Shown here: piece after piece, positions 1 through 64,000 of the stretch
How positions within the stretch are numbered: the stretch's first letter is position 1
Layout of the letters: each line of letters starts with the position of its first letter
Source of the DNA: Arbacia lixula
Lineage: Eukaryota; Echinodermata; Echinoidea; Arbacioida; Arbaciidae
DNA: 64,000 bases
Direction: 5' to 3'
NCBI GenBank assembly: GCA_963669155.1
Contig: OZ022597.1
Location: 5,053,965 to 5,117,964 of the forward strand
Program-made: the position numbers and the translations under genes
The notes under the pieces: model-generated
The model's input: only the letters and a program-made list of their open reading frames with translations
Told to the model about the DNA's origin: nothing
Databases searched by the model: none

Positions 1-2749
1 ATTACCTCAACAGATGTGCAGTGTGACTTTAAAATAGCACACTGTTTTATCAGGAAAACATTTTCATAATGAATAATGTGATCTTTGGTGGGGCATCTCC
101 ATTAGAAAGAAATCAATTCTGAAAATGTCTGAAGTACCAGAATTTGCCATATATGACAGCAAGTGGTAGCTATCGCACTGCTTACATGTATGTTGGTAAC
201 AAGGCATAACAGGCTAAAGGAGACAACATTTCAACTTTGGCCTCATGCATTTCCTTGCTCTGAAAATAATGTGCCACTTTAATAATAATAATAATAATAA
301 TACGTAAAGCTTATAAAGCGCATTGTAACCATGATGGTTCTCTACGTGCTTCACATTAATATCTACAGAATATACAAAAAGCGTTATCTAACATTCTTAC
401 ATCAATGGTATTACATTAACAGAAATACGAAACTAATGAGTGAACAAGTAGGTCTTAAGTACAACTTACAAAGACATTGTCAGCTTCAGACGATTGTAGA
501 ACAATTCAGAAAATTAGCCTTTGTGTCAAACAAATCAAATTGCATTTCTCATTCTGTACATATTATTACTAAAGTCTGGATGCAATACTAGTCACTCCTG
601 ACTTCCCACGAACACCTGGCAGCTAAGCAAAGAAACCCAGGCTTTTATACCAATTGCTGATCTCTGCATGAAAAATGAATGTACCCCCTGCACCATGTGA
701 GGGGTGCATACAGTCCCTGAACGTCAAGACTCAGGAGCGTTCACATTGCTGCTAAAATCATGTACATTGTACGCTTCCATCTCCTAAACCTCTTCCCTTT
801 ATGATGGGGCTGTTCACATTGCTGCTGAAATTGTGTCTATGACTGTCACCTGTAACCTCTCTCCTTTTGTCTTGCTTTCAATTTGAGTGAAACATTTAAG
901 CCTTATGTTCACATTAATGCACAAATGCTAAACAATCTCTATTTCACATCCTTTATGTGATTTGTGTTGTATCTTTTAGCAACAGAACAGTATTTTGTTT
1001 TCATATGTTTGTACTCTGAAATATAACTCTGCACTTTCTTGCAGGTTTTCATTGTTTTTTGTTCACATATCAATTGGCCACACATTCTTTTTTTTTCTTT
1101 ACTTGTGTGTTGCACATGCAATGAAAGTTTGTACAAAAGAGTGTGTTTCTGGTTTGAGAATTCTTGACATAAATGTAGCACGGCGATTTAGCCTTCATGA
1201 TGCCAACAGAGTTCCCCCCCCCCCCCCCCAAATAATGAAAGTGCCCTTGTGAAAAATTAGTTTCATCATAAAGTGTAATGTATCACATGGTTCAGGGTGT
1301 CATTTTGATAACATCTGACTTGAAAAAGCTTATTTGTTTTACCTTTTTCCCTGGTGTTCATCATAATTGCCATGAAGGTCTACACCTTAGCTGCTAAAAA
1401 TAAACTCATAAAGATTACAAAGGAAATCCTGGGGCGATATTGCACAGAGCATTACTATTATTGAAACTAATAAACATAAGCATACAAACATAAACAATGA
1501 ACTCTCAACATTGCAGACTATATTAAATTGTAGTACTTGCAGAGCTGTACAACAAGGCATGTGCTATTATTCCCTGATCCTGCCATTCAACAGACTAGTA
1601 GAGTGCCTTAAGTTTTAAAAGTTTTACAACTTGGCCTTCAACTCTCATATTTTGTCCTGCATATTTATGACGATGCATAAATGCAGTATGTGCTTAGTAT
1701 CAGTTCATACTACAGTGTATATCATTCTATCATATTGTTTTGTTTTGGTATTCAGTACTGGATGATATGTAACATGTATGTTCATATTGTTTATTCTCAT
1801 GTATAATTTGTCTTGAAAGAAGAACAAATTCATGAACTGAACATTGAGCTCTACGTTTGAAATAAAAAAAAAAACATATCAGGGAAAGAGCAAAAGTTCA
1901 AGGACAAATCAGGGACAATCAGGTATGACATGGGCAATCAGTAATAATAAATCATAATTCTATGAACATTGTTTCGAAAAAAAAAAATGTTTCCCACATT
2001 TGGACCGAAAACAAATCAAGGGAAAAAAGTGATCTGTCCAGGTGTATAGCATGGGAAATCAGGGACAAAATTGATTTCTCATTACATAAACACATTGTTT
2101 GGAAAACAACAGAGAAGAATTGGCCTACCACCCCCTACTAGCACTCCTCAACGGCCCCCCACACAGAGCACAACACTCTCAACCCCAGGAGTAAAGCACC
2201 ATTATCACAACACAATACAAGGTGGACAAAACACAGCTATTACAGCAATCTGCATTGTAATTGCACAAGCAAGCATACAGAGGGAGTGATACTTTGGGAC
2301 TCGCAATGAAATCCCACTTTCAAAAGTTTGGATTGGATGATTGGATGATTGACCTTTACTATTTTTCTCTTTTTTGAAATGGACGCACGCATGTCCAGAC
2401 AGTCCAGAGATGCTGCATGCGTAAAGATCCTTCTCAAAATTGTCCATCTTCTATCAATTTATGCTCCTGGGTGGAGAGGAGCAATGTGGATGAAGTATCT
2501 TGCTGAAAGACAAAGGTTCCATTGGTGGGCTTGAACCTAGGACCTTCAGATCTTCAGTCACAGCTCAGAACCACTTTACCACAGCACTTCCACTTACCTG
2601 CATGCCTTGTGACTACAGGTAGATACTGCCTCAAGTGAACACTTTATGTATAGTCACTGTAGGAGGTCAGACTTTCCACATATTACCAAAATATTTGTTG
2701 TTGTTGTTTTTAATCCTAGAGTTGTGCGGTCACGCTACCTATGATATGA
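1..2749. other. Intergenic, no gene seen
   Basis: (AAT)n at 283-301 next to a retroposon-tail-like segment (aagcttataaagcgca), a C17-type run near 1213, and a loose repetition of aatcagggacaa at about 1875-2070. Short frames look random. Confidence 0.5.
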
Positions 2750-3095
2750 AAGAGTTGCAAGAATTATTTTTATGTTGTGTGCTGTATGATTCCCTAAATT
2801 GCCCTTTTTCCACTTTTGAATGAAGAAATAAATCTTTTTTCTCAAAGGTAAATATGTGTCAAATGACATATCAAGCACACAGGTAAAATGATAAATGTCC
2901 TTTAGACAAAATATAAATTTGTACAAAAGAAAGTACTGAACAAGTGACATCATAAAATCAAGAATGTGAAACTTGATAAATCTGTTATCATTTGACAGAT
3001 TTTTGTCAAACCTTCACTTATTTGTTCTTCACTTATTTGTTCATTTCATGTGTCAGCTTTTATTAAAAAACAATTTAACTTCAGGGTTTGTTGGC
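2750..3095. mobile_element. Partial copy of the 'agttcaccctgaa' MITE
   Basis: Shares ttatgttgtgtgctgtatgatt, caggtaaaatgataaatg and atcaaaccttcactta with the fuller copies at 5208, 47392 and 60480. The outer left end is missing. Confidence 0.6.
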
Positions 3096-4500
3096 CACTC
3101 CTATAGCTAGCTCCATTCAACCTATTGGCATGAATCTCCGGCAGCCATAACAATAACAGATTTCATCCTAATCCTCTTGCTTACACTGTGCAATTCCTGT
3201 TGGCCATCTACACATCATCTGGCATGAAAGAACAGTTGCTAGTAAAATATTTCCATTCATTTTGGTGCCAAGAGCATCCAAGTGTCAGATTTGGAAGAAA
3301 TGGGCACATGCCTGACAAAATATCCATGGTTGTGGAAAGTGCTGTAGTAATTTTTATTGGGACAAGCTGTATATGTAGACTGAACCTTTGTGTAAATTCG
3401 GTCAACTCCGATCTTTCATGTTTCCGGTCCGACAAGCACATAACGCTCACGAGCAATGTGTGCAGTTCAACGGGCCTTTCGCAAAGCCCATACATACATG
3501 TACTTCCCATTGATACTAACGCTCCAGCAACTTTAAGAGTTTAAACAAAAGTTGATGAAATCGCTTGGCAAGCTGGAGGCTGTGTTAAGGCACATAAACA
3601 TTTAATATCAACATTACAAGAGCTTGGCAATGTCATGGCAATTTGTTCATGTACATACACAAAAATGTTTTCAGCTGCTGGAATAACACTGATAAACCTG
3701 AACACAAATCAAGCCACACCATCTCTCCAAACTTGGGCTCCTTACATGTACATGTATTAGCCACAAGAGGGGGCTGTATAACTTTCCTTTCCACAAAAGT
3801 GACACCTTCAACATGGAATATTCACAAGCATTGACAAATAACCGTTCATTATTCAAACATACCACACAGGTCGATCAAAAAATGCTTCATATGCAGTTTT
3901 CATTCTTTCTTTATTAATGCTTTCAAAAGATAACTTTGAACATTTCATGCTTGCAGTGTGGTTGGCAAGGGGAAGGAGGGGGGGAGGGGGGCCAAGATAT
4001 GTTTATGTAGCTTGGGTAATGACAAATTATTCCCCTCCCCTGGAATGGTCATCCCCTACTACAATACATATATGTATGTCGATGCGGAAACGATCTTTGA
4101 TCATATCGCCCTCGTCTCAATGGTCTCCTTGAGAAAATTCTTTGGACAAGAGAGAATTATCTCCATTAGCCATCCCCATGGTAACCAGTAACGATGTCAC
4201 TCCCTGGTTCCATTCTTCTCATCTCCCTTGATGATACTTCTGGCTGGCACACCACACTCAACTGTGGGTCAGAGTTGTTCATATAAACATGGGGGGTAGG
4301 GGAAATTTATCCCCTTCCCCCTCCCCCCCCCCCTCCACCCCTAAATTGCACAGAGCCCATACATCAATTCAATTTCTTTTCTCAAATGGCATACCAGAAG
4401 TACACAGTATGGTTTAGCAAATGGAGTATCAAGACAAAATATGAATTTATCTCGTTATTATGTTTATTTTACAACTTCAAGCTTGAAAACAGCCTCACAA
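3096..4500. other. Intergenic, no gene seen
   Basis: Overlapping frames on both strands at 3188-3544 have no domain signal or splice context. A poly-G/C patch lies at 3977-3990 and at 4318-4335. Confidence 0.5.
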
Positions 4501-4599
4501 AATGATGTGTTAAATTCTCTCTTCCTTACTTTTTTTCTCTTTCTCCAAGTTTCTCCTTTCCACTACAGCACATGAATATGTGCTTCTTTTGTTTCCTTC

Positions 4600-4709
4600 T
4601 TTCTTTTTCACCCATTCTTCTCCCTCTCTCTCTCCTTGGTTTCCCCAGTCTTTGTCATTCATCCCCCTCTCTCTCCCTCTTTCCCTCCCCCTCCCTCCCC
4701 TCCCCCTCC

Positions 4710-4741
<32 letters not shown>

Positions 4742-4760
4742 GTCTCTTTCTCTGTCTGTC

Positions 4761-4811
<51 letters not shown>

Positions 4812-4872
4812 TTCTGTCTATCTGTCTGTCTGTCTGTCTCTCTCTCTGTCTCTGTCTCTCTCTGTCTCTTTC

Positions 4873-4933
<61 letters not shown>

Positions 4934-5095
4934 CCAGTCCATTGACTCATTCTTCCCTTCACCTTCCTCTCCTCCTCTTACTGTATTACCTCCACTATAT
5001 TCTCTCCAATACCTCCTTAACCCACTCACACCTCTCCCCCTCTCACTCTATTCTCCCCCTCTCACTCTATTCTCCCCCTCTCACTCTCTCTAAGC
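4600..5095. repeat. Long pyrimidine tract with (GTCT)n and (CT)n cores
   Basis: Continuous CT-rich DNA. (GTCT)n at about 4755-4845, pure (CT)n at 4722-4740 and 4885-4930, poly-C around 4710, and three attctccccctctcact units near 5040-5090. Open frames here are composition artefacts. Confidence 0.95.
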
Positions 5096-5207
5096 ACCCT
5101 TCACTTCATCCAGTCTAACCACCATCCCAGCCTTGCTAGCCTGGTTTTGAGGCTGTTTGGCACTTTTAAACCAAATCATTCCATACACGGGTCTGTCTGG
5201 AATAGAC

Positions 5208-5683
5208 TTAAAAGGATAGTCCATCCTGAAGATGAGTTGGTTTCAATCAAAGCAGAAACATAAAAGAAACATGTAAGTAAATAAATAAAGGTTTGATGAA
5301 AATCCGTCAAAGGTTATTCTTTCAAGGAAGATTATGATTTTTCAAATTTTAAATTTTGTGACCTCACATGTGAGGTGCTCTCCCATATGTTGTGTGCTGT
5401 GCGATATTCCATGAATTGCTTTTTTTCTGTTTTTGATGAAGGAAGACATTTTTTCATAGAGGTATATGTGTAAAAACAGGTTTTTAATGATGCTTCAAAT
5501 GAACCAGGTAAAATCAACATTTTTTAAAAAAAATAGTACACAAAATGTGGGAGAACATCTCTCATGGGATGTCACAAACTCAAAACTTCAAATAATCTAA
5601 CTTTCTTATCCTTTGATGGACTTTCATCAAACCTTTACTAATATGTTTCAACCAATTTAATTTTAGGGTGAACCATTCCTTAA
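5208..5683. mobile_element. 'agttcaccctgaa' MITE, ~475 bp
   Basis: Inverted ends ttaaaaggatagtccatcctgaa and agggtgaaccattccttaa. The interior holds paired gaaaatccgtcaaagg and cctttgatggactttcatc. No ORF of its own. Confidence 0.85.
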
Positions 5684-5777
5684 ACATGCTCAATTTCTTC
5701 TCTGGCTCCTCCATTCACTAAGAAAAACAATGAATGGTAAAGTGATTATTTTTAGAATATTCTTCATTATTTTCCAG

Positions 5778-6027
5778 TTTGCATCAGAAATGTCTGAACA
5801 ACCTGGTCTCCAGGCTATGTACAGCCAGCCACCTAGCCACCTAGCCACCCTAGACAGGTGGGGCCGACCATCTTCAAAGCTCCCTCGCTTTCAAGCACCA
5901 AACACTACAACAATTGACGCCGGTTCCTATGACAACCATCGCCACGGCAACCGAGTCATTTCTCACTCCATCGTCACCAGGCGGCAGCCATCACCTCCCC
6001 CTACGGACTGCCACAAGGGGGAAGAAG
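5778..6027 (+). CDS. Candidate exon of unknown gene
   Basis: Acceptor attattttccag, 83 open codons (SEQPGLQAMYSQPPSHLATL..., then a Pro/Arg/His-rich stretch), possible donors AAG|gttgca at 6028 or ACAG|gtgggg at 5858. GC content is above the surroundings and the region is locally free of repeats apart from cacctagccacctagccacc. No recognised domain, no partner exons identified. Confidence 0.25.
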
Positions 6028-6044
6028 GTTGCAGATGCAAATAA

Positions 6045-7955
6045 CCCCTACATGAGCATACATGAAACAAAGCAGACACACCAATGTATGTCTGCATGAC
6101 AAGTAAAATGTACTAATTGGCACATTTTCTTGGCTAGTACAACCATCATTCACGATTAGACCTGGTAGACAGGATGATTTTGAAATGAATACTCTATGTT
6201 TTTGACTGTGTACAATGCAGCTCAGAACCATTTAGCATCAAAGTTTTAAAAAATGCAGCTTGTTAGGATTAATTAAACCTGACGCAAGGAATAACTCAAA
6301 CTACAGCATCAGGCATTTATGAGAGTGTATCTCTGAAATAGCTCAAACAAGCAAAATATCTTGGTTTGACATAAGGAAATATGCCCAAACCATACAAGAA
6401 TTTGTGCTTTCTGCCTACCCAGTAATGATTGCAGAGTTATGTATGGTGCATGAAAGCATGTAAGACTTTCACAATCTTCCTCAATTAGATCACATTGCTG
6501 AAAAAATGCAAACAAATGAAAAGAACATGCAAAATACATAGCCAAAGATTTGTCAGGGCAATTTCTCAAGCAGATAGTGATTTGCATACAACATGGCAAC
6601 GTAATTCAAAACATATCGGGCATATTGCCCAGATCTGATGAAGGGCAGTATCTTGCAAAGTTCACATTTATGACAGCTCTATGCTCTATACGATCATCAA
6701 TAATGAAAACATTGTGCCAAGGCCACCTGTTTGAGTGCCAGATTCGTGCTATTTAATCATGAACTCGGTTGTGACGGTAACACTTTCTGTCACTCTGTGC
6801 CATCATGCCATGTACTGCGTAAAAACAGAAATGTTTAAATTCAAGCACGCATACATGTACTTTAGTAGTTGTATCACAACATATTATAGCCTGTCTGTAG
6901 TCTTCCTCCACAGACTCAATTGTCATGTTGCTCATAGTTTGATTTTCGGGCTTTGTAAACCAACTTAGGACATCAACACTAGCCATGGGACTGCAGCAAC
7001 CAAAGAGATGTTGAGCACTGAATTGTGTCCTACAATGTATAAAGGTGTGGTATTTGAACTTCACTCACAGCCTGTTAGCTATTGTCCACATAGCAGATCT
7101 TATGGGAGTTGTGCTGCCTAGTATCTGAGTGGACAAAAGCCAACCCATACATGTAAGCGGGCTCAGAAATGAATGGGTTGATATCGAATCAATCAATTTA
7201 TCCAAACCAAATAGAGAACATGACAAACTCTACATTAGAATGCACAGTCCAAAAACAAAAGTGCACATGGTTTTACAGTATAGTTCAACCTTCATATTGT
7301 ATGACACATTTGTTCACATGTTAACGCATATCAAGGGCAGCCCGCAATTTTCTGTCACATCAATCCAACTTGCTTATGGTGGCGCACTAATCAAAGCATA
7401 CACCAGTGCATAGTTCACAATCCTGATGAATGAAGATTATCACACTTAATGCACCATTGATGCATTTTTCACAAATAAGACACAGTGATACAGCAAGGAC
7501 TTGCTTGGCACACAACAGGTTAAGGCAAATGTGGATGGGGGGGGGGGGGGGCAAACCGGGAGTGGAATCCAAACTTCTCTTTACGTGTAGTGTACAAAAC
7601 ATAAATGCCTCATAAAACAGGCAAATGTGTTTAGTCCCTACTGGTGAAATCCATGTGTGTAAGACAAGTACGAGAAACAAGGTAAGGGGAGAGTGAAGAA
7701 AGGGGGGAGGGGTGGCGGGACTAAACATTAATCACGCTTCCTTTGTGCCCTGCTCTGCGGCTAATTCGGGAGGAGCGAATGTCCTGTGCCAACCCAATCG
7801 GCTCAGCCTGACTTCCGCAACCTGTCATCAACAAACAAGGTATAACCGCGCTCCTGCCATCACAAAGGTGCGCACAGACACACAGACTCCCTTTCACGCT
7901 AAGAACAAAAGTCAATTTGTTTTTCCTTGCTCACGTACATGTACCGTACTACACT
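6045..7955. other. Intergenic, no gene seen
   Basis: AT-rich with scattered tacatgta. A G13 run at about 7538. No supported coding frame. Confidence 0.5.
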
Positions 7956-8182
7956 ACAGCTCAGAGGAATTGGCATAGGGAAAGGGAAAAGGAAGAAAGG
8001 GAAGGAGCCGCAGTTTTAAACCGTGGTATATTTTGTCCACTTCAGTATGAAACACAATGCTTTTATAGCCTAAAAAGCATCATATTTCATGCTAAACTGG
8101 ACAAAATATACCGCGGTTTAAAACTGCGGCTCCTTCCCTTTCTTCCCTTTCCCTTTCCCTACATGCCAATTCCTTTGAGCTG
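7956..8182. mobile_element. Fold-back element with ~80-bp near-perfect arms
   Basis: The left arm runs from cagctcagaggaattggcat through ggaaggagccgcagttttaa to tttgtcca. The right arm is its reverse complement, ending atgccaattcctttgagctg. The ~50-bp loop is itself partly paired. Confidence 0.92.
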
Positions 8183-11100
8183 GAGTGTATGTGCATTACA
8201 TGTACCTCAAGATTCAGCTGGAAAATGAACAAATGACCAAAGTAGAGCTCCAAGATTAACCTTACAGTGATTGCCATCAATGACTGGCATGCAATCAGCT
8301 CCAGATATTTGTAAATTGTACACACTGATTGCATTCACAGACTACAAGCCACTGCTGCAGTCCACTGTGAGGTGTGAGGTTGGTCTCAGGTGCCCTGCAT
8401 ACAGTATGACCACTTCAGATTCACTGATTCAGACTCACTAGCTAAAAAGTATTTTTGCCTTCAAATTACACCCCCTCCCCCTCCCTTACCTCACCCACCC
8501 TCTTCTATCACACACAAAGGGGGGGGGGTCATAGAATGACTACAATTATGTATTACCTCCTCAATTATGTTTAACTGCTGTAATAAATTGTCTGATCATA
8601 TAAATATATTTTTGAAAAACATACACCTGTACACGCACCCGTTCTCCCCCCCCCCCCCCCCCCTCCCATACAGCGCCATACATCTGTAGAATATGACAGG
8701 AAGTATTTAAGGAAATAATAAACAGATGCAAATCATTGCCCCGTGTCCGAACAGGAAATATTTGACTGATTATCAACAAAACTCACGTTTTAAGGTATGG
8801 TACTATTTTCTGTCCGACACAGAACAATGATTTTAATGATTTTCAAAAAAACTCAGGTTTTAAGGTATGCTAAATACAATGTGTGTCAACCAACAGTCTG
8901 AGTTTATGATTGTGATCAGTAGCCAACTGGACTAGATCAGTATGTCAGTATGTATGACACAGGGGCTCAAAGTGATTGAGCCCCTCTGATAGTTTTAATT
9001 TTCGCAAATGTCACAAGTAGGGTGCTATTCACTAGTTTAACAACATGTGAAAATATCAACTTTAATCCCGACATTAATACAACATGCACACACATACTAG
9101 TAGTACTAGTCCTCCTCGACTGCGAATTTAACCACTTGCAAAATTGTTGAGAAGTGCTGATTCATGAAAAATTAGACTTGTTCAATATACTAGTATGGCG
9201 TATACGGTTTAGCCGTGCCAAGCTCCAACCAATTCTATTACCTTTGTACGACAACTAGTCCAAGGAGCTATCTCCTCGATCACACCCAACGGGAGGCTTC
9301 TGCATGCATATAAGCTGAACAGCCACTTAATTGAACAGCAGATTAGGAGGCATTAATGAGTGATTTATTGCTGACAAAAAACACCCAAATCTGCAACCTC
9401 ACACTAGATAAGATGTGATAATTCATTGTGTTATTATTTGAGCGCGGAAGAGATAGACACATGTAAATGTATGGCAGGTTATTAGTCCAGATTTCATTTT
9501 GGGTCTGTTTTCTGTTTCGGAAAATGTTAAACTACAATGTAAATAAGCAAGCAGTCTCTAATAATGCTTTCTTAGTAGTTGACCTCTAAAGTGCCATTTG
9601 TGGATTACTTCATCGTCCATACACACAAATCCTATCAAGCAGCATTTTGTCTGGCACAAAAAGGGTTAAAATTGGTGATTTTTTTTTAGTTAATTTAGTT
9701 ATAGTGAGCATGAACCACTTGAACAACACATATATGTACTACTACTAGTCTATAAACTTTTAAACTTCATATGAAAAAAAACTCTTAAACTTAAAAGGGA
9801 CAGGATTAATGTGTCTAATGAAAAACATAATACTTTGGAAGTTTACTTCTTATTGTTATGTTGTGTTTCCAAATGCAAATTAAATTTTTTGGCTGACAAC
9901 CATATGCCAGCATGTGAGCAATCAACATTAATGCAAGTTTTGACAGAATGTGACAACTTGGTAGAAAGAATTCTATAAGCTTAAATGTATAGCTCTTGAG
10001 CCAAATGCTGAGCTTAAAGTTATTGCAGGGTGGGTCTTGTGTATATTTTCAATTAATGTTATTTTTCTTTTAATTTTGGCTTCCAGGCTGTTAGACATTT
10101 CAAATCAAAACAGAAAAAAGAAGTAGATAGTGAGTAGTCTACTGTAGCCAGATCTGTTTATTGTGAAGTTTGGATTTATTTTAGAAATACATGTACCCAA
10201 CAGCATGGAAGCTAGGCTAGGCAACAAGAACTCTGCCAGAACAGCCTCTGTTCAAGACTGTCTCCATCTCCATAAATCTTCAATATAGGATAAACTGAAT
10301 ATTTGTGTGTGCCACAGGTTAGGTGCTGAGTGTGAAGTGATGTTTATTTATATTGTATGTATACTGCTGGTAAAAATGGACTGTAATGTTGAAACAGCAT
10401 TCCGTCAGCCATGGATGGAAGGATTCTGTGGACAGAGCTGCCAGAACACTTAGTTAGAAAGGAAATGACCTTTCTTTTGAATGATAAAAATATCAAGCTT
10501 GACTTGAGTTAAAATTTACAAAGCAAAGTCCGACATGTGGAAGGGAGGCTATTCAGGGACAATGATGAAATACAGTAAGATAGATTGATATTATTTACAG
10601 CTAGCTTTAGCTTCTTTTGCAAGTTCTGACAGGGGACTCCTGCCATAAAGACTTCTGAATTTCACCCTCTTAAGTTATCAAATTACATAATACTCATTTA
10701 TTTTGGTAATTTAAATAAAAAAAATAATTTATATGTACTTCAAAGGACTAAACTATTTGTATACATCGTACATGTACATAAAATATGAGACTGTTTTGAG
10801 CCACACCCCACCCCGTCAACATGGCCGATCACCTTCTTGTCACAACACACAAACACGCCACATGTTTTGAACAACACGCTGCAGATATGCACAGGATGCC
10901 CACTGCCTGAGTTCAGCCATGACCTCATCATTCATTATCTTCAGCATCCTATCCCTGAGCCAAAACCAACACTTCAAAGGAGAAATATCACGACTGTAAT
11001 TAATTTGGATAGTCTCATGTACTGTTGGGATACTCTCAAGACTTTTAGTCTTTTTGTAAATGCATAGCCGTAGAAGCAAAGTTGAGCCATAAGTCATTTC

Positions 11101-12812
11101 ACCACAATAAGACAAAGTATCCCATTTGCAAAACTTTAAAAGTCATGGAACTTGGTAGGAATCAGCAGTATAACGTGTATGAAATTTCAGTCAAACATTG
11201 TAGTTTCACAAACATTTTCAGGAAAAGTGAAAAAATATCCTTGTTTACGTTTCAACCGAAACAAGCATAGTCTACAGACTACATTCATAATCGTATTGTC
11301 CCTCTCAGCACGCAATGCAAACATTGCTCCCATTGAACGCATGCACCGTGGAGCGACCCACAGCGCACTACCATGCACAGTGAGATGTCACTGGCATTAT
11401 GCAGAAACAGGCCCGACCCTAGGCTACAGCCTTTTACAGGCTCTAAAAAGCGAGATCTAAGGTCTAATAATATTTTATAGTTCAGTTTTAAACTGTTTGA
11501 CCTCTAGAATCTATATCTATGCGAGCTAAATTAAGGCTCAAGTGGTCTACATGTCTCAAGACCGTCCATGGCATGCACTTTGATCAGTCTCATCATTGGG
11601 ATAGCAGCAGAGTGGTACGTGACTTGAGAAAAGAGGGAGAGATCTACATGTAGATATCGCACAGCCGGCGAGCGGTAATTTACGGTGCTCCCCTGCCTTA
11701 GCCCTGGCGTGGTAATGTGCCAATGAAGCCACAGTATGAAACTCTCTCCGCTACGCTGTACGCAATTTTCTACCAATTCGCTAACATCCCTGGCCCCTTA
11801 CCTGCAATTTCGTGCTGCAAAAACTCTCGACAGATCGCCAGTTGTTGACAAATCCCACGATCAAAATCAGTCTGCTCAGATCATTTGACGACACACATCA
11901 AAGAGATTATAAAGAGTCTAGGACTAGGCTCTGTAGATTGGTGTCTGGTATTTAGGCTACACACAGCCGTATGTGTGAACGTGCACAAATGTGTATTTGA
12001 TAAAGAACGTGTACATACATTATACACACAAAAAAACACGTGCGATCGAGCGACCCTAACGTTTTTCTAGTACTAGTAGTAGGGCCCTAGGGGGCTTTAA
12101 TTTTTACGCGCGAAACTCAATAGGGCATGTATCATCACGCTATAAGCAAGATAAGGACTCTGCCGTTGATCTTGAATGGATGTACATAGTCGTTTGGGAT
12201 TTGATACTTTTTTTCATTCACTTACTTATGTCAAATTCTTATTCTAAATTCATGCATTATCAAAGTAGTTTGTGAAAGAACTTTATTTACAGTTGGATTG
12301 TGAGGGTATCAGACGCTCATATGATAACATGATTAAACGTAATATAAAAACTCAAAGCAAGCCAAGGGTTTTGCGGGTTACGTGGATATAGCCGTAAGCT
12401 TTTACATTTTTCCCGTGAGTGATGGCTTTTGGTCGAAGATTGTTTGATCCGTCCATTCATTCGCAATAATTTTTAGTTTTATTGAGTTCAAGTAGGCCTA
12501 AGCTACCAATTGTATTGGGCAAAGATAAATGTTTTAAACAAACAAAAGACATTTGACACTTTTGAAAAGGTGATTAACTGTGAAAACCCGAAACAAGTTT
12601 AAATGTACGCATCATTAAGTCAAATGATTTAATATTTAGAGCAGGTTTCGAAACATTACACCGGTCATTATTCTTGTAATAACCTTGAATATTTAATGAG
12701 ACACTGAGTGGGGGTGGAAGGATGAATAGATCGTCTCCGTCGAGCTGTGTAAACTTCTGTGTAGCATGCCCTCTACGACAAATCCGTTATTATGTCCATC
12801 GATGCTAGCTGC
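8183..12812. other. Intergenic, no gene seen apart from the 43-nt candidate
   Basis: Homopolymers G8-9 at 8520 and C16 at about 8647. The phrase aaaactca[c/g]gttttaaggtatg occurs twice, at about 8778 and 8848. The rest is unique AT-rich sequence. Confidence 0.5.
10087..10129 (+). CDS. Candidate 43-nt mini-exon
   Basis: A strong acceptor (ttttaattttggcttccag) and a strong donor (ATA|gtgagt) flank 43 nt reading AVRHFKSKQKKEVD in one frame. No flanking exons found, so splice-like sequence by chance remains likely. Confidence 0.2.
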
Positions 12813-12986
12813 AGGAGGGCATTTCATGAACAGTGTCAGCACTGACCAAATGGTCAGTGCTGACAACTTCAGAGAAATCCTCGGTTTTGATTGGCTGAGA
12901 CGCACTAGCCTCTGACTGTTATTATGGTAGCTGTCGGAAGACAGAAGGCTTGTCAGACGAAAAATGTTCATGAAACGCCCTCCAGG
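12813..12986. mobile_element. MITE with ggagggc..tttcatgaaca ends and internal 32-bp palindrome
   Basis: Inverted ends ggagggcatttcatgaaca and tgttcatgaaacgccctcc. At 12834-12865, TGTCAGCACTGACCA and its exact reverse complement are separated by AA. Confidence 0.85.
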
Positions 12987-13569
12987 TCTTTGCGAAGAAG
13001 AAAAAGAAAAGAAAAATGGGAGATGAGGAAAAGAACAAAAGAAAAGAAGGAGAAAGGGAACAACTAGAAGATTATTTTAATTGATTATCTGGAACACACA
13101 CATTACACATATAAGATCCAAATTTGTCCAAAAGTTCAAATCCCATTACATATTCACAGGATTATCGTAAAGAAAAACTCAATGAAATGTTACAAAGAAA
13201 TTTTCTAAAACAAAAAATGACAACGCTTGAATTTGTGATGTGTCAATTTCAAATTGATTCAAATTGTTAGGTATCTTTCATTATTATTAGATAGTCAAAA
13301 GTTTTCATCACCTAGTACATGCCCTTATTGAAGCACTACTAGGGTATCTTCACATCAACACTGTCTTAGGAATAATGATTCAATCATAAGTACGGTATTG
13401 ATACTGTAAATGAATAGGCTACATGTGGCAATGAATTTTTTTTATTCAGTAACAACATATTGTGCCAAAAGTTGGTAAAAGTATGGCCAGCAGACTATTT
13501 GAGTGAGGTATAGGTATAGGGTAACTGATGGTTAAAACTAACTTCTTTAAAAATATATAGATAGGTTTT

Positions 13570-13670
13570 AAATCATTGTAACTTACCATCAATGGTAACT
13601 ATATACCATGGCAACAGAGAGTAATTGGCTGGTGCCATGGTAGTTACCATTGATGGCATAATTACCATTA
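13570..13670. mobile_element. ATGGTAAC fold-back MITE
   Basis: cttaccatcaatggtaactat...ccatggtagttaccattgatgg forms a palindrome of about 90 bp. Confidence 0.75.
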
Positions 13671-13689
13671 ACGTTTTACATTTTATGCA

Positions 13690-14175
13690 ACTGGCTCTGG
13701 GTCATAGAACACTTAAAACATGGAGGTGCAGACTGCAGAGTTTCTTCCAGGCTTGCCTTAATAAGTTGGGCCAAGGATGGACAGTAATGGGATATTATGA
13801 GACTCATTATGACTCAGAAAATGGAGCAGAAATTGAGAGTGACTCAGCCACAGCGTGGAAAGTAGCTAACTTGGGGTCACTAAAAAGAGATCGAAAAACA
13901 ATTGAATAGATAAGAGGCACGACACAAGTCACCGATGCCATCGAGACTTTGAAACAAAAGGAGTGGGCCTGGACGCTGGTCACATTCCTAGCTAGATAAT
14001 CAGATGGACTGTGGACCAAGATGGTCACTAATGGATCCCAAGAAATGATACTAGGCGCACAGGAAGAGATGAAACAAAATGTCTTGGTGAGACCTGGATG
14101 AGAAAGACATGGGATAGATCAGAGAGGTGTCACTTTGGAGAGGCCTTCACCCTGCATTAGGTTGATGGTGGTTCA
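13690..14175 (+). mobile_element. Decayed LINE 3' end
   Basis: Broken frames near the end give W-D-R-S-E-R..FGEAFTLH, close to the GEAY-type C-terminus of many RTE/Jockey-like polyproteins, directly followed by a (GAT)n tail. Multiple stops and frameshifts; the clade is uncertain. Confidence 0.4.
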
Positions 14176-14177
14176 GA

Positions 14178-14262
14178 ATGATGATGATGATGATGACGAT
14201 GATGATGATGATGATGATGACGATGATGATGATGATGATTACGACGCCGATGATGATGATGT

Positions 14263-14295
<33 letters not shown>

Positions 14296-14350
14296 CGATG
14301 ACGATGATGATGATGATGATGACGATGATGATTATGATTATGATTATGAG
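14178..14350. repeat. (GAT)n trinucleotide microsatellite
   Basis: About 55 gat/gac units giving poly-Asp, poly-Met and poly-Ile/His frames. Probably grew from the 3' tail of the adjacent LINE remnant. Confidence 0.95.
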
Positions 14351-14397
14351 GCCCGCTACCATGCATGACAAAATTGAGTTGCGGTCATCACGGATCT

Positions 14398-14517
14398 GGA
14401 CCCCGTTGCATGAAACGTACCATTGATGGTAACTTTGCAATCAAAGGCAGCTTCTATGGAAACCATGGATTTGATTGGCTGTCCAGCGGTGCTACCATGG
14501 TAGCAACAGGGCCCATA
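14398..14517. mobile_element. ATGGTAAC fold-back MITE
   Basis: gaccccgttgcatgaaacgtaccattgatggtaac on the left and ctaccatggtagcaacagggccc on the right. The left end matches the 51273 element. Confidence 0.75.
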
Positions 14518-17404
14518 TCTAAGTTTCAAGTTGATTGGCAAAACTCATCAATAATGATTAGGAGGTGATCCCCTCTTGTGATCCTGCAATTAAATATCAA
14601 TGGGAAATATAGTAAAGCAGAACGACTCTAGTTTCAATAAAGGTTTAAAAGTTAGTGGTTTCTACAATATCAACGTGGTATTTAATTTAATACACAAATT
14701 TAAAAACATAAATCAGAGGCATGACAAGTTAACATAATACATTGGATTGACAAAGTTAAGGCTCCAAGAAGGCGATGCTTGATGTAAACTTGACCCCTTT
14801 GATAAAACGTTACTTTTAACGAACGAAAGGAATTATATGATTTTATTTATCATTGATCAAAACATAAGTAACAATAAAATTAACTTTAAAGATTCCATTT
14901 GTATGCATCGTACAATAACCACAATAAAGATCAAACCAAATATACGTAAATACAATGATGACTCAATAATAATTTTTCTAAAAAACATTTTATTTTTTTA
15001 AGATTGTTACCTATGAGCACACTGTGCGAATGCAGGAGGGTCCATTTATTACCTATTCTACCATAGTCGGTATCACTATTGGTGCAGGCAATCTAACATG
15101 CTGCCCTCAACGTGAAGTGTAGCGTTAACTATTATTATGATTATCCCTCATCATGAAAATAATCACTGTCTTTCATTGATTGGTTAGGAGCACTTCACGT
15201 GGCCAAATATACTTCTACTATCTCTGGAAAAGATCTCCTTGTTTATATTGTATAACAAGTTCTGATTCCTTAATTAAGCACACACACATCAATAAAATTG
15301 CGGGTCATATATTTTAAAAGGAATAAATCGATATAGAGATAGAGGGAAAGAGACAACTATTTTTTTTTAAAGTGATGTTATAAACTTTTTTGTCTTCCCT
15401 TTGAGCTTCTTTCGCTCTCTCACAAATAGTTGAACTATTTGCGGTCATGTGACATACTTTTAACCAATCAATGAAACGGAATATATTGATAAGGGATATG
15501 ATATTAACTATTACAGGGTGATTTTAAATCAACATGAATGACAAAATCGCCGATTGATTCCATCTGAAAAGTTTAATTCAAGGAGAATGACTTGTGATGT
15601 ATGTAGGTGTCATCCTTCTCGTATGCAAGGTTGTACCTTTTCAATGGAAATTCAGTAATATAAAACTAACACTCAGTATAATCATATTGACCAACTGATT
15701 TTGAAATGAATTGTTTAAGGTTAATTGTACACAATTACAGTATAGTTAGGTCTACACAGACCGTTCAACAGGTAAGCTCATGTTCTAAACACAACAAAAA
15801 AAGTAAGTCCCCCCGTAAACAAAATAGCATAACTTTTTATCGAAGAGGATTTGAGCAACGAAACTTGGCATTATTGTTTCTCTAACTTCCATGTGAAAAT
15901 CACATGAATCCACTTAGTCATGCATGAGTGAGCACATATTAAAAGCAAAATCGTCACTTTTCAAAAGTCACAAGGATAATTTTTGGATTCTGTCATATAC
16001 ATTTTTAATGAATTCCATTTCTGGTGCATGGCTTTCATTGTTTATCATCGATCTCTCGACACACTCACACCTTTCCCGACACTTAACCCATTGTTCTGGT
16101 TGAGTGAGCACCGTTCAAAAATGATTCATCCCTATTGAGTTTGAAACTCTTAAAAACCCTTTATTTTTGTGAAAAAATAAAACTCGGGATATTTTTATAA
16201 AGATGTCACATGCCGTCTTATATGAACATAAGAAGTCATTTTCGTGTCATGGTTGAGTGAATACACTCTAAAAATTGCACAAGAAATGTCAAAATATACT
16301 GTTAAAACGGCATAAATAATTACCCTTGTGACTTTTGAAAAGTGACCTTTTTTGCTTTAAAATGGATTAATGTGATTTCCGCACATTAGTTAGTCAATTA
16401 TACGTTAAAAAACAATCCTGTTATTTTGCCCAAAACCTCTTTGATAAAAAGTTATGCATTTATGCTAAGGGGGGACTTACTTCGTTATTTTTATATGACA
16501 ATCAAATGACCCATCCAGAACATTATTGATCACGTTAATGATTTCATGTAGACATTTGGATGAGATATGATTATGTATGATTCGGGGAGGTATCATTGTT
16601 CATTCCAAAAGATATTCGCATTTCATTTGCATTATAATGCAGAAGGAGTATTGCTATGTGTTATTTTAAGGAATGGTTGGCAGCTGAACTAGTTATTTTG
16701 ATTGTTATTATGTCCATTAAACCAATGAAACATTATTTGCCGCAGGAGTAGCTTTTAGATTGCATTATATAATTTCCTCTATTGGAGTCTCTCTTTCTCT
16801 CTGGAATGAGAGAAAATACTTTGAACGAGCAAGTAAATAAACAATCCTGAGTTTATTTCTAGCGATAAATTTCACTCACCTGTTTGCTGCTATTTATTGA
16901 ATTGTCAACCATGGTTATTATCAACAACCTCAAGTGACAACGGAAAAGCCCGCTGAATTTGCCCGACCTGGCATCAAACCCATACGAGCAACGTGTAAGG
17001 CGCGCAATCAGTGAAATATCGATATCCATTTTATGCACTTATTAATCATCGATAGTATAGTTTGCATGCGATCGATCGTGATCGAATAGATGCTGAAACT
17101 TTTTGGTGGATCTTGGACTTGGCTGGGTGTGGGCTGAGCTTAAATGATTTTGCCGAGGTCTTCTCGAAAATATCAATAGCAAGTTGATTTGTAACAATGT
17201 ATGTATCAGTTCATACTTTATTCCAAACAATAACATATAACCTGTTTGTAAAGTGATTGTATGTGTTTACATTCGTGTATTGACTATTTTTTTTTGTTAA
17301 ACAGCCAACAGTCCCGCATCATTGCTATTCTAACGTGATCTGAGTGCGCACTTGAGGTTGTATGACCCTATTCCAGGAAAAAAAAAGTTTGCGATTTGAG
17401 TCGA
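14518..17404. other. Intergenic, only the 15801-16482 element recognised
   Basis: AT-rich; no open frame longer than 64 codons and no splice-bounded candidate. Confidence 0.5.
15801..16482. mobile_element. ~680-bp fold-back DNA element with AAGTAAGTCCCCCC ends
   Basis: Left end aagtaagtccccccgtaaac; right end gctaaggggggacttactt. Matching internal blocks: gcataactttttatcgaagag with ctttgataaaaagttatgc, and tcacttttcaaaagtcacaa with ttgtgacttttgaaaagtga. No ORF, so non-autonomous. Confidence 0.88.
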
Positions 17405-17545
17405 CTTTGGCCTTGTACTTGAAATGAGTAATTCATTCATGTGCACGGGTTGATTTACCAGTAGTCGGACCCGACATGCAAGGAAATTGGTGGTGAGCCC
17501 TCAGACAAGTCCCGCTGCGCGGGAGCAGTCCCGGGGCTAGACCAA
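17405..17545. mobile_element. Dispersed repeat, copy 1, with GC hairpin and CTAG end
   Basis: acttgaaatgagtaattcat...catgtgcacgggt...cccgacatgc...gagccctcag...cccgctgcgcgggagcagtcccggggctag, matching 40176-40309 over ~130 bp. The hairpin stem is 6 bp here. Confidence 0.8.
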
Positions 17546-18042
17546 AAAATCAGTCTCTGTAGTGTAGGACGTTGGATCCGCTGAGATTGCATCTGGGTCC
17601 AAAAATGTCATTTTGATTAAAGAATGCCCCGAATGAGACGGATATTCCTGTCTACCCTGTGGCTAGCAAACCCCCAAGATAAGCTGGGCTGCAGTGACTG
17701 ATGCTTTCAAGTTGAGCTTGCACTGAAGATTCATAACCATGGGCACATATTTATAGTTCTACTTCTAGCCTCTTTGATAGATTTATAAGTAATTCTAGAT
17801 TCTAAGTCTAATGTTTAAAAAAAATGAAGTTGACGAACTCAGTCCAGATCAACTACAGTAGTCTAATGTAACATTTGTTTTTTAGGACTATTCTAGATCT
17901 AGACCATTGTCTCAACTATGCTAAGGCATTGTGATTAAGAAAGAATGATGCCATTATTAATCTTCACAATTCCTTACATGTATGATTGCATAGAGTCTGG
18001 GCTCCAGAAACAGTAGCGTTCTACATACTCTTCCGCTTCACA

Positions 18043-18210
18043 ATGAGTTTGATGCAACAGAGGAGTGAGCAGGAATCTCACTTGGATGAACAACTCTTCT
18101 TTAAACCGTCCAACATGGCTGCACAAAACCAGAACAGCCAAGACAGCTTTTTCATGAATATTGGAACTGAGGCACAGTCAACACCCTCCTCTGCATCATC
18201 GCTTTTTATG
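18043..18210 (+). CDS. SYCP1: SYCP1 exon 1 (residues 1-56)
   Basis: First coding exon, polar and Gln/Ser-rich with Phe-containing patches (FFKPSN, DSFFMN) that recall the Phe-rich N-terminus of vertebrate SYCP1. It ends in ATG|gtaaat, phase 0. The frame is open upstream to about 17986 and a possible acceptor (gcatag) lies just 5', so a more upstream start cannot be excluded. Confidence 0.75.
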
Positions 18211-21200
18211 GTAAATATGTTCAATGAAGTAACTCTATAATTCTACTGAAAAAAACATGAAAATTATCACAACTATAACAGTGGTATCAAAAAATCATTT
18301 GAAGGCAGCTATACTCTTTACACCAAAGTATTACTATACATGTGCTCTGTTCATGTGAGAACGTTCAATAAACTAGCTTCGTTACTTGTATCTATTCGCA
18401 ATATCAAATAGCTAAAAGGCAAATATTACAATGCATTATGTACATACATGACAAAAGAGAAAGTGAGTTCACATCTAAGGATGATAAGTGTGAACACAGT
18501 GGCCACTTTAATGATGTACTGTTTTTAGCAGGAGTGTTAACATAATATCCCTGATTGATCCATATATAAAATACATGAAGAGTAGATATATTTGTACTAG
18601 GATCACCACTGAAAGCTTTGTAGGGATAATTGCCATATCAAAGTCATGAATTGAGAATGATAACAAGAAGAAAACTACCCAAACCGTGAAGTGATTTCAT
18701 CTTTCCTCTAATAAACCACAGAGCAGTTCCATAACCGAGTCATGTGCTGTGCAAGATGGCACCTCACAGTTTGTGAGCAGTCCGTCGTTGAGGCTGAAGC
18801 AGTATCAAGTCTCCGACCCGTTCTTGCAGCAGTCCACTTCAGAGACAGTGATGGGTCAGAAAGGCTTGCTTGCACAGCATGAGGATGAGACACTGGAGAT
18901 CCAGGTAGGATGTCACCCGTTGCCACTTTGAATCAGACTGATTATCTTAGAACAGGACATGTATTTAATTGTGAGTCAACATAATGTTGCAAAAATACAT
19001 TTAAAAGCAATGATTATGCTAGTTTAAATGAAACCTTTCCCGTGCCTTATGACACAACGTAACTGTCAATTTGTTATCGTTGGTTTTGTCATCGCCATCA
19101 AGGCTATCAGTATCACTGTCTGGATTGTGGCTATAGAATCAGGACAAATTGAATACCCTGCACTCGTGTCTGCATCAAGAGGCTGATAAGATCTGTTGTT
19201 GGAAGGTCTATGTTGAGATGGAGGTGTCATCAACATATTTCCATTCTCCTTGGGCATCGTTTTATCAATGTATCTGTAATTATTATTGTTTTGATCTCTG
19301 TTTTTGTCATTGTGGTTACAGAATCAGGACAAGATGAACACCTTGCACTCTCGTCTGCACCAAGAGGCTGATAAGATCCGTCGCTGGAAGGTCCAGATTG
19401 AGATGGAGGTGCGGCAGAAGGAGAGGGGACTCAGTGACGCGCAGCAAACCATTGAATCCCAGCGCAAATCACTCCTGGAACTTCAGGTACATGTACATAC
19501 AACAAGAAAGAATCAATGAATTAATGACATTTTGACAAATCATCACTTAAATCAACATACTTTTTGTAGAATGACATTAATAAAAGCATAGGCTAGTTTG
19601 TGCTAGATTTGTTCTGGATTATGTATAAAGGTGTATACCAGATATTGTATCATCCCCTCACAGATACATTTAGAAATGTAGCAATGTCTTGCAGACATTA
19701 TGCAATTATGAAAATAAAACTTTTTTTTTGCACAGAAGTTAGAAATGCACCTTCACTGTATTTTGTCTCCATCTATGCCTTTGCCAAACAAGCATTCTTT
19801 TACTACTTTTTTTTTTAAAATTTGGATATTGAATAAAAGAATTACAGTGTGTACGTTAACTAACAGTTGTGACATTTGATCTGACACCAGCTTTTGCATC
19901 ACAAGGAAAATAACAATGGAATGAGTGTGATCATTTCACTTTACACATTGCCTTTGAATTCAAAGTTCACTTTTGTTTCACTGTTGGTAGTCTAGTACTG
20001 TGCTTCTGTGATTAAATGATTTTGATGACTGAATGCTTATTTTTCAGCTCCAGAATGAAAAGCTGAGTGTGCGGTTGCAGGAAGAGATAGAGAATAGAAT
20101 TGACATCTCACAGAAGTAAGTGAAAGCAACAGATAGTTGCAAAATTATATGTAAACTCTTATGAATTAGTTTTGCATGAGAAGAATGATTACTGCAGTTA
20201 GTCTGTTCCTCCAATGCCACCCTGACTAAACAGCAGCCTGAAAATTCTGATGAATATACAGTTATGCTTTTAGGTTCTTCATGTTGCTTCATTATTGTGT
20301 AGTTGCCATTCGATTGTTATCTACATATGATGATAACTTCATGTAAGTTGATGAGCTTGTTTAACATGCTCACACTGTTCACAAGTGTTTTTGTCTCATT
20401 TGAACAAAGTTCGGCGGAGACCTAGTAATCACTTTTCCTGTTAGTCTGTTACAAAAATGTTTTGGTAAAATTTGCTCTCATTTCTTTATTCATCGTGTTC
20501 ATACTTGGTGCAAATGAGCCTTGGGTAAAATTTTCACCTGTGTGTTGATGAGGATGATGAGGTCAAAGATCATTGAGGGGTCAAAAGGTCAAACGATATG
20601 AGGCCATTGTTTAATCAGGGAAGACTCATGGTTCATGAAATACCTTGTTTAATATGACAAATGTTTGATGCCTCTTTCAAAGTCAAGCAATTGCATCTGT
20701 GAAGCTATTGTATAAAGAATATATTCAATCTTTCTTGTAGCATCTAACGTAGAGTTCTACAAGACACATGCCACTGATGGAGTGTTGATTGTCCTTCATA
20801 TATATACATGCACTTCAAGATACTAAACACTAATATAAACAGATATCTGAAGAACTAAAGAGACATTAGACTTATTACAGTTAATCACATAAAATGGGAT
20901 TTTTCAAAATCATTGTGCTGCATGTATTTTAGAATTCATGGAATTGCTATCTGTATAAGATGTGAAATTAAATTTACAGATTAATGCAAAAGTGTGACTT
21001 ACATCATAGTGCTATGGAACATGGTGTATTTGCATTGCAATGATGAGTATTTAGTTTGTAAAAATATGTTTGTAAAATATATATGCCCACTGTTGAGTGT
21101 GAGACAATGTCATTGGTCAAGAGATAAGATCGTAATCACCTGGGGCCATATCCATGAAACCTTTCTTGCCTTACTAGGTGCTAAAATGCAATATATTGAA

Positions 21201-24200
21201 TGCACTTCAACAACTTACTGGGCTAAGTGGGGTTTCATAAATATGGCCCCAGCTAATTTGACTTCATCTCTCTCAATATTAACAAGGTCCAGTGGCAAGA
21301 AGAAGTATGATCAAATAAATCCAAACTTGTTGAATGTGAACATAAAGATCATTTCCAAACGTTAACTTCACTCATATAGGTACTTCATCCCTTTTGATTG
21401 AAAATGCTGCATGTAGTGCATATGTTGGGTTAAATCTGAACACACCATAAACACACAAAGTCTATTGAGCAGCTCTTTCTCCAGCTCAGTTTGAGTTAAT
21501 TTGTGTGATGTCCCCCGCAGGATTGTGTCTACTAGAGACATGTGTGCCCTGGTGAAGGACTATGCTAGTAAGCTGGAGGGGAAGCTGGTAGAGAATGAAC
21601 AAGTCAGAGAGGAACTCCAGGATGTGGGTCAGAAACAGCTGGAGGATATGAAGGTAAATGGACTGGACAAGGACCATGTATGTTGCATATAGGTTTGCAA
21701 TTATTGTAACTTACCATCCATGGTAACTGCCATGGCAACAGCCAATGAGCTCTCATTATTCCACCTATTGGCCTTGTAGTTACCATTGATGGTAAGTTAC
21801 AATAATTGAAAACCTCTATGCAACATGGCCAAGATGATTTATTCTTGACACCACATGTGGGAGAATGTTATCCCATAATGCACCATGCATATTTTATTTT
21901 TGGTATTCCGAAAAATATTTTAGAAGATTTTAACCAATATTAATGAGCACATGCCCTGCGCTCCTATCCCAGAGGCAGCCAGTAATAAACGTCCTTTCAT
22001 GTCTTTTGCATACATTAACACCATCAAGCTGATGGTGCGATGTCATGAAACTGAAAGGGACATTGCGCGTCAATGTCTATCAGCGCTCCTTATTGCATTT
22101 GATGCGCCCATGTGCAAACAGTTGAATGCGCGATTTATTTTTGCACGTAATGCTATGGGCCTAAGGCGCGTACGTCTGGAGATAAAATTGCTTGGGAGCA
22201 GTTTTATCTTTCATCCTAACTTTTTTTCCTAAGTGCGTTTCAGAATACCGATTGAGCTCATTTGCATAAAAATTTTATCTCGGAGGCTCATTTACGTAAA
22301 AATTTTATCTCTAGCTCATTTGAATAAAAAATTTATCTTTTATTGTAAGTTGGCTTTTCGGAATACCAAAAGATGAAATTTTTCCTAAGTCCCTGAGATA
22401 CAATAAAATTTTTCCTAAATTCATTTTCGGAATACCCCCCCCCCCCCCCAGATTAGACCGGAAGCAGACATAACTGCTAACAGATATGGAATGGGGCTAT
22501 TTCATGGGACGACTCTTTGTTCTTTGCAGTATGAAAAATTGGGAGTGTAAACATATTAATTCTAATAATCTGAGAATGATACTAAAGGATGATAAAACAA
22601 GAGGGGAATCTAGATGAGATCTAACTAGTCTGGCAGGAACTCAAGATGAAGGCCAGGAGAAGCATTCTGAAAGACACTTTTATGGATCAAAATCCTTGTA
22701 ATTTTTTTTCCCTCTCTGCAGAATCTGGAGTCACGGTTCAAAGATCTGAGCCTGGCACATTCCAACAAAGTGAATGAACTGAAGTCTGAATGTAAGTTAA
22801 ACATTTGTGTATAACAACTTTGTTATATCCCTCTCTAATTCATTAGTTTTCAAAATACATACAAATGCATAGCTGCTGAAAGTTTTCTTCTTTTTCTTTC
22901 TCCTTTTTTTTATAGGTGCTTGTTCAATTTTGTTTTGAAATTTTATTTTGTTTTGATAAAAAAAAAAACCCAATAATTGGGGGAAGCAGGATAATCTTTC
23001 ATCTGATAGCTAGGTCAAAAATGAAAACCCTAAAGGTTTCTTGTGAAAACACAAAAAATACATCCTGGTTCTTTTCTTTTCTTTATTGCAAGTGATACGA
23101 TGCTAAAACTGATTCTTAATCCTGCGTGACTATTCTCTTATTAACCCTCTTTGTTTTTCATGACAATTCTGTTTGTGCTTCCCTGTCTCTTGTTCTTGTT
23201 CTTCAATCTGTCTGTTTGACTATGTCTCTCTATCTTGTGATAAATGTATCCCCTATATCTGTCTGTCTGTCTGTTAGACTGTGATTTTGTGTGTGTGTAT
23301 GTGTGTGTGTGTCTCTCTCTCTCTCTCTCTCTGTCTCTCTATCTTGTTCTGCCTGTCTGTCTGACTGTGTCTCTCTTTTTGCCTCTTTACTACAGTGCAC
23401 AAGGAGAAGAAAACGTTTGAAGAAGTTGAGCAGAACATGCAAACCGGGCTCTCCGAAATGCAAAAAGAGGTGCGAATAAACTCTTGCCATCAATGTTTTA
23501 GGTAGCAGAAGGAAAATCTATGGGGCCTTTCATGACATGCATGAAAGGAACATTATTGCCTGTAGTATTGCAAAAATGAATGGACACTCTTGTACATAAT
23601 GTTAAGAGAGTGAAAAAGGACATACATGCACATATCATACTTCCTCCTTTGGGTAGCATAGAAGGGGAGAATTGGGCTTGGTGTACTAAAAGGCTTTTTG
23701 GCCGGCGTGATCTCAATGTTGTGTGATTGTTTTGCAGTGTGAGAGTCTGCAGAGCAGCTGTGAGAAGAAGGACCGTGACATCTCAGAGCTGCAAGAAGAC
23801 ATCAAGAAGACGGCTAAACAGCTGGCTATGCTCCAGCAGGAGAAAGGTAGTATTATCTGTTAATAATAATAATAATATTCAATTCTTAGAGACGCATAAT
23901 ACCATTCAAATAGTCTCTATGCGTGTGAAAATGAAAATTGATTATGTGATAATTTGAAAATAACTAATAATTATCAAACAGATACGTCTTTAGTCTTGAT
24001 TTGAATTGATCGAAGTCTGTCAATGATCTTATGCCTTGGGGGAGGTTATTCCATAATTTGGGTGCCGTATTTGCAAAAGCTCTATCACAGAATGTCTTAG
24101 ATTTTACACGAATTTCAGAGAGAAGATTTTTTTATTGAGAACGAAGATTACGAGTAGGCTGGTATGGTTTGATGAGTTCAGTGTCTGCGGTTGGCCTACT

Positions 24201-27200
24201 ATCCTCTCCGCATGGTTCACCTGAAGGCCCCGGATTAGGATTGATGTCGCCATCACAGAAAATTGAGGTTCGAAAACAAGCATTCGCATTAGGGTAGTAG
24301 TGAACAAAACCTCCACATAGCTTGCTTGTAGGCTTTGAAGGCTGGTAATGTGTCAAATTGACAGACACTGTACTAGTAAAAGTGTATAGTGACATTCCCT
24401 GTTGAGACCAAGAGTATGTACTTCTATTCAGCAGGCTCACGCCAAGAAGAAACACAAATGTTGAACACTTGAATAATTGTTAGAATGTATAGAGTCCATA
24501 GGTTGTTAAGATATGACTCATTTAACCCAACAAGTGGATGTCTTACAGAAGGGTCTACAGTAGTCCCTGAATAAGGCCAATAGGATGATGTCTTATATTG
24601 TTTTAAAACCCTTGCTTATCTCAGAGGGTCTTCAGGAGTCCCTGAATCAGGCCAATAGGGTGATGTCTTGTATTGTTTTAAACCCTTTGCTTATCTCAGA
24701 GGGTCTACAGGAGTCCCTGAATCAGGCCAATAGGGTGATGTCTTGTATTGTTTTAAACCCCTTGCTTATCTCAGAGGGTCTACAGGAGTCCCTGAATCAG
24801 GCCAATAGGGTGATGTCTTGTGTTTTTTTAAAACCCTTGCTTATCTCAGAGGGTCTACAGGAGTCCCTGAATCAGGCCAATAGGGTGATGTCTTGTATTG
24901 TTTTAAAACCCTTGCTTATCTCAGAGGGTCTACAGGAGTCCCTGAATCAGGCCAATAGGTTGATGTCTTGTATTGTTTTAAAACCCTTGCTTATCTCAGA
25001 GGGTCTACAGGAGTCCCTGAATCAGGCCAATAGGTTGATGTCTTGTATTGTTTTAAAACCCTTGCTTATCTCAGAGGGTCTACAGGAGTCCCTGAATCAG
25101 GCCAATAGGGTGATGTCTTGTGTTTTTTTAAAACCCTTGCTTATCTCAGAGGGTCTACAGGAGTCCCTGAATCAGGCCAATAGGGTGGTGTCTTGTGTTT
25201 TTTTAAAACCCTTGCTTATCTCAGAGGGTCTACAGGAGTCCCTGAATCAGGCCAATACGGTGATGTCTTGTATTGTTTTAAACCCCTTGCTTATCTCAGA
25301 GGGTCTACAGGAGTGCCTGAATCAGGCCAATAGGGTGATGTCTTGTATTGTTTTAAACCCCTTGCTTATCTCAGAGGGTCTTCAGGAGTCCCTGAATCAG
25401 GCCAATAGGGTGATGTCTTGTATTACTTTAAACCCCTTGCTTATCTCAGAGGGTCTTCAGGAGTCCCTGAATCAGGCCAATAGGGTGATGTCTTGTATTG
25501 TTTTAAACCCCTTGCTTATCTCAGAGGGTCTACAGGAGTCTCTGAATCAGGCCAATGAGGAGGTGGAGGCCAACAAGCAGCTCCTTGCCAAGATTAAAGG
25601 GGAGCTCAGGGAGGCAGACAAGATGAAGAGTCAACTCCAAACTACTCAGGTTTGATCACATCTTCATCAACAGATAATTAGCTCAAACTTAAACATAAAT
25701 AGAAATCATTCTCTATATAATTATTGTCATCCCATGAGTGGGTGCAATATGTAAGAATACAACCCCATGGTGTTACCAAAAGTTCTCTTCTCTAAAACGA
25801 TATTTCTTGAAAATCATTTTGTTGATCTTGATTTGTATACATGATGTGTCCTTGAGTATTTAAGCATGGAAGAAATTTCAGATACTACTATTATGCATAA
25901 ATAATTAGTCGTGGTTTGTTCTCTAAAACTGACCTGACATTATCAAGACATCAATCAATTCCATTTCTTGAAATACAAGCTTCTTATTAACTTAGAGACA
26001 AACATTGTTTTAAAAATCAGGGATGCCCTCTATATCCTCATAAAATTTAAAGAGAGTAATAAGCACTTCATCCTATCATGCATATCTGTTCACAATGGGT
26101 AATATGAAAGATATCAAAGTTTCATTTGCATTCATAAGGCTCAAAATCATTGGGAATGAACTTCTCTTAACTAAGGTCTTATAAAGAATATGAAGTTGTC
26201 ATTAGGAGTATGAAGACTAACTGTTCCTGCTGTCACTTGATGCCACAGGCTGAACTAGAGAAGAACATTGAAGCTTTGACGCAGGATGCTGAGCAGACTG
26301 GGAAGCAGATAGAGGACCACAAGAACACCATTGAGCAGTGCCAGGAGCATATCAAGACCAAAGAGGTAACAGGCCGCCCAGTAACTCCACTGCGGCAACT
26401 GTTGTTCCACCAGGTCATATGGTGAATGCAGCTTTACTTACAACAATCTCCTGGAATGCTTACAAAATATTGATTCAATTGATGAATTTCAGATTGCTTT
26501 TTAAAGACACGCTTCTTTAACGTCATTTATGCATTTTTGTTGAGACCCAGTACATCTCATATCTTGTCTTGTACTTCTTTCTCTACAGCGCATATGGACA
26601 TGTTCAATCAGTATATGTTATGCGCTATATAAGAATGGCTAATTATCATTATTATTATTATGGTAAGTTTGCTCTCAAACTATTCTTAATGATTCTGGAG
26701 GAATATCACTCGTTTCTTTCCTATTTTATAACTGCAATCACCATGCAGTCTGGAGACAAAGACTAAGTAACCTTCTTTTCAGAGGAGAGAGATAGAAGTT
26801 GAGAAGATGGCACACTACTTCCTGACCAAGTAAATTAAACCAAAGTGGACATTGCAGCTGTTTAGCTAGCCTAGGTTCAGGGCAGCAGTCAATATCTATT
26901 ATATTTGCAGGTAGCTAATTATTTCCAAGTTCTCATTATAGATGCTTTGCTGGTGATCTACATTCATAAGTTCACAGTCAGACTACCTAGATGACATGAT
27001 CCAAAATAGCAGTACCAAACATTCTGTAATATTTTCAGAGTTTGACCACCCCTATAGTAACAGTACACTAATTCCTATTTTGATGTATTACATTCTGTCC
27101 ACTTGAAGAAAACAATCACAGACCTGGAGCAGCGTGTGACTGAGCTTGAAGCAGAGAAGACACAGCTGGGAGACACAATTGAGGAACAGAACAAGACAAT

Positions 27201-30200
27201 CCAGAAAAAAGTGGTGAGTCATCATGTATCTCCTGAAACATACAAAAACACCCTTGTTAACATTTGTAGGTATTACAACGATGTAGAAGGTATAGGTTTG
27301 ACAGGGCTGGACACTAATGGGGCTCAGAATTTCTTTTAAGTAAAAAATTAAGAAATTGCTCTGCAGCCAATCATTTTCAGCGTTATAATCTTCCGGGTTG
27401 TATGAGCGCCTGTCCAGTTTCAATTTTGTTCCAGGTTAGAGGTAAAAAAGTATCAAAAATCAGACAAGAAAATATCTCTTTACACTGCAACTAGTACACA
27501 AATTTTATTTGCTTGTGCATAAAGTAAACACAACTATTACAAAAAATAAACCCAAATTCACAATTACAGAAAGTACTAAGATATTATAACCACTATCAGC
27601 CTGAAATTCCTATGGCCTATATTATAATATTATATGATAATATGAAGTCAAAATTTGTGAGAAATCTACAATGCTGCCACAGGCTGATGCAATACGTCAT
27701 ACAGCATGATGCATGAGCTAGCCTCTGCTTTGGAATATCAATTATAGCATAAAGAAGTTATTCTGGAGATAAAAAGGTGTTTTTTAGTGGTATTCACTGC
27801 GTATCAACATTCATAGCAAAAAATGTCTTCTCTGGAGGTAAACAATGAATATTGTTGGTTTGCAGGCTGACGTTGATTCCTTGAAGGGAGAGTTGAAAGA
27901 AGTCTTGGAGAGGGAGAAGACATCTTACGACAAACTAGACAGTATGAGGAAGGATCTGCAATCAGAAAGGTACAAAGAATTAACTACACAACATGACAAT
28001 ACTCAGTTGTGGCAAATTTCTTTTTGTTATAAGGTAATCAAGTTGGTAGTAGGCTGCCGTTCAGACTGATAGGCAGTTATAATCCAAACTATTCAATAAA
28101 AGGGTCTGGCTGCAGTGGATTAATCAGTCTTCAGGCAAATGATGAAGTGACTAGATTTATCAGTACTAGACTCTGTTTTTGAGTTGGATTATAAATGTCA
28201 AACAACTTGTAATCTAGGCTGAGTTAGCTGCACTGATGTAATATCCCATGTCCACAATTCTCCATAGAGCTTAAAGAGGAAAGTCATTCCATAATGCACT
28301 TCAATGGGACATCCATTTTTTTTGGAATCATGTCCACAGCCAGTCTCATACACTAGTACACTAGAATTGGACTGACTGCAAAAACAAAATATGAATATGG
28401 CTGTGCAGTGTATAATGGAATGGCTTTGCTATATGAAGAATTTGTAAATCCTGTTACAATGTTGCCCCTTCCAGCTCTGAGAACGCAAAGCTGGTTGAGG
28501 TGATTGGGTTGACTCGAAAGGAGAAGCACAATCTGGAAGGACAGCTTGGCAAAGCCAAGGATGAGGCAGAGAAGCTGGCTGACAAAGTACAGGTAAGGAT
28601 TGCTGTCATAATGCAAGGAGAGATGTGGCTATTATTATGTGATGGGGCATGCTTTTATAATGCCTAGAATCCTATGGATGTGCTCCTTGCTCTTATATTG
28701 TAATTATTGCCTTGTATGATACCACTTTATGGGAGCGAGAAGGAAAAAAATCAGATAAAGATGATTGAGTGAAGTTTCTCTGGTCCTCCCTGAAGCGCCT
28801 TGAGAGTGACATCCTGGTGGAGAAGACCAATCTGCAGACTGTCTTGGAGGTCAAGGAGCAGCTGGAGAAGGAGAAGGCAGATCTCCAGTCCCTCCATGAG
28901 AAGCACTCAGACGATGCTGGACAGCACTTAAAGAAGGAGAAGAAAAAGGTAGCCAGAATATCTTCAAAATGATTTGTGACTTGGCGCACAATGAAATATC
29001 ACCTATTATGATATAGTTATAATCTCAAAGTTGGGAGCACTTACATATTTACCCAATAGCTTCTCAAACTAATGTCAATATCTAAAAGATCAATATCACA
29101 TAGTTTTGAGGGTCAATGTAAGATATGTTATTAATGTATTATATAAGCTATTTTGATTCATTAAGCACCATTGATGCATTTCCCATACATGATACACACT
29201 GATCCTGTGCAGCATCAATATGTCTGTCACTCAATGGGTTAAATCAACACTTCGATCCTCCCTCCCTGCAGTGTTAATGCTCTTCCTGTCTTGTCCTGCA
29301 GACGGCTGACTTCAAGAAGGAGCTAGATGCAGCCAAGGCCAGCCGCAAGGGACTGGAGAAGGAGATTGATCAGCTCCGAAAGCAGAAGGAGGAGGCGGAG
29401 AAGAAGCAGGAGCTGGCCACGGCTGCTCAGGAAGAACAGGCAAAGAAGTTTGAGCAGGTCATGAACACCTACATGGTATGTCAATGACACTAGGAAATCT
29501 CTTAAGGCCACAGCACACAGCATGATTTAGCCATGATTCAGAAGACGTATGTGTGACATCACCTTCTTATACAGATCCCATGACCTGGTCTGGTGATTCA
29601 GCTAGTTGCAGAGTAGTACGATTGATTGGATTGTGTCTTCTGCAGCAGTTTTTAGTGCGACATTTGCAATATAAAAGCGCATGATCTACTAAACTATAAG
29701 TGTATTAAAAGTTAGTGTCGAGTTGAACATGCTGTGGTGCATGCTGGTCACAAAGGCTTGTTCAAAAATGTTCCATTCCTGTGTCTTATTTCCCTCCCTA
29801 GACCGACTATGACAAGATTGTTATGGAAAAAACAAATGCTGTTGATGATCTGAAGAGGAAGCTGCTGGAGCAAGTTGCATCTACGAAAGAACAAGTATGA
29901 ATTTTCTACGAGAAGCTTGCAATGCTGATTAACCGGTTGACTACTTAGTCATCTCATTCTCATAGGGGCCCATTGGATCACATAAGCTATTGGCTGAGAT
30001 ACATTTGAAGATGGAATGCACTTGGAATTTACTTCAGACTATCCCATCTCAAGTAGATGTGAACATATTAAGAAGCAATACTTGATACTTGATGTGATAA
30101 TTCCCCTTGCAGCTCCAAAAAGCTAAACTAGAATGAACTAAGCAATATGTGGTGAAAATTAGTGTCATAGTGAAGCTCTCTATCTCACAATAAAAGGAGA

Positions 30201-33200
30201 GTGCATTGTGCAAGTATAATCTTGGATATATCTTAAAGAACAAGAAATTCAGTCTTAGGGGGCAATACCTTCGTAATCCTGGACTACTTATATGGCATAG
30301 AGTTCTCTGTTGCAATGTAGTGCAGTTGAGGATCATTATGTGATAGCAGTACTGTGCCTTCACTGACAGAATGATTGACAAGGGATATCAAAATCTATTT
30401 TAGGATCACAAACATGTTTTGTTTGTTCATGTGGGATTTGTTTGCTGTAAGGGAGGTAAATCTCTGACTGATGTTCCCTGTATTCCAGGAGGGAAGAAGG
30501 ATTGCTATGGAAGAGGAAGTGGCAGCGATGAAGCAAAAGGTCACAGAGACAGAGACTGCCAGGAGTGCCCTAGAGAGAGACACCTCCAAGACGTCAGAGG
30601 AACTGGCATCGATGAAGGAACAGCTCAAAGAAAAGGTCTGCATACATTATGTTGTGTAGTGGTGTCTCCTTAGAGATCAACTGTATAACGTCAGGACTCA
30701 GAGACAAAGAGTGTAGTAATCAAAAATACATTTATTCGTTGCTGCATTCTTACAACTTTTGGATCATTTCTCAATGATAGCTCTCTGAATCTTAATGCTC
30801 TCTCAAAGCTGAAGGATATCATTTATTTATTTATTTATTTATTTATTTTCTATTTTTCTACTGGGCCATGTTGAATAAATATTGTAACTTACCAATAATG
30901 GTTACTATCATGGTAATAGCTAATGAGCTCACATGATTGCACATGTTGCCATGGTAGTTACCATTGATGGTAAGTTACATTAATTGAAACCTATATGCAA
31001 CATCGCCCAGGTTCTCTTTAAATAACACAACTAAAGAATTGAAGTGAAATTCCCAAAGTGTGTTTCAGTTTCTTGGATTTAGCCTTGTGCCTGATACCAC
31101 AAAACTGGATGCTTGGTTGTCACAGTTCCAGTATGGCTCCTTAGGTTATCATAAACTTCAGGCAGTGCCCTTCTGGAAAATGGGATTGGAGTGGATAGTA
31201 AGACTTAAAGGAGTTGTCTAAAAATAATAGGATTATTGAAATTAAACAAAATCCAGACTCGGTGATGATGGCATTATCATTTCTACCCCTTGTATGTTTA
31301 TATGCGTATGTTTATATATCAAGTGCAAAATGCTATGTTGCTCATATATGTCATTGATCATTCATTTTCCTTGTGAGAAAATGAAATGCATCAATTTTTT
31401 GGTGAAGCTATGAAAGAGACACAAGTTCTTCTGTTGTACATCATATTTTGCCTTTTAAGGAAATGTAATACATCAATATTTAATTGAAGCCATTACGATG
31501 CCAAATTCATTACCATATTCTAATGATACATTCTTCTTTTCAATACTGATGTCTAGTCAACATGTGTTACAGGCCTGTAAAAGAGTTAAAAGTGTCCTTG
31601 TGTCTTTACAGGTAGAAGAAATCACAAGACTACATGAGGAAGCGAGGAAGGCTGAGGAGGAAAAAGCAAGAGTAGAGGAAGAGAGAGCAAAGGCAGAGGA
31701 GGAGAAGGCTAAGGCAGTGAAGGCAGCCTTGAGTGCAAACAAGAAACTGCCTGTGCCCAGTCCAAGGTCTAAGACCAGTTCTGTGCCCTCTAGGGTGGGC
31801 CCAATGACTCCTGTAACCCCAAGTGCCCGGAACAACCTGTCACAGGACGTCAGTGCCAAGGCCTTGAGAACTCCCCTGGCTGGTGAGTTAATACTGAAAG
31901 AGTCACTGTGAGAACTTAATATTCATTGATTTATTCCGTCCTCTTTTACCAGGGTACCCCTCTCAGTGAGCAAAGCACTGTTCTCCTGGGGGGGGGGGGG
32001 GTTCCTGGGTACATTGAACAACAAACATAACTTAGAAAATCATGACAATCGATCACTGAATCATTCAAACAGCACAACTATTACAAACTGAGCCCTGTCT
32101 TATAAAGATTTGTGCTTCATCACATCTTGACAAGTGATTGATATTCAGATCAATTGCAAACCTTTATAAGACAGGTGCCTTGGATGGTATTCTTAAGATT
32201 GTTGTATTTTTCTGAGGTAATAGAGTGCTGACATTGATACAAGTCGGTATTCTGGAAATTGTTGTATTTCTCTAAGGATGGTCTCTCATTTAGCTTTGAA
32301 ACAGCCCCTTTGTTGTGTCACAGCTAATCAAAATTGATTTATTTTTTGTTGGTCCATCAACAATTAAAAAAACTTTGTAGCACAGGCATGCATGTATGCT
32401 TCACAATTTTCAGAATGCCAGCTTTGTTGTAAGTGCAAAGTTACAACGATTTCCAGAGCACTGTCCCTGACCCTATTCCCCCCTCCCCTCATTCCAATGC
32501 AGGGAAGGCTGTGATGTCACGCACCACCTTATCAAATACTGAATTTATGTAGGTCTGCAAACCAATCAAAACTACTTGTAAGGCTTTGAAGCGCATATAT
32601 GTATGTCTGCTAATTAGGCGTACACTTAAAGGAGAAAAAAATACTACAAAAGATTTCCAAAATTTTCAGAATACCAATTTTGTTGTAAATGCGAACTTAC
32701 AACAACGTACAAAATACCATCCCTGGCCTTTATTCTGCTCCTCCTCCTCCCCTCTTCCATTGCAGTGAAGGCTGTGACGCCACGCACCACCCCACAGCGG
32801 AGCATCCTGAAACAGGCGGGCCTGTCTGGGCTTAAGCGCAGAGTAGCCTTTGCCTCGGACGATCGGATGGAGGAAGAGGCAGAAGACGACTGTGGGGGAG
32901 ACTCTGACTCATCTACGTCACAACTCATGGAGTTTGAGGTGCACATCTATTCTCTTCATTTCACTTTCTTCCTGCCACCTGTGATGCTTTATCTTTTTAC
33001 AATGCTTTTATTGCTGTATTTTCATTGATCTTGAAGTGGTCATGTTGTTTTACTTCTATAAAACATACAAATATTAAAAAAGTAAATTTAAACAAAGAAA
33101 AAGAGCCCCCCAAAGGGAAGATTTTATCTTTTGCATTTGTATGCGTCCCCGCAAAATGAGTGCGGGCATTATGTTTGTGGGTTGCTGTTTGTCTGTCCTT

Positions 33201-36200
33201 CTGGAATAGTGATGTTTTCTTTTCTCAAGAAATGTTTGACTGAACTTAATTAAACTTGGACCCTAATAATTAATAAGCGAGGGATTTGATTGATTGTTTG
33301 TGGGGTCAAGTGGTCAAATCCCTCACCAACTAATTAAATAATTATATAGACAATCAAATAACATAATGATTAACTACATAAATAATGCAACATCATTTTG
33401 ATGCGCCCTTAGGAATAACATTTGGATGATGCAAGAAATGAGGCATTGATGTTTGCTCTTTGTGTCAAATTTTACTCTTGTAGTTTGATGAAATTGATGA
33501 GCGTCTGAAGCTAGGCAGTAGTGGTGATCGACGGATTCCCAGCCACGCTGTGACCCCAATGCGTGTCCACCCCTCACCTCAGGTTGGCCAGCAGGCCCTC
33601 CCTGGTGCCAAGAAGAAACCTGTGGGAGCTGTGCAGAGGAGTCAAAGCTCCACTAAAACAAAGGTAGGGGACTGGGATGATACTATACCACTGATATTTA
33701 GATGTACTTTACTAGTACCACAACAACTAAAAAAATGTATTTTCTCAGAATTCTATGAGTATATGCTACTGCCACTATCCTATACCACCATTGCTACTAC
33801 TGCCAACTGTACAATTACTACTACTACTACTACTCCTACTACTACTACTACTACTACTACTACTTTTACTACTACTACTACTACTACTATACTGCTACTA
33901 CTTTTATTGCAACCACGGCTACTAGTACTACTAAATCACAAAAAAGAATGTCTACCATACTATTTTAGATGATGAATATTGATACCAAATGTAGTATGAT
34001 GAATAGCAATAAGAATATGACATAGTGCCGATTGAGAATTAAGGGCCATAATTTCTGATAAAATCCCATGAACTGTTACACTTAGTCACACCAATAAAAG
34101 AAAATTGAACATTCTCTTCTTCCACCGTACAGACTAACAGTGTATTGCAATAGTGCGCTGTGCTTAGGGCTACAGTACACAGCCAATGTCAATATGCCAC
34201 GGTAGGTTTCAATTTTAATCTTATCGGGAGAATTCATCTGAACCCTTCAAACTCACATAATGAATCCGATTAGCCTGATGCAGTGCTGTTGACAGCATCC
34301 TGGCTAGAAATAAAGGTATAGCTGTCTGATGCCTGGGTGTGACTTTTGAATCTCATTTTCTCCAATCCAATAATTGCAAGTATTCCTCCATCTGCTTCTT
34401 CCTGTCCCATCATCCATCAGGGAAATATCTTTCTTTTAATATTATGCCTCCGCCACGAAGGGTTGTCTGTCCGCCCGTCCATTCGTACGTACGTACGTCC
34501 CCACTCCGTTTAGGCAATATCTTGAAAACTGTTAACTAGATTTGCTTCAAACTTGGTACATGTGTGTATTGCATAAAACCTGTAAAGTGTGTAAAATTAA
34601 GGTCAAATCTGATTGAGGTCAAAGGTCAATGAACTTTGTGAAAAATTGCCCCAATTTGATCTTTTTCACATTAAATCCAAATCAAAGGATATAATTCTCA
34701 TTAAACATGGTACAAAGATGGATCACTACTTGGGGGTAGACTGGTGACATTTTTTGGTAAAATTCCTGAATGGATAGAGGTCAAAGGTCAATGAACCTTG
34801 CAAAAATATATATTTTTCACCATAAGCCCAAACCCCAATCCAATGGTGCAATTCTAACCAAACATGGTACAGAGATGTATCACTTCATGGAGGTAGACTG
34901 GTGAAAAGTTGGGTAAAATTCCTGAAAGTTCAGAGGTCAAAGCTCAATGAACTTTGCCATGAATTAGCTTAAAATTGCCCCCAAAGTTATATTTTTCAAA
35001 ATAAATCTAGTCCAATGGTACAATGCCAACCAAACACGGTGCATAGATGGATCACTACTTAGGGGTAGACTGATGACATTTTTGGTGAAATTTCTCAAAG
35101 GTCGAGGTCAAAGATAAAAGAACTTTGCCAAAATTTGCTATTTTTCATATTGAATCAAAATATAATGATTCAATTCAAACCAAACATGGTACAGAGATAG
35201 ACTGGTAAGAGTTTGGGTAAAATACCTGAAAGTTCAAATGTCAAAGGTTTATGAATTTGCCAAAACTAGCTAAAAATTGCCCCCAATTTTTCGCAATAAA
35301 TCCCAATCCAATTATGCATTCCAACCAAACATGGTACAGCGATGAATCACTTCATGGAGATAGTCTGATGGCCTATTTGATAAATATAAAAAAGGATATT
35401 TTGATACTGGATTATATGGAATGTCTTGATCATAAGGTGTTATTAATGAATCATCACAAATCAACAGCACCCCTTTTATCAGCATGTGTGATTTCAGACA
35501 CTGGCATTAATTTCTTATTTTACAGACAGATTATGAGGAATGTTTACAAGTAATATGGAGGATAAACATGTACTTTTTCTCTTTGTTTCAAGCATCTTTT
35601 TTGTTGAGTGCTTGGAGTATGTGGTGAAATTTGACATCTGAAAACAGGCCATCAAAGGTAGATGTCTCACCATGTTTCACTTTTAATATACAAAAAAAAA
35701 AAAAAGATTTACATGTCTTGATGTTGCTTTCATGTAGATGCCTGATGATGGTTTGGTTAAAGAGAGACAGCAATACCAGGATTTGTACCCTGAAGTGGAG
35801 GACCAGAGCATGACTAAGAAACAAAAGGTAAGAACATATAAATCAAACATTAACTTTATTTCAATACAATATTGTCTTTATTCTTTTTTTTTTATAGAAA
35901 ATCCACAACACAAGAAAGGTGATTATGGATTTAAATATTTTGAAACGAAAACAAATGACATGAACTCCTTGTGCCTTGTGCCAATTCTTCGCAAGTAACA
36001 CATATCATACCCATAGAACATAAATTTTATTTAAACATAGTCTTTTCTCTCTCCCTGTCAGCAGGCAAACCAGTCCACAAAGAACGCAAGGAAGACCCCA
36101 AAGCGAGCGTACAAGATCAAGGGCTGGGGGGACTCCCCTCGCGGCAGGAAGAAGAAGAAGGACACTCCCGTTGCCAAGGATACTAAGGAAAACAACCTGG

Positions 36201-36241
36201 AATGGTTTGACAATGATGCCGTTTATGGCTTCTTTGATTGA
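18043..36241 (+). CDS. SYCP1: Synaptonemal complex protein 1 (transverse filament), 22 exons, complete
   Basis: Structural protein of the synaptonemal complex. In the known family, the C-terminal end binds chromosome axes and the N-terminal ends meet head to head in the central element. Exons: 18043-18210, 18722-18904, 19322-19486, 20048-20115, 21521-21653, 22722-22791, 23396-23469, 23738-23846, 25525-25649, 26249-26365, 27109-27213, 27866-27969, 28475-28592, 28796-28948, 29302-29475, 29802-29894, 30489-30635, 31612-31882, 32766-32938, 33484-33663, 35738-35827, 36062-36241. All are GT-AG with matching phases and total 3,000 nt (999 aa plus stop; human is 976 aa). Identification: residues 118-172 carry LHQEADKIRRWKV and RQKE, matching human KEAEKIKKWKV and RQKE; exon 16 has YDKIVMEK, matching human YDKIIEER; exon 19 has KRRVAFASD and SDSS, matching human KKRKMAFEFD and SDSS. 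The coiled coil runs about residues 130-735, followed by a Pro/Ser/Thr-rich basic tail. Start ATG 18043 has A at -3, but the frame stays open upstream of it, so an extra 5' exon is possible. Confidence 0.93.
18722..18904 (+). CDS. SYCP1: SYCP1 exon 2 (residues 57-117)
   Basis: Acceptor accacag, donor CAG|gtagga, phase 0 on both sides, 61 codons with no stop. It encodes the non-coiled head region rich in Ser, Thr and Gln, and ends in an acidic run (HEDETLEIQ) just before the coiled coil. Confidence 0.85.
19095..19232 (+). pseudogene. Decayed duplicate of SYCP1 exon 3 and its acceptor
   Basis: The segment from 19137 reads NQDKLNTLHSCLHQEADKI, nearly the same as the true exon 3, and is preceded by attgtggctatag (true copy: attgtggttacag). 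Similarity stops after GAGATGGAGGTG, so only the first ~96 exonic bases were copied. There is no donor at the break, so it is probably unused. Confidence 0.85.
19322..19486 (+). CDS. SYCP1: SYCP1 exon 3 (residues 118-172), conserved start of coiled coil
   Basis: The best-conserved exon. KMNTLHSRLHQEADKIRRWK and the following RQKE and ESQRKSLLELQ align without gaps to the human N-terminal coiled-coil segment that drives head-to-head assembly. Acceptor ttacag, donor CAG|gtacat, phase 0/0. A decayed duplicate of its 5' part lies 185 bp upstream. Confidence 0.93.
20048..20115 (+). CDS. SYCP1: SYCP1 exon 4 (residues 173-194)
   Basis: Short exon LQNEKLSVRLQEEIENR..., matching human FGNEKVSLKLEEGIQEN. 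Acceptor tttttcag, strong donor gtaagtg, ends in phase 2. Confidence 0.9.
20390..20640. repeat. Single copy of a 'ggtcaaaggtca' dispersed repeat, SYCP1 intron 4
   Basis: Contains gatgaggtcaaagatcattg and ggggtcaaaaggtcaaac, the wording of the tandem units at 34600-35360. It probably belongs to the same family. Confidence 0.4.
21141..21253. mobile_element. Short MITE with tggggccatat..atggcccca ends, SYCP1 intron 4
   Basis: Inverted ends tggggccatatccatgaaac and gtttcataaatatggcccca enclose about 110 bp. A relative lies at 44364-44477 with one decayed end. Confidence 0.7.
21521..21653 (+). CDS. SYCP1: SYCP1 exon 5 (residues 195-239)
   Basis: Acceptor cccccgcag, donor AAG|gtaaat. RDMCALVKDYASKLEGK corresponds to the human RHLCNLLKETCARSAEK segment, including the Cys. 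The exon takes phase 2 in and leaves phase 0. Confidence 0.9.
21697..21826. mobile_element. ATGGTAAC fold-back MITE in SYCP1 intron 5
   Basis: Inverted arms ggttt..aattattgtaacttaccat(c)catggtaac and gttaccattgatggtaagttacaataatt..aaacc, ending near atgcaacatggcc. Same family as 30879-31008, 13570-13670, 14398-14517, 45198-45364 and 51273-51703. Confidence 0.8.
21897..22449. mobile_element. Fold-back element with short tandem repeats, SYCP1 intron 5
   Basis: Edges carry ggtattccgaaaa on the left and tttcggaatacc on the right. Internally, agctcatttgcataaaaattttatct recurs about three times at 22253-22345, and a C14 run follows at 22434. The 93-codon ORF inside resembles nothing and is not called. 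Confidence 0.45.
22722..22791 (+). CDS. SYCP1: SYCP1 exon 6 (residues 240-262)
   Basis: Coiled-coil exon NLESRFKDLSLAHSNKVNEL with acceptor ctctgcag and strong donor gtaagtt, ending in phase 1. Hydrophobic a/d spacing continues from exon 5. Confidence 0.88.
23281..23390. repeat. GT/CT simple repeat before SYCP1 exon 7
   Basis: (GT)n followed by (CT)n and GTCT units. It directly supplies the pyrimidine tract of the exon 7 acceptor. Confidence 0.85.
23396..23469 (+). CDS. SYCP1: SYCP1 exon 7 (residues 263-287)
   Basis: Acceptor tttactacag directly downstream of a GT/CT-rich simple repeat that serves as its pyrimidine tract. It encodes HKEKKTFEEVEQNMQTGL and ends GAG|gtgcga, phase 0. Confidence 0.87.
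23738..23846 (+). CDS. SYCP1: SYCP1 exon 8 (residues 288-323)
   Basis: Acceptor tttgcag. It encodes CESLQSSCEKKDRDISELQE and ends AAAG|gtagta in phase 1. This phase fits exon 9 and every repeat-borne acceptor of the downstream minisatellite. Confidence 0.88.
23860..24131. mobile_element. Dispersed retroposon-like repeat with (AAT)n edge
   Basis: It starts with an (AAT)n run, followed by a segment of the type gacgcataatac...ctctatgcg and the stretch gtctttagtcttgatttgaa. A similar (AAT)n edge next to aagcttataaagcgca occurs at 283-330. It looks like the 3' end of a LINE or SINE; the family cannot be named by eye. Confidence 0.4.
24132..24455 (-). mobile_element. Fragment of a non-LTR retrotransposon N-terminus with 2A-like motif
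   Basis: The minus-strand frame contains GDINPNPGP at 24225-24251, like the 2A or 2A-like leader found at the start of many marine invertebrate non-LTR retrotransposon ORFs. The frame lies in SYCP1 intron 8, antisense to the gene. No endonuclease or reverse transcriptase domain follows, so it is a 5' fragment. Confidence 0.5.
24536..25562 (+). repeat. 75-bp minisatellite spanning intron 8/exon 9 boundary of SYCP1 (13 copies plus a degenerate one)
   Basis: Thirteen near-identical 75-bp units from 24588, each holding an intronic part, the invariant acceptor cttatctcag, and the first ~34 bases of exon 9. A degenerate copy (24536-24587) precedes them and contains stops. Because 75 is a multiple of 3, the array reads open from 24564 to 25655. 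Variants (L/V, K/N, IV/VF, C for S) recur in neighbouring units, as expected from unequal exchange. Confidence 0.95.
25525..25649 (+). CDS. SYCP1: SYCP1 exon 9 (residues 324-365), proximal acceptor
   Basis: It uses the last of 13 repeated acceptors (cttatctcag). It encodes EGLQESLNQANEEVEANKQL and continues as coiled coil to CAG|gtttga, phase 0. The first 30 or so bases are the exonic part of the 75-bp repeat. Upstream acceptors would add multiples of 25 residues in frame. Confidence 0.85.
26249..26365 (+). CDS. SYCP1: SYCP1 exon 10 (residues 366-404)
   Basis: Acceptor tgccacag, donor GAG|gtaaca, phase 0/0, 39 codons of charged coiled coil (AELEKNIEALTQDAEQTGKQ). Confidence 0.9.
27109..27213 (+). 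CDS. SYCP1: SYCP1 exon 11 (residues 405-439)
   Basis: Coiled-coil exon KTITDLEQRVTELEAEKTQL... ending GTG|gtgagt. The acceptor is read as cacttgaag, because that keeps phase 0. A cacag six codons in would need phase 1 and does not fit exon 10. Confidence 0.85.
27866..27969 (+). CDS. SYCP1: SYCP1 exon 12 (residues 440-473)
   Basis: Acceptor ggtttgcag, donor AAAG|gtacaa, ending in phase 2. It encodes ADVDSLKGELKEVLEREKTS, a heptad-rich segment. Confidence 0.9.
28475..28592 (+). CDS. SYCP1: SYCP1 exon 13 (residues 474-513)
   Basis: Acceptor ccccttccag, strong donor CAG|gtaagg. The phase-2 junction with exon 12 makes AGC (Ser). It encodes ENAKLVEVIGLTRKEKHNLE, coiled coil. Confidence 0.9.
28796..28948 (+). 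CDS. SYCP1: SYCP1 exon 14 (residues 514-564)
   Basis: Acceptor tcctccctgaag, donor AAG|gtagcc, phase 0/0, 51 codons (RLESDILVEKTNLQTVLEVK...). Lys/Glu-rich coiled coil. Confidence 0.88.
29302..29475 (+). CDS. SYCP1: SYCP1 exon 15 (residues 565-622)
   Basis: Acceptor gtcctgcag, donor ATG|gtatgt, phase 0/0, 58 codons. It ends FEQVMNTYM and leads into exon 16's YDKIV, the counterpart of human MVALMEKHKHQYDKI. Confidence 0.92.
29802..29894 (+). CDS. SYCP1: SYCP1 exon 16 (residues 623-653)
   Basis: Acceptor tccctccctag, donor CAA|gtatga. TDYDKIVMEKTNAVDDLKRK aligns to human QYDKIIEERDSELGLYKSK, one of the most conserved family blocks. Confidence 0.92.
30489..30635 (+). CDS. SYCP1: SYCP1 exon 17 (residues 654-702)
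   Basis: Acceptor ctgtattccag, donor AAG|gtctgc, 49 codons, phase 0/0. It encodes EGRRIAMEEEVAAMKQKVTE, continuing the coil. Confidence 0.9.
30819..30852. repeat. (TTTA)n microsatellite
   Basis: Eight or so atttatttattt units in SYCP1 intron 17. Confidence 0.9.
30879..31008. mobile_element. ATGGTAAC fold-back MITE in SYCP1 intron 17
   Basis: Arms tattgtaacttaccaataatgg and ttaccattgatggtaagtta with terminal atgcaacatcgccc. Close to the 21697 copy in both sequence and spacing. Confidence 0.8.
31612..31882 (+). CDS. SYCP1: SYCP1 exon 18 (residues 703-792), end of coil and start of tail
   Basis: Acceptor tctttacag, strong donor gtgagtt, ending in phase 1. The first half is a Glu/Lys/Ala helix (RKAEEEKARVEEERAKAEEE). 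After residue ~735 it switches to a Pro/Ser/Thr-rich basic tail with several SP/TP sites (PSPRSK, MTPVTPS, RTPLA), possible CDK targets by analogy with the mammalian C-terminal region. Confidence 0.9.
32405..32540 (+). pseudogene. Decayed duplicate of SYCP1 exon 19 5' boundary
   Basis: The region around 32410-32540 repeats 32665-32798: ttttcagaat, a CT-rich tract, attccaatgcag, then GGAAGGCTGTGATGTCACGC against the true exon's TGAAGGCTGTGACGCCACGC. It keeps an AG acceptor but loses similarity after about 30 exonic bases. Confidence 0.8.
32766..32938 (+). CDS. SYCP1: SYCP1 exon 19 (residues 793-850)
   Basis: Acceptor cttccattgcag, donor GAG|gtgcac. It holds VTPRTTPQRSILKQAG, then LKRRVAFASD and an acidic SDSSTSQLMEFE stretch, matching the vertebrate KRKMAFEFD...SDSSETTDLL block of the C-terminal domain. 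A decayed duplicate of its 5' boundary lies 263 bp upstream. Confidence 0.92.
33484..33663 (+). CDS. SYCP1: SYCP1 exon 20 (residues 851-910)
   Basis: Acceptor actcttgtag, donor AAG|gtaggg, 60 codons, phase 0/0. Low-complexity basic tail with TP/SP sites (VTPMRVHPSPQ). Confidence 0.88.
33800..33925. repeat. (CTA)n trinucleotide microsatellite, SYCP1 intron 20
   Basis: About 30 mostly perfect ctactact units with a few ttttact interruptions. It produces an artefactual poly-Thr frame. Confidence 0.95.
34430..35375. repeat. Degenerate tandem repeat (~150 bp unit, about 5-6 copies) in SYCP1 intron 20
   Basis: A head segment (atgcctccgccacgaagg, cgtacgtacgtacgtcc) is followed by units marked by aaacatggtacagagatg at about 34705, 34860, 35033, 35181 and 35327, each followed by a gaggtcaaaggtcaatgaac-type segment. 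Spacing varies from about 146 to 172 bp. No long ORF; likely a transposon-derived satellite. Confidence 0.85.
35738..35827 (+). CDS. SYCP1: SYCP1 exon 21 (residues 911-940)
   Basis: Acceptor tttcatgtag, donor AAG|gtaaga, 30 codons, phase 0/0 (MPDDGLVKERQQYQDLYPEV). It is separated from exon 20 by a 2.1 kb intron full of repeats. Confidence 0.85.
36062..36241 (+). CDS. SYCP1: SYCP1 exon 22 (residues 941-999, stop TGA)
   Basis: Last exon: a very basic stretch (TPKRAYKIKGWGDSPRGRKK) suited to DNA contact, then the aromatic C-terminus ENNLEWFDNDAVYGFFD. The acceptor is a tandem NAGNAG (tcagcag), so transcripts may differ by one Gln at residue 941. Confidence 0.88.
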   Translation, partial: QANQSTKNARKTPKRAYKIKGWGDSPRGRKKKKDTPVAKDTKENNLEWFDNDAVYGFFD

Positions 36242-38425
36242 GATTGTGGGTTGGGCTACTAAGCACTGATGTCAGGTGTTAGAACCAAGCACTCAAAGCT
36301 AGGTGTAAATACCTCATGTAAAACTTAGTCATAGTTTTTGTTGCTGAGTGTGCTGTCAGTAGCTCCCATGAAGTCAAAAGATGAAGTCTTGGAGTATATA
36401 GAGGTTTCTCCAGACATATTTGATATAAACTTGACAATGATAGTTTAGAATGTTGCAACCTGATGTAGATAATCTATTCCTTAACCTCTTTTTCCCTCAC
36501 TGATAGATAGATTTGCCTATTAACACCAGTGGCTTCATTTCATGTACAAATATACGCGTATATTCACTTTCATATATTTTACGTATGGTCTATTGTGTGT
36601 GCTGATTGCAATTCAGAAATTTTCATTTTTAAAGTGTTTTCTGGTGTATTGCTTCAATATGTTTCACTTTTCCAGATCTAGCCAATTTCTCTTAACACAC
36701 TTACATTACTGAAATATTGTGGTACTTTTGTTTCTCACATAAGGGGAATATTCTATGTAGCTGAGTGAGTGTGGCATCACTATATTATATTATCGTGATT
36801 TATTTTCCATAAGCATTAGGGACATTAGTGCATATACTTGCATATTTGCTGAGGCTGTCATTGTGCAGATTTTGACATGTTGTGGTCTGTTGGCAAACAG
36901 TACAAGTAGCAGAACCATTTTTTTTACTCTGCCGTGGCCAACCTCAGTGAGTGAGTGAATGACTGTATTTGCTATAGGTTTACAACAGTTAACTTAATTG
37001 TTATCTTGTGTCAACACAAGATTGAAAATTAATATTTAAACGTATGGATTTTTTATCATCATGCATTTTTCTTTGTTACACATCCATTCAACTTATAGGT
37101 AAAATACAAGCTCTATAACATAAGCAAAATAAAGAACAATATGAAATTTAAAAAAAAAGTTTAAAAATGCTTACAAGAAAAGAACAATTTGAACTAGCGT
37201 GTTTTTGTGACTGTAACAGATTTGTTTGTGTGCAACATTAGCAATCGTCACCTGAGATATGTTCACAATATTGTAATGATTAATAGATATTGTAATAATG
37301 AGTACATTATGGAAGGAATTGCAACACTTCATGTACATTATGGTATACTGGTTGAGGAATAATACCAAAATGTACATAAATAAATCTAACCCCGGTAAGA
37401 AATATTTGATGTACTTTCACATCATATGTTGATATATATTGCTAATTTGTACATTTTCCATGTTTGTGAATATAAGTGCTGACAGTTTTAAAAGCCCTGT
37501 ATTTTGCTTTGAAGTTTAGATGAGTTACTAATTGCTTGGAACAAGCATAAATACTTTTTATCATTGATTGATTTGATGAATATGGAATCTGATTTGCTGC
37601 ACATATCTAGAGTTAAGATAAATTTATAGTTATTTTCTTGCCAAATGATTTATGAAATCTATATATTTATATAGTAATATATTCCTAAATGTATTAATGT
37701 TCATCATTCTACATGTGTCCTTGAGATATTCTGATAGTTGACCAATGGGATGATTAAAGTTTAACAAAGCAAAACGTTCAAACGATTGTACTGTCATATT
37801 TAATGTTTGTATGTAAAAGTAAATAAAAGGCTGAAATCATGACGAAGGGAGGCATAGTGAGAGAAAGATGGAAAAAAAAGGAGAGAGAAAAGGAGAGAGA
37901 AAGGATGGAAAGGAAAGAAGTAGAGATTTTTTTAAAAATGAATTTGGAGATATTTAACAGGAGCGAGCACTATGTTGAATTATTACCTGTAAATATTCAA
38001 ACAATAAAACAAGTAAGACCTAATCAGAGAATATGCAACATTTAGTGCTATACTGGCAGTTTTTGTCATTCAGAATCGTAAAAAGTTTGAAATCCTTAAA
38101 AGAAAACTGAATCCTCAATAGTTTGAAGTCAGCTCATGAATATTTCCATTGCTTTTAAATATGTTACGATTGTTATCAAATATTTCATGCTATCACTAAT
38201 CACTAAATGCTGTGATGACCATGATAATGATGATAACAGCTGCAGCAATAAAAAAAAAAAAAAGAATATGCAAGCGAGGCAAAGACGTTCTGTAGACTTG
38301 TTAACCCTCTTTTGAAGAAAACAAAAATTATGATGACCAATATTAACCGGACCTTCCAACATTTTCTTACATACGGGTCAAAACGACTGTAATCAAGTCT
38401 ACAGTCCCAGCTGCTAGCTGTAAAC
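36242..38425 (+). other. SYCP1 3' UTR and SYCP1-SULT intergenic gap
   Basis: AT-rich with no ORF worth calling. AATAAA hexamers at 37128-37133, 37379-37384 and 37822-37827 are candidate poly(A) signals for SYCP1. The last ~150 bases before 38426 would be the sulfotransferase 5' UTR and promoter. No TATA box stands out. Confidence 0.45.
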
Positions 38426-38603
38426 ATGGCGCAGGCGTCTTCTCCAGAATCGCCGAGTAAGCTCGAGCTGGAAGACGATTTTATGCACTACTATGTCGTT
38501 GACGGGGTCCGCCTGCCGCCATTCTGTAGAGGAAAAATCCAGGATATTGCTGAATTTGAAGTGAGGCCGGACGATGTCTGGATTCTATCATATCCCAGGG
38601 CGG
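38426..38603 (+). CDS. SULT4A1-like exon 1 (residues 1-59)
   Basis: Start ATG in aaacATGG. It encodes GVRLPPFCRGKIQDIAEF and ends TATCCCAGGGCGG|gttagt, phase 1, within the PAPS-binding loop. The only nearby alternative donor (TTA|gtaact) would create a stop at the junction. Confidence 0.9.
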
Positions 38604-41600
38604 GTTAGTAACTGCTTCGCTGTTCTGTGTTGGTGACTGACTGAATTGATTAGTGCAATTAGATGCACACAGCATACGTGCGATCAATGCTTGCTGCATT
38701 GCGATGCGTGGTGCCTATCTCTACAGTAGGTTAACATCTGCTATAGATAGCAATACTGTAGACAGTCTAGATCGCTTCATGAATGTGACAAACTGTAAGT
38801 GTTACTGTGTAATGTAACGTTTAAATGAACATTGCATATCAGGCTTCTTAGATCACGGCAATGTGAATGGAGGTAATCATAACTGATTAAGTGATAACAA
38901 AAGCTTAATATTATGTAGACCAGTAGTTAGACTACCTAACTGAACTCGATCATTAATTGTTTATTCATGCCACATTGAATTTGCAACCCGTTTTTGTATT
39001 ATGCCAGGGAAGTATTAGACTGAAATTACAAAATATGTTGTATAGCACTTCTCTCGTTTTAGAAAGCACCCATATTATGTAGTAGTTAAAAGTCTATACA
39101 TGTATGTTGCTGGAGCTAGGGTATGCATGGGGAAAGAAGAAAGGAAGAAGATAAATCTGTATGGTCGTAAATTACTGCGACCAGCCCGCTCACGCAGTGA
39201 GCGGGCTGCATTGCACCGAGCATTGGTGCAAGGTAGTCGAGATAAGCAAAGATAAGTTGGTAAAATATCAACAATTATATTGCGCAGAACTTAAAGCTAT
39301 TGGACACACTTACGGAGAATACTTACATGAATACTTCCGTAGTTGCTTTGAAGATGAATTTAGTCCATGATGGGTTTTTTTTCTTGAAAACATCCCATCG
39401 TACGGCGGTCAGAATTAATGCAGCTGGGAAACATGTATCTGAAGATTGCCGACTTTTTGAAGTTTACGCGCATGCGCCAGTTCTCTATACGATTCGTGTG
39501 TGTTACGTTTTCAACAACAATCCATTACCGTAGCACTCTTTTCACATCGTTGTTTTTTCTTTTTTCATTATTATTGGAACAGATTTTATATTCCAATTTT
39601 TATTTCATTATATTTAAAATTTTATTTTGAAGCATTTATTATACTTTGCATATTTATGTTTGTCCGTAATTTTTTGTTTTGTTTTGTTTTTAAGAGCCAC
39701 TTTTTTCAACCCAATAACGCCATCCCGCTAAGCTAGATTTCAGTGATGGTGCAGTGGTGCACGGTATTAGGAAAGTTGGAAGATTCGGAACTATTTCTCT
39801 TACAAAATCCTTGATCCGCCACTGAAGTTTATAACATAGAAATTAATCATATTTTGGTCACTTTAAATGACACAATTAATGAAAATCAGGTTGATAATTT
39901 GCACAATCAAAACAATAAAAAATCACTTTTCTCATGCATATTCATCAATAGCGCTAAATACGGTCATCAGACCGAAAGCGTCATCATCATGAATATTACT
40001 TTGCGCATGCCTACGAAGTTATTAAACAGCCAAGATGGCAGTCTGGAAGGGACTTCGTTTTGTTAGACCATGATTAGACAGACACATGAAGGGGAAATTG
40101 GTAACGTTACTCAGTATTTTCCATCATTTTCTTACTTCAGACATATGGAAGTTACATTCAACCATTCATATACTGTGATAAATATACTTGAAATGAGTAA
40201 TTCATCCATGTGCACGGGTCGATTATTCATTAATCTCACCCGACATGCCGGGAAATCGGGGGCGAGCCCTCAGGACGCTCCCGCTGCGCGGGAGCAGTCC
40301 CGGGGCTAGGTCGTAAAGTGATATGAGTGACTACCCATGTTGACTCTGATTCATGAAGATATGAGAGATACTGAAAGGCTGGACGCAATGTGAATATAAC
40401 GCGTATGTTAGCATGCATGCATGTGTATGTGTGAGCCTGTACAATGTGCATGCTTACATGTAGCATTACATGTACATGCACAAGTATGCTGATAACATGT
40501 AATTTCACATAGAATGTAAAGCACACACATTATGTGCATAGTGTACAATGTACACGTACAGTGTACCTGTATGGTGAGTACATTAAGGTGCATGCTTCTT
40601 TTAATTACTGTTCTCACAATTTCATGCAATGTTTGGTACGTACATGTAAATGATCTACAATACAGGCAAGGAGGGGAGAGCATATTTTGTTATGAGAGGG
40701 ATAATATGATTGAATGTAAAATCCTTAGTGGACATACTGTACATGTACATCCAATGTATATTAGACAGTATTTGCATAATTAGTGCATAATAATTATGTT
40801 CCATGGAAGTAGCCTTAATTGCTCCAGAGGCCTGTAATGTATTGTAGTAAATCAATACATACAACTATACATACTACTGTATAAGCTCTTATTTTTGTGA
40901 ATTTTGCAAATCTTGTAGGGTTGCGAATTCAACAATACGCAAGTATATTGCTACATAATCTTGATCAGTAAGTGCCTGCACCACACGCTGCTGTGCGCGT
41001 ACATAGTACCAGCGCTATCCATCTCATGATGGGGTACCGGCACCGTATACTATGGTTGGTTGCATGCTTGCTAGCTTGCATAGCATGCCATGCGGTTTAC
41101 AAGCGTGCAATAACATATGCAAGTACACTTTGTTTTTTCCCATTTGCATACCAGTCTGGGAGCAGTGCACGCTGGGTGTCATTCGTGAAAACAACCAGCG
41201 AAAATGCCTTATATATTCAAATATGAATTTATTTCCATCCCTTGATTGTGATATTAAATGAATCACTGAATATACATACTGTACAGTATATGTTTACCGT
41301 AAAGGAGAGTGTGGAAATGTCTCGGGTGATACGGTGAACTGTCAATCCTCACTGTCCATTCCTGAATACGTCCTTCTGTATACTTCCTACATCCTACAGT
41401 ACATCCTTCCTATACTTTCTGAATACTTCCTACACAATGTAAGAAAAAAAAAACACCAGTAAAAATGTCATACAATACAATAATTCAATTGAACATTCTG
41501 CGGTCTCAAATGTACACGTATGCATTTTGCAAACACAATGGCCACTGTCATTTATTTTTTTCTTTGTCAGAGGGTATAATCCATAACATGCTTGTTTCAT

Positions 41601-42874
41601 GATGTCAGGCTTAAAATTAATCCACCACAAATAATCTATTTCTATTCTTAACCCGATCAGACATTATTCATGATGTCCTTTTTGTAAAGGGCAAACATGA
41701 GATTCTATCATTGTAATTTGCACTTAGGTCGATGTCCTAAAGACTCAGATCATTCCATAATTGCCTGAATGTGAAACCACACTTTGCCATTCTGACTGCT
41801 GGATGAAATGGATAATTGATTTTATGCAATACTCCTAGTCAACCACCATGAAATTAAATTGCTCCCCAGGGAGTATACCAGTTGTGGTATATCAGACATA
41901 GTGTGTGGTGGATGTCAGGAAATCTTAACTCATCAAACTTTTGGTTATCTCATGCCATAAACACACAGGGATCACCCAGTTCCCGGATACAAAGGAGTAA
42001 TGACTTTGTAATAAGCTATTCAAAGGTTTATCTTCATGGTAGTGTCTAGGACATTTGATACACAGTTCTCTGGCGATACTGTCCCCTCTATTTTGGAGTT
42101 TCCTGCTTTGGCTTTTGTACGTGTACTTTCTACTTATGTCTTGTCTAACTTGTCCTCCTTCTCTGTTTTCTAATTGCTACTTTGAGACTTCTTCTAGGTG
42201 AAGATGTCCGCAATTTGCTCCCCTGATTTTTCTTGAACTTGTTTTGTTTATTCTACCTATTTTTTTCAATTTTTCCCGTATGTACTCTATTTAGTATAAA
42301 ATTCAAGCTCTGATCTATGACTGCTCTGAGTCCAACTAATAAGCTCTTACCTTGTTTCTGTTAATGTCTCCTTTCCCCCTTTCACTGTTCCCTCTCGTTT
42401 TGTCTCAATGCCTAAATCTCTGGTGCTGATCTTCTGCCCCTGCAGGCGCTTCTTAGCCCTTCCGTACTTGTCTACCTGCCTTCTCTCTCCATCCTCATGT
42501 ACATCTATACTCCTCTTAATCCTAGCTGTCGCCCTGTCATAGATATGATGTTTTTCATCTCCCGCTTGATGAGCAACCCGCCTATTTACTCTTGTTTGTG
42601 CCTTTTTGCCTGTCTCTCATTATCTCCCTTCTCTTCCTCATTCAGTCATTCCTATAAGTCTCATCTCTTCGTTCCCCTATCTCTCCCCCTTTTCTTTTGT
42701 GCCATTTGTGTGACATGTAAAGCATAAAAAAAATCTTTGTTTTGTCTTCATCCCCAATCTCCTCCTCTTCTTCTTTGTCTCTTTTCCTTAAAATTTCTTT
42801 TCCTGTCATTTTGCATATCTACACTGTAGCTACTTTGTTTCTTTCCCCCTTCTGTTCCTCTTCCATGTTTTTTT

Positions 42875-42943
<69 letters not shown>

Positions 42944-43576
42944 CTTTCTCTCTCTCTTACTTTCTCTTTCTGTCACTCCCTTTTTCTCTCTCTCTTTCCC
43001 CCCCCCCTCTCTCTCTCTCTCTCCCAATCTCTCTTTCTCACTCTCTCACTCTCTTTATCTCCCTCTTTCTCTTACTATCTCCTTTTCTCCCTCTCTTTTT
43101 CTTCCCTTTCTCTTTCTCTCCCTCTCTTTTTCTCTCTTTTTCTCACTGTCTGCCTACCCACATTCTTGATTGATCTGATTGATCAGGTCTGGTTTAACCT
43201 GTTGTTTACTGATCCTTGTTTGTTTTGACACTAAGCAGCATGACTCCCACAAAATCTGCTATTCAAAAAATACATGACAGACTGAATAAACTTCAAATAC
43301 CTTATAGGATACAATAAAATGCATGCCATACCCCTCTTGGGTACTGCAGTTTCATATCAAAGATTGACATTCTTACTGGTCAAGAGTTCACAAAGCCAAA
43401 ACATCTAACTGTATGCAATGGATTAATTCTACTCTGTCTATATTGTACTCTTGCTCATTCTCTCTCTTTTACTCAAGTATGTTTCTCCTCTATCCATCTT
43501 GTTGCTGTCTCTGTCTTCCTCTCCCTCTCTTTGCCTACCCCCATGTTTGCTTAATCCTGTATTGCTTAATCTTATA

Positions 43577-43618
<42 letters not shown>

Positions 43619-46600
43619 TATTCTACCTCCTGCTTATTCTTTCTCTTTTCTTCCCTCAATTTCTCCTCTTTTTTGATGAAGTCTGTCTCTCACTCCCTTT
43701 CTCTGCTCAGGGAAGGTACTGGTATACCTCCCATTCTTGATTCATTATGTTTTGCTTAATTCTACTCTGTGTATCTTTAATATCTCGCTCATTCTCTCTC
43801 TTTCCTGACCAAACTGCTTGCTAAATACTCCTCTCCACCCAACCCCCTCCCGCCTCTCTCAGGCCACCCACCTATACCTCCTCCTCATCCTGTTTTGCTC
43901 CCTCCACCCACGCAAGAAAAAGAAAAAGAAAAATCAATTTCCCTAGCCACGCTTGCCCAACTCGATGCATACTCACCTAACATGCTCACTGTACTTAGAA
44001 TCTCCAGAGTGTGTGAAACCAAATACCATGCCAGAATTCTTTATTAAAATACATCACTGTTCTCACCCACCCATCCCTATGCCATAAACATGACACTGAC
44101 TGACGACAGTACTTAACGAAGTGTTGACGTAATGTCCAAAATATGTTATTGTTAATTCGTGTCATGCCCAAACTAGGTAATATCTGGAGCATCACTGGTA
44201 CACCTTGGATTTACAGACAGCATTACAGGGTTTTTGATATTTCTTATAGTAGACCTTAATTGCTATCTTGTAAACTTTTCCCATGTGGTTTATCAAATTT
44301 TCTACTTTTAGAATATCCAGTCTATCAGGCTTGCATTGAAAAGCACATTTTTTTGCATATTAATCTGGGGAAATATACATGAAACCTTACTAAGCCTAGT
44401 TACTAAAGTGCATCAAAATACATGCATTGTAGTAACCATCAACTAAGCTAGTAAGCTTTCATGAATATGGCCCCAGGATATTAACTTGTACGTGTATAGA
44501 TTATGTACAATAGTACCAATATAGGTTTATAGCCATTTATTCTACTTCCATGTTCTCTACAAGTAAAATCTTGAAACTAATCTTTAAAACTAAGTAAATA
44601 CTACACCTAAACTATGTGCTCTAACACTAACCCTAATCCTAAGCTCTGACTATAATCTGACCCTTCACCTTATAACCCTAAAGTATCACCTTGCGCTTGA
44701 TGGGAGAAGTGCAAAATAGCCTAAAGGTGAGTTTACACTAAATCTACTTGTCATAACCCTACCGCTCACCTCCTAGATATTACACAAGTGTTTTCATGAC
44801 ATCGCAAACCAATGAACCATTAAGTCTATGTGTGTCAGATTAAAATGCTGCTTTATTGGATGTGTGTATCATTTGTGCTGAAATGGTGACTGGTGCAGAA
44901 AGAGTTAAAAGTTATGATGTGCACATGCTATGTTGGGCCAGAACCTTGCATCAGGGCACTCCATTAGGAGTGCCTTGATTGCAAGCATTTTCAAGAGAAC
45001 TCTTTTGTGCGAATGCACCTTACATTGGAGTCAACCAAATGGCATGCTAGCCCAGCATAAAGGTCACACACTTATGCTATATAAAACCCTGTTAGCTCTT
45101 TGTGGCAATGAGAAGAGAAGGCATAGAGAATATGACACTGACTGAAATGAAATAAGGAAGAAGGATTAAAACAGTGGAAGGCATTAAATTCATACTTGAA
45201 TAAAACTTACCATTAATAGTTACTTTGCTATCAATGGTTACAACCATGGTAATTTGATTGCAAAAAACATACCTCATCAGACCAATCAAATTCAATGCTT
45301 CCATAGAAATTGCCATTGGTAGCAAAGTTAGCATCAATGGTAAGTTTTATGCAACAAGGCCCTGTTTGGTGTACAGAATGATAGCAGTACGCATATACTA
45401 TACATTTGTAGTATGATAGATAGATAGTATTATATTCCACATACTAAGAATGTTGCTATATGATTCTATATGATTGGTCAAGAGTTGATCACGTGATGAG
45501 GCGTAGTTTTTCCTATCAGATCACCTGAGAATTAAAAGTTCTTTACACTCTAGGTGATAGTACTTTTTGTTTTCGCTGATCTCTTCAATCCTCACAGTCC
45601 TAATGCGTGATTAATATTTTGAGTACGCGCGAAATAACAGTGCGTTACACTCGGAATATCAGTTTTAGCTCGAAGCAGACGACCCCGCGTTGCGCGATAA
45701 TTAAAAATTTGTGTTCGTGGTTGTAAATACCGCGCTACGCCTGGTGCGGGTACTGCGTATGTACATGCATATACGTACGTACGTAGCCTATGTACAGTTC
45801 GTGTTTGCCACAGTCGCGTTTCAATCAAAATAGCCCATGCCAATGGAATTATATTTGAACTACTCAACGACACTGAACTGGTATATTTGCTGCAAGAAAG
45901 TGAACGTGAAAATACAAAGAGACAATTGAAGTTTGGCCTTCGAATATTTCAGGAGTTTTGCGCAGCACTAGGGGACGTCGAGTTTGACCAGTTAGCGGAC
46001 ATCGACTTGAAATCATTGCCATGGCATTGCATGGATCAACTGCTTGGAAAATTCTAGTGGTGAGTCGTACAGTAAAACAATTATGGTTTGCAGAAATATT
46101 TTTTGAATTTGCAGGACATAGACATTGTAGGATACGGTGCTTCTGTTGAGAATAGAAATGTCCAAGTTCTGAACAAGAACAGAAATGCAACGTTTCAGTT
46201 TAATAACTGCGTTGTGAACATTTACAACTAACGTTAGAGTTAGAGTAAACGTTAGACCAGGCCTAGCGATGTTAGCCTAGAATGCTAAGCCTGTGCGGAA
46301 TTGTTTTTCTTGTGAACTTGAGAACTATGATTGACATCTCTTCACGGCATTTGCATGCATGATCAGCATCATGATTCAGGTGAATTCATCCGTACCGCAA
46401 TGTTGTTCGTAGCCTCCCCCTCCAATAACCAGAATATGGTCTAAAAGTTACATTCAAAGATAGGCCTAACGTTAGATTCTCAAACGCTTTTGTACGTCAA
46501 ATTGTCATTTTCTTGTGTAGATAGTTGGTTTCAGATATTGCTCTAAGCTCTGAACGTAGGAGCCCGAGTCATTTTTTTTTTTTTTACATTTTCTGCGGCT

Positions 46601-48476
46601 TGGGCAAATCAATGGAAATTCAAGTTGCGCCTCGGCCGCATCACCGCGAGAGCTCTCCTAGGGCAATCAATTATTTTCCGCTGAACACACATAAAAGCAG
46701 CTGGAAAGAAATGTATCGCGTACTGCAACAAATTTTGTCACCAGTTAGAGAGCATGCGCAGTAGTGCCAAGGCCGAAGAAAACAAAAAGTAAGATCACGT
46801 AGCCGCACCGACCCTTTTGACGCTAAATTGTCATTTTCTGTATAGATTGTTGGTATCAGATGTGGAATATAAAGCAAATAATCAACTTTCGGTTTCAGGC
46901 AATGAGACGAAATATCACTTCCTCGGCGATCTGAATGTATACGCTATCTTTCCTCAGCTAAAAGCTTCGGAAAGATAGCTACATCCAGATCGCCTCGGAA
47001 GTGATATTTCGTCCCATTACCTTCACCGACGTTGATTATTTGCTTAATATTATGACGTCAGTGCATACATGTACACTGAATGATGACTTGATATGCATGC
47101 GTCAATGAGAGCTGAATGGCATGACGTGGATCTACACATTGACTGTTAACCATCGTCTAAAAGTGTCCTGTTTTTATCGCTTTTCACACAAGCCCTTGCT
47201 GGCACAACAAAACATAACAACGTTTCAAGTAATGAGAGATGTACATGTACAGTAGATGGAGAGCACAATCGCCAGTGTTGATCAATCAAGCTCATGTGTA
47301 TGTATTGTTGATGCTGAGCATTTTGCTAGAGTGAATACGCAAGACCCCATGGAGCAGTGATGGTTCCTGGCACTGAAAGGATTAAAGGGATAGTTCACCC
47401 TGAAGTTAAGTTAGTTTCAACAAAAACAGAAATGTGAAAGAAACATTAGTGAAGGTTTGATGACAATCCATCAAAGGCTAAGAAAAGTTATGATCTGTTG
47501 AAATTTCAATTTTGTGACATTACATGTGAGATCCTCCCCATATGTTGTGTGCTGTATGAGTAATATTTTGTGTGTGTGTAAAAGCATGTTACTAATGATG
47601 TATCAAATGCCAAAGTAAAAGGATGGATATCTTTTTGAGAAAGTGGACATTTTCAAAGAAAATTGTACACAACATATGGGAGAGCACCTTGCATGTGACG
47701 TCACAAAATTGAAAGTTTAAAAGATCGAAACGTTCTTATCCTTTGACGGATTTTCATCAAACCTTCACTAATACGCTTCTTTCAAGTTTCTGCTTTTACT
47801 GAAACAAACTTAATTTGAGGGTGAACTATCCCTTTAAGGTCAGAGAGCTATATTTGCTTGCAATGTCCAGTGGGTGTGAGCAAAGCATCACTCATGCATC
47901 AATCACCACATAATGATATGGCAAAAAATATGTTGTTGACAGATTTGGGCGGTAGAAATTTGACACTAATGGAAATGGCAATGAGGGAGACTATGGACCA
48001 CCGCGGGGTCGGATCCCAGATAGTTGAATTGAAAGGCATGTTTCAAAGGCATGTACAGGATTTGCATCTCCCATGGAGTCCTTGCATCTTCATCTGTATC
48101 TCTCCTCTGCAACATTATCTAATCTTAGAGAGTCTCTGGACATAGGGTCATGTTTTTGTGTGTAAGAAGGGTAATTGAGACGTATGTCTAATGTGTATGT
48201 CTAATGGGAGGTATTCATGGTGTGCATAATCCTGCTTATGCATTGTGTCGTGATGGTATTTGTTACATGTAGTGAAGGCTGTTTAGCCTTTAGGTGGTGT
48301 GTATGTGTGTGTGTGTGTGCGCGCGTGTGTGTCCATCTATATGTGCGAGTTTGGGGCTTGATTGAATGATGGTTTCTGACCACTAAAATATAATACTGTT
48401 GTTTGCACCAGGTGACAAAGTACAGTAGTAAATTATTGGGGGAGAAGAGACATACAGAGAGAGAAAGAGAGACATG

Positions 48477-48532
<56 letters not shown>

Positions 48533-51500
48533 TACAGAAAGAGAGAGAGAGAGAGATTGGGGAGGGGGTTATGGAGAGAAGAGAGTGGGATGAGGAAGAG
48601 AGAGAGTGAGAGAGAAAAAAAAGATAGGAAGGCAAGAGATAGGCTCTATGTACAGCATATGTCATGTACTTGGATTGTCCATCCATGCTTCTGTCTGGAT
48701 ATTCTTGACAGAATAACAAAAATCAGATTTGACTGGATTTCATCAAATTTGGTGCAATGATAAAAACAAAAAACAAAATAACTGATTAGATTTGGGGTTA
48801 GAAGGGCCAAATGTCAAATGTTGAAATCTCACTGCATACAAAATAAGTCAAGAACTTAACATCAACAAACTTGGAACAGTGATATGACTAAACAACTATA
48901 TTCTTGGGTCATATCGGTTAAAGGTGAAGGAAAATCTTCATTAAGTTGCGTATTACGGACCAACTATTGACCTCAGTTGATACATGATAGACAGAAAGCA
49001 AGCATGAACAAGAGGATTTCATTATTAAGGACAATGACTGTGTTGCTGCATTATTTCTGCAGGAGGGCAGAGGTACAGCTGAGTGTGTCTTATTTCTTTA
49101 GATCTTTAAATGACACTTTCAATCATGATTTAAACCAAGTCGAATCAAATCGAATTATTTTTCTTGTTTCTCTTTGACCTTCTTTGATCTCTACTCTTTT
49201 TCCTGCCTTGTGTCTCCTAATTTTCTACCTGATCCAACCACCCCTCCCATCCCTTTCCCCTATCTTTCTTCATTCCCTTCCAATCTCTTGTGCCAATCTT
49301 TTTGATCCTCCCCTTTTTCTTATTTTACTCCTTTTTTCTTCTTTATTTTTTCTGTACCCCATTTCTTTTGTTGCCACTTCTCTTTTCCCTCTTTCCCTCC
49401 ATATTTTCCTCCTTCCTTGTTCTCCCCTTTTGCTCCCTCCTCTTCTTCCTCCATCTTCTGATCATTTGTCCCTCCCCATCTTCCACCTACATGTACTCGC
49501 TCTCCTCTCCTATTCCTCCCTATCCTTCTTCTTTCTTTTCATACTGCTCATTTGCCCCTTCTGCCCTTCTTCTCCCCCTCTCCTCCCCACTTTCCTCCTC
49601 TCCTCCTCACTGCCCATCTTCCCATCACTCATACTGTTCACTTACCTCATATCTTCTCCTCATCCCTACCCCCTGTCCCTCATCTCCACCCCTCCCTCTC
49701 TCTCCTTCTTCACCCTCTTCTTCTTCTCTTCTTTCCCTCTGCCCATCTTATATCTGCCTCTCCTCACCTTTTCCTCCTTTCCCTTTCATCTCCCCCTTCC
49801 CCTCTTTCCTCCACTCTCACCTGCTTTCACTTCTCCCCTTCCTCCTCCCTGACCATCTACCCCTCACCTTGCTGTCCTGCTCATCCTGTCTCTCTCCCAG
49901 GTGTGTGGGCTCAGGACCTCATCTATCTGCTCCTGCAGGGGGGCAACCTCCGGGAGACCAGCATCACCCTGGAGACGGTGGAGGATGCCATCCCATTCTT
50001 GGAGGGGCCCAGCCCAGGGCTGGAGACCATCAAGAGCCTGCCGTCCCCTCGCTACATCAAGTCCCACCTGCCATTCCAGCTGCTCCCTCAGGGAGTTCAG
50101 GACAAACAGTGCAAGGTCAGTAGAAACCGCAGGGTTTAACCCATATGGGATCAAGCATAATGGTGTGAGGCTACAACTTTTGATTTCAAGTTTTACAAAT
50201 AATAAAAGATGCATCAAATGAAACAACTCAAATTTCTCTTCAAGATGAATTCATTTCTGTGAATTGGTGATATGTATCACCTATGTAATGATAGGAAACC
50301 ACAGATGAAATGATCACTAAATGTGAAACTGGTGACCCATTTGAATTGTTAAAAAGTATTAAAAACAATGACCATCTTCTGAAGATATGAAAGCAGTCCA
50401 ATTACTAGTCCAAATGAAAAGAGAAAATCTCTTCTTTTAACATAAATGATATTAGAGATTAAGATAAAGAATGGGTTTATCTGACATAAATGATCAATGT
50501 AATCTTTCCATCTCTTCCATTGTTAGCCTCTCTTTCTACTCTGCCTACAGTATAATGCCTTACAGTGTACTTGTTACTTCATTGCAGCCTTTGGCCACGG
50601 AACTTGATGTCCAGACTGGCACTATTGCCATGCAAAACTACTACTTAGTAACAGAAAATTATTGTTCTATCTTGACTTTTTAGATCACCTACATAGGAAA
50701 CCTAAGAAAAAGATGTGCTACCTTTACAACTTAGTCCCAAAATTTTAGGTCTTCACTGAAGTGCTATATTGACATGGAAAACATAAATTTACTGAATGAA
50801 AATTTAGGCTTTTTTTTTTTTAACTTTCCAGGTTATCTATGTTGCCAGAAACTCCAAGGAAATGATGTCGTTCTTTTATGACTTGGCCTCAAAATGTCTT
50901 AACCGTAGCACTTTTTTCATGTAAAACTTTAATTTCCTGACAGAAAATAATGGTTTTGTCTGGACTTTTCAGATCATATCTATTGCTAAGAATGTGATGT
51001 CCTCCTTGTACAAGTTGGCCTCAAAACTCAAGACCTCAACTGAAGGGCTATATTGAAATTAAGAATGTAAATTTACGACAGAAAATGATGGTTTTGTCTT
51101 GACTTTTCAGATCATCTACGTTGCTAGGAATCCTAAGGATGTGATGTGTTCCTTCTATGACTTCCACCGAACCGTCCGCATGGTGCACTACAAGGGCACG
51201 TTCAACCAGTTCTTCTACCGATTCATCAACAACAAATGTGAGTCTCATTGCTTCATGGTTTCACCCAGACCAGGACCCCATTGCATAAAACTTACCATTA
51301 ATGGTAACTACCATGGTAACACCACTTGAGAGCCAATCAAATTCAAGGTTATCTTAATTGATAACAAAGGTACCTTTAATGGTAACTCTGTCATCAATGG
51401 TAACTACCATGATAACACCACTTGAGAGCCAATCAAATTCAAGGTTATCTTAATTGATAACAAAGGTACCTTTAATGGTAACTCTGTCATCAATGGTAAC

Positions 51501-53561
51501 TACCATGATAACACCACTTGAGAGCCAATCAAATTCAAGGTTATCTTAATTGATAACAAAGGTACATTTCATGGTAACTCTGTCATCAATGGTAACTACC
51601 TTGGTAACACCACTTGAGAGCCAATCAAATTCAAGGTTTCCATAGAAGTTGCCTTTGATAGCAAAGGTACCATCAATGGTAAAATTTTATGCAACAGGGC
51701 CCAGGTGACAACTACAAAAAAGCTACAAAAAAGGTCAGCCATGCTCGTGACCCGCAATCCTTAACACTTATATAACCCCTTATCGTTAAGCGAAGTGGTA
51801 TTGTTACTGTTTCTATTTCATTCAAGTATCTATCATTCAATTGTGACTTCATTTTCAATACATAAATTCTGAATTATATTTGCATGAGGACAGAAGAGAT
51901 GTACAGTGTGAACAAAGTTGAAGAATTAAGTTTTGTGACTTGCATAATTGAACACATCATCCGGAAATTGTCTACTTTTACTAATTTGAGACAAGGAGGA
52001 AATAATAGTGAAATTACTTAATCTAATATTAACCTTTTCTTATGTCATCATCAGCTACTTTCCTAAGTACAAAATACACTCACATATTTTATTCCTCTAT
52101 TTGTGTTAAATTTATGATTTCATTGTCCACAATAATCAAATAGAAATTTTCCTTCCACCATCTTTATAATGTATAGAAGAACATTGTGTACATGGACATA
52201 TACCTACACATAAGGTATATACAGTATAACCATATTAAAAAAATATAGTAATCATAATTATCTCAACTGAGTATTTTGAGAATTATGTTCACCATTTTCT
52301 CTTCAAATTTTGATATTCTAATAATTTAATTATAAAAATCTGGGATAAATACTGAACTGATTTTGTTGGTGAAAAAAAGTGATGATACATGTGTATCAGG
52401 GCCCCCAGAAAGGAAGTACCTTACACACTGTCAGGGCTACCCTGGATAAGGAAAACTCAATAAATAAAATATCAATCTATATTCTAATCGTTATTCATCA
52501 TGCAAAAGCATGGCTCTCTATCTGTTTTTGTTGTGCAATGTTTGATCGCTGAAGTGGGTTACGGCTCGTACTTTGATCATGTGCTGACGTTGTTGTGCAA
52601 TGTTTGATTGCTGCAGTGGGTTATGGCTCGTACTTTGATCATGTGCTGACATTCTGGAAACAGCGACATCATGAGAACATCCTGCTCTTGAAGTATGAGG
52701 ATATCAAGAAGGTAAGTTACAAGAGAGATTAACTTGTCTAATAATGTTTTGATGTGCAATAATAGTACCTTGATAGCATAAATTGCACACATGATAGCAA
52801 GAAAGCAAGTTAAATATTTGTGTCACCAGGATACGATTGTAACATGCCTCTCAATTCAGTCTGTAGGCTGTGATAGGGACACATTCCTATAGAGTTCCAC
52901 CCTTAATATTGTCAAGACAGCTGATTCTAAACCATGTGGGTAGAGCAAACATTTGTAATCATAGCGGGAACTTTCAATGGGAGTGCCTGACACTAGCCTG
53001 CTAGACAGTGAAACTCTCACCCAAGTGAAATTGTTTAGAACCAGAAGCATAAAAATAGTATGACAACACCACTTGGTTACACTATACCATTAAAAAAATA
53101 AGAAACATCAACACTTACTGATGCTATACATGTACAGAGTTTGAAAACACTGGTCCAATTTAATAATCATACATTTCATGAATTCAAAGGGACATCAAGT
53201 CCATGACCTCTGGGGCCGTGGGATTAGGGGGAGGGGGGGGGATATGCAATTCTAAATGTTTAAACTCTATTCATAACTCATGAGGTGTAATTTAAAAATG
53301 ATTTATAATATTTCTGATTGCCTGGCAGGACTTCTCTGCAGCTGTCTTACAAGTGGCTAACTTTCTGGACAAGCCACTTCCAGAGAACGCCATCAAGAAC
53401 ATTGGCAACTACTGGGACGATGAACCCCTCTACAACAGGAAGGGTGAGATTGGTGCTGCTATTTGTTATGTTCAGCCATGATACCCTTGGAAGACAACCT
53501 CCTGCACTAATTACATGTTTGTCCTTTTCTCAGTATTTAGAGGTTGAGAAAGAGAGAGAGA

Positions 53562-53598
<37 letters not shown>

Positions 53599-54118
53599 TA
53601 GAAGGGGTGGGGAAAGAGAAAGAGGGGCATTTTTAGAGCAACACCAATATAAAAGAGGAGAGATAGAAAGAGAGAGACTAAGAAATAGGAAATTAGAAAT
53701 GTGATGTGAGCTTATAGCAACACACAATCAAAAGAGAGAGAAAAAAACAGAACAGAAAGAGGCAGTGATAGATTAGGGAGAGGTAAGAGCAATTGCTCTT
53801 AAGACATAACATCAGAGAGAGAGAAAGAGCGAGGAGGAGGGTGGATAGAAAGACAATTTAAAGAGGATATTAAAATTCTTTATTCTTTAATTGGAGTAAA
53901 TTCCATTTGGATGAAAGCAGTCATATTTTCAATTGATATTTACATCATATTTATGTTTCCATGGGAACAATAATGTCAATAATTTCTGTCTCCCATTTGT
54001 AGAGGACAGAGTTGGTTTCTGGAAGTACTACTTCACAGTCCACATGAACGACAAGATGAACAAGCTTCTTCCAGAGAAGTTCAAAGATGCTGATCTGGAG
54101 TTCGACTACGCCATCTAG
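38426..54118 (+). CDS. Cytosolic sulfotransferase, SULT4A1-like, 6 exons, complete
   Basis: SULT family enzyme; relatives transfer sulfonate from PAPS to small acceptors in the cytosol. Exons: 38426-38603, 49901-50115, 51111-51237, 52617-52711, 53329-53443, 54003-54118. Phases are consistent, giving 281 aa (human SULT4A1 has 284). GVRLPPFCRGK and VRPDDVWILSYPRAG nearly match human SULT4A1. KSHLP (catalytic His115), YVARNPKD with Arg137 and Ser145 for the PAPS 3'-phosphate, LGYGSYFDH, and a dimer motif of KTVE type (KYYFTVHMND) follow. Two oddities: the phosphosulfate loop reads YPRAGVW, one residue shorter than YPKSGT..., and the RKG motif near the C-terminus reads RKE. Vertebrate SULT4A1 is an orphan enzyme with weak or no known activity, so the substrate cannot be stated. 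ATG context aaacATGG is strong. Confidence 0.92.
39182..39231. repeat. Two adjacent hairpins
   Basis: Hairpin 1: CAGCCCGCTCAC-GCA-GTGAGCGGGCTG (39182-39208), a perfect 12-bp stem. Hairpin 2: TTGCACC-gagcatt-GGTGCAA (39211-39231). GC-rich within AT-rich DNA; role unknown. Confidence 0.75.
40176..40309. mobile_element. Dispersed repeat, copy 2, with 19-nt perfect hairpin 10 nt before CTAG
   Basis: GCTCCCGC-TGC-GCGGGAGC at 40277-40295, then 10 nt, then CTAG at 40306-40309. This is the layout of a Helitron 3' end (hairpin, short spacer, CTRR). The element body upstream is short, so a non-autonomous or fragmentary copy is implied. Confidence 0.6.
42360..43180. repeat. CT-rich tract in SULT intron 1
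   Basis: Mixed CT-rich DNA with (CT)n at 42882-42950 and ttctctct variants. Frames in it are artefacts. Confidence 0.9.
43580..43616. repeat. (CT)n microsatellite
   Basis: About 17 uninterrupted tc units within a further CT-rich stretch. Confidence 0.9.
44364..44477. mobile_element. Short MITE, relative of the 21141 element
   Basis: Right end agctttcatgaatatggccccagg; left end ctggggaaatatacatgaaacc with changes. The middle differs from the 21141 copy. Confidence 0.65.
45198..45364. mobile_element. ATGGTAAC fold-back MITE, SULT intron 1
   Basis: Inverted ends aataaaacttaccattaata and atcaatggtaagttttatgc with central ccatggtaa. Same family as 51273. Confidence 0.8.
45701..46057 (+). CDS. 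Orphan exon-like ORF, Crypton/ZMYM-type N-terminal domain
   Basis: Open from 45701 with no ATG. The coding-like part starts about 45815, after gccacag, and reads NGIIFELLNDTELVYLLQES, then ENTKRQLKFGLRIFQEFC and LPWHCMDQLLGKF, stopping at TAG or splicing at TTCTA|gtggtg or nearby. The 'ENTK...' helix followed by '..LL.KFY' resembles the N-terminal domain that precedes DUF3504 in Crypton-derived proteins (ZMYM2, QRICH1, KCTD1 long form). It sits in the sense direction in SULT intron 1. Either a domesticated gene exon or a relic. Confidence 0.35.
   Translation, partial: LKICVRGCKYRATPGAGTAYVHAYTYVRSLCTVRVCHSRVSIKIAHANGIIFELLNDTELVYLLQESERENTKRQLKFGLRIFQEFCAALGDVEFDQLADIDLKSLPWHCMDQLLGKF
46873..47047. 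mobile_element. Fold-back element, ~175 bp, SULT intron 1
   Basis: gacgaaatatcacttcctcggcgatctg...agctatctttcc pairs with ggaaagatagct...cagatcgcctcggaagtgatatttcgtc. Outer aaataatcaac pairs with gttgattattt. Confidence 0.88.
47392..47838. mobile_element. 'agttcaccctgaa' MITE, ~447 bp, best-preserved ends
   Basis: Ends ttaaagggatagttcaccctgaa and gagggtgaactatccctttaa are nearly perfect inverted repeats. This is the best copy for defining the family. Confidence 0.9.
48296..48332. repeat. (GT)n microsatellite
   Basis: Run of gt with a gcgcgc interruption. Confidence 0.85.
48450..48625. repeat. (GA)n microsatellite and purine-rich flank
   Basis: Pure (GA)n at about 48479-48530 with tgtacaga on both sides, followed by impure GA-rich DNA. 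Confidence 0.92.
49160..49900. repeat. ~740-base polypyrimidine tract ending at SULT exon 2 acceptor
   Basis: Almost uninterrupted C/T on the coding strand (ctcctcttcc-type), ending exactly at tctctcccag|exon 2. Long frames across it are artefacts. Confidence 0.93.
49901..50115 (+). CDS. SULT4A1-like exon 2 (residues 60-131)
   Basis: Acceptor tctctcccag follows a ~740-base pyrimidine tract. It encodes VWAQDLIYLLLQGG and SPRYIKSHLPFQLLP with catalytic His115. Donor AAG|gtcagt, phase 0. The exon is markedly GC-richer than its surroundings. Confidence 0.93.
50650..51110 (+). pseudogene. Three decayed tandem copies of SULT exon 3 with their acceptors
   Basis: Exon-like starts at 50684 (tttttag), 50832 (tttccag) and 50973 (ttttcag) precede the true exon at 51111, spaced 148, 141 and 138 bp apart. 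Copy 2 reads VIYVARNSKEMMSFFYD, copy 3 IISIAKN...VMSSLY, copy 1 is frameshifted. Each is preceded by a version of acagaaaatgatggttttgt. They lack usable donors and decay outward. Confidence 0.88.
51111..51237 (+). CDS. SULT4A1-like exon 3 (residues 132-173)
   Basis: Acceptor gacttttcag, donor AAAT|gtgagt, phase 1. IIYVARNPKDVMCSFYDFHR is the 3'-phosphate-binding block (Arg137, Ser145). It is the last, intact member of a ladder of exon copies. Confidence 0.93.
51273..51703. mobile_element. ATGGTAAC fold-back MITE with internal 96-bp tandem expansion, SULT intron 3
   Basis: Ends gaccccattgcataaaactt and ttttatgcaacagggcccagg are inverted. Inside, a 96-bp unit marked by accacttgagagccaatc occurs at 51321, 51417, 51513 and 51609. 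Confidence 0.88.
52528..52589 (+). pseudogene. 62-bp duplicate of SULT exon 4 acceptor region
   Basis: 52528-52589 repeats 52590-52651 almost base for base (ttgttgtgcaatgtttgat..gctg[a/c]agtgggtta[c/t]ggctcg...). An AG survives, but 62 bp is not a codon multiple. Reading from the upstream AG reaches TGA in the second copy, so using it would be unproductive. Confidence 0.9.
52617..52711 (+). CDS. SULT4A1-like exon 4 (residues 174-205)
   Basis: Acceptor attgctgcag, strong donor AAG|gtaagt. LGYGSYFDHVLTFWKQRHHE corresponds to human LGYGSWFEHVQEFWEHR, and LLLKYEDIKK is the family LKYED motif. A 62-bp direct duplicate of its 5' boundary precedes it. Confidence 0.93.
53329..53443 (+). CDS. SULT4A1-like exon 5 (residues 206-243)
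   Basis: Acceptor gcctggcag, donor AAGG|gtgaga, phase 1. DFSAAVLQVANFLDKPLPEN is the conserved helix after LKYED. It ends YNRK, the start of the PAPS-binding C-terminal motif. Confidence 0.92.
53545..53900. repeat. GA-rich tract in SULT intron 5
   Basis: (GA)n at about 53548-53597 and scattered gagagagaaag blocks to about 53850. Confidence 0.9.
54003..54118 (+). CDS. SULT4A1-like exon 6 (residues 244-281, stop TAG)
   Basis: Acceptor catttgtag. EDRVGFWKYYFTVHMNDKMN holds the GxWK and KTVE-type dimerisation motif (K251, T255, V256, with D260 in place of Glu). It ends LEFDYAI, like human LTFDFYL. Confidence 0.93.
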
Positions 54119-54396
54119 ACAGAGCCCCGCCCCTTCTTCCCTACCCTTGTGATCCATGTCCATCATAATCATCTTCATAGATATCCTTTTGCTTGTGCAT
54201 TATGAACTCTGCACATCGGGCAAAACTTAAAATCATCTGGGGTGAATTAAGTTGTGGTAACGTTGGAAGACAATGGTTTTACATTTTGAGATAAATACAC
54301 TTTGTTTTCATATCAGAATCCAGTTGTTAAGCCCAACCTTAATCATTGGGCAATGAGCTTAATCCCCATTACCTGGTAACTGACTGGTATGTGAAT

Positions 54397-54402
54397 AATA
54401 AA
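54397..54402 (+). terminator. Candidate poly(A) signal of the sulfotransferase gene
   Basis: AATAAA about 280 bases after the stop codon, the first one downstream. Confidence 0.5.
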
Positions 54403-56286
54403 GTGGTTTGTGGCGATCAACCTGTGTAGTTTACACTAAGCTGTTCATACACTGTATAGTATCCAATTGACTGACTGGTATGTGAATAATTAGATGACTC
54501 CAAGGAATTCATTGTCAAATCACATAACATGATGCTTGCTTAAATTGAAAAACATGTTGCGTGTAACATTACTTGACTTACAGTAAGATCCAAGGCATTG
54601 ATATGACATAAGTATTCAATTAATGAAAGCGTTGAATTCCTGACTAGCATTGTATGACGCACAAAAAATGTAAAAGTCGCAGCATTTTGATTTTAGAATC
54701 GGGTTTTTCATACAATTGTAATACCACATGAAAAATTATTTTCCACTTCAGCACAATGATGTCATACAATTTAATGTTTTTGTTTAGATATTTTGTTTGA
54801 AAAAAATGGCAGAATCTTTCAACCAAAATAATTTCATATAATCATGTTTTTGATTAAGATAAGAAATGCACCAGTAGAAAATAAAACATGCTAGTCTTTC
54901 ATGCTTGTGAAACCAGAAGGGATTTTGTTAAAAAGGATTTTGCCATTTCAAGAACCTCAAGCAACTATAAAATGTTAGAAATGAGGACCAAATGAATGCA
55001 ACTACACCTGGAGAATTACAAATGGATTAAAACCCATCAATCATGTCACCTATACAGTAAGAAGAGATTAATATCAGTTGCAAATTTGATGTGCAATGTT
55101 ATGATTATCGATATCAATAGTAGTCAATTAATATATTACATGTACACTACAGTATATGTGAGGACATGTTCAAAACATACCTGTTGTTAAATGTTGCACT
55201 TGATTGTGATATATCTGTATATATTTGTCATCTGTGTATTCCATATGGTTAATGTGTAATGATGTCTGACAATTTGACTGTAAATGTATCATACGAAGAA
55301 GAGTATTATATATTTATTTATTCCTGCGCAATACGTGTGATGCATCATCCGTGCATGTACATAGGCCTTCTATGCATTGCGTTTGTGTGTGTATGTGAAT
55401 TATATTGTATACTGGTAGCCATTTATCATTTAACCCATGAACTATCAAGGGCCACAGTGTTGGACCAAGACAACATTTAGAGCATTTTTAGGATTCTTAA
55501 ACACATTAAATTTGTAATGCATACTTATTTTGATGATGTTGCGATTTGTAGATTGATAAATCAAGTCAATACACTTTATTAGCGTTTGCCTTTTTAGAAT
55601 ATTGTACTTAAGCTGTTTATCAAAACTCACACATTAAGAATGGTAAAAAGTAACCTGAACTCAAAATTTTCTTCTCCTCAAAACATAATTGTACTGAGAA
55701 TCAATTAGTGAAATTTATATTGAGAATTGTTGCTAAGTTCAATATTAATGTAATTTAATCCCCTCTGATATCAGCATCATGTCTGCATAATTTTTCTATA
55801 TTTCACATCACAGTTCTAAAAAAATAATGATAAAGTTAACATTGTATACAGGAAACAGAAATATTTGAAAGTGGATATAATATGTCAGCCATCTAATGCA
55901 CAAAATGTACATGCATGCACAAATATTTGTAAAGAAATATATATATCTATATTTTTTATTTATGTTCACTAATATAGTACATTTGCAGAGCTTTAACACT
56001 AGTTCAATATCACACTAAGCTGGAGGTGTGTAAGCTGATCTGACAACCTCCTTGAGTAAACAAAGTATCAGGGAATACTCCGATCACTTCTCTCTCAAAA
56101 ATGATAGACTTGAAGTAATTAACTCGCAAATACATAGCAATCACTCAGATATGTCTCTAGTGAACCCCATTATGTGTGAGATAAAAAATGTTTTATTTTG
56201 ATTGTAAAAATCTTTCAAGGCTAGAAGCAAATTGATCATAATACGAATAGGAGAACATCATGCTAGGCATCCTTTTACTACACCTT

Positions 56287-57088
56287 TGGGAGGGTTTTAC
56301 CCCGGGGGGGGGGGCACTCAAATTATATTTTGATGGGGGTGTGCCTCACGAAACCCTGAAATGGGGGTCTAAGGAACTGACTACAACGGTAAAATCCGCG
56401 TAAAATGTGGGGTCTTAGGAACTAAAAATATACCGCCCGGCATTGTGAAAAACAGGGTCTACAGAACGATCCTCGCTGCACATGCGACGCGTTGTGTTTA
56501 CGTCAGGGTTTTCTTGCAGCTCGCTCGGCCGGCGGGTCGGGCGGCCGGGTCGATGTTAAAGCGTAGCAAGCTGCAAGCAAGCGGCGGACATGGGGAACGA
56601 AGGGAGGGGCACAGCGGGGAGGTTAAGGAGCGGAACTTACGCGGAACTTTCGCCATGCGTAGGATATAGAGGATCTAAAGAATGGATATCGGGGTCTCAA
56701 AAAGGGGGTCTTCAAAGCGGCACGTCCCCGTACCACCAATGTATGTGAGTGCCCCCCCCCCCCCGGGGGTTTTACCAAGCTGTTTTTAAGCTACGAACAA
56801 CTTTACGCACGAGTGGTGACCCTTTCTTGTGCTAAATCTGATTCTCAATTATTTTGATTCCCATCAGCTGAAGTTGAAATCTGATCTTTGCATTAGTATT
56901 CTTGTTGTTAACAAGCGTCTGAACACAAAGTATATGATTTGTCAAATTTGATCAGGATTGTTGGAAATTAACTCCTACTGTTTTAAAGCAGGAACAAATG
57001 GTTGTATCTCATTTAGCACAAGAAAGGGTTACCAGTCGTGCATAAAGTTGTTTGTAGCTCAAGAACAGCTTGGTGAAACACCCCCTGG
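56287..57088. mobile_element. MITE split by a later fold-back insertion
   Basis: Outer arms: ttttaccaagctgtttttaa(gctac..) from 56770 to about 56836, paired with atttagcacaagaaaggg...gaacagcttggtgaaac ending near 57088. The left tip (56287-56301) is separated from the rest by the inner element at 56302-56766. Confidence 0.8.
56302..56766. mobile_element. Inner G/C-tipped fold-back insertion, 465 bp
   Basis: Starts ccgggggggggggcactcaa and ends gagtgccccccccccccccgg. It is flanked by a duplicated gggttttacc (56292-56301 and 56767-56776), which fits a 10-bp target-site duplication. The interior is GC-rich and CpG-rich compared with the flanks. Confidence 0.82.
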
Positions 57089-57194
57089 ATTAAGAGGGAC
57101 TAGTATGAGTACACATTATAAATGATGAATATGTTATGAGAAACACATCATGAAGTCAAAGAAATGTATTGTGCCATTTAGGCTTGGGACAGTC

Positions 57195-57196
<2 letters not shown>

Positions 57197-57225
<29 letters not shown>

Positions 57226-57258
57226 CATACACACATACATACATACATACATACATAA
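57197..57258. repeat. (CATA)n tetranucleotide microsatellite
   Basis: About 15 cata units with one caca variant. Confidence 0.95.
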
Positions 57259-60200
57259 GTCATAGTGGAGACAATGTGAATAGAAGTGGAAGTTAAAGGG
57301 AGCATGTAGTGCTGCAGCAACCATGAACAGTCAGAAACTTGACCTGCAACCTTTGACCATTCAACTGTTCTGACCCCAAATCGATCATTTCATTGAGCTA
57401 GCAGTTACTTCCAACTTTGGTAAAGTTTGGCAAAAAATTGAGATTATCAAAATTTATCATTCAACCTTAACCTAATACACATCTGATGCACAATCTAATC
57501 ATTTGTCGCATGTGATGTAATGTCAGCATACACACTGTGAGGCCTTGGCTAGCTGATCCAAAAGGACTGCTCATTTAATATATACAAGTAAGGGGGGAGG
57601 AGCAACCTTACTTGTTCAGTGTGCGCATCCAAACAGAGACCTGTGGTCTGTTCACACGGCCCATGAGTACTGAGTAAGGTGTGCATTCTGTCTCCATAAT
57701 GCACACACGGCCCACAGTATTCAACTGCCACAGGAAAAGCTCACTAAGAAACTTCCAAAATCTAGATGGAGTGAAATATTTAAGCTTGCCATTTTTACTT
57801 GTTAATTATTCAATAGTTTCAAGTACATGTGGTGCATGTTCTGGTCATCCTTTCCCGCTTCTTCTAAAAATGTAAAATTTCACTTTGAAACCACTGCAAA
57901 GTAGATATAGTATGTATACCATTTGAAAGTCTTCATGACTGTCTTAAAACTCTTACATTCTGCAATTCTGCCCATCTGTAAGTTGAGTGCTAGCCATTAT
58001 CTTGTTCATTATCACACACGTCAAACACAAGCAGTTGATGTACTTTACAGTGCAGTAGGCAGCTCAATAACACCACTTACTGGTCTTAAAGAGTTTTGAG
58101 GGCTAGTATAATGTGTTTCATAATTTGATATTTTTGAAGTCTTGCCAATTATCTTATGTCCTGATCATTCTGCTTTCATTCACAGCTACCCTTTTATTTC
58201 AAGGTTTGGACTGCTTAAAGTACTTAAATGAATTGAAATTTGAATGTCTCATATGAGGAGAACATAATACGTACATGAATATCTAATAAATGCCTCCACA
58301 GAATGTACACAAATAAATGTCATAATATTTCTATAAACAGGCCTATGTTCCAGGAAAATTGTGAAGAATGAATTCAGGAGGGCTAATAATGAAGCCTACA
58401 TGATGTTATAAAGACACCCTGAACAGTGTAGTGCATGTCCCCTATTGAGGAAAAATGCATTTCCAGTTCTGCAACGGCTGTTTTATTATACAAGGCACAC
58501 CCTTTTAGGCATTGCAAGTAAAATAATCATGAGCCAATGTAATTTGTTCAATGGTTTTGTACTATGGGTATTGATATTCAGAGTGGTAGTTTCATCTGGC
58601 ATAAAGCAATGAAATGCTTCATTCTGGAAAAACTTAACCCTTTTATTACCAATCTCTAAAAAGTAACTTGGTTTACATATTGTAGTTATTTGACCATGGT
58701 AATGGGAGGGTCAAAGTGGCAATCATGACAGAACTATACTGCATCATTATTGGTTACAAATATGGTTTGATTTCAACAAGTTTGTTAATTTGAGATGATT
58801 CCTTTTTCATATATGGTATCTTGAACTTGAACAAGAATGAGACCTATAACCATGGGAGTATGATACGAGGCCTGTAGTCTTCAAAACTGCTAACCCTTGC
58901 CATTAAGGTACCTTTAGCATTAGAAAGTTAAGCAATGTTACATGTTTATAAGACCCCACAGTGTAATCATTCAGTGTTGATTAATCAATGCTAGTACATT
59001 GTAAACACTAGCATATTATTGCAAGTTTTATTCGCCTATATACCTGAAATATTGCTGCTTTTGTTTCATAGACTATGGTAATCCATATTTTGTTTACTTT
59101 GTACATTTTGTTACCTTTGATTTCTTTTTATATACATGTACATCTGTACTGTTGCTGAGTTTTTATTGTGAATCCAAACCTTCATGAGAATATAATTTTT
59201 TATTTATTTTGTATTAATTGAGCTAGATCAGAAATTGTATGCATTATGTGATAGCTGTGAAAATGTTTGAATGAATGAAAATTGAGCCATGTGAAAGCAA
59301 AATAAAATGATAAATGTCTGAAAGTGTATGATTACAGAGTGGTCAGTTGCCATTATTTCCTTTTGCAGAGTTTGTTTGAAAGATGTGGGAACAAAAAAAA
59401 AAGAGCTACAGTAGGGATGGATTCTCATTTACAAGCGGTCAATAAATAGCATCTGAGAAAAAATGTGGACACACTCGTACAAAATACACAAGAAAAATTG
59501 GTCACTAGGGTGCACCACATTGCAGGCATTGGAAACATATTCAACTTTATCACTTATATCATTTTGAGATTCCTTCTTGACATCCTGACATCAATGGTGC
59601 TTCATTTACAAGTCACAGTTTTTACCACTACATGGTACTGTACTACCCCTTACGTAGTTTAAACCATAGCTTTACCCTACATCCTGCAATGAGCAATTCT
59701 GGTGCAAAACACTAAACTCATCATCTCATGCAGAATGTAGTTGCTTGTCCAAATCGCATGTGTCCCTGTATGGCCAAATTTCCTCCCATCATTGTAAGAT
59801 TCTCACATGTTGCAAAAATGTACCTATATCCTGTTTAACTGAAGACTATGCATATGGATGTTTGTGGCAATGAATGTTTTGCTAGAAATATTCTGATTCG
59901 TACATGGAATGTAATCAAAAGACATAAAAAAGCAATAGAACTTATCATTTCTCAAAACGGGCAAATGTAAAAGACAGGATGTAAGTACAGGAGCCAGAAA
60001 TGAAGATGATTTATTTCAACATACTAATTGCCTTTTAATCATGTATCTCACAGACATAATGAATTTCACAGTCAACACCTTTGAATAAATATGCCGTCCT
60101 ATTACAATACAAATGCGCAAGGGTGCTATCCAAATATGAAATATAACACACTTTTCTGACCAGACCACACTGCTACCCACTTGCCCTTTATATGCCTCAT

Positions 60201-60479
60201 AAGTTGTTGTTGTCTTGTGGTGTTTACGGTATCCACTTTAATGAATTTACCATGATGATCCTTAAAGCAAAAAGCAGCATTGGGGTGCAAATTCACATAT
60301 TTTCATCTCCTACATATGTAAATTCTCATGTACATGTATGTCTACAAGCAGGAGTATCTTGGTGCTGGATAGCTCAATTTCTTTTATGATCATTCTAATC
60401 AATTGATATGTTGATAGGCACATAGCTGCACTAAATAATGTCAAACAATAACATTGGCAAATGCTGGAATGGGTTAACT

Positions 60480-60961
60480 CTTAAAGGGATAGTTCACCTT
60501 GAAATAAAGTTTGATTCAATAAGAGGGAGGAAAAAAGAAACACATTTATGAAGGTTTGATGAAAATCTGGAAATAAATAAAGTTATGATCTTTTAAAATT
60601 TTGATTTTCATGACGTCATGAGCGAGGTGCTCTCTCATATGTTGTGCACAATTTTTTTTTAAAATTTGCATTTTCTCAAAAAGATCCTTTTGCTTGTGCA
60701 TTTGATACATCCTTAGAATTGTTTTTACACACATACCTGTATGAAAAAAGTCATTCCGTTGTCAAAAACAGAAACAGTGCAATATATGTAATCATACAGT
60801 ACACATAGTATGGGAGAGCACCTTGCATGTGACGTCACAAAATTGAAATTTCGAAATATAATATATATTTATCCTTTGACAAATTTTTATAAAACCTTTT
60901 CTGATATGTTTCTGCTTTTATTGAAACTAACTTTTCTTCAGGGTGAAGTATCCCTCTAAGG
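60480..60961. mobile_element. 'agttcaccctgaa' MITE, ~480 bp
   Basis: Ends ttaaagggatagttcacctt and cagggtgaagtatccctctaa, with the same internal inverted structure as the 47392 copy. Confidence 0.88.
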
Positions 60962-61477
60962 GCTGGGTGGGGATTGATAGTGACTCCAGCCTTCTGCATG
61001 ATCCATCAAAAACATGCCAACGTACGGCTGTTTAATCTTACATGCATTTTTCTTTGCTTTAGTGGAAGGGGGGGGGGGGGTTGGCCTGTTCCACACTTTC
61101 TGTTCAAGTTCTACGTGAAGGCCTGAATTCACACAGTCGTTTCAGATTTATACCATGGTTCAAGTTAATTCTGTGATGTATAAGTAAATAAGTACAGTTC
61201 ATTTAACACATACACTTTAAAAAAATCCAATAAGGAACGAGTGGGTTTTGGGTAAATTCACGCTCTAGAGTTAGTATGGTTTAGATCATGCTTAATTTCC
61301 ATAATCCATGATCTAAACTAATTAGTGTGCATTTACCACCATACGCAGAGCGGACTCATTATTGGATGCTAAATCAAGCATACTTATTTGCTTATATGCC
61401 ACAAAATTTGCTTAGACCTTGGTCTAAACTCAAAACTTCTTTGTGAGTGTAGTGTTTCTGACAAGGGAACATAATTC

Positions 61478-62574
61478 TCAGAGTTCCACCTCCATGGACA
61501 CCTCTGGAGGCAGCATTGGCTGTCCCTGCATGTTCAGCTCTCTTTCAAAGGTTTCACGAGCACGCTTCAGTCTATTCAACAGCCGCGCCAGCACCTCCAC
61601 CTGACTACAATTCTGCGAGACGTTCACAATGGCCTCGATCTCACTGATGATGTCCACTTTGAGTTCATTCACCTGCTTCTCGATGCTCTTGCGTTGCTTG
61701 GTGCGCGTGCGTTTCACCCACACGTCCTCCTCATCGGGTGATTGCCCTCCATCCTCCACGTAGCCGATGTAGTTGTGCTTGCGTGAGAGCTCCTCCACCT
61801 CCTGGATGTACTCCATGAGGCGAGACTCTTGCAGCTTGTTGGTCCTAGCCAGAGTCCTGGCCTGGGTCTTGTACCACCACACCTGCCGGGTTCCACAAAT
61901 CTCCTCCCACTTCTTCTTGGGCCTGAGACCCTCCTGGACGAGCACAGTCTCCGCAAAGTGGATGGTTTGCTTCTGGATGGTTGCTGTATCCCAGATGCCC
62001 ATTGTCTCCAGCTGAGCGATGCGTCCCACTAGCCGCCTGTCCATCGGGGCGTTCCGCAGACGTAAGCTAGAGATGACCTCGTGCCTGGTGTGCATGCTGG
62101 CTTTGGGCAGCGCGACATATACACGCCACTCCACGCAATTCTCGCAAAGCGACGCCTTCACATCTTTCGCTAGCTTCTGAGACGTGATTAACTTATAGTG
62201 ATCTGTGTTGGCCTTCAGCTTGTAACTTGGAAACCGCCCAATGACCCGGAAAGACACGCGCGCCACACACCCGACTTTCTTGCTCTGCTTACATTTGTCT
62301 GGATGTTTCAGTGGTTTGGCACGCCCAAGTTTATTCTTCGAGTTTCCAAACTCACAGTGGTACAGTTGTTGCCCGCCATGACAATATGGGACGTTATCAA
62401 ATGGTACCTTTTGTCCTGCGACTACAAGGCCACCGTAGCGAAAGCGGCGAGCCTTCTTCCTGTTGACTACAAACTCATATGAAGAGCATTTCTTGGAGAT
62501 GTAGAATTTGGAGTGGGTACACCTCTCGTACATCTTAAGTAAATGGGCCGCCTCTGCTAAGGTAGTCACATATC
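61478..62574 (-). CDS. CARF/ALS2CR8-like protein, last exon
   Basis: Acceptor cacttcag at 62575, 364 codons, stop TGA at 61480-61478. It joins the upstream exon in phase 1 to read SPYFG-YVTTLAEAAHLLK. VPFDNVPYCHGGQQLYHCEF, KKVGCVARVSFRVIGRFPSY and a later DHYKL give a Cys..Cys..His pattern like the CARF domain (ALS2CR8) and related WRKY-GCM1/FLYWCH-type zinc-binding folds. A second half has QVWWYKTQARTL, an acidic EDGGQSPDEEDVW loop, a basic KRTRTKQRK patch and C-terminal helices (VLARLLNRLKRARETFEREL). Likely a nuclear DNA-binding protein; CARF-family assignment is by motif memory only. The exon is GC-rich and clearly coding. Confidence 0.8.
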
Positions 62575-63626
62575 CTGAAGTGAAAAGATGGAAAAGTGAG
62601 AATTGTTAGGTTTCTTCATGAGCTCTCTCACATATGATTGAACATCAAGAGGACTTTATTGCCTTATCACCATCATATTGACTAAATGAGGCGTGATGAC
62701 ATTGTGGCCACCAAAGAAAAAAATAAGAAAAATATAAAAATAATATTGTTTTTACTAATATCTTTGCAGTGACCATGGCTAGAATGTTAATGAAATACAA
62801 TCCACAGCAAGCACACAAAATATGTATGTAATGATATGCAACAAGCATTGGTTTTTATATCTTGTCCAAAAATAACGTGCTTCATGTAATTACTACTCTC
62901 TCTTCATGGGTGACTGATTTACACTCAAAAACACTGAACAGGATGTAGTATTGTTTGAGCACTTGTGGCTGTAATTAGAAATAATACAACCGGGTAGCAC
63001 AGTATGGATAATGGCATTTGTAGATTTTGCGGCACACCTGTCCATGTCACTTTGAGGGCTGATATCTATATTATAGCTTGTGGTCCCTCACCCCACCCCC
63101 CCCAAAAAAAAAGCACAAAAGCACAGTACCCTCTTAAAGGTATGGAAGTGTAAGGGTACCTATTTTGTAGACAAACTCAAATTCTGTAAAACATTGCATA
63201 ATCCACAAGTACAACAAAACTGTCTGGTTTATGAAATTTGAGAGTGACGTAATTTTCACATACAGCATAAGAAGCAATTGCATCATAGTTTCCTTTTCAA
63301 TTGCAAAGTGCAGATGGAATCATTCTTGTTCACATAAGCATTCCTTATCATAAAATTGACAAGAAATGCCCCTGACATTGAGCTTCTTAGATTATGAATT
63401 CAAATTATTTTCTCAGTGAAAGGGTATGCAAAAGCAAGATTATGATTTTAAATGACTAAGATGGATATGGCTGGCTGACATGGATAAACTTAAAAATGAA
63501 ACATATCAGTTGTATAAACCCATTCAAAAGTTCCTTTTTTCTTCAACTTATTTGATTCACACAAGGGACACACCACGTTTAAGCCTCACAAGAAAATGAT
63601 GTAACTAAAAATGAAAGATGGTCTAC
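62575..63626 (-). other. Intron of the CARF-like gene
   Basis: GT-AG intron of 1,052 bases on the minus strand. AT-rich, with one short C/A homopolymer patch near 63095. Nothing else recognisable. Confidence 0.75.
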
Positions 63627-64000
63627 CAAAGTATGGTGAGAGTTTCTCCTTGAAGAGGCGAGACCACTTCCTTGTAACCTCCTCTTCGTATTCATCATCC
63701 TCGTCAAAGGTCGGCTCTGGTGCCTCTCCCTGCTCCATGTCCTCAAAGCTGACTTCCTCAAGGTCGTCTGGGAAGACCTGATCTCCCTCTGGTTCATCGC
63801 TGGACTGGAGACTCTCTTGGGCCACGCCCTCCCGGATCTCCCTCGTTGCTTCCTCCAGGGGATTCACCAAACTGGTTGTAGGAGGGGCAGAGTTCTGCCC
63901 AGCTGTAGGAGCTTGGGCCATAGCGGCTGTCTGAATGGGTGCTATGAGAGGAGTCTGCTGGGGTTGTAGCATGGTAAGCTGTGGTGTTGTTAGGGTTAAC
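63627..64000 (-). CDS. CARF/ALS2CR8-like protein, upstream exon (partial at window edge)
   Basis: Ends CCATACTTTG|gtagac in phase 1, matching the last exon. It encodes a Gln/Ala/Pro/Thr-rich stretch (TPLIAPIQTAAMAQAPTAGQ) and then a strongly acidic one (EEVSFEDMEQGEAPEPTFDE), ending WSRLFKEKLSPYF. This composition fits an activation domain. The frame stays open past the first Met (63972) to the window edge, so the true start is outside. Confidence 0.75.

Follow-up and report, generated by a model that had tools for sequence, protein, structure and literature searches.

A 75-bp minisatellite with thirteen identical acceptors at SYCP1 exon 9 in the sea urchin Arbacia lixula

The start of exon 9 of SYCP1, which encodes synaptonemal complex protein 1 of the meiotic chromosome-pairing machinery, is occupied in Arbacia lixula by a tandem array of 75-bp units in which thirteen identical 3' splice sites follow one another, and splicing to any of them would keep the reading frame. 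We studied it in a window of 64 000 nucleotides (the whole stretch of DNA analysed here). The array is most likely a young minisatellite that arose when a segment spanning the junction of intron 8 and exon 9 was duplicated in tandem. Our preferred reading, to which we give a probability of about 0.7, is that it is young and neutral, that its last acceptor dominates, and that inserts in the protein are rare.

Results

The SYCP1 gene

The gene was modelled by joining exons by the GT-AG rule and by phase; the phases are consistent and leave one open frame.

18043 to 36242, + strand: SYCP1 gene, 22 coding exons, 998 aa with the last exon 9 acceptor (the short form)
23738 to 23846, + strand: SYCP1 exon 8, ending on one base (G) of a split codon
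25525 to 25649, + strand: SYCP1 exon 9 (125 nt) when begun at the last acceptor; this form agrees with the five aligned relatives

The identification as SYCP1, proposed in the first-pass annotation, is supported by a protein family, a structure and homologues. The product hits Pfam SCP-1 with an E-value of 1.7e-19 and 69.9 bits, where the gathering cut-off is 23; the match spans the first ~286 residues after the SYCP1 N-terminal part, and the query used for it lacked one Leu at the exon 6/7 junction. Residues 123-226 match PDB chain 6f62_A, an SYCP1 coil that we take to be human, at E 1.5e-17. A protein search with the 998-aa product returned seven matches, five of them from echinoderms: the sea urchins Diadema setosum (47% identity to the model), Strongylocentrotus purpuratus (48%) and Lytechinus variegatus (49%), the sea star Asterias amurensis (33%) and the crinoid Anneissia japonica (31%). 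The Diadema protein covers 100% of the query, including the C-terminal end; the S. purpuratus and L. variegatus protein models stop short of the C-terminal part. The coding exons range in size from 68 to 271 nt, and in this 22-exon model the boundary that carries the array is the start of exon 9, as had been proposed.

Anatomy of the array

24550 to 24624, + strand: outermost degenerate unit, 70/75 identical to the consensus, with an in-frame TAG and no acceptor AG before it
24625 to 25524, + strand: 12 full 75-bp units, each made of 32 nt of exon 9 start and 43 nt of intron end
24615 to 25524, + strand: 13 identical acceptors cttatctcag, ending at 24624 + 75n (n = 0 to 12), the last at 25524

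TRF finds the array at 24550-25556 (period 75, 13.4 copies, 96% match, 0% indels), with the head-to-tail arrangement of a minisatellite. The first-pass annotation was right to place it at exon 9, but had its start at 24536 instead of 24550 and the 3' end of exon 9 at 25655 instead of 25649 (CAG/GTTTGA). The unit consensus has one mismatch to the 32 nt of the real exon 9 start, and the intron-derived part of the unit holds a polypyrimidine stretch and a CAG acceptor. Every intact unit includes an acceptor for exon 9. A search of both strands of the window for the word cttatctcag gave 13 occurrences, all on the + strand, inside the array and at 75-nt spacing. The word count and TRF together bear out the earlier statement that thirteen identical acceptors stand at 75-nt steps.

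Scored with an acceptor matrix, each of the 13 array acceptors reaches 8.2, within the 1.6 to 12.1 spanned by the 21 acceptors of the gene. Branch-point candidates are weak in the three units inspected, the best being CCCTGAA at -55 in all three; because the same weak candidates recur across these units, branch-point position singles out no acceptor.

We also searched the species' own assembly (607 Mb, 590 contigs). A 301-base query matched the array alone, in five pieces, among the best-scoring candidates. The acceptor word, allowed up to two mismatches, was found in the 13 array copies and in two further places, which read CGG and not CAG. A second locus, a haplotype copy and an insert-bearing processed copy were each considered; these searches of the assembly returned only the array and the two two-mismatch places.

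Variation among units and origin of the array

The units are alike, as had been remarked from the sequence at first, with a mean pairwise divergence of 3.03 per 75 (4.0%). Adjacent units are closer still (2.27 differences vs 3.03 in random order, P = 0.022), and it is this greater likeness of neighbours that slippage or unequal exchange would give. The same pattern bears on whether the array could be an assembly artefact, with a true copy number different from that seen or with the array absent altogether. The finding of a single copy of the locus in the assembly speaks for such an artefact. Against it, a stutter would create neither the 10 variable columns of the 12 full units, with their greater likeness between neighbours, nor the degenerate copy at the edge. 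The ten contigs that we sampled are, moreover, 26-56 Mb long. We consider an artefact highly improbable.

Relative to the consensus, the 12 units hold 11 changes, nine of them nonsynonymous, two synonymous and none a stop. The expected synonymous fraction is 0.247 (P = 1), and 11 random changes would include no stop with P = 0.61; no coding selection on the inserts was detected with these 11 variants, which give the test low power. The unit variants look neutral. Variable columns make up 2 of the 32 exon-derived and 8 of the 43 intron-derived positions (pi 0.018 vs 0.057); this lower variation in the exon-derived part was considered as a signal, but by columns it gives P = 0.17 and we do not rely on it.

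For a view of the genome around this case, 200 kb (3,277 bases of it N) were drawn from ten contigs, with two fixed positions per contig. This sample holds 20 arrays with a period of at least 30, four of them with at least five copies and none with ten. Minisatellites are common in this genome; the SYCP1 array is longer than those sampled, and its kind is not unusual.

Copies of acceptors at other exons

Two further SYCP1 exons have an upstream copy of their acceptor region, both of which we judge to be older than the exon 9 array.

19124 to 19226, + strand: acceptor region of exon 3 (19309-19411) repeated 185 bp upstream, at 85% identity
32402 to 32528, + strand: acceptor region of exon 19 (32658-32791) repeated 256-263 bp upstream

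The exon 3 copy retains its AG and includes 90 nt of the exon; 185 bp is no multiple of three, so read-through from this copy would shift the frame. The exon 19 copy is 70-89% identical, also retains its AG and includes ~26 nt of the exon. No donor end was found copied in this way when all 22 exons were compared with the window by BLAST (E <= 0.001). Three of six local duplications cover an acceptor, where ~12% would be expected for each (P = 0.026 vs random placement). These six were picked by eye from 18 families, excluding simple repeats (D2, D4, D6) and four short families (D12, D15, D16, D18); when the four short families are added, 3 of 10 duplications cover an acceptor (P = 0.107). Since the duplications were chosen after the fact, the acceptor enrichment is at most a hint.

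Reading frame and possible length forms

The split codon has its first base in exon 8 and takes its other two from whichever array acceptor is used; the phases of the model agree with the proposal that exon 8 fits them all. When each acceptor was translated in turn, the 13 choices gave 0, 25, ... 300 extra residues, with the frame open to the normal stop. The frame is retained by 12/12 upstream acceptors, each adding between 25 and 300 aa, and the frame neutrality claimed at first pass holds for simple acceptor choice. The claim that only the degenerate outermost copy is closed holds too: it has no AG before it, and an exon 9 begun there, at 24550, would bring a stop after 327 residues. A transcript lacking exon 9 would encode 324 residues before a stop.

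Frame neutrality of the array is not far beyond chance. When segments of 60-99 nt, in lengths divisible by 3, were duplicated in silico at the 21 acceptors of the gene, exon 9 included, the frame stayed open in 34% of cases on average (range 0 to 100%). Multiplied by the one-in-three chance of divisibility, this makes an open, three-divisible unit a coincidence of ~0.1, or roughly 1 in 10.

The sizes of the resulting exons differ greatly among the acceptors. The last three would give an exon 9 of 125, 200 or 275 nt, in or near the 68-271 nt span of the coding exons; the first intact acceptor would give 1025 nt, against 271 nt for the largest SYCP1 coding exon. All acceptors are equal in the scored stretch, so that the choice among them must come from position, and exon size may be what sets it. 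Dominance of the last acceptor is argued from exon size and from analogy with the human ABCA7 array; strength gives no basis for it, the scores being identical. By that analogy we would expect the last acceptor to dominate, with perhaps a few per cent of product carrying 25 additional residues. An effect of the array on exon 9 skipping is also possible on the same analogy.

Donor-like sites inside the units

24657 to 25490, + strand: donor-like sites (AGG/GTGATG or a variant of it) that follow the acceptor by 35 nt in 10 of the 12 units

These GTs are absent from the first-pass annotation. At unit position 36 the site reads AGG/GTGATG in eight units, ACG/GTGATG in one and AGG/GTGGTG in one; the two other full units read AGGTTGATG at the donor-like position and have no GT site. 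With a donor matrix, nine of the unit sites score 5.5-5.7. This exceeds the scores of the actual exon 8 and exon 9 donors (4.1 and 3.6, the latter the lowest among the gene's 21) and of 6/21 of the gene's donors. If used, they would produce 35-nt microexons, and one to four of these followed by the last acceptor would lead to a stop after 341 residues, so that any use costs protein. Frame neutrality holds only while the unit donors stay silent.

The duplication crosses an intron/exon boundary and brings donor-like as well as acceptor sites with it, as is characteristic of one route of intron gain. A reading as serial intron gain would take each unit as a proto-exon of 35 nt plus a proto-intron of 40 nt, with some unit donors used; the outcome would be microexons, frame shifts and less SYCP1 with more copies. 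It can point to the ten units with a donor-like GT, nine of which outscore the donors of exons 8 and 9, and to the intron of a potato RdRp gene, which arose through the same kind of duplication (PMC4974935). Set against this, 35-nt exons and 40-nt introns are very small, and the premature stop just described would follow from one to four microexons. A score of this size is also no sign of use: the internal exon 9 site GAG/GTGGAG at 25563 is equally strong (5.6) and lies inside a stretch kept by the sea urchin proteins, and 203 of the 3521 GTs in the window reach at least 5.5 with the donor matrix. We regard serial intron gain as very unlikely.

Relatives and predicted structure of the inserts

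SYCP1 was aligned in six rows with the five echinoderm proteins (three sea urchins, sea star, crinoid); an unnamed protein and a fish SYCP1, also among the seven matches, were left out. The exon 8/9 junction falls at alignment column 475, within a gap-free run at 268-512 that is the longest of the alignment (245 columns; the next longest has 76). None of the 5 aligned echinoderm relatives has an insert at the junction; these are other species, and they are uninformative on splicing in A. lixula. A protein database search with the repeat's open frame, which reached proteins of ~200-635 aa, gave 17 candidates and none at E <= 10.

We modelled two inserts plus exon 9, in the window's own frame and as a single sequence, with AlphaFold (mean pLDDT 73, indicative only). 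Exon 9 is predicted to be helical, with pLDDT 88-95 over residues 61-90. The helix is interrupted in the first insert around Pro 21, and residues 45-47, near Pro 46 of the second insert, are the only ones under pLDDT 50. The second insert is nonetheless predicted to form a continuous helix together with exon 9, although confidence there is low (pLDDT 53-65). Inserts may well disturb the coiled coil; the model does not firmly show a break.

These results bear on the reading proposed at first pass, in which many acceptors are used and the gene yields a ladder of proteins carrying 0-12 of the 25-aa inserts, which would break or rephase the coiled coil and alter the geometry of the synaptonemal complex. 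It draws on the 13 identical acceptors of ordinary strength, on the 12 open units, and on the interruption near Pro 21 and low confidence near Pro 46 predicted by AlphaFold. On the other side, the five aligned relatives are free of inserts and the junction lies in a gap-free stretch of 245 columns; exons of up to 1025 nt would be required; no coding selection is seen; and the second insert is predicted as one helix with exon 9. In Caenorhabditis, selection is reported to act against indels within coiled coils of synaptonemal complex proteins (PMC8598163), which also tells against a ladder; in mammals the coiled coils of these proteins are conserved, with a weaker anti-indel signature (PMC8598163). 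We consider such a ladder rather unlikely. A version in which the array evolves fast, several copies are used and copy number differs between individuals, yielding different mixtures of SYCP1 lengths and so a natural length series for the transverse filament, seems to us quite unlikely.

The suggestion at first pass that splicing to the upstream copies occurs or matters is not supported here: the relatives are insert-free, no coding selection is detected (at low power), a 1025-nt exon would be needed, and the units contain donor-like sites. The inserted form was found neither conserved, among five relatives of the seven matches, nor under coding selection in that low-power test. A functional claim for the upstream acceptors is not favoured.

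Other features of the window

Just upstream of the array, still in intron 8, an open frame at 24132-24479 (- strand) contains the motif GDINPNPGP, which we take to be one of non-LTR retrotransposons; a Pfam search with this frame gave no match. Intron 20 holds a diverged repeat of ~155-170 bp in four to five copies (34611-35400). Arrays of similar period, 163-165 bp, occur at loci L025 and L031 of the same genome. A second minisatellite, of 96 bp in 3.6 copies with 97% match (TRF), lies at 51296-51638.

Between 38393 and 54118 on the + strand are open frames resembling sulfotransferase exons. One of them, at 49462-50136 (+ strand), hits Pfam Sulfotransfer_1 (PF00685) at E 2e-8; Pfam searches with 38393-38608, 39155-39367 and 53915-54115 gave no match, and neither did one with a different frame at 49853-50221. 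A 375-aa open frame at 61478-62605 (- strand) hits Pfam ALS2CR8 (PF15299) at E 5e-19, and a protein search with the ORF at 61481-62605 (- strand) found none of 2938 candidates at E <= 0.001. Rfam gave 0 matches to the whole window at gathering scores.

Discussion

We propose that a 75-bp block made of 43 nt from the end of intron 8 and 32 nt from the start of exon 9 was tandemly duplicated, and that the block would then have been multiplied through slippage or unequal exchange until thirteen equivalent 3' splice sites stood in a row. The spliceosome would mostly join exon 8 to the last acceptor, since that acceptor and the donor of exon 9 enclose an exon of 125 nt; the remaining array would leave with intron 8, and the ancestral-type 998-aa protein would be made. 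The penultimate acceptor, and perhaps also the preceding one, probably sees low-level use, which would add 25 aa or, for the latter, 50 aa. Forms longer than these, and microexons of 35 nt, would be rare or unstable. The array would persist because a duplicated acceptor leaves a working one behind, and not because inserts are useful.

Several observations are in keeping with this neutral account: the 998-aa frame is intact over 22 exons, the relatives are insert-free, and the variants among units look neutral. Others sit less easily with it. All acceptors score alike, the frame is open through 12 units, and the selection test had low power. The exon-derived part of the unit is the less variable (P = 0.17), and a comparable array in human ABCA7 is not silent.

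The array is of interest under either outcome. If upstream copies are used, it offers a natural experiment on spliceosomal choice where many acceptors are identical, and a test of how much length change a transverse filament tolerates. With a rise of 0.15 nm per residue in an alpha-helix, 25 residues would add ~3.75 nm if straight. If the last acceptor predominates, which we think more likely, the array still tests cleanly, in a natural setting, whether exon size decides which acceptor is chosen, and it may be an intermediate of intron evolution in a meiosis gene. Automatic models could put exon 9 at the wrong copy, so annotators should know of the array.

The known systems that we compared resemble this one in part. 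Human ABCA7 has, in intron 18, a VNTR of 25-bp units each of which begins with a splice donor, the smallest array having twelve units (PMC5954066). Retention of one unit was found in 2 +/- 1% of transcripts and shifts the frame, and the following exon is skipped far more often when the array is long (PMC5954066). It is like the SYCP1 array in being an intronic array beside an exon with a splice signal in each unit; it differs in having 25-bp units, a donor and a frame shift where SYCP1 has 75-bp units, an acceptor and a frame that is kept, and its usage was measured in transcripts.

In the potato RdRp gene, a tandem duplication across an intron/exon boundary led to gain of an intron by way of a cryptic exonic donor (PMC4974935). 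There too a polypyrimidine tract, an acceptor and the first bases of the exon were copied, and an exonic donor precedes the copied intron end. The potato gene has two copies, with its intron proven by RNA reads; the thirteen acceptors of SYCP1 are known from genomic sequence.

Two other systems are more distant. The VNTR6-1 minisatellite in intron 6 of TERT (38-bp units) is also intronic and alters the splicing of its gene, but it lies ~3.5 kb from exon 7 and acts via a G-quadruplex, and the portion of that account drawn on here describes no splice site in the unit (PMC11830802). NAGNAG acceptors (PMC3250501) likewise offer neighbouring acceptors that preserve the frame, in steps of 3 nt against the 75-nt steps of SYCP1, where each step brings a full acceptor. 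Among the titles and abstract openings covered by our literature search, no such array was described for SYCP1 or for any echinoderm. The closest kinds to the thirteen-fold, frame-keeping acceptor in SYCP1 are the ABCA7-like array and the potato RdRp-like duplication.
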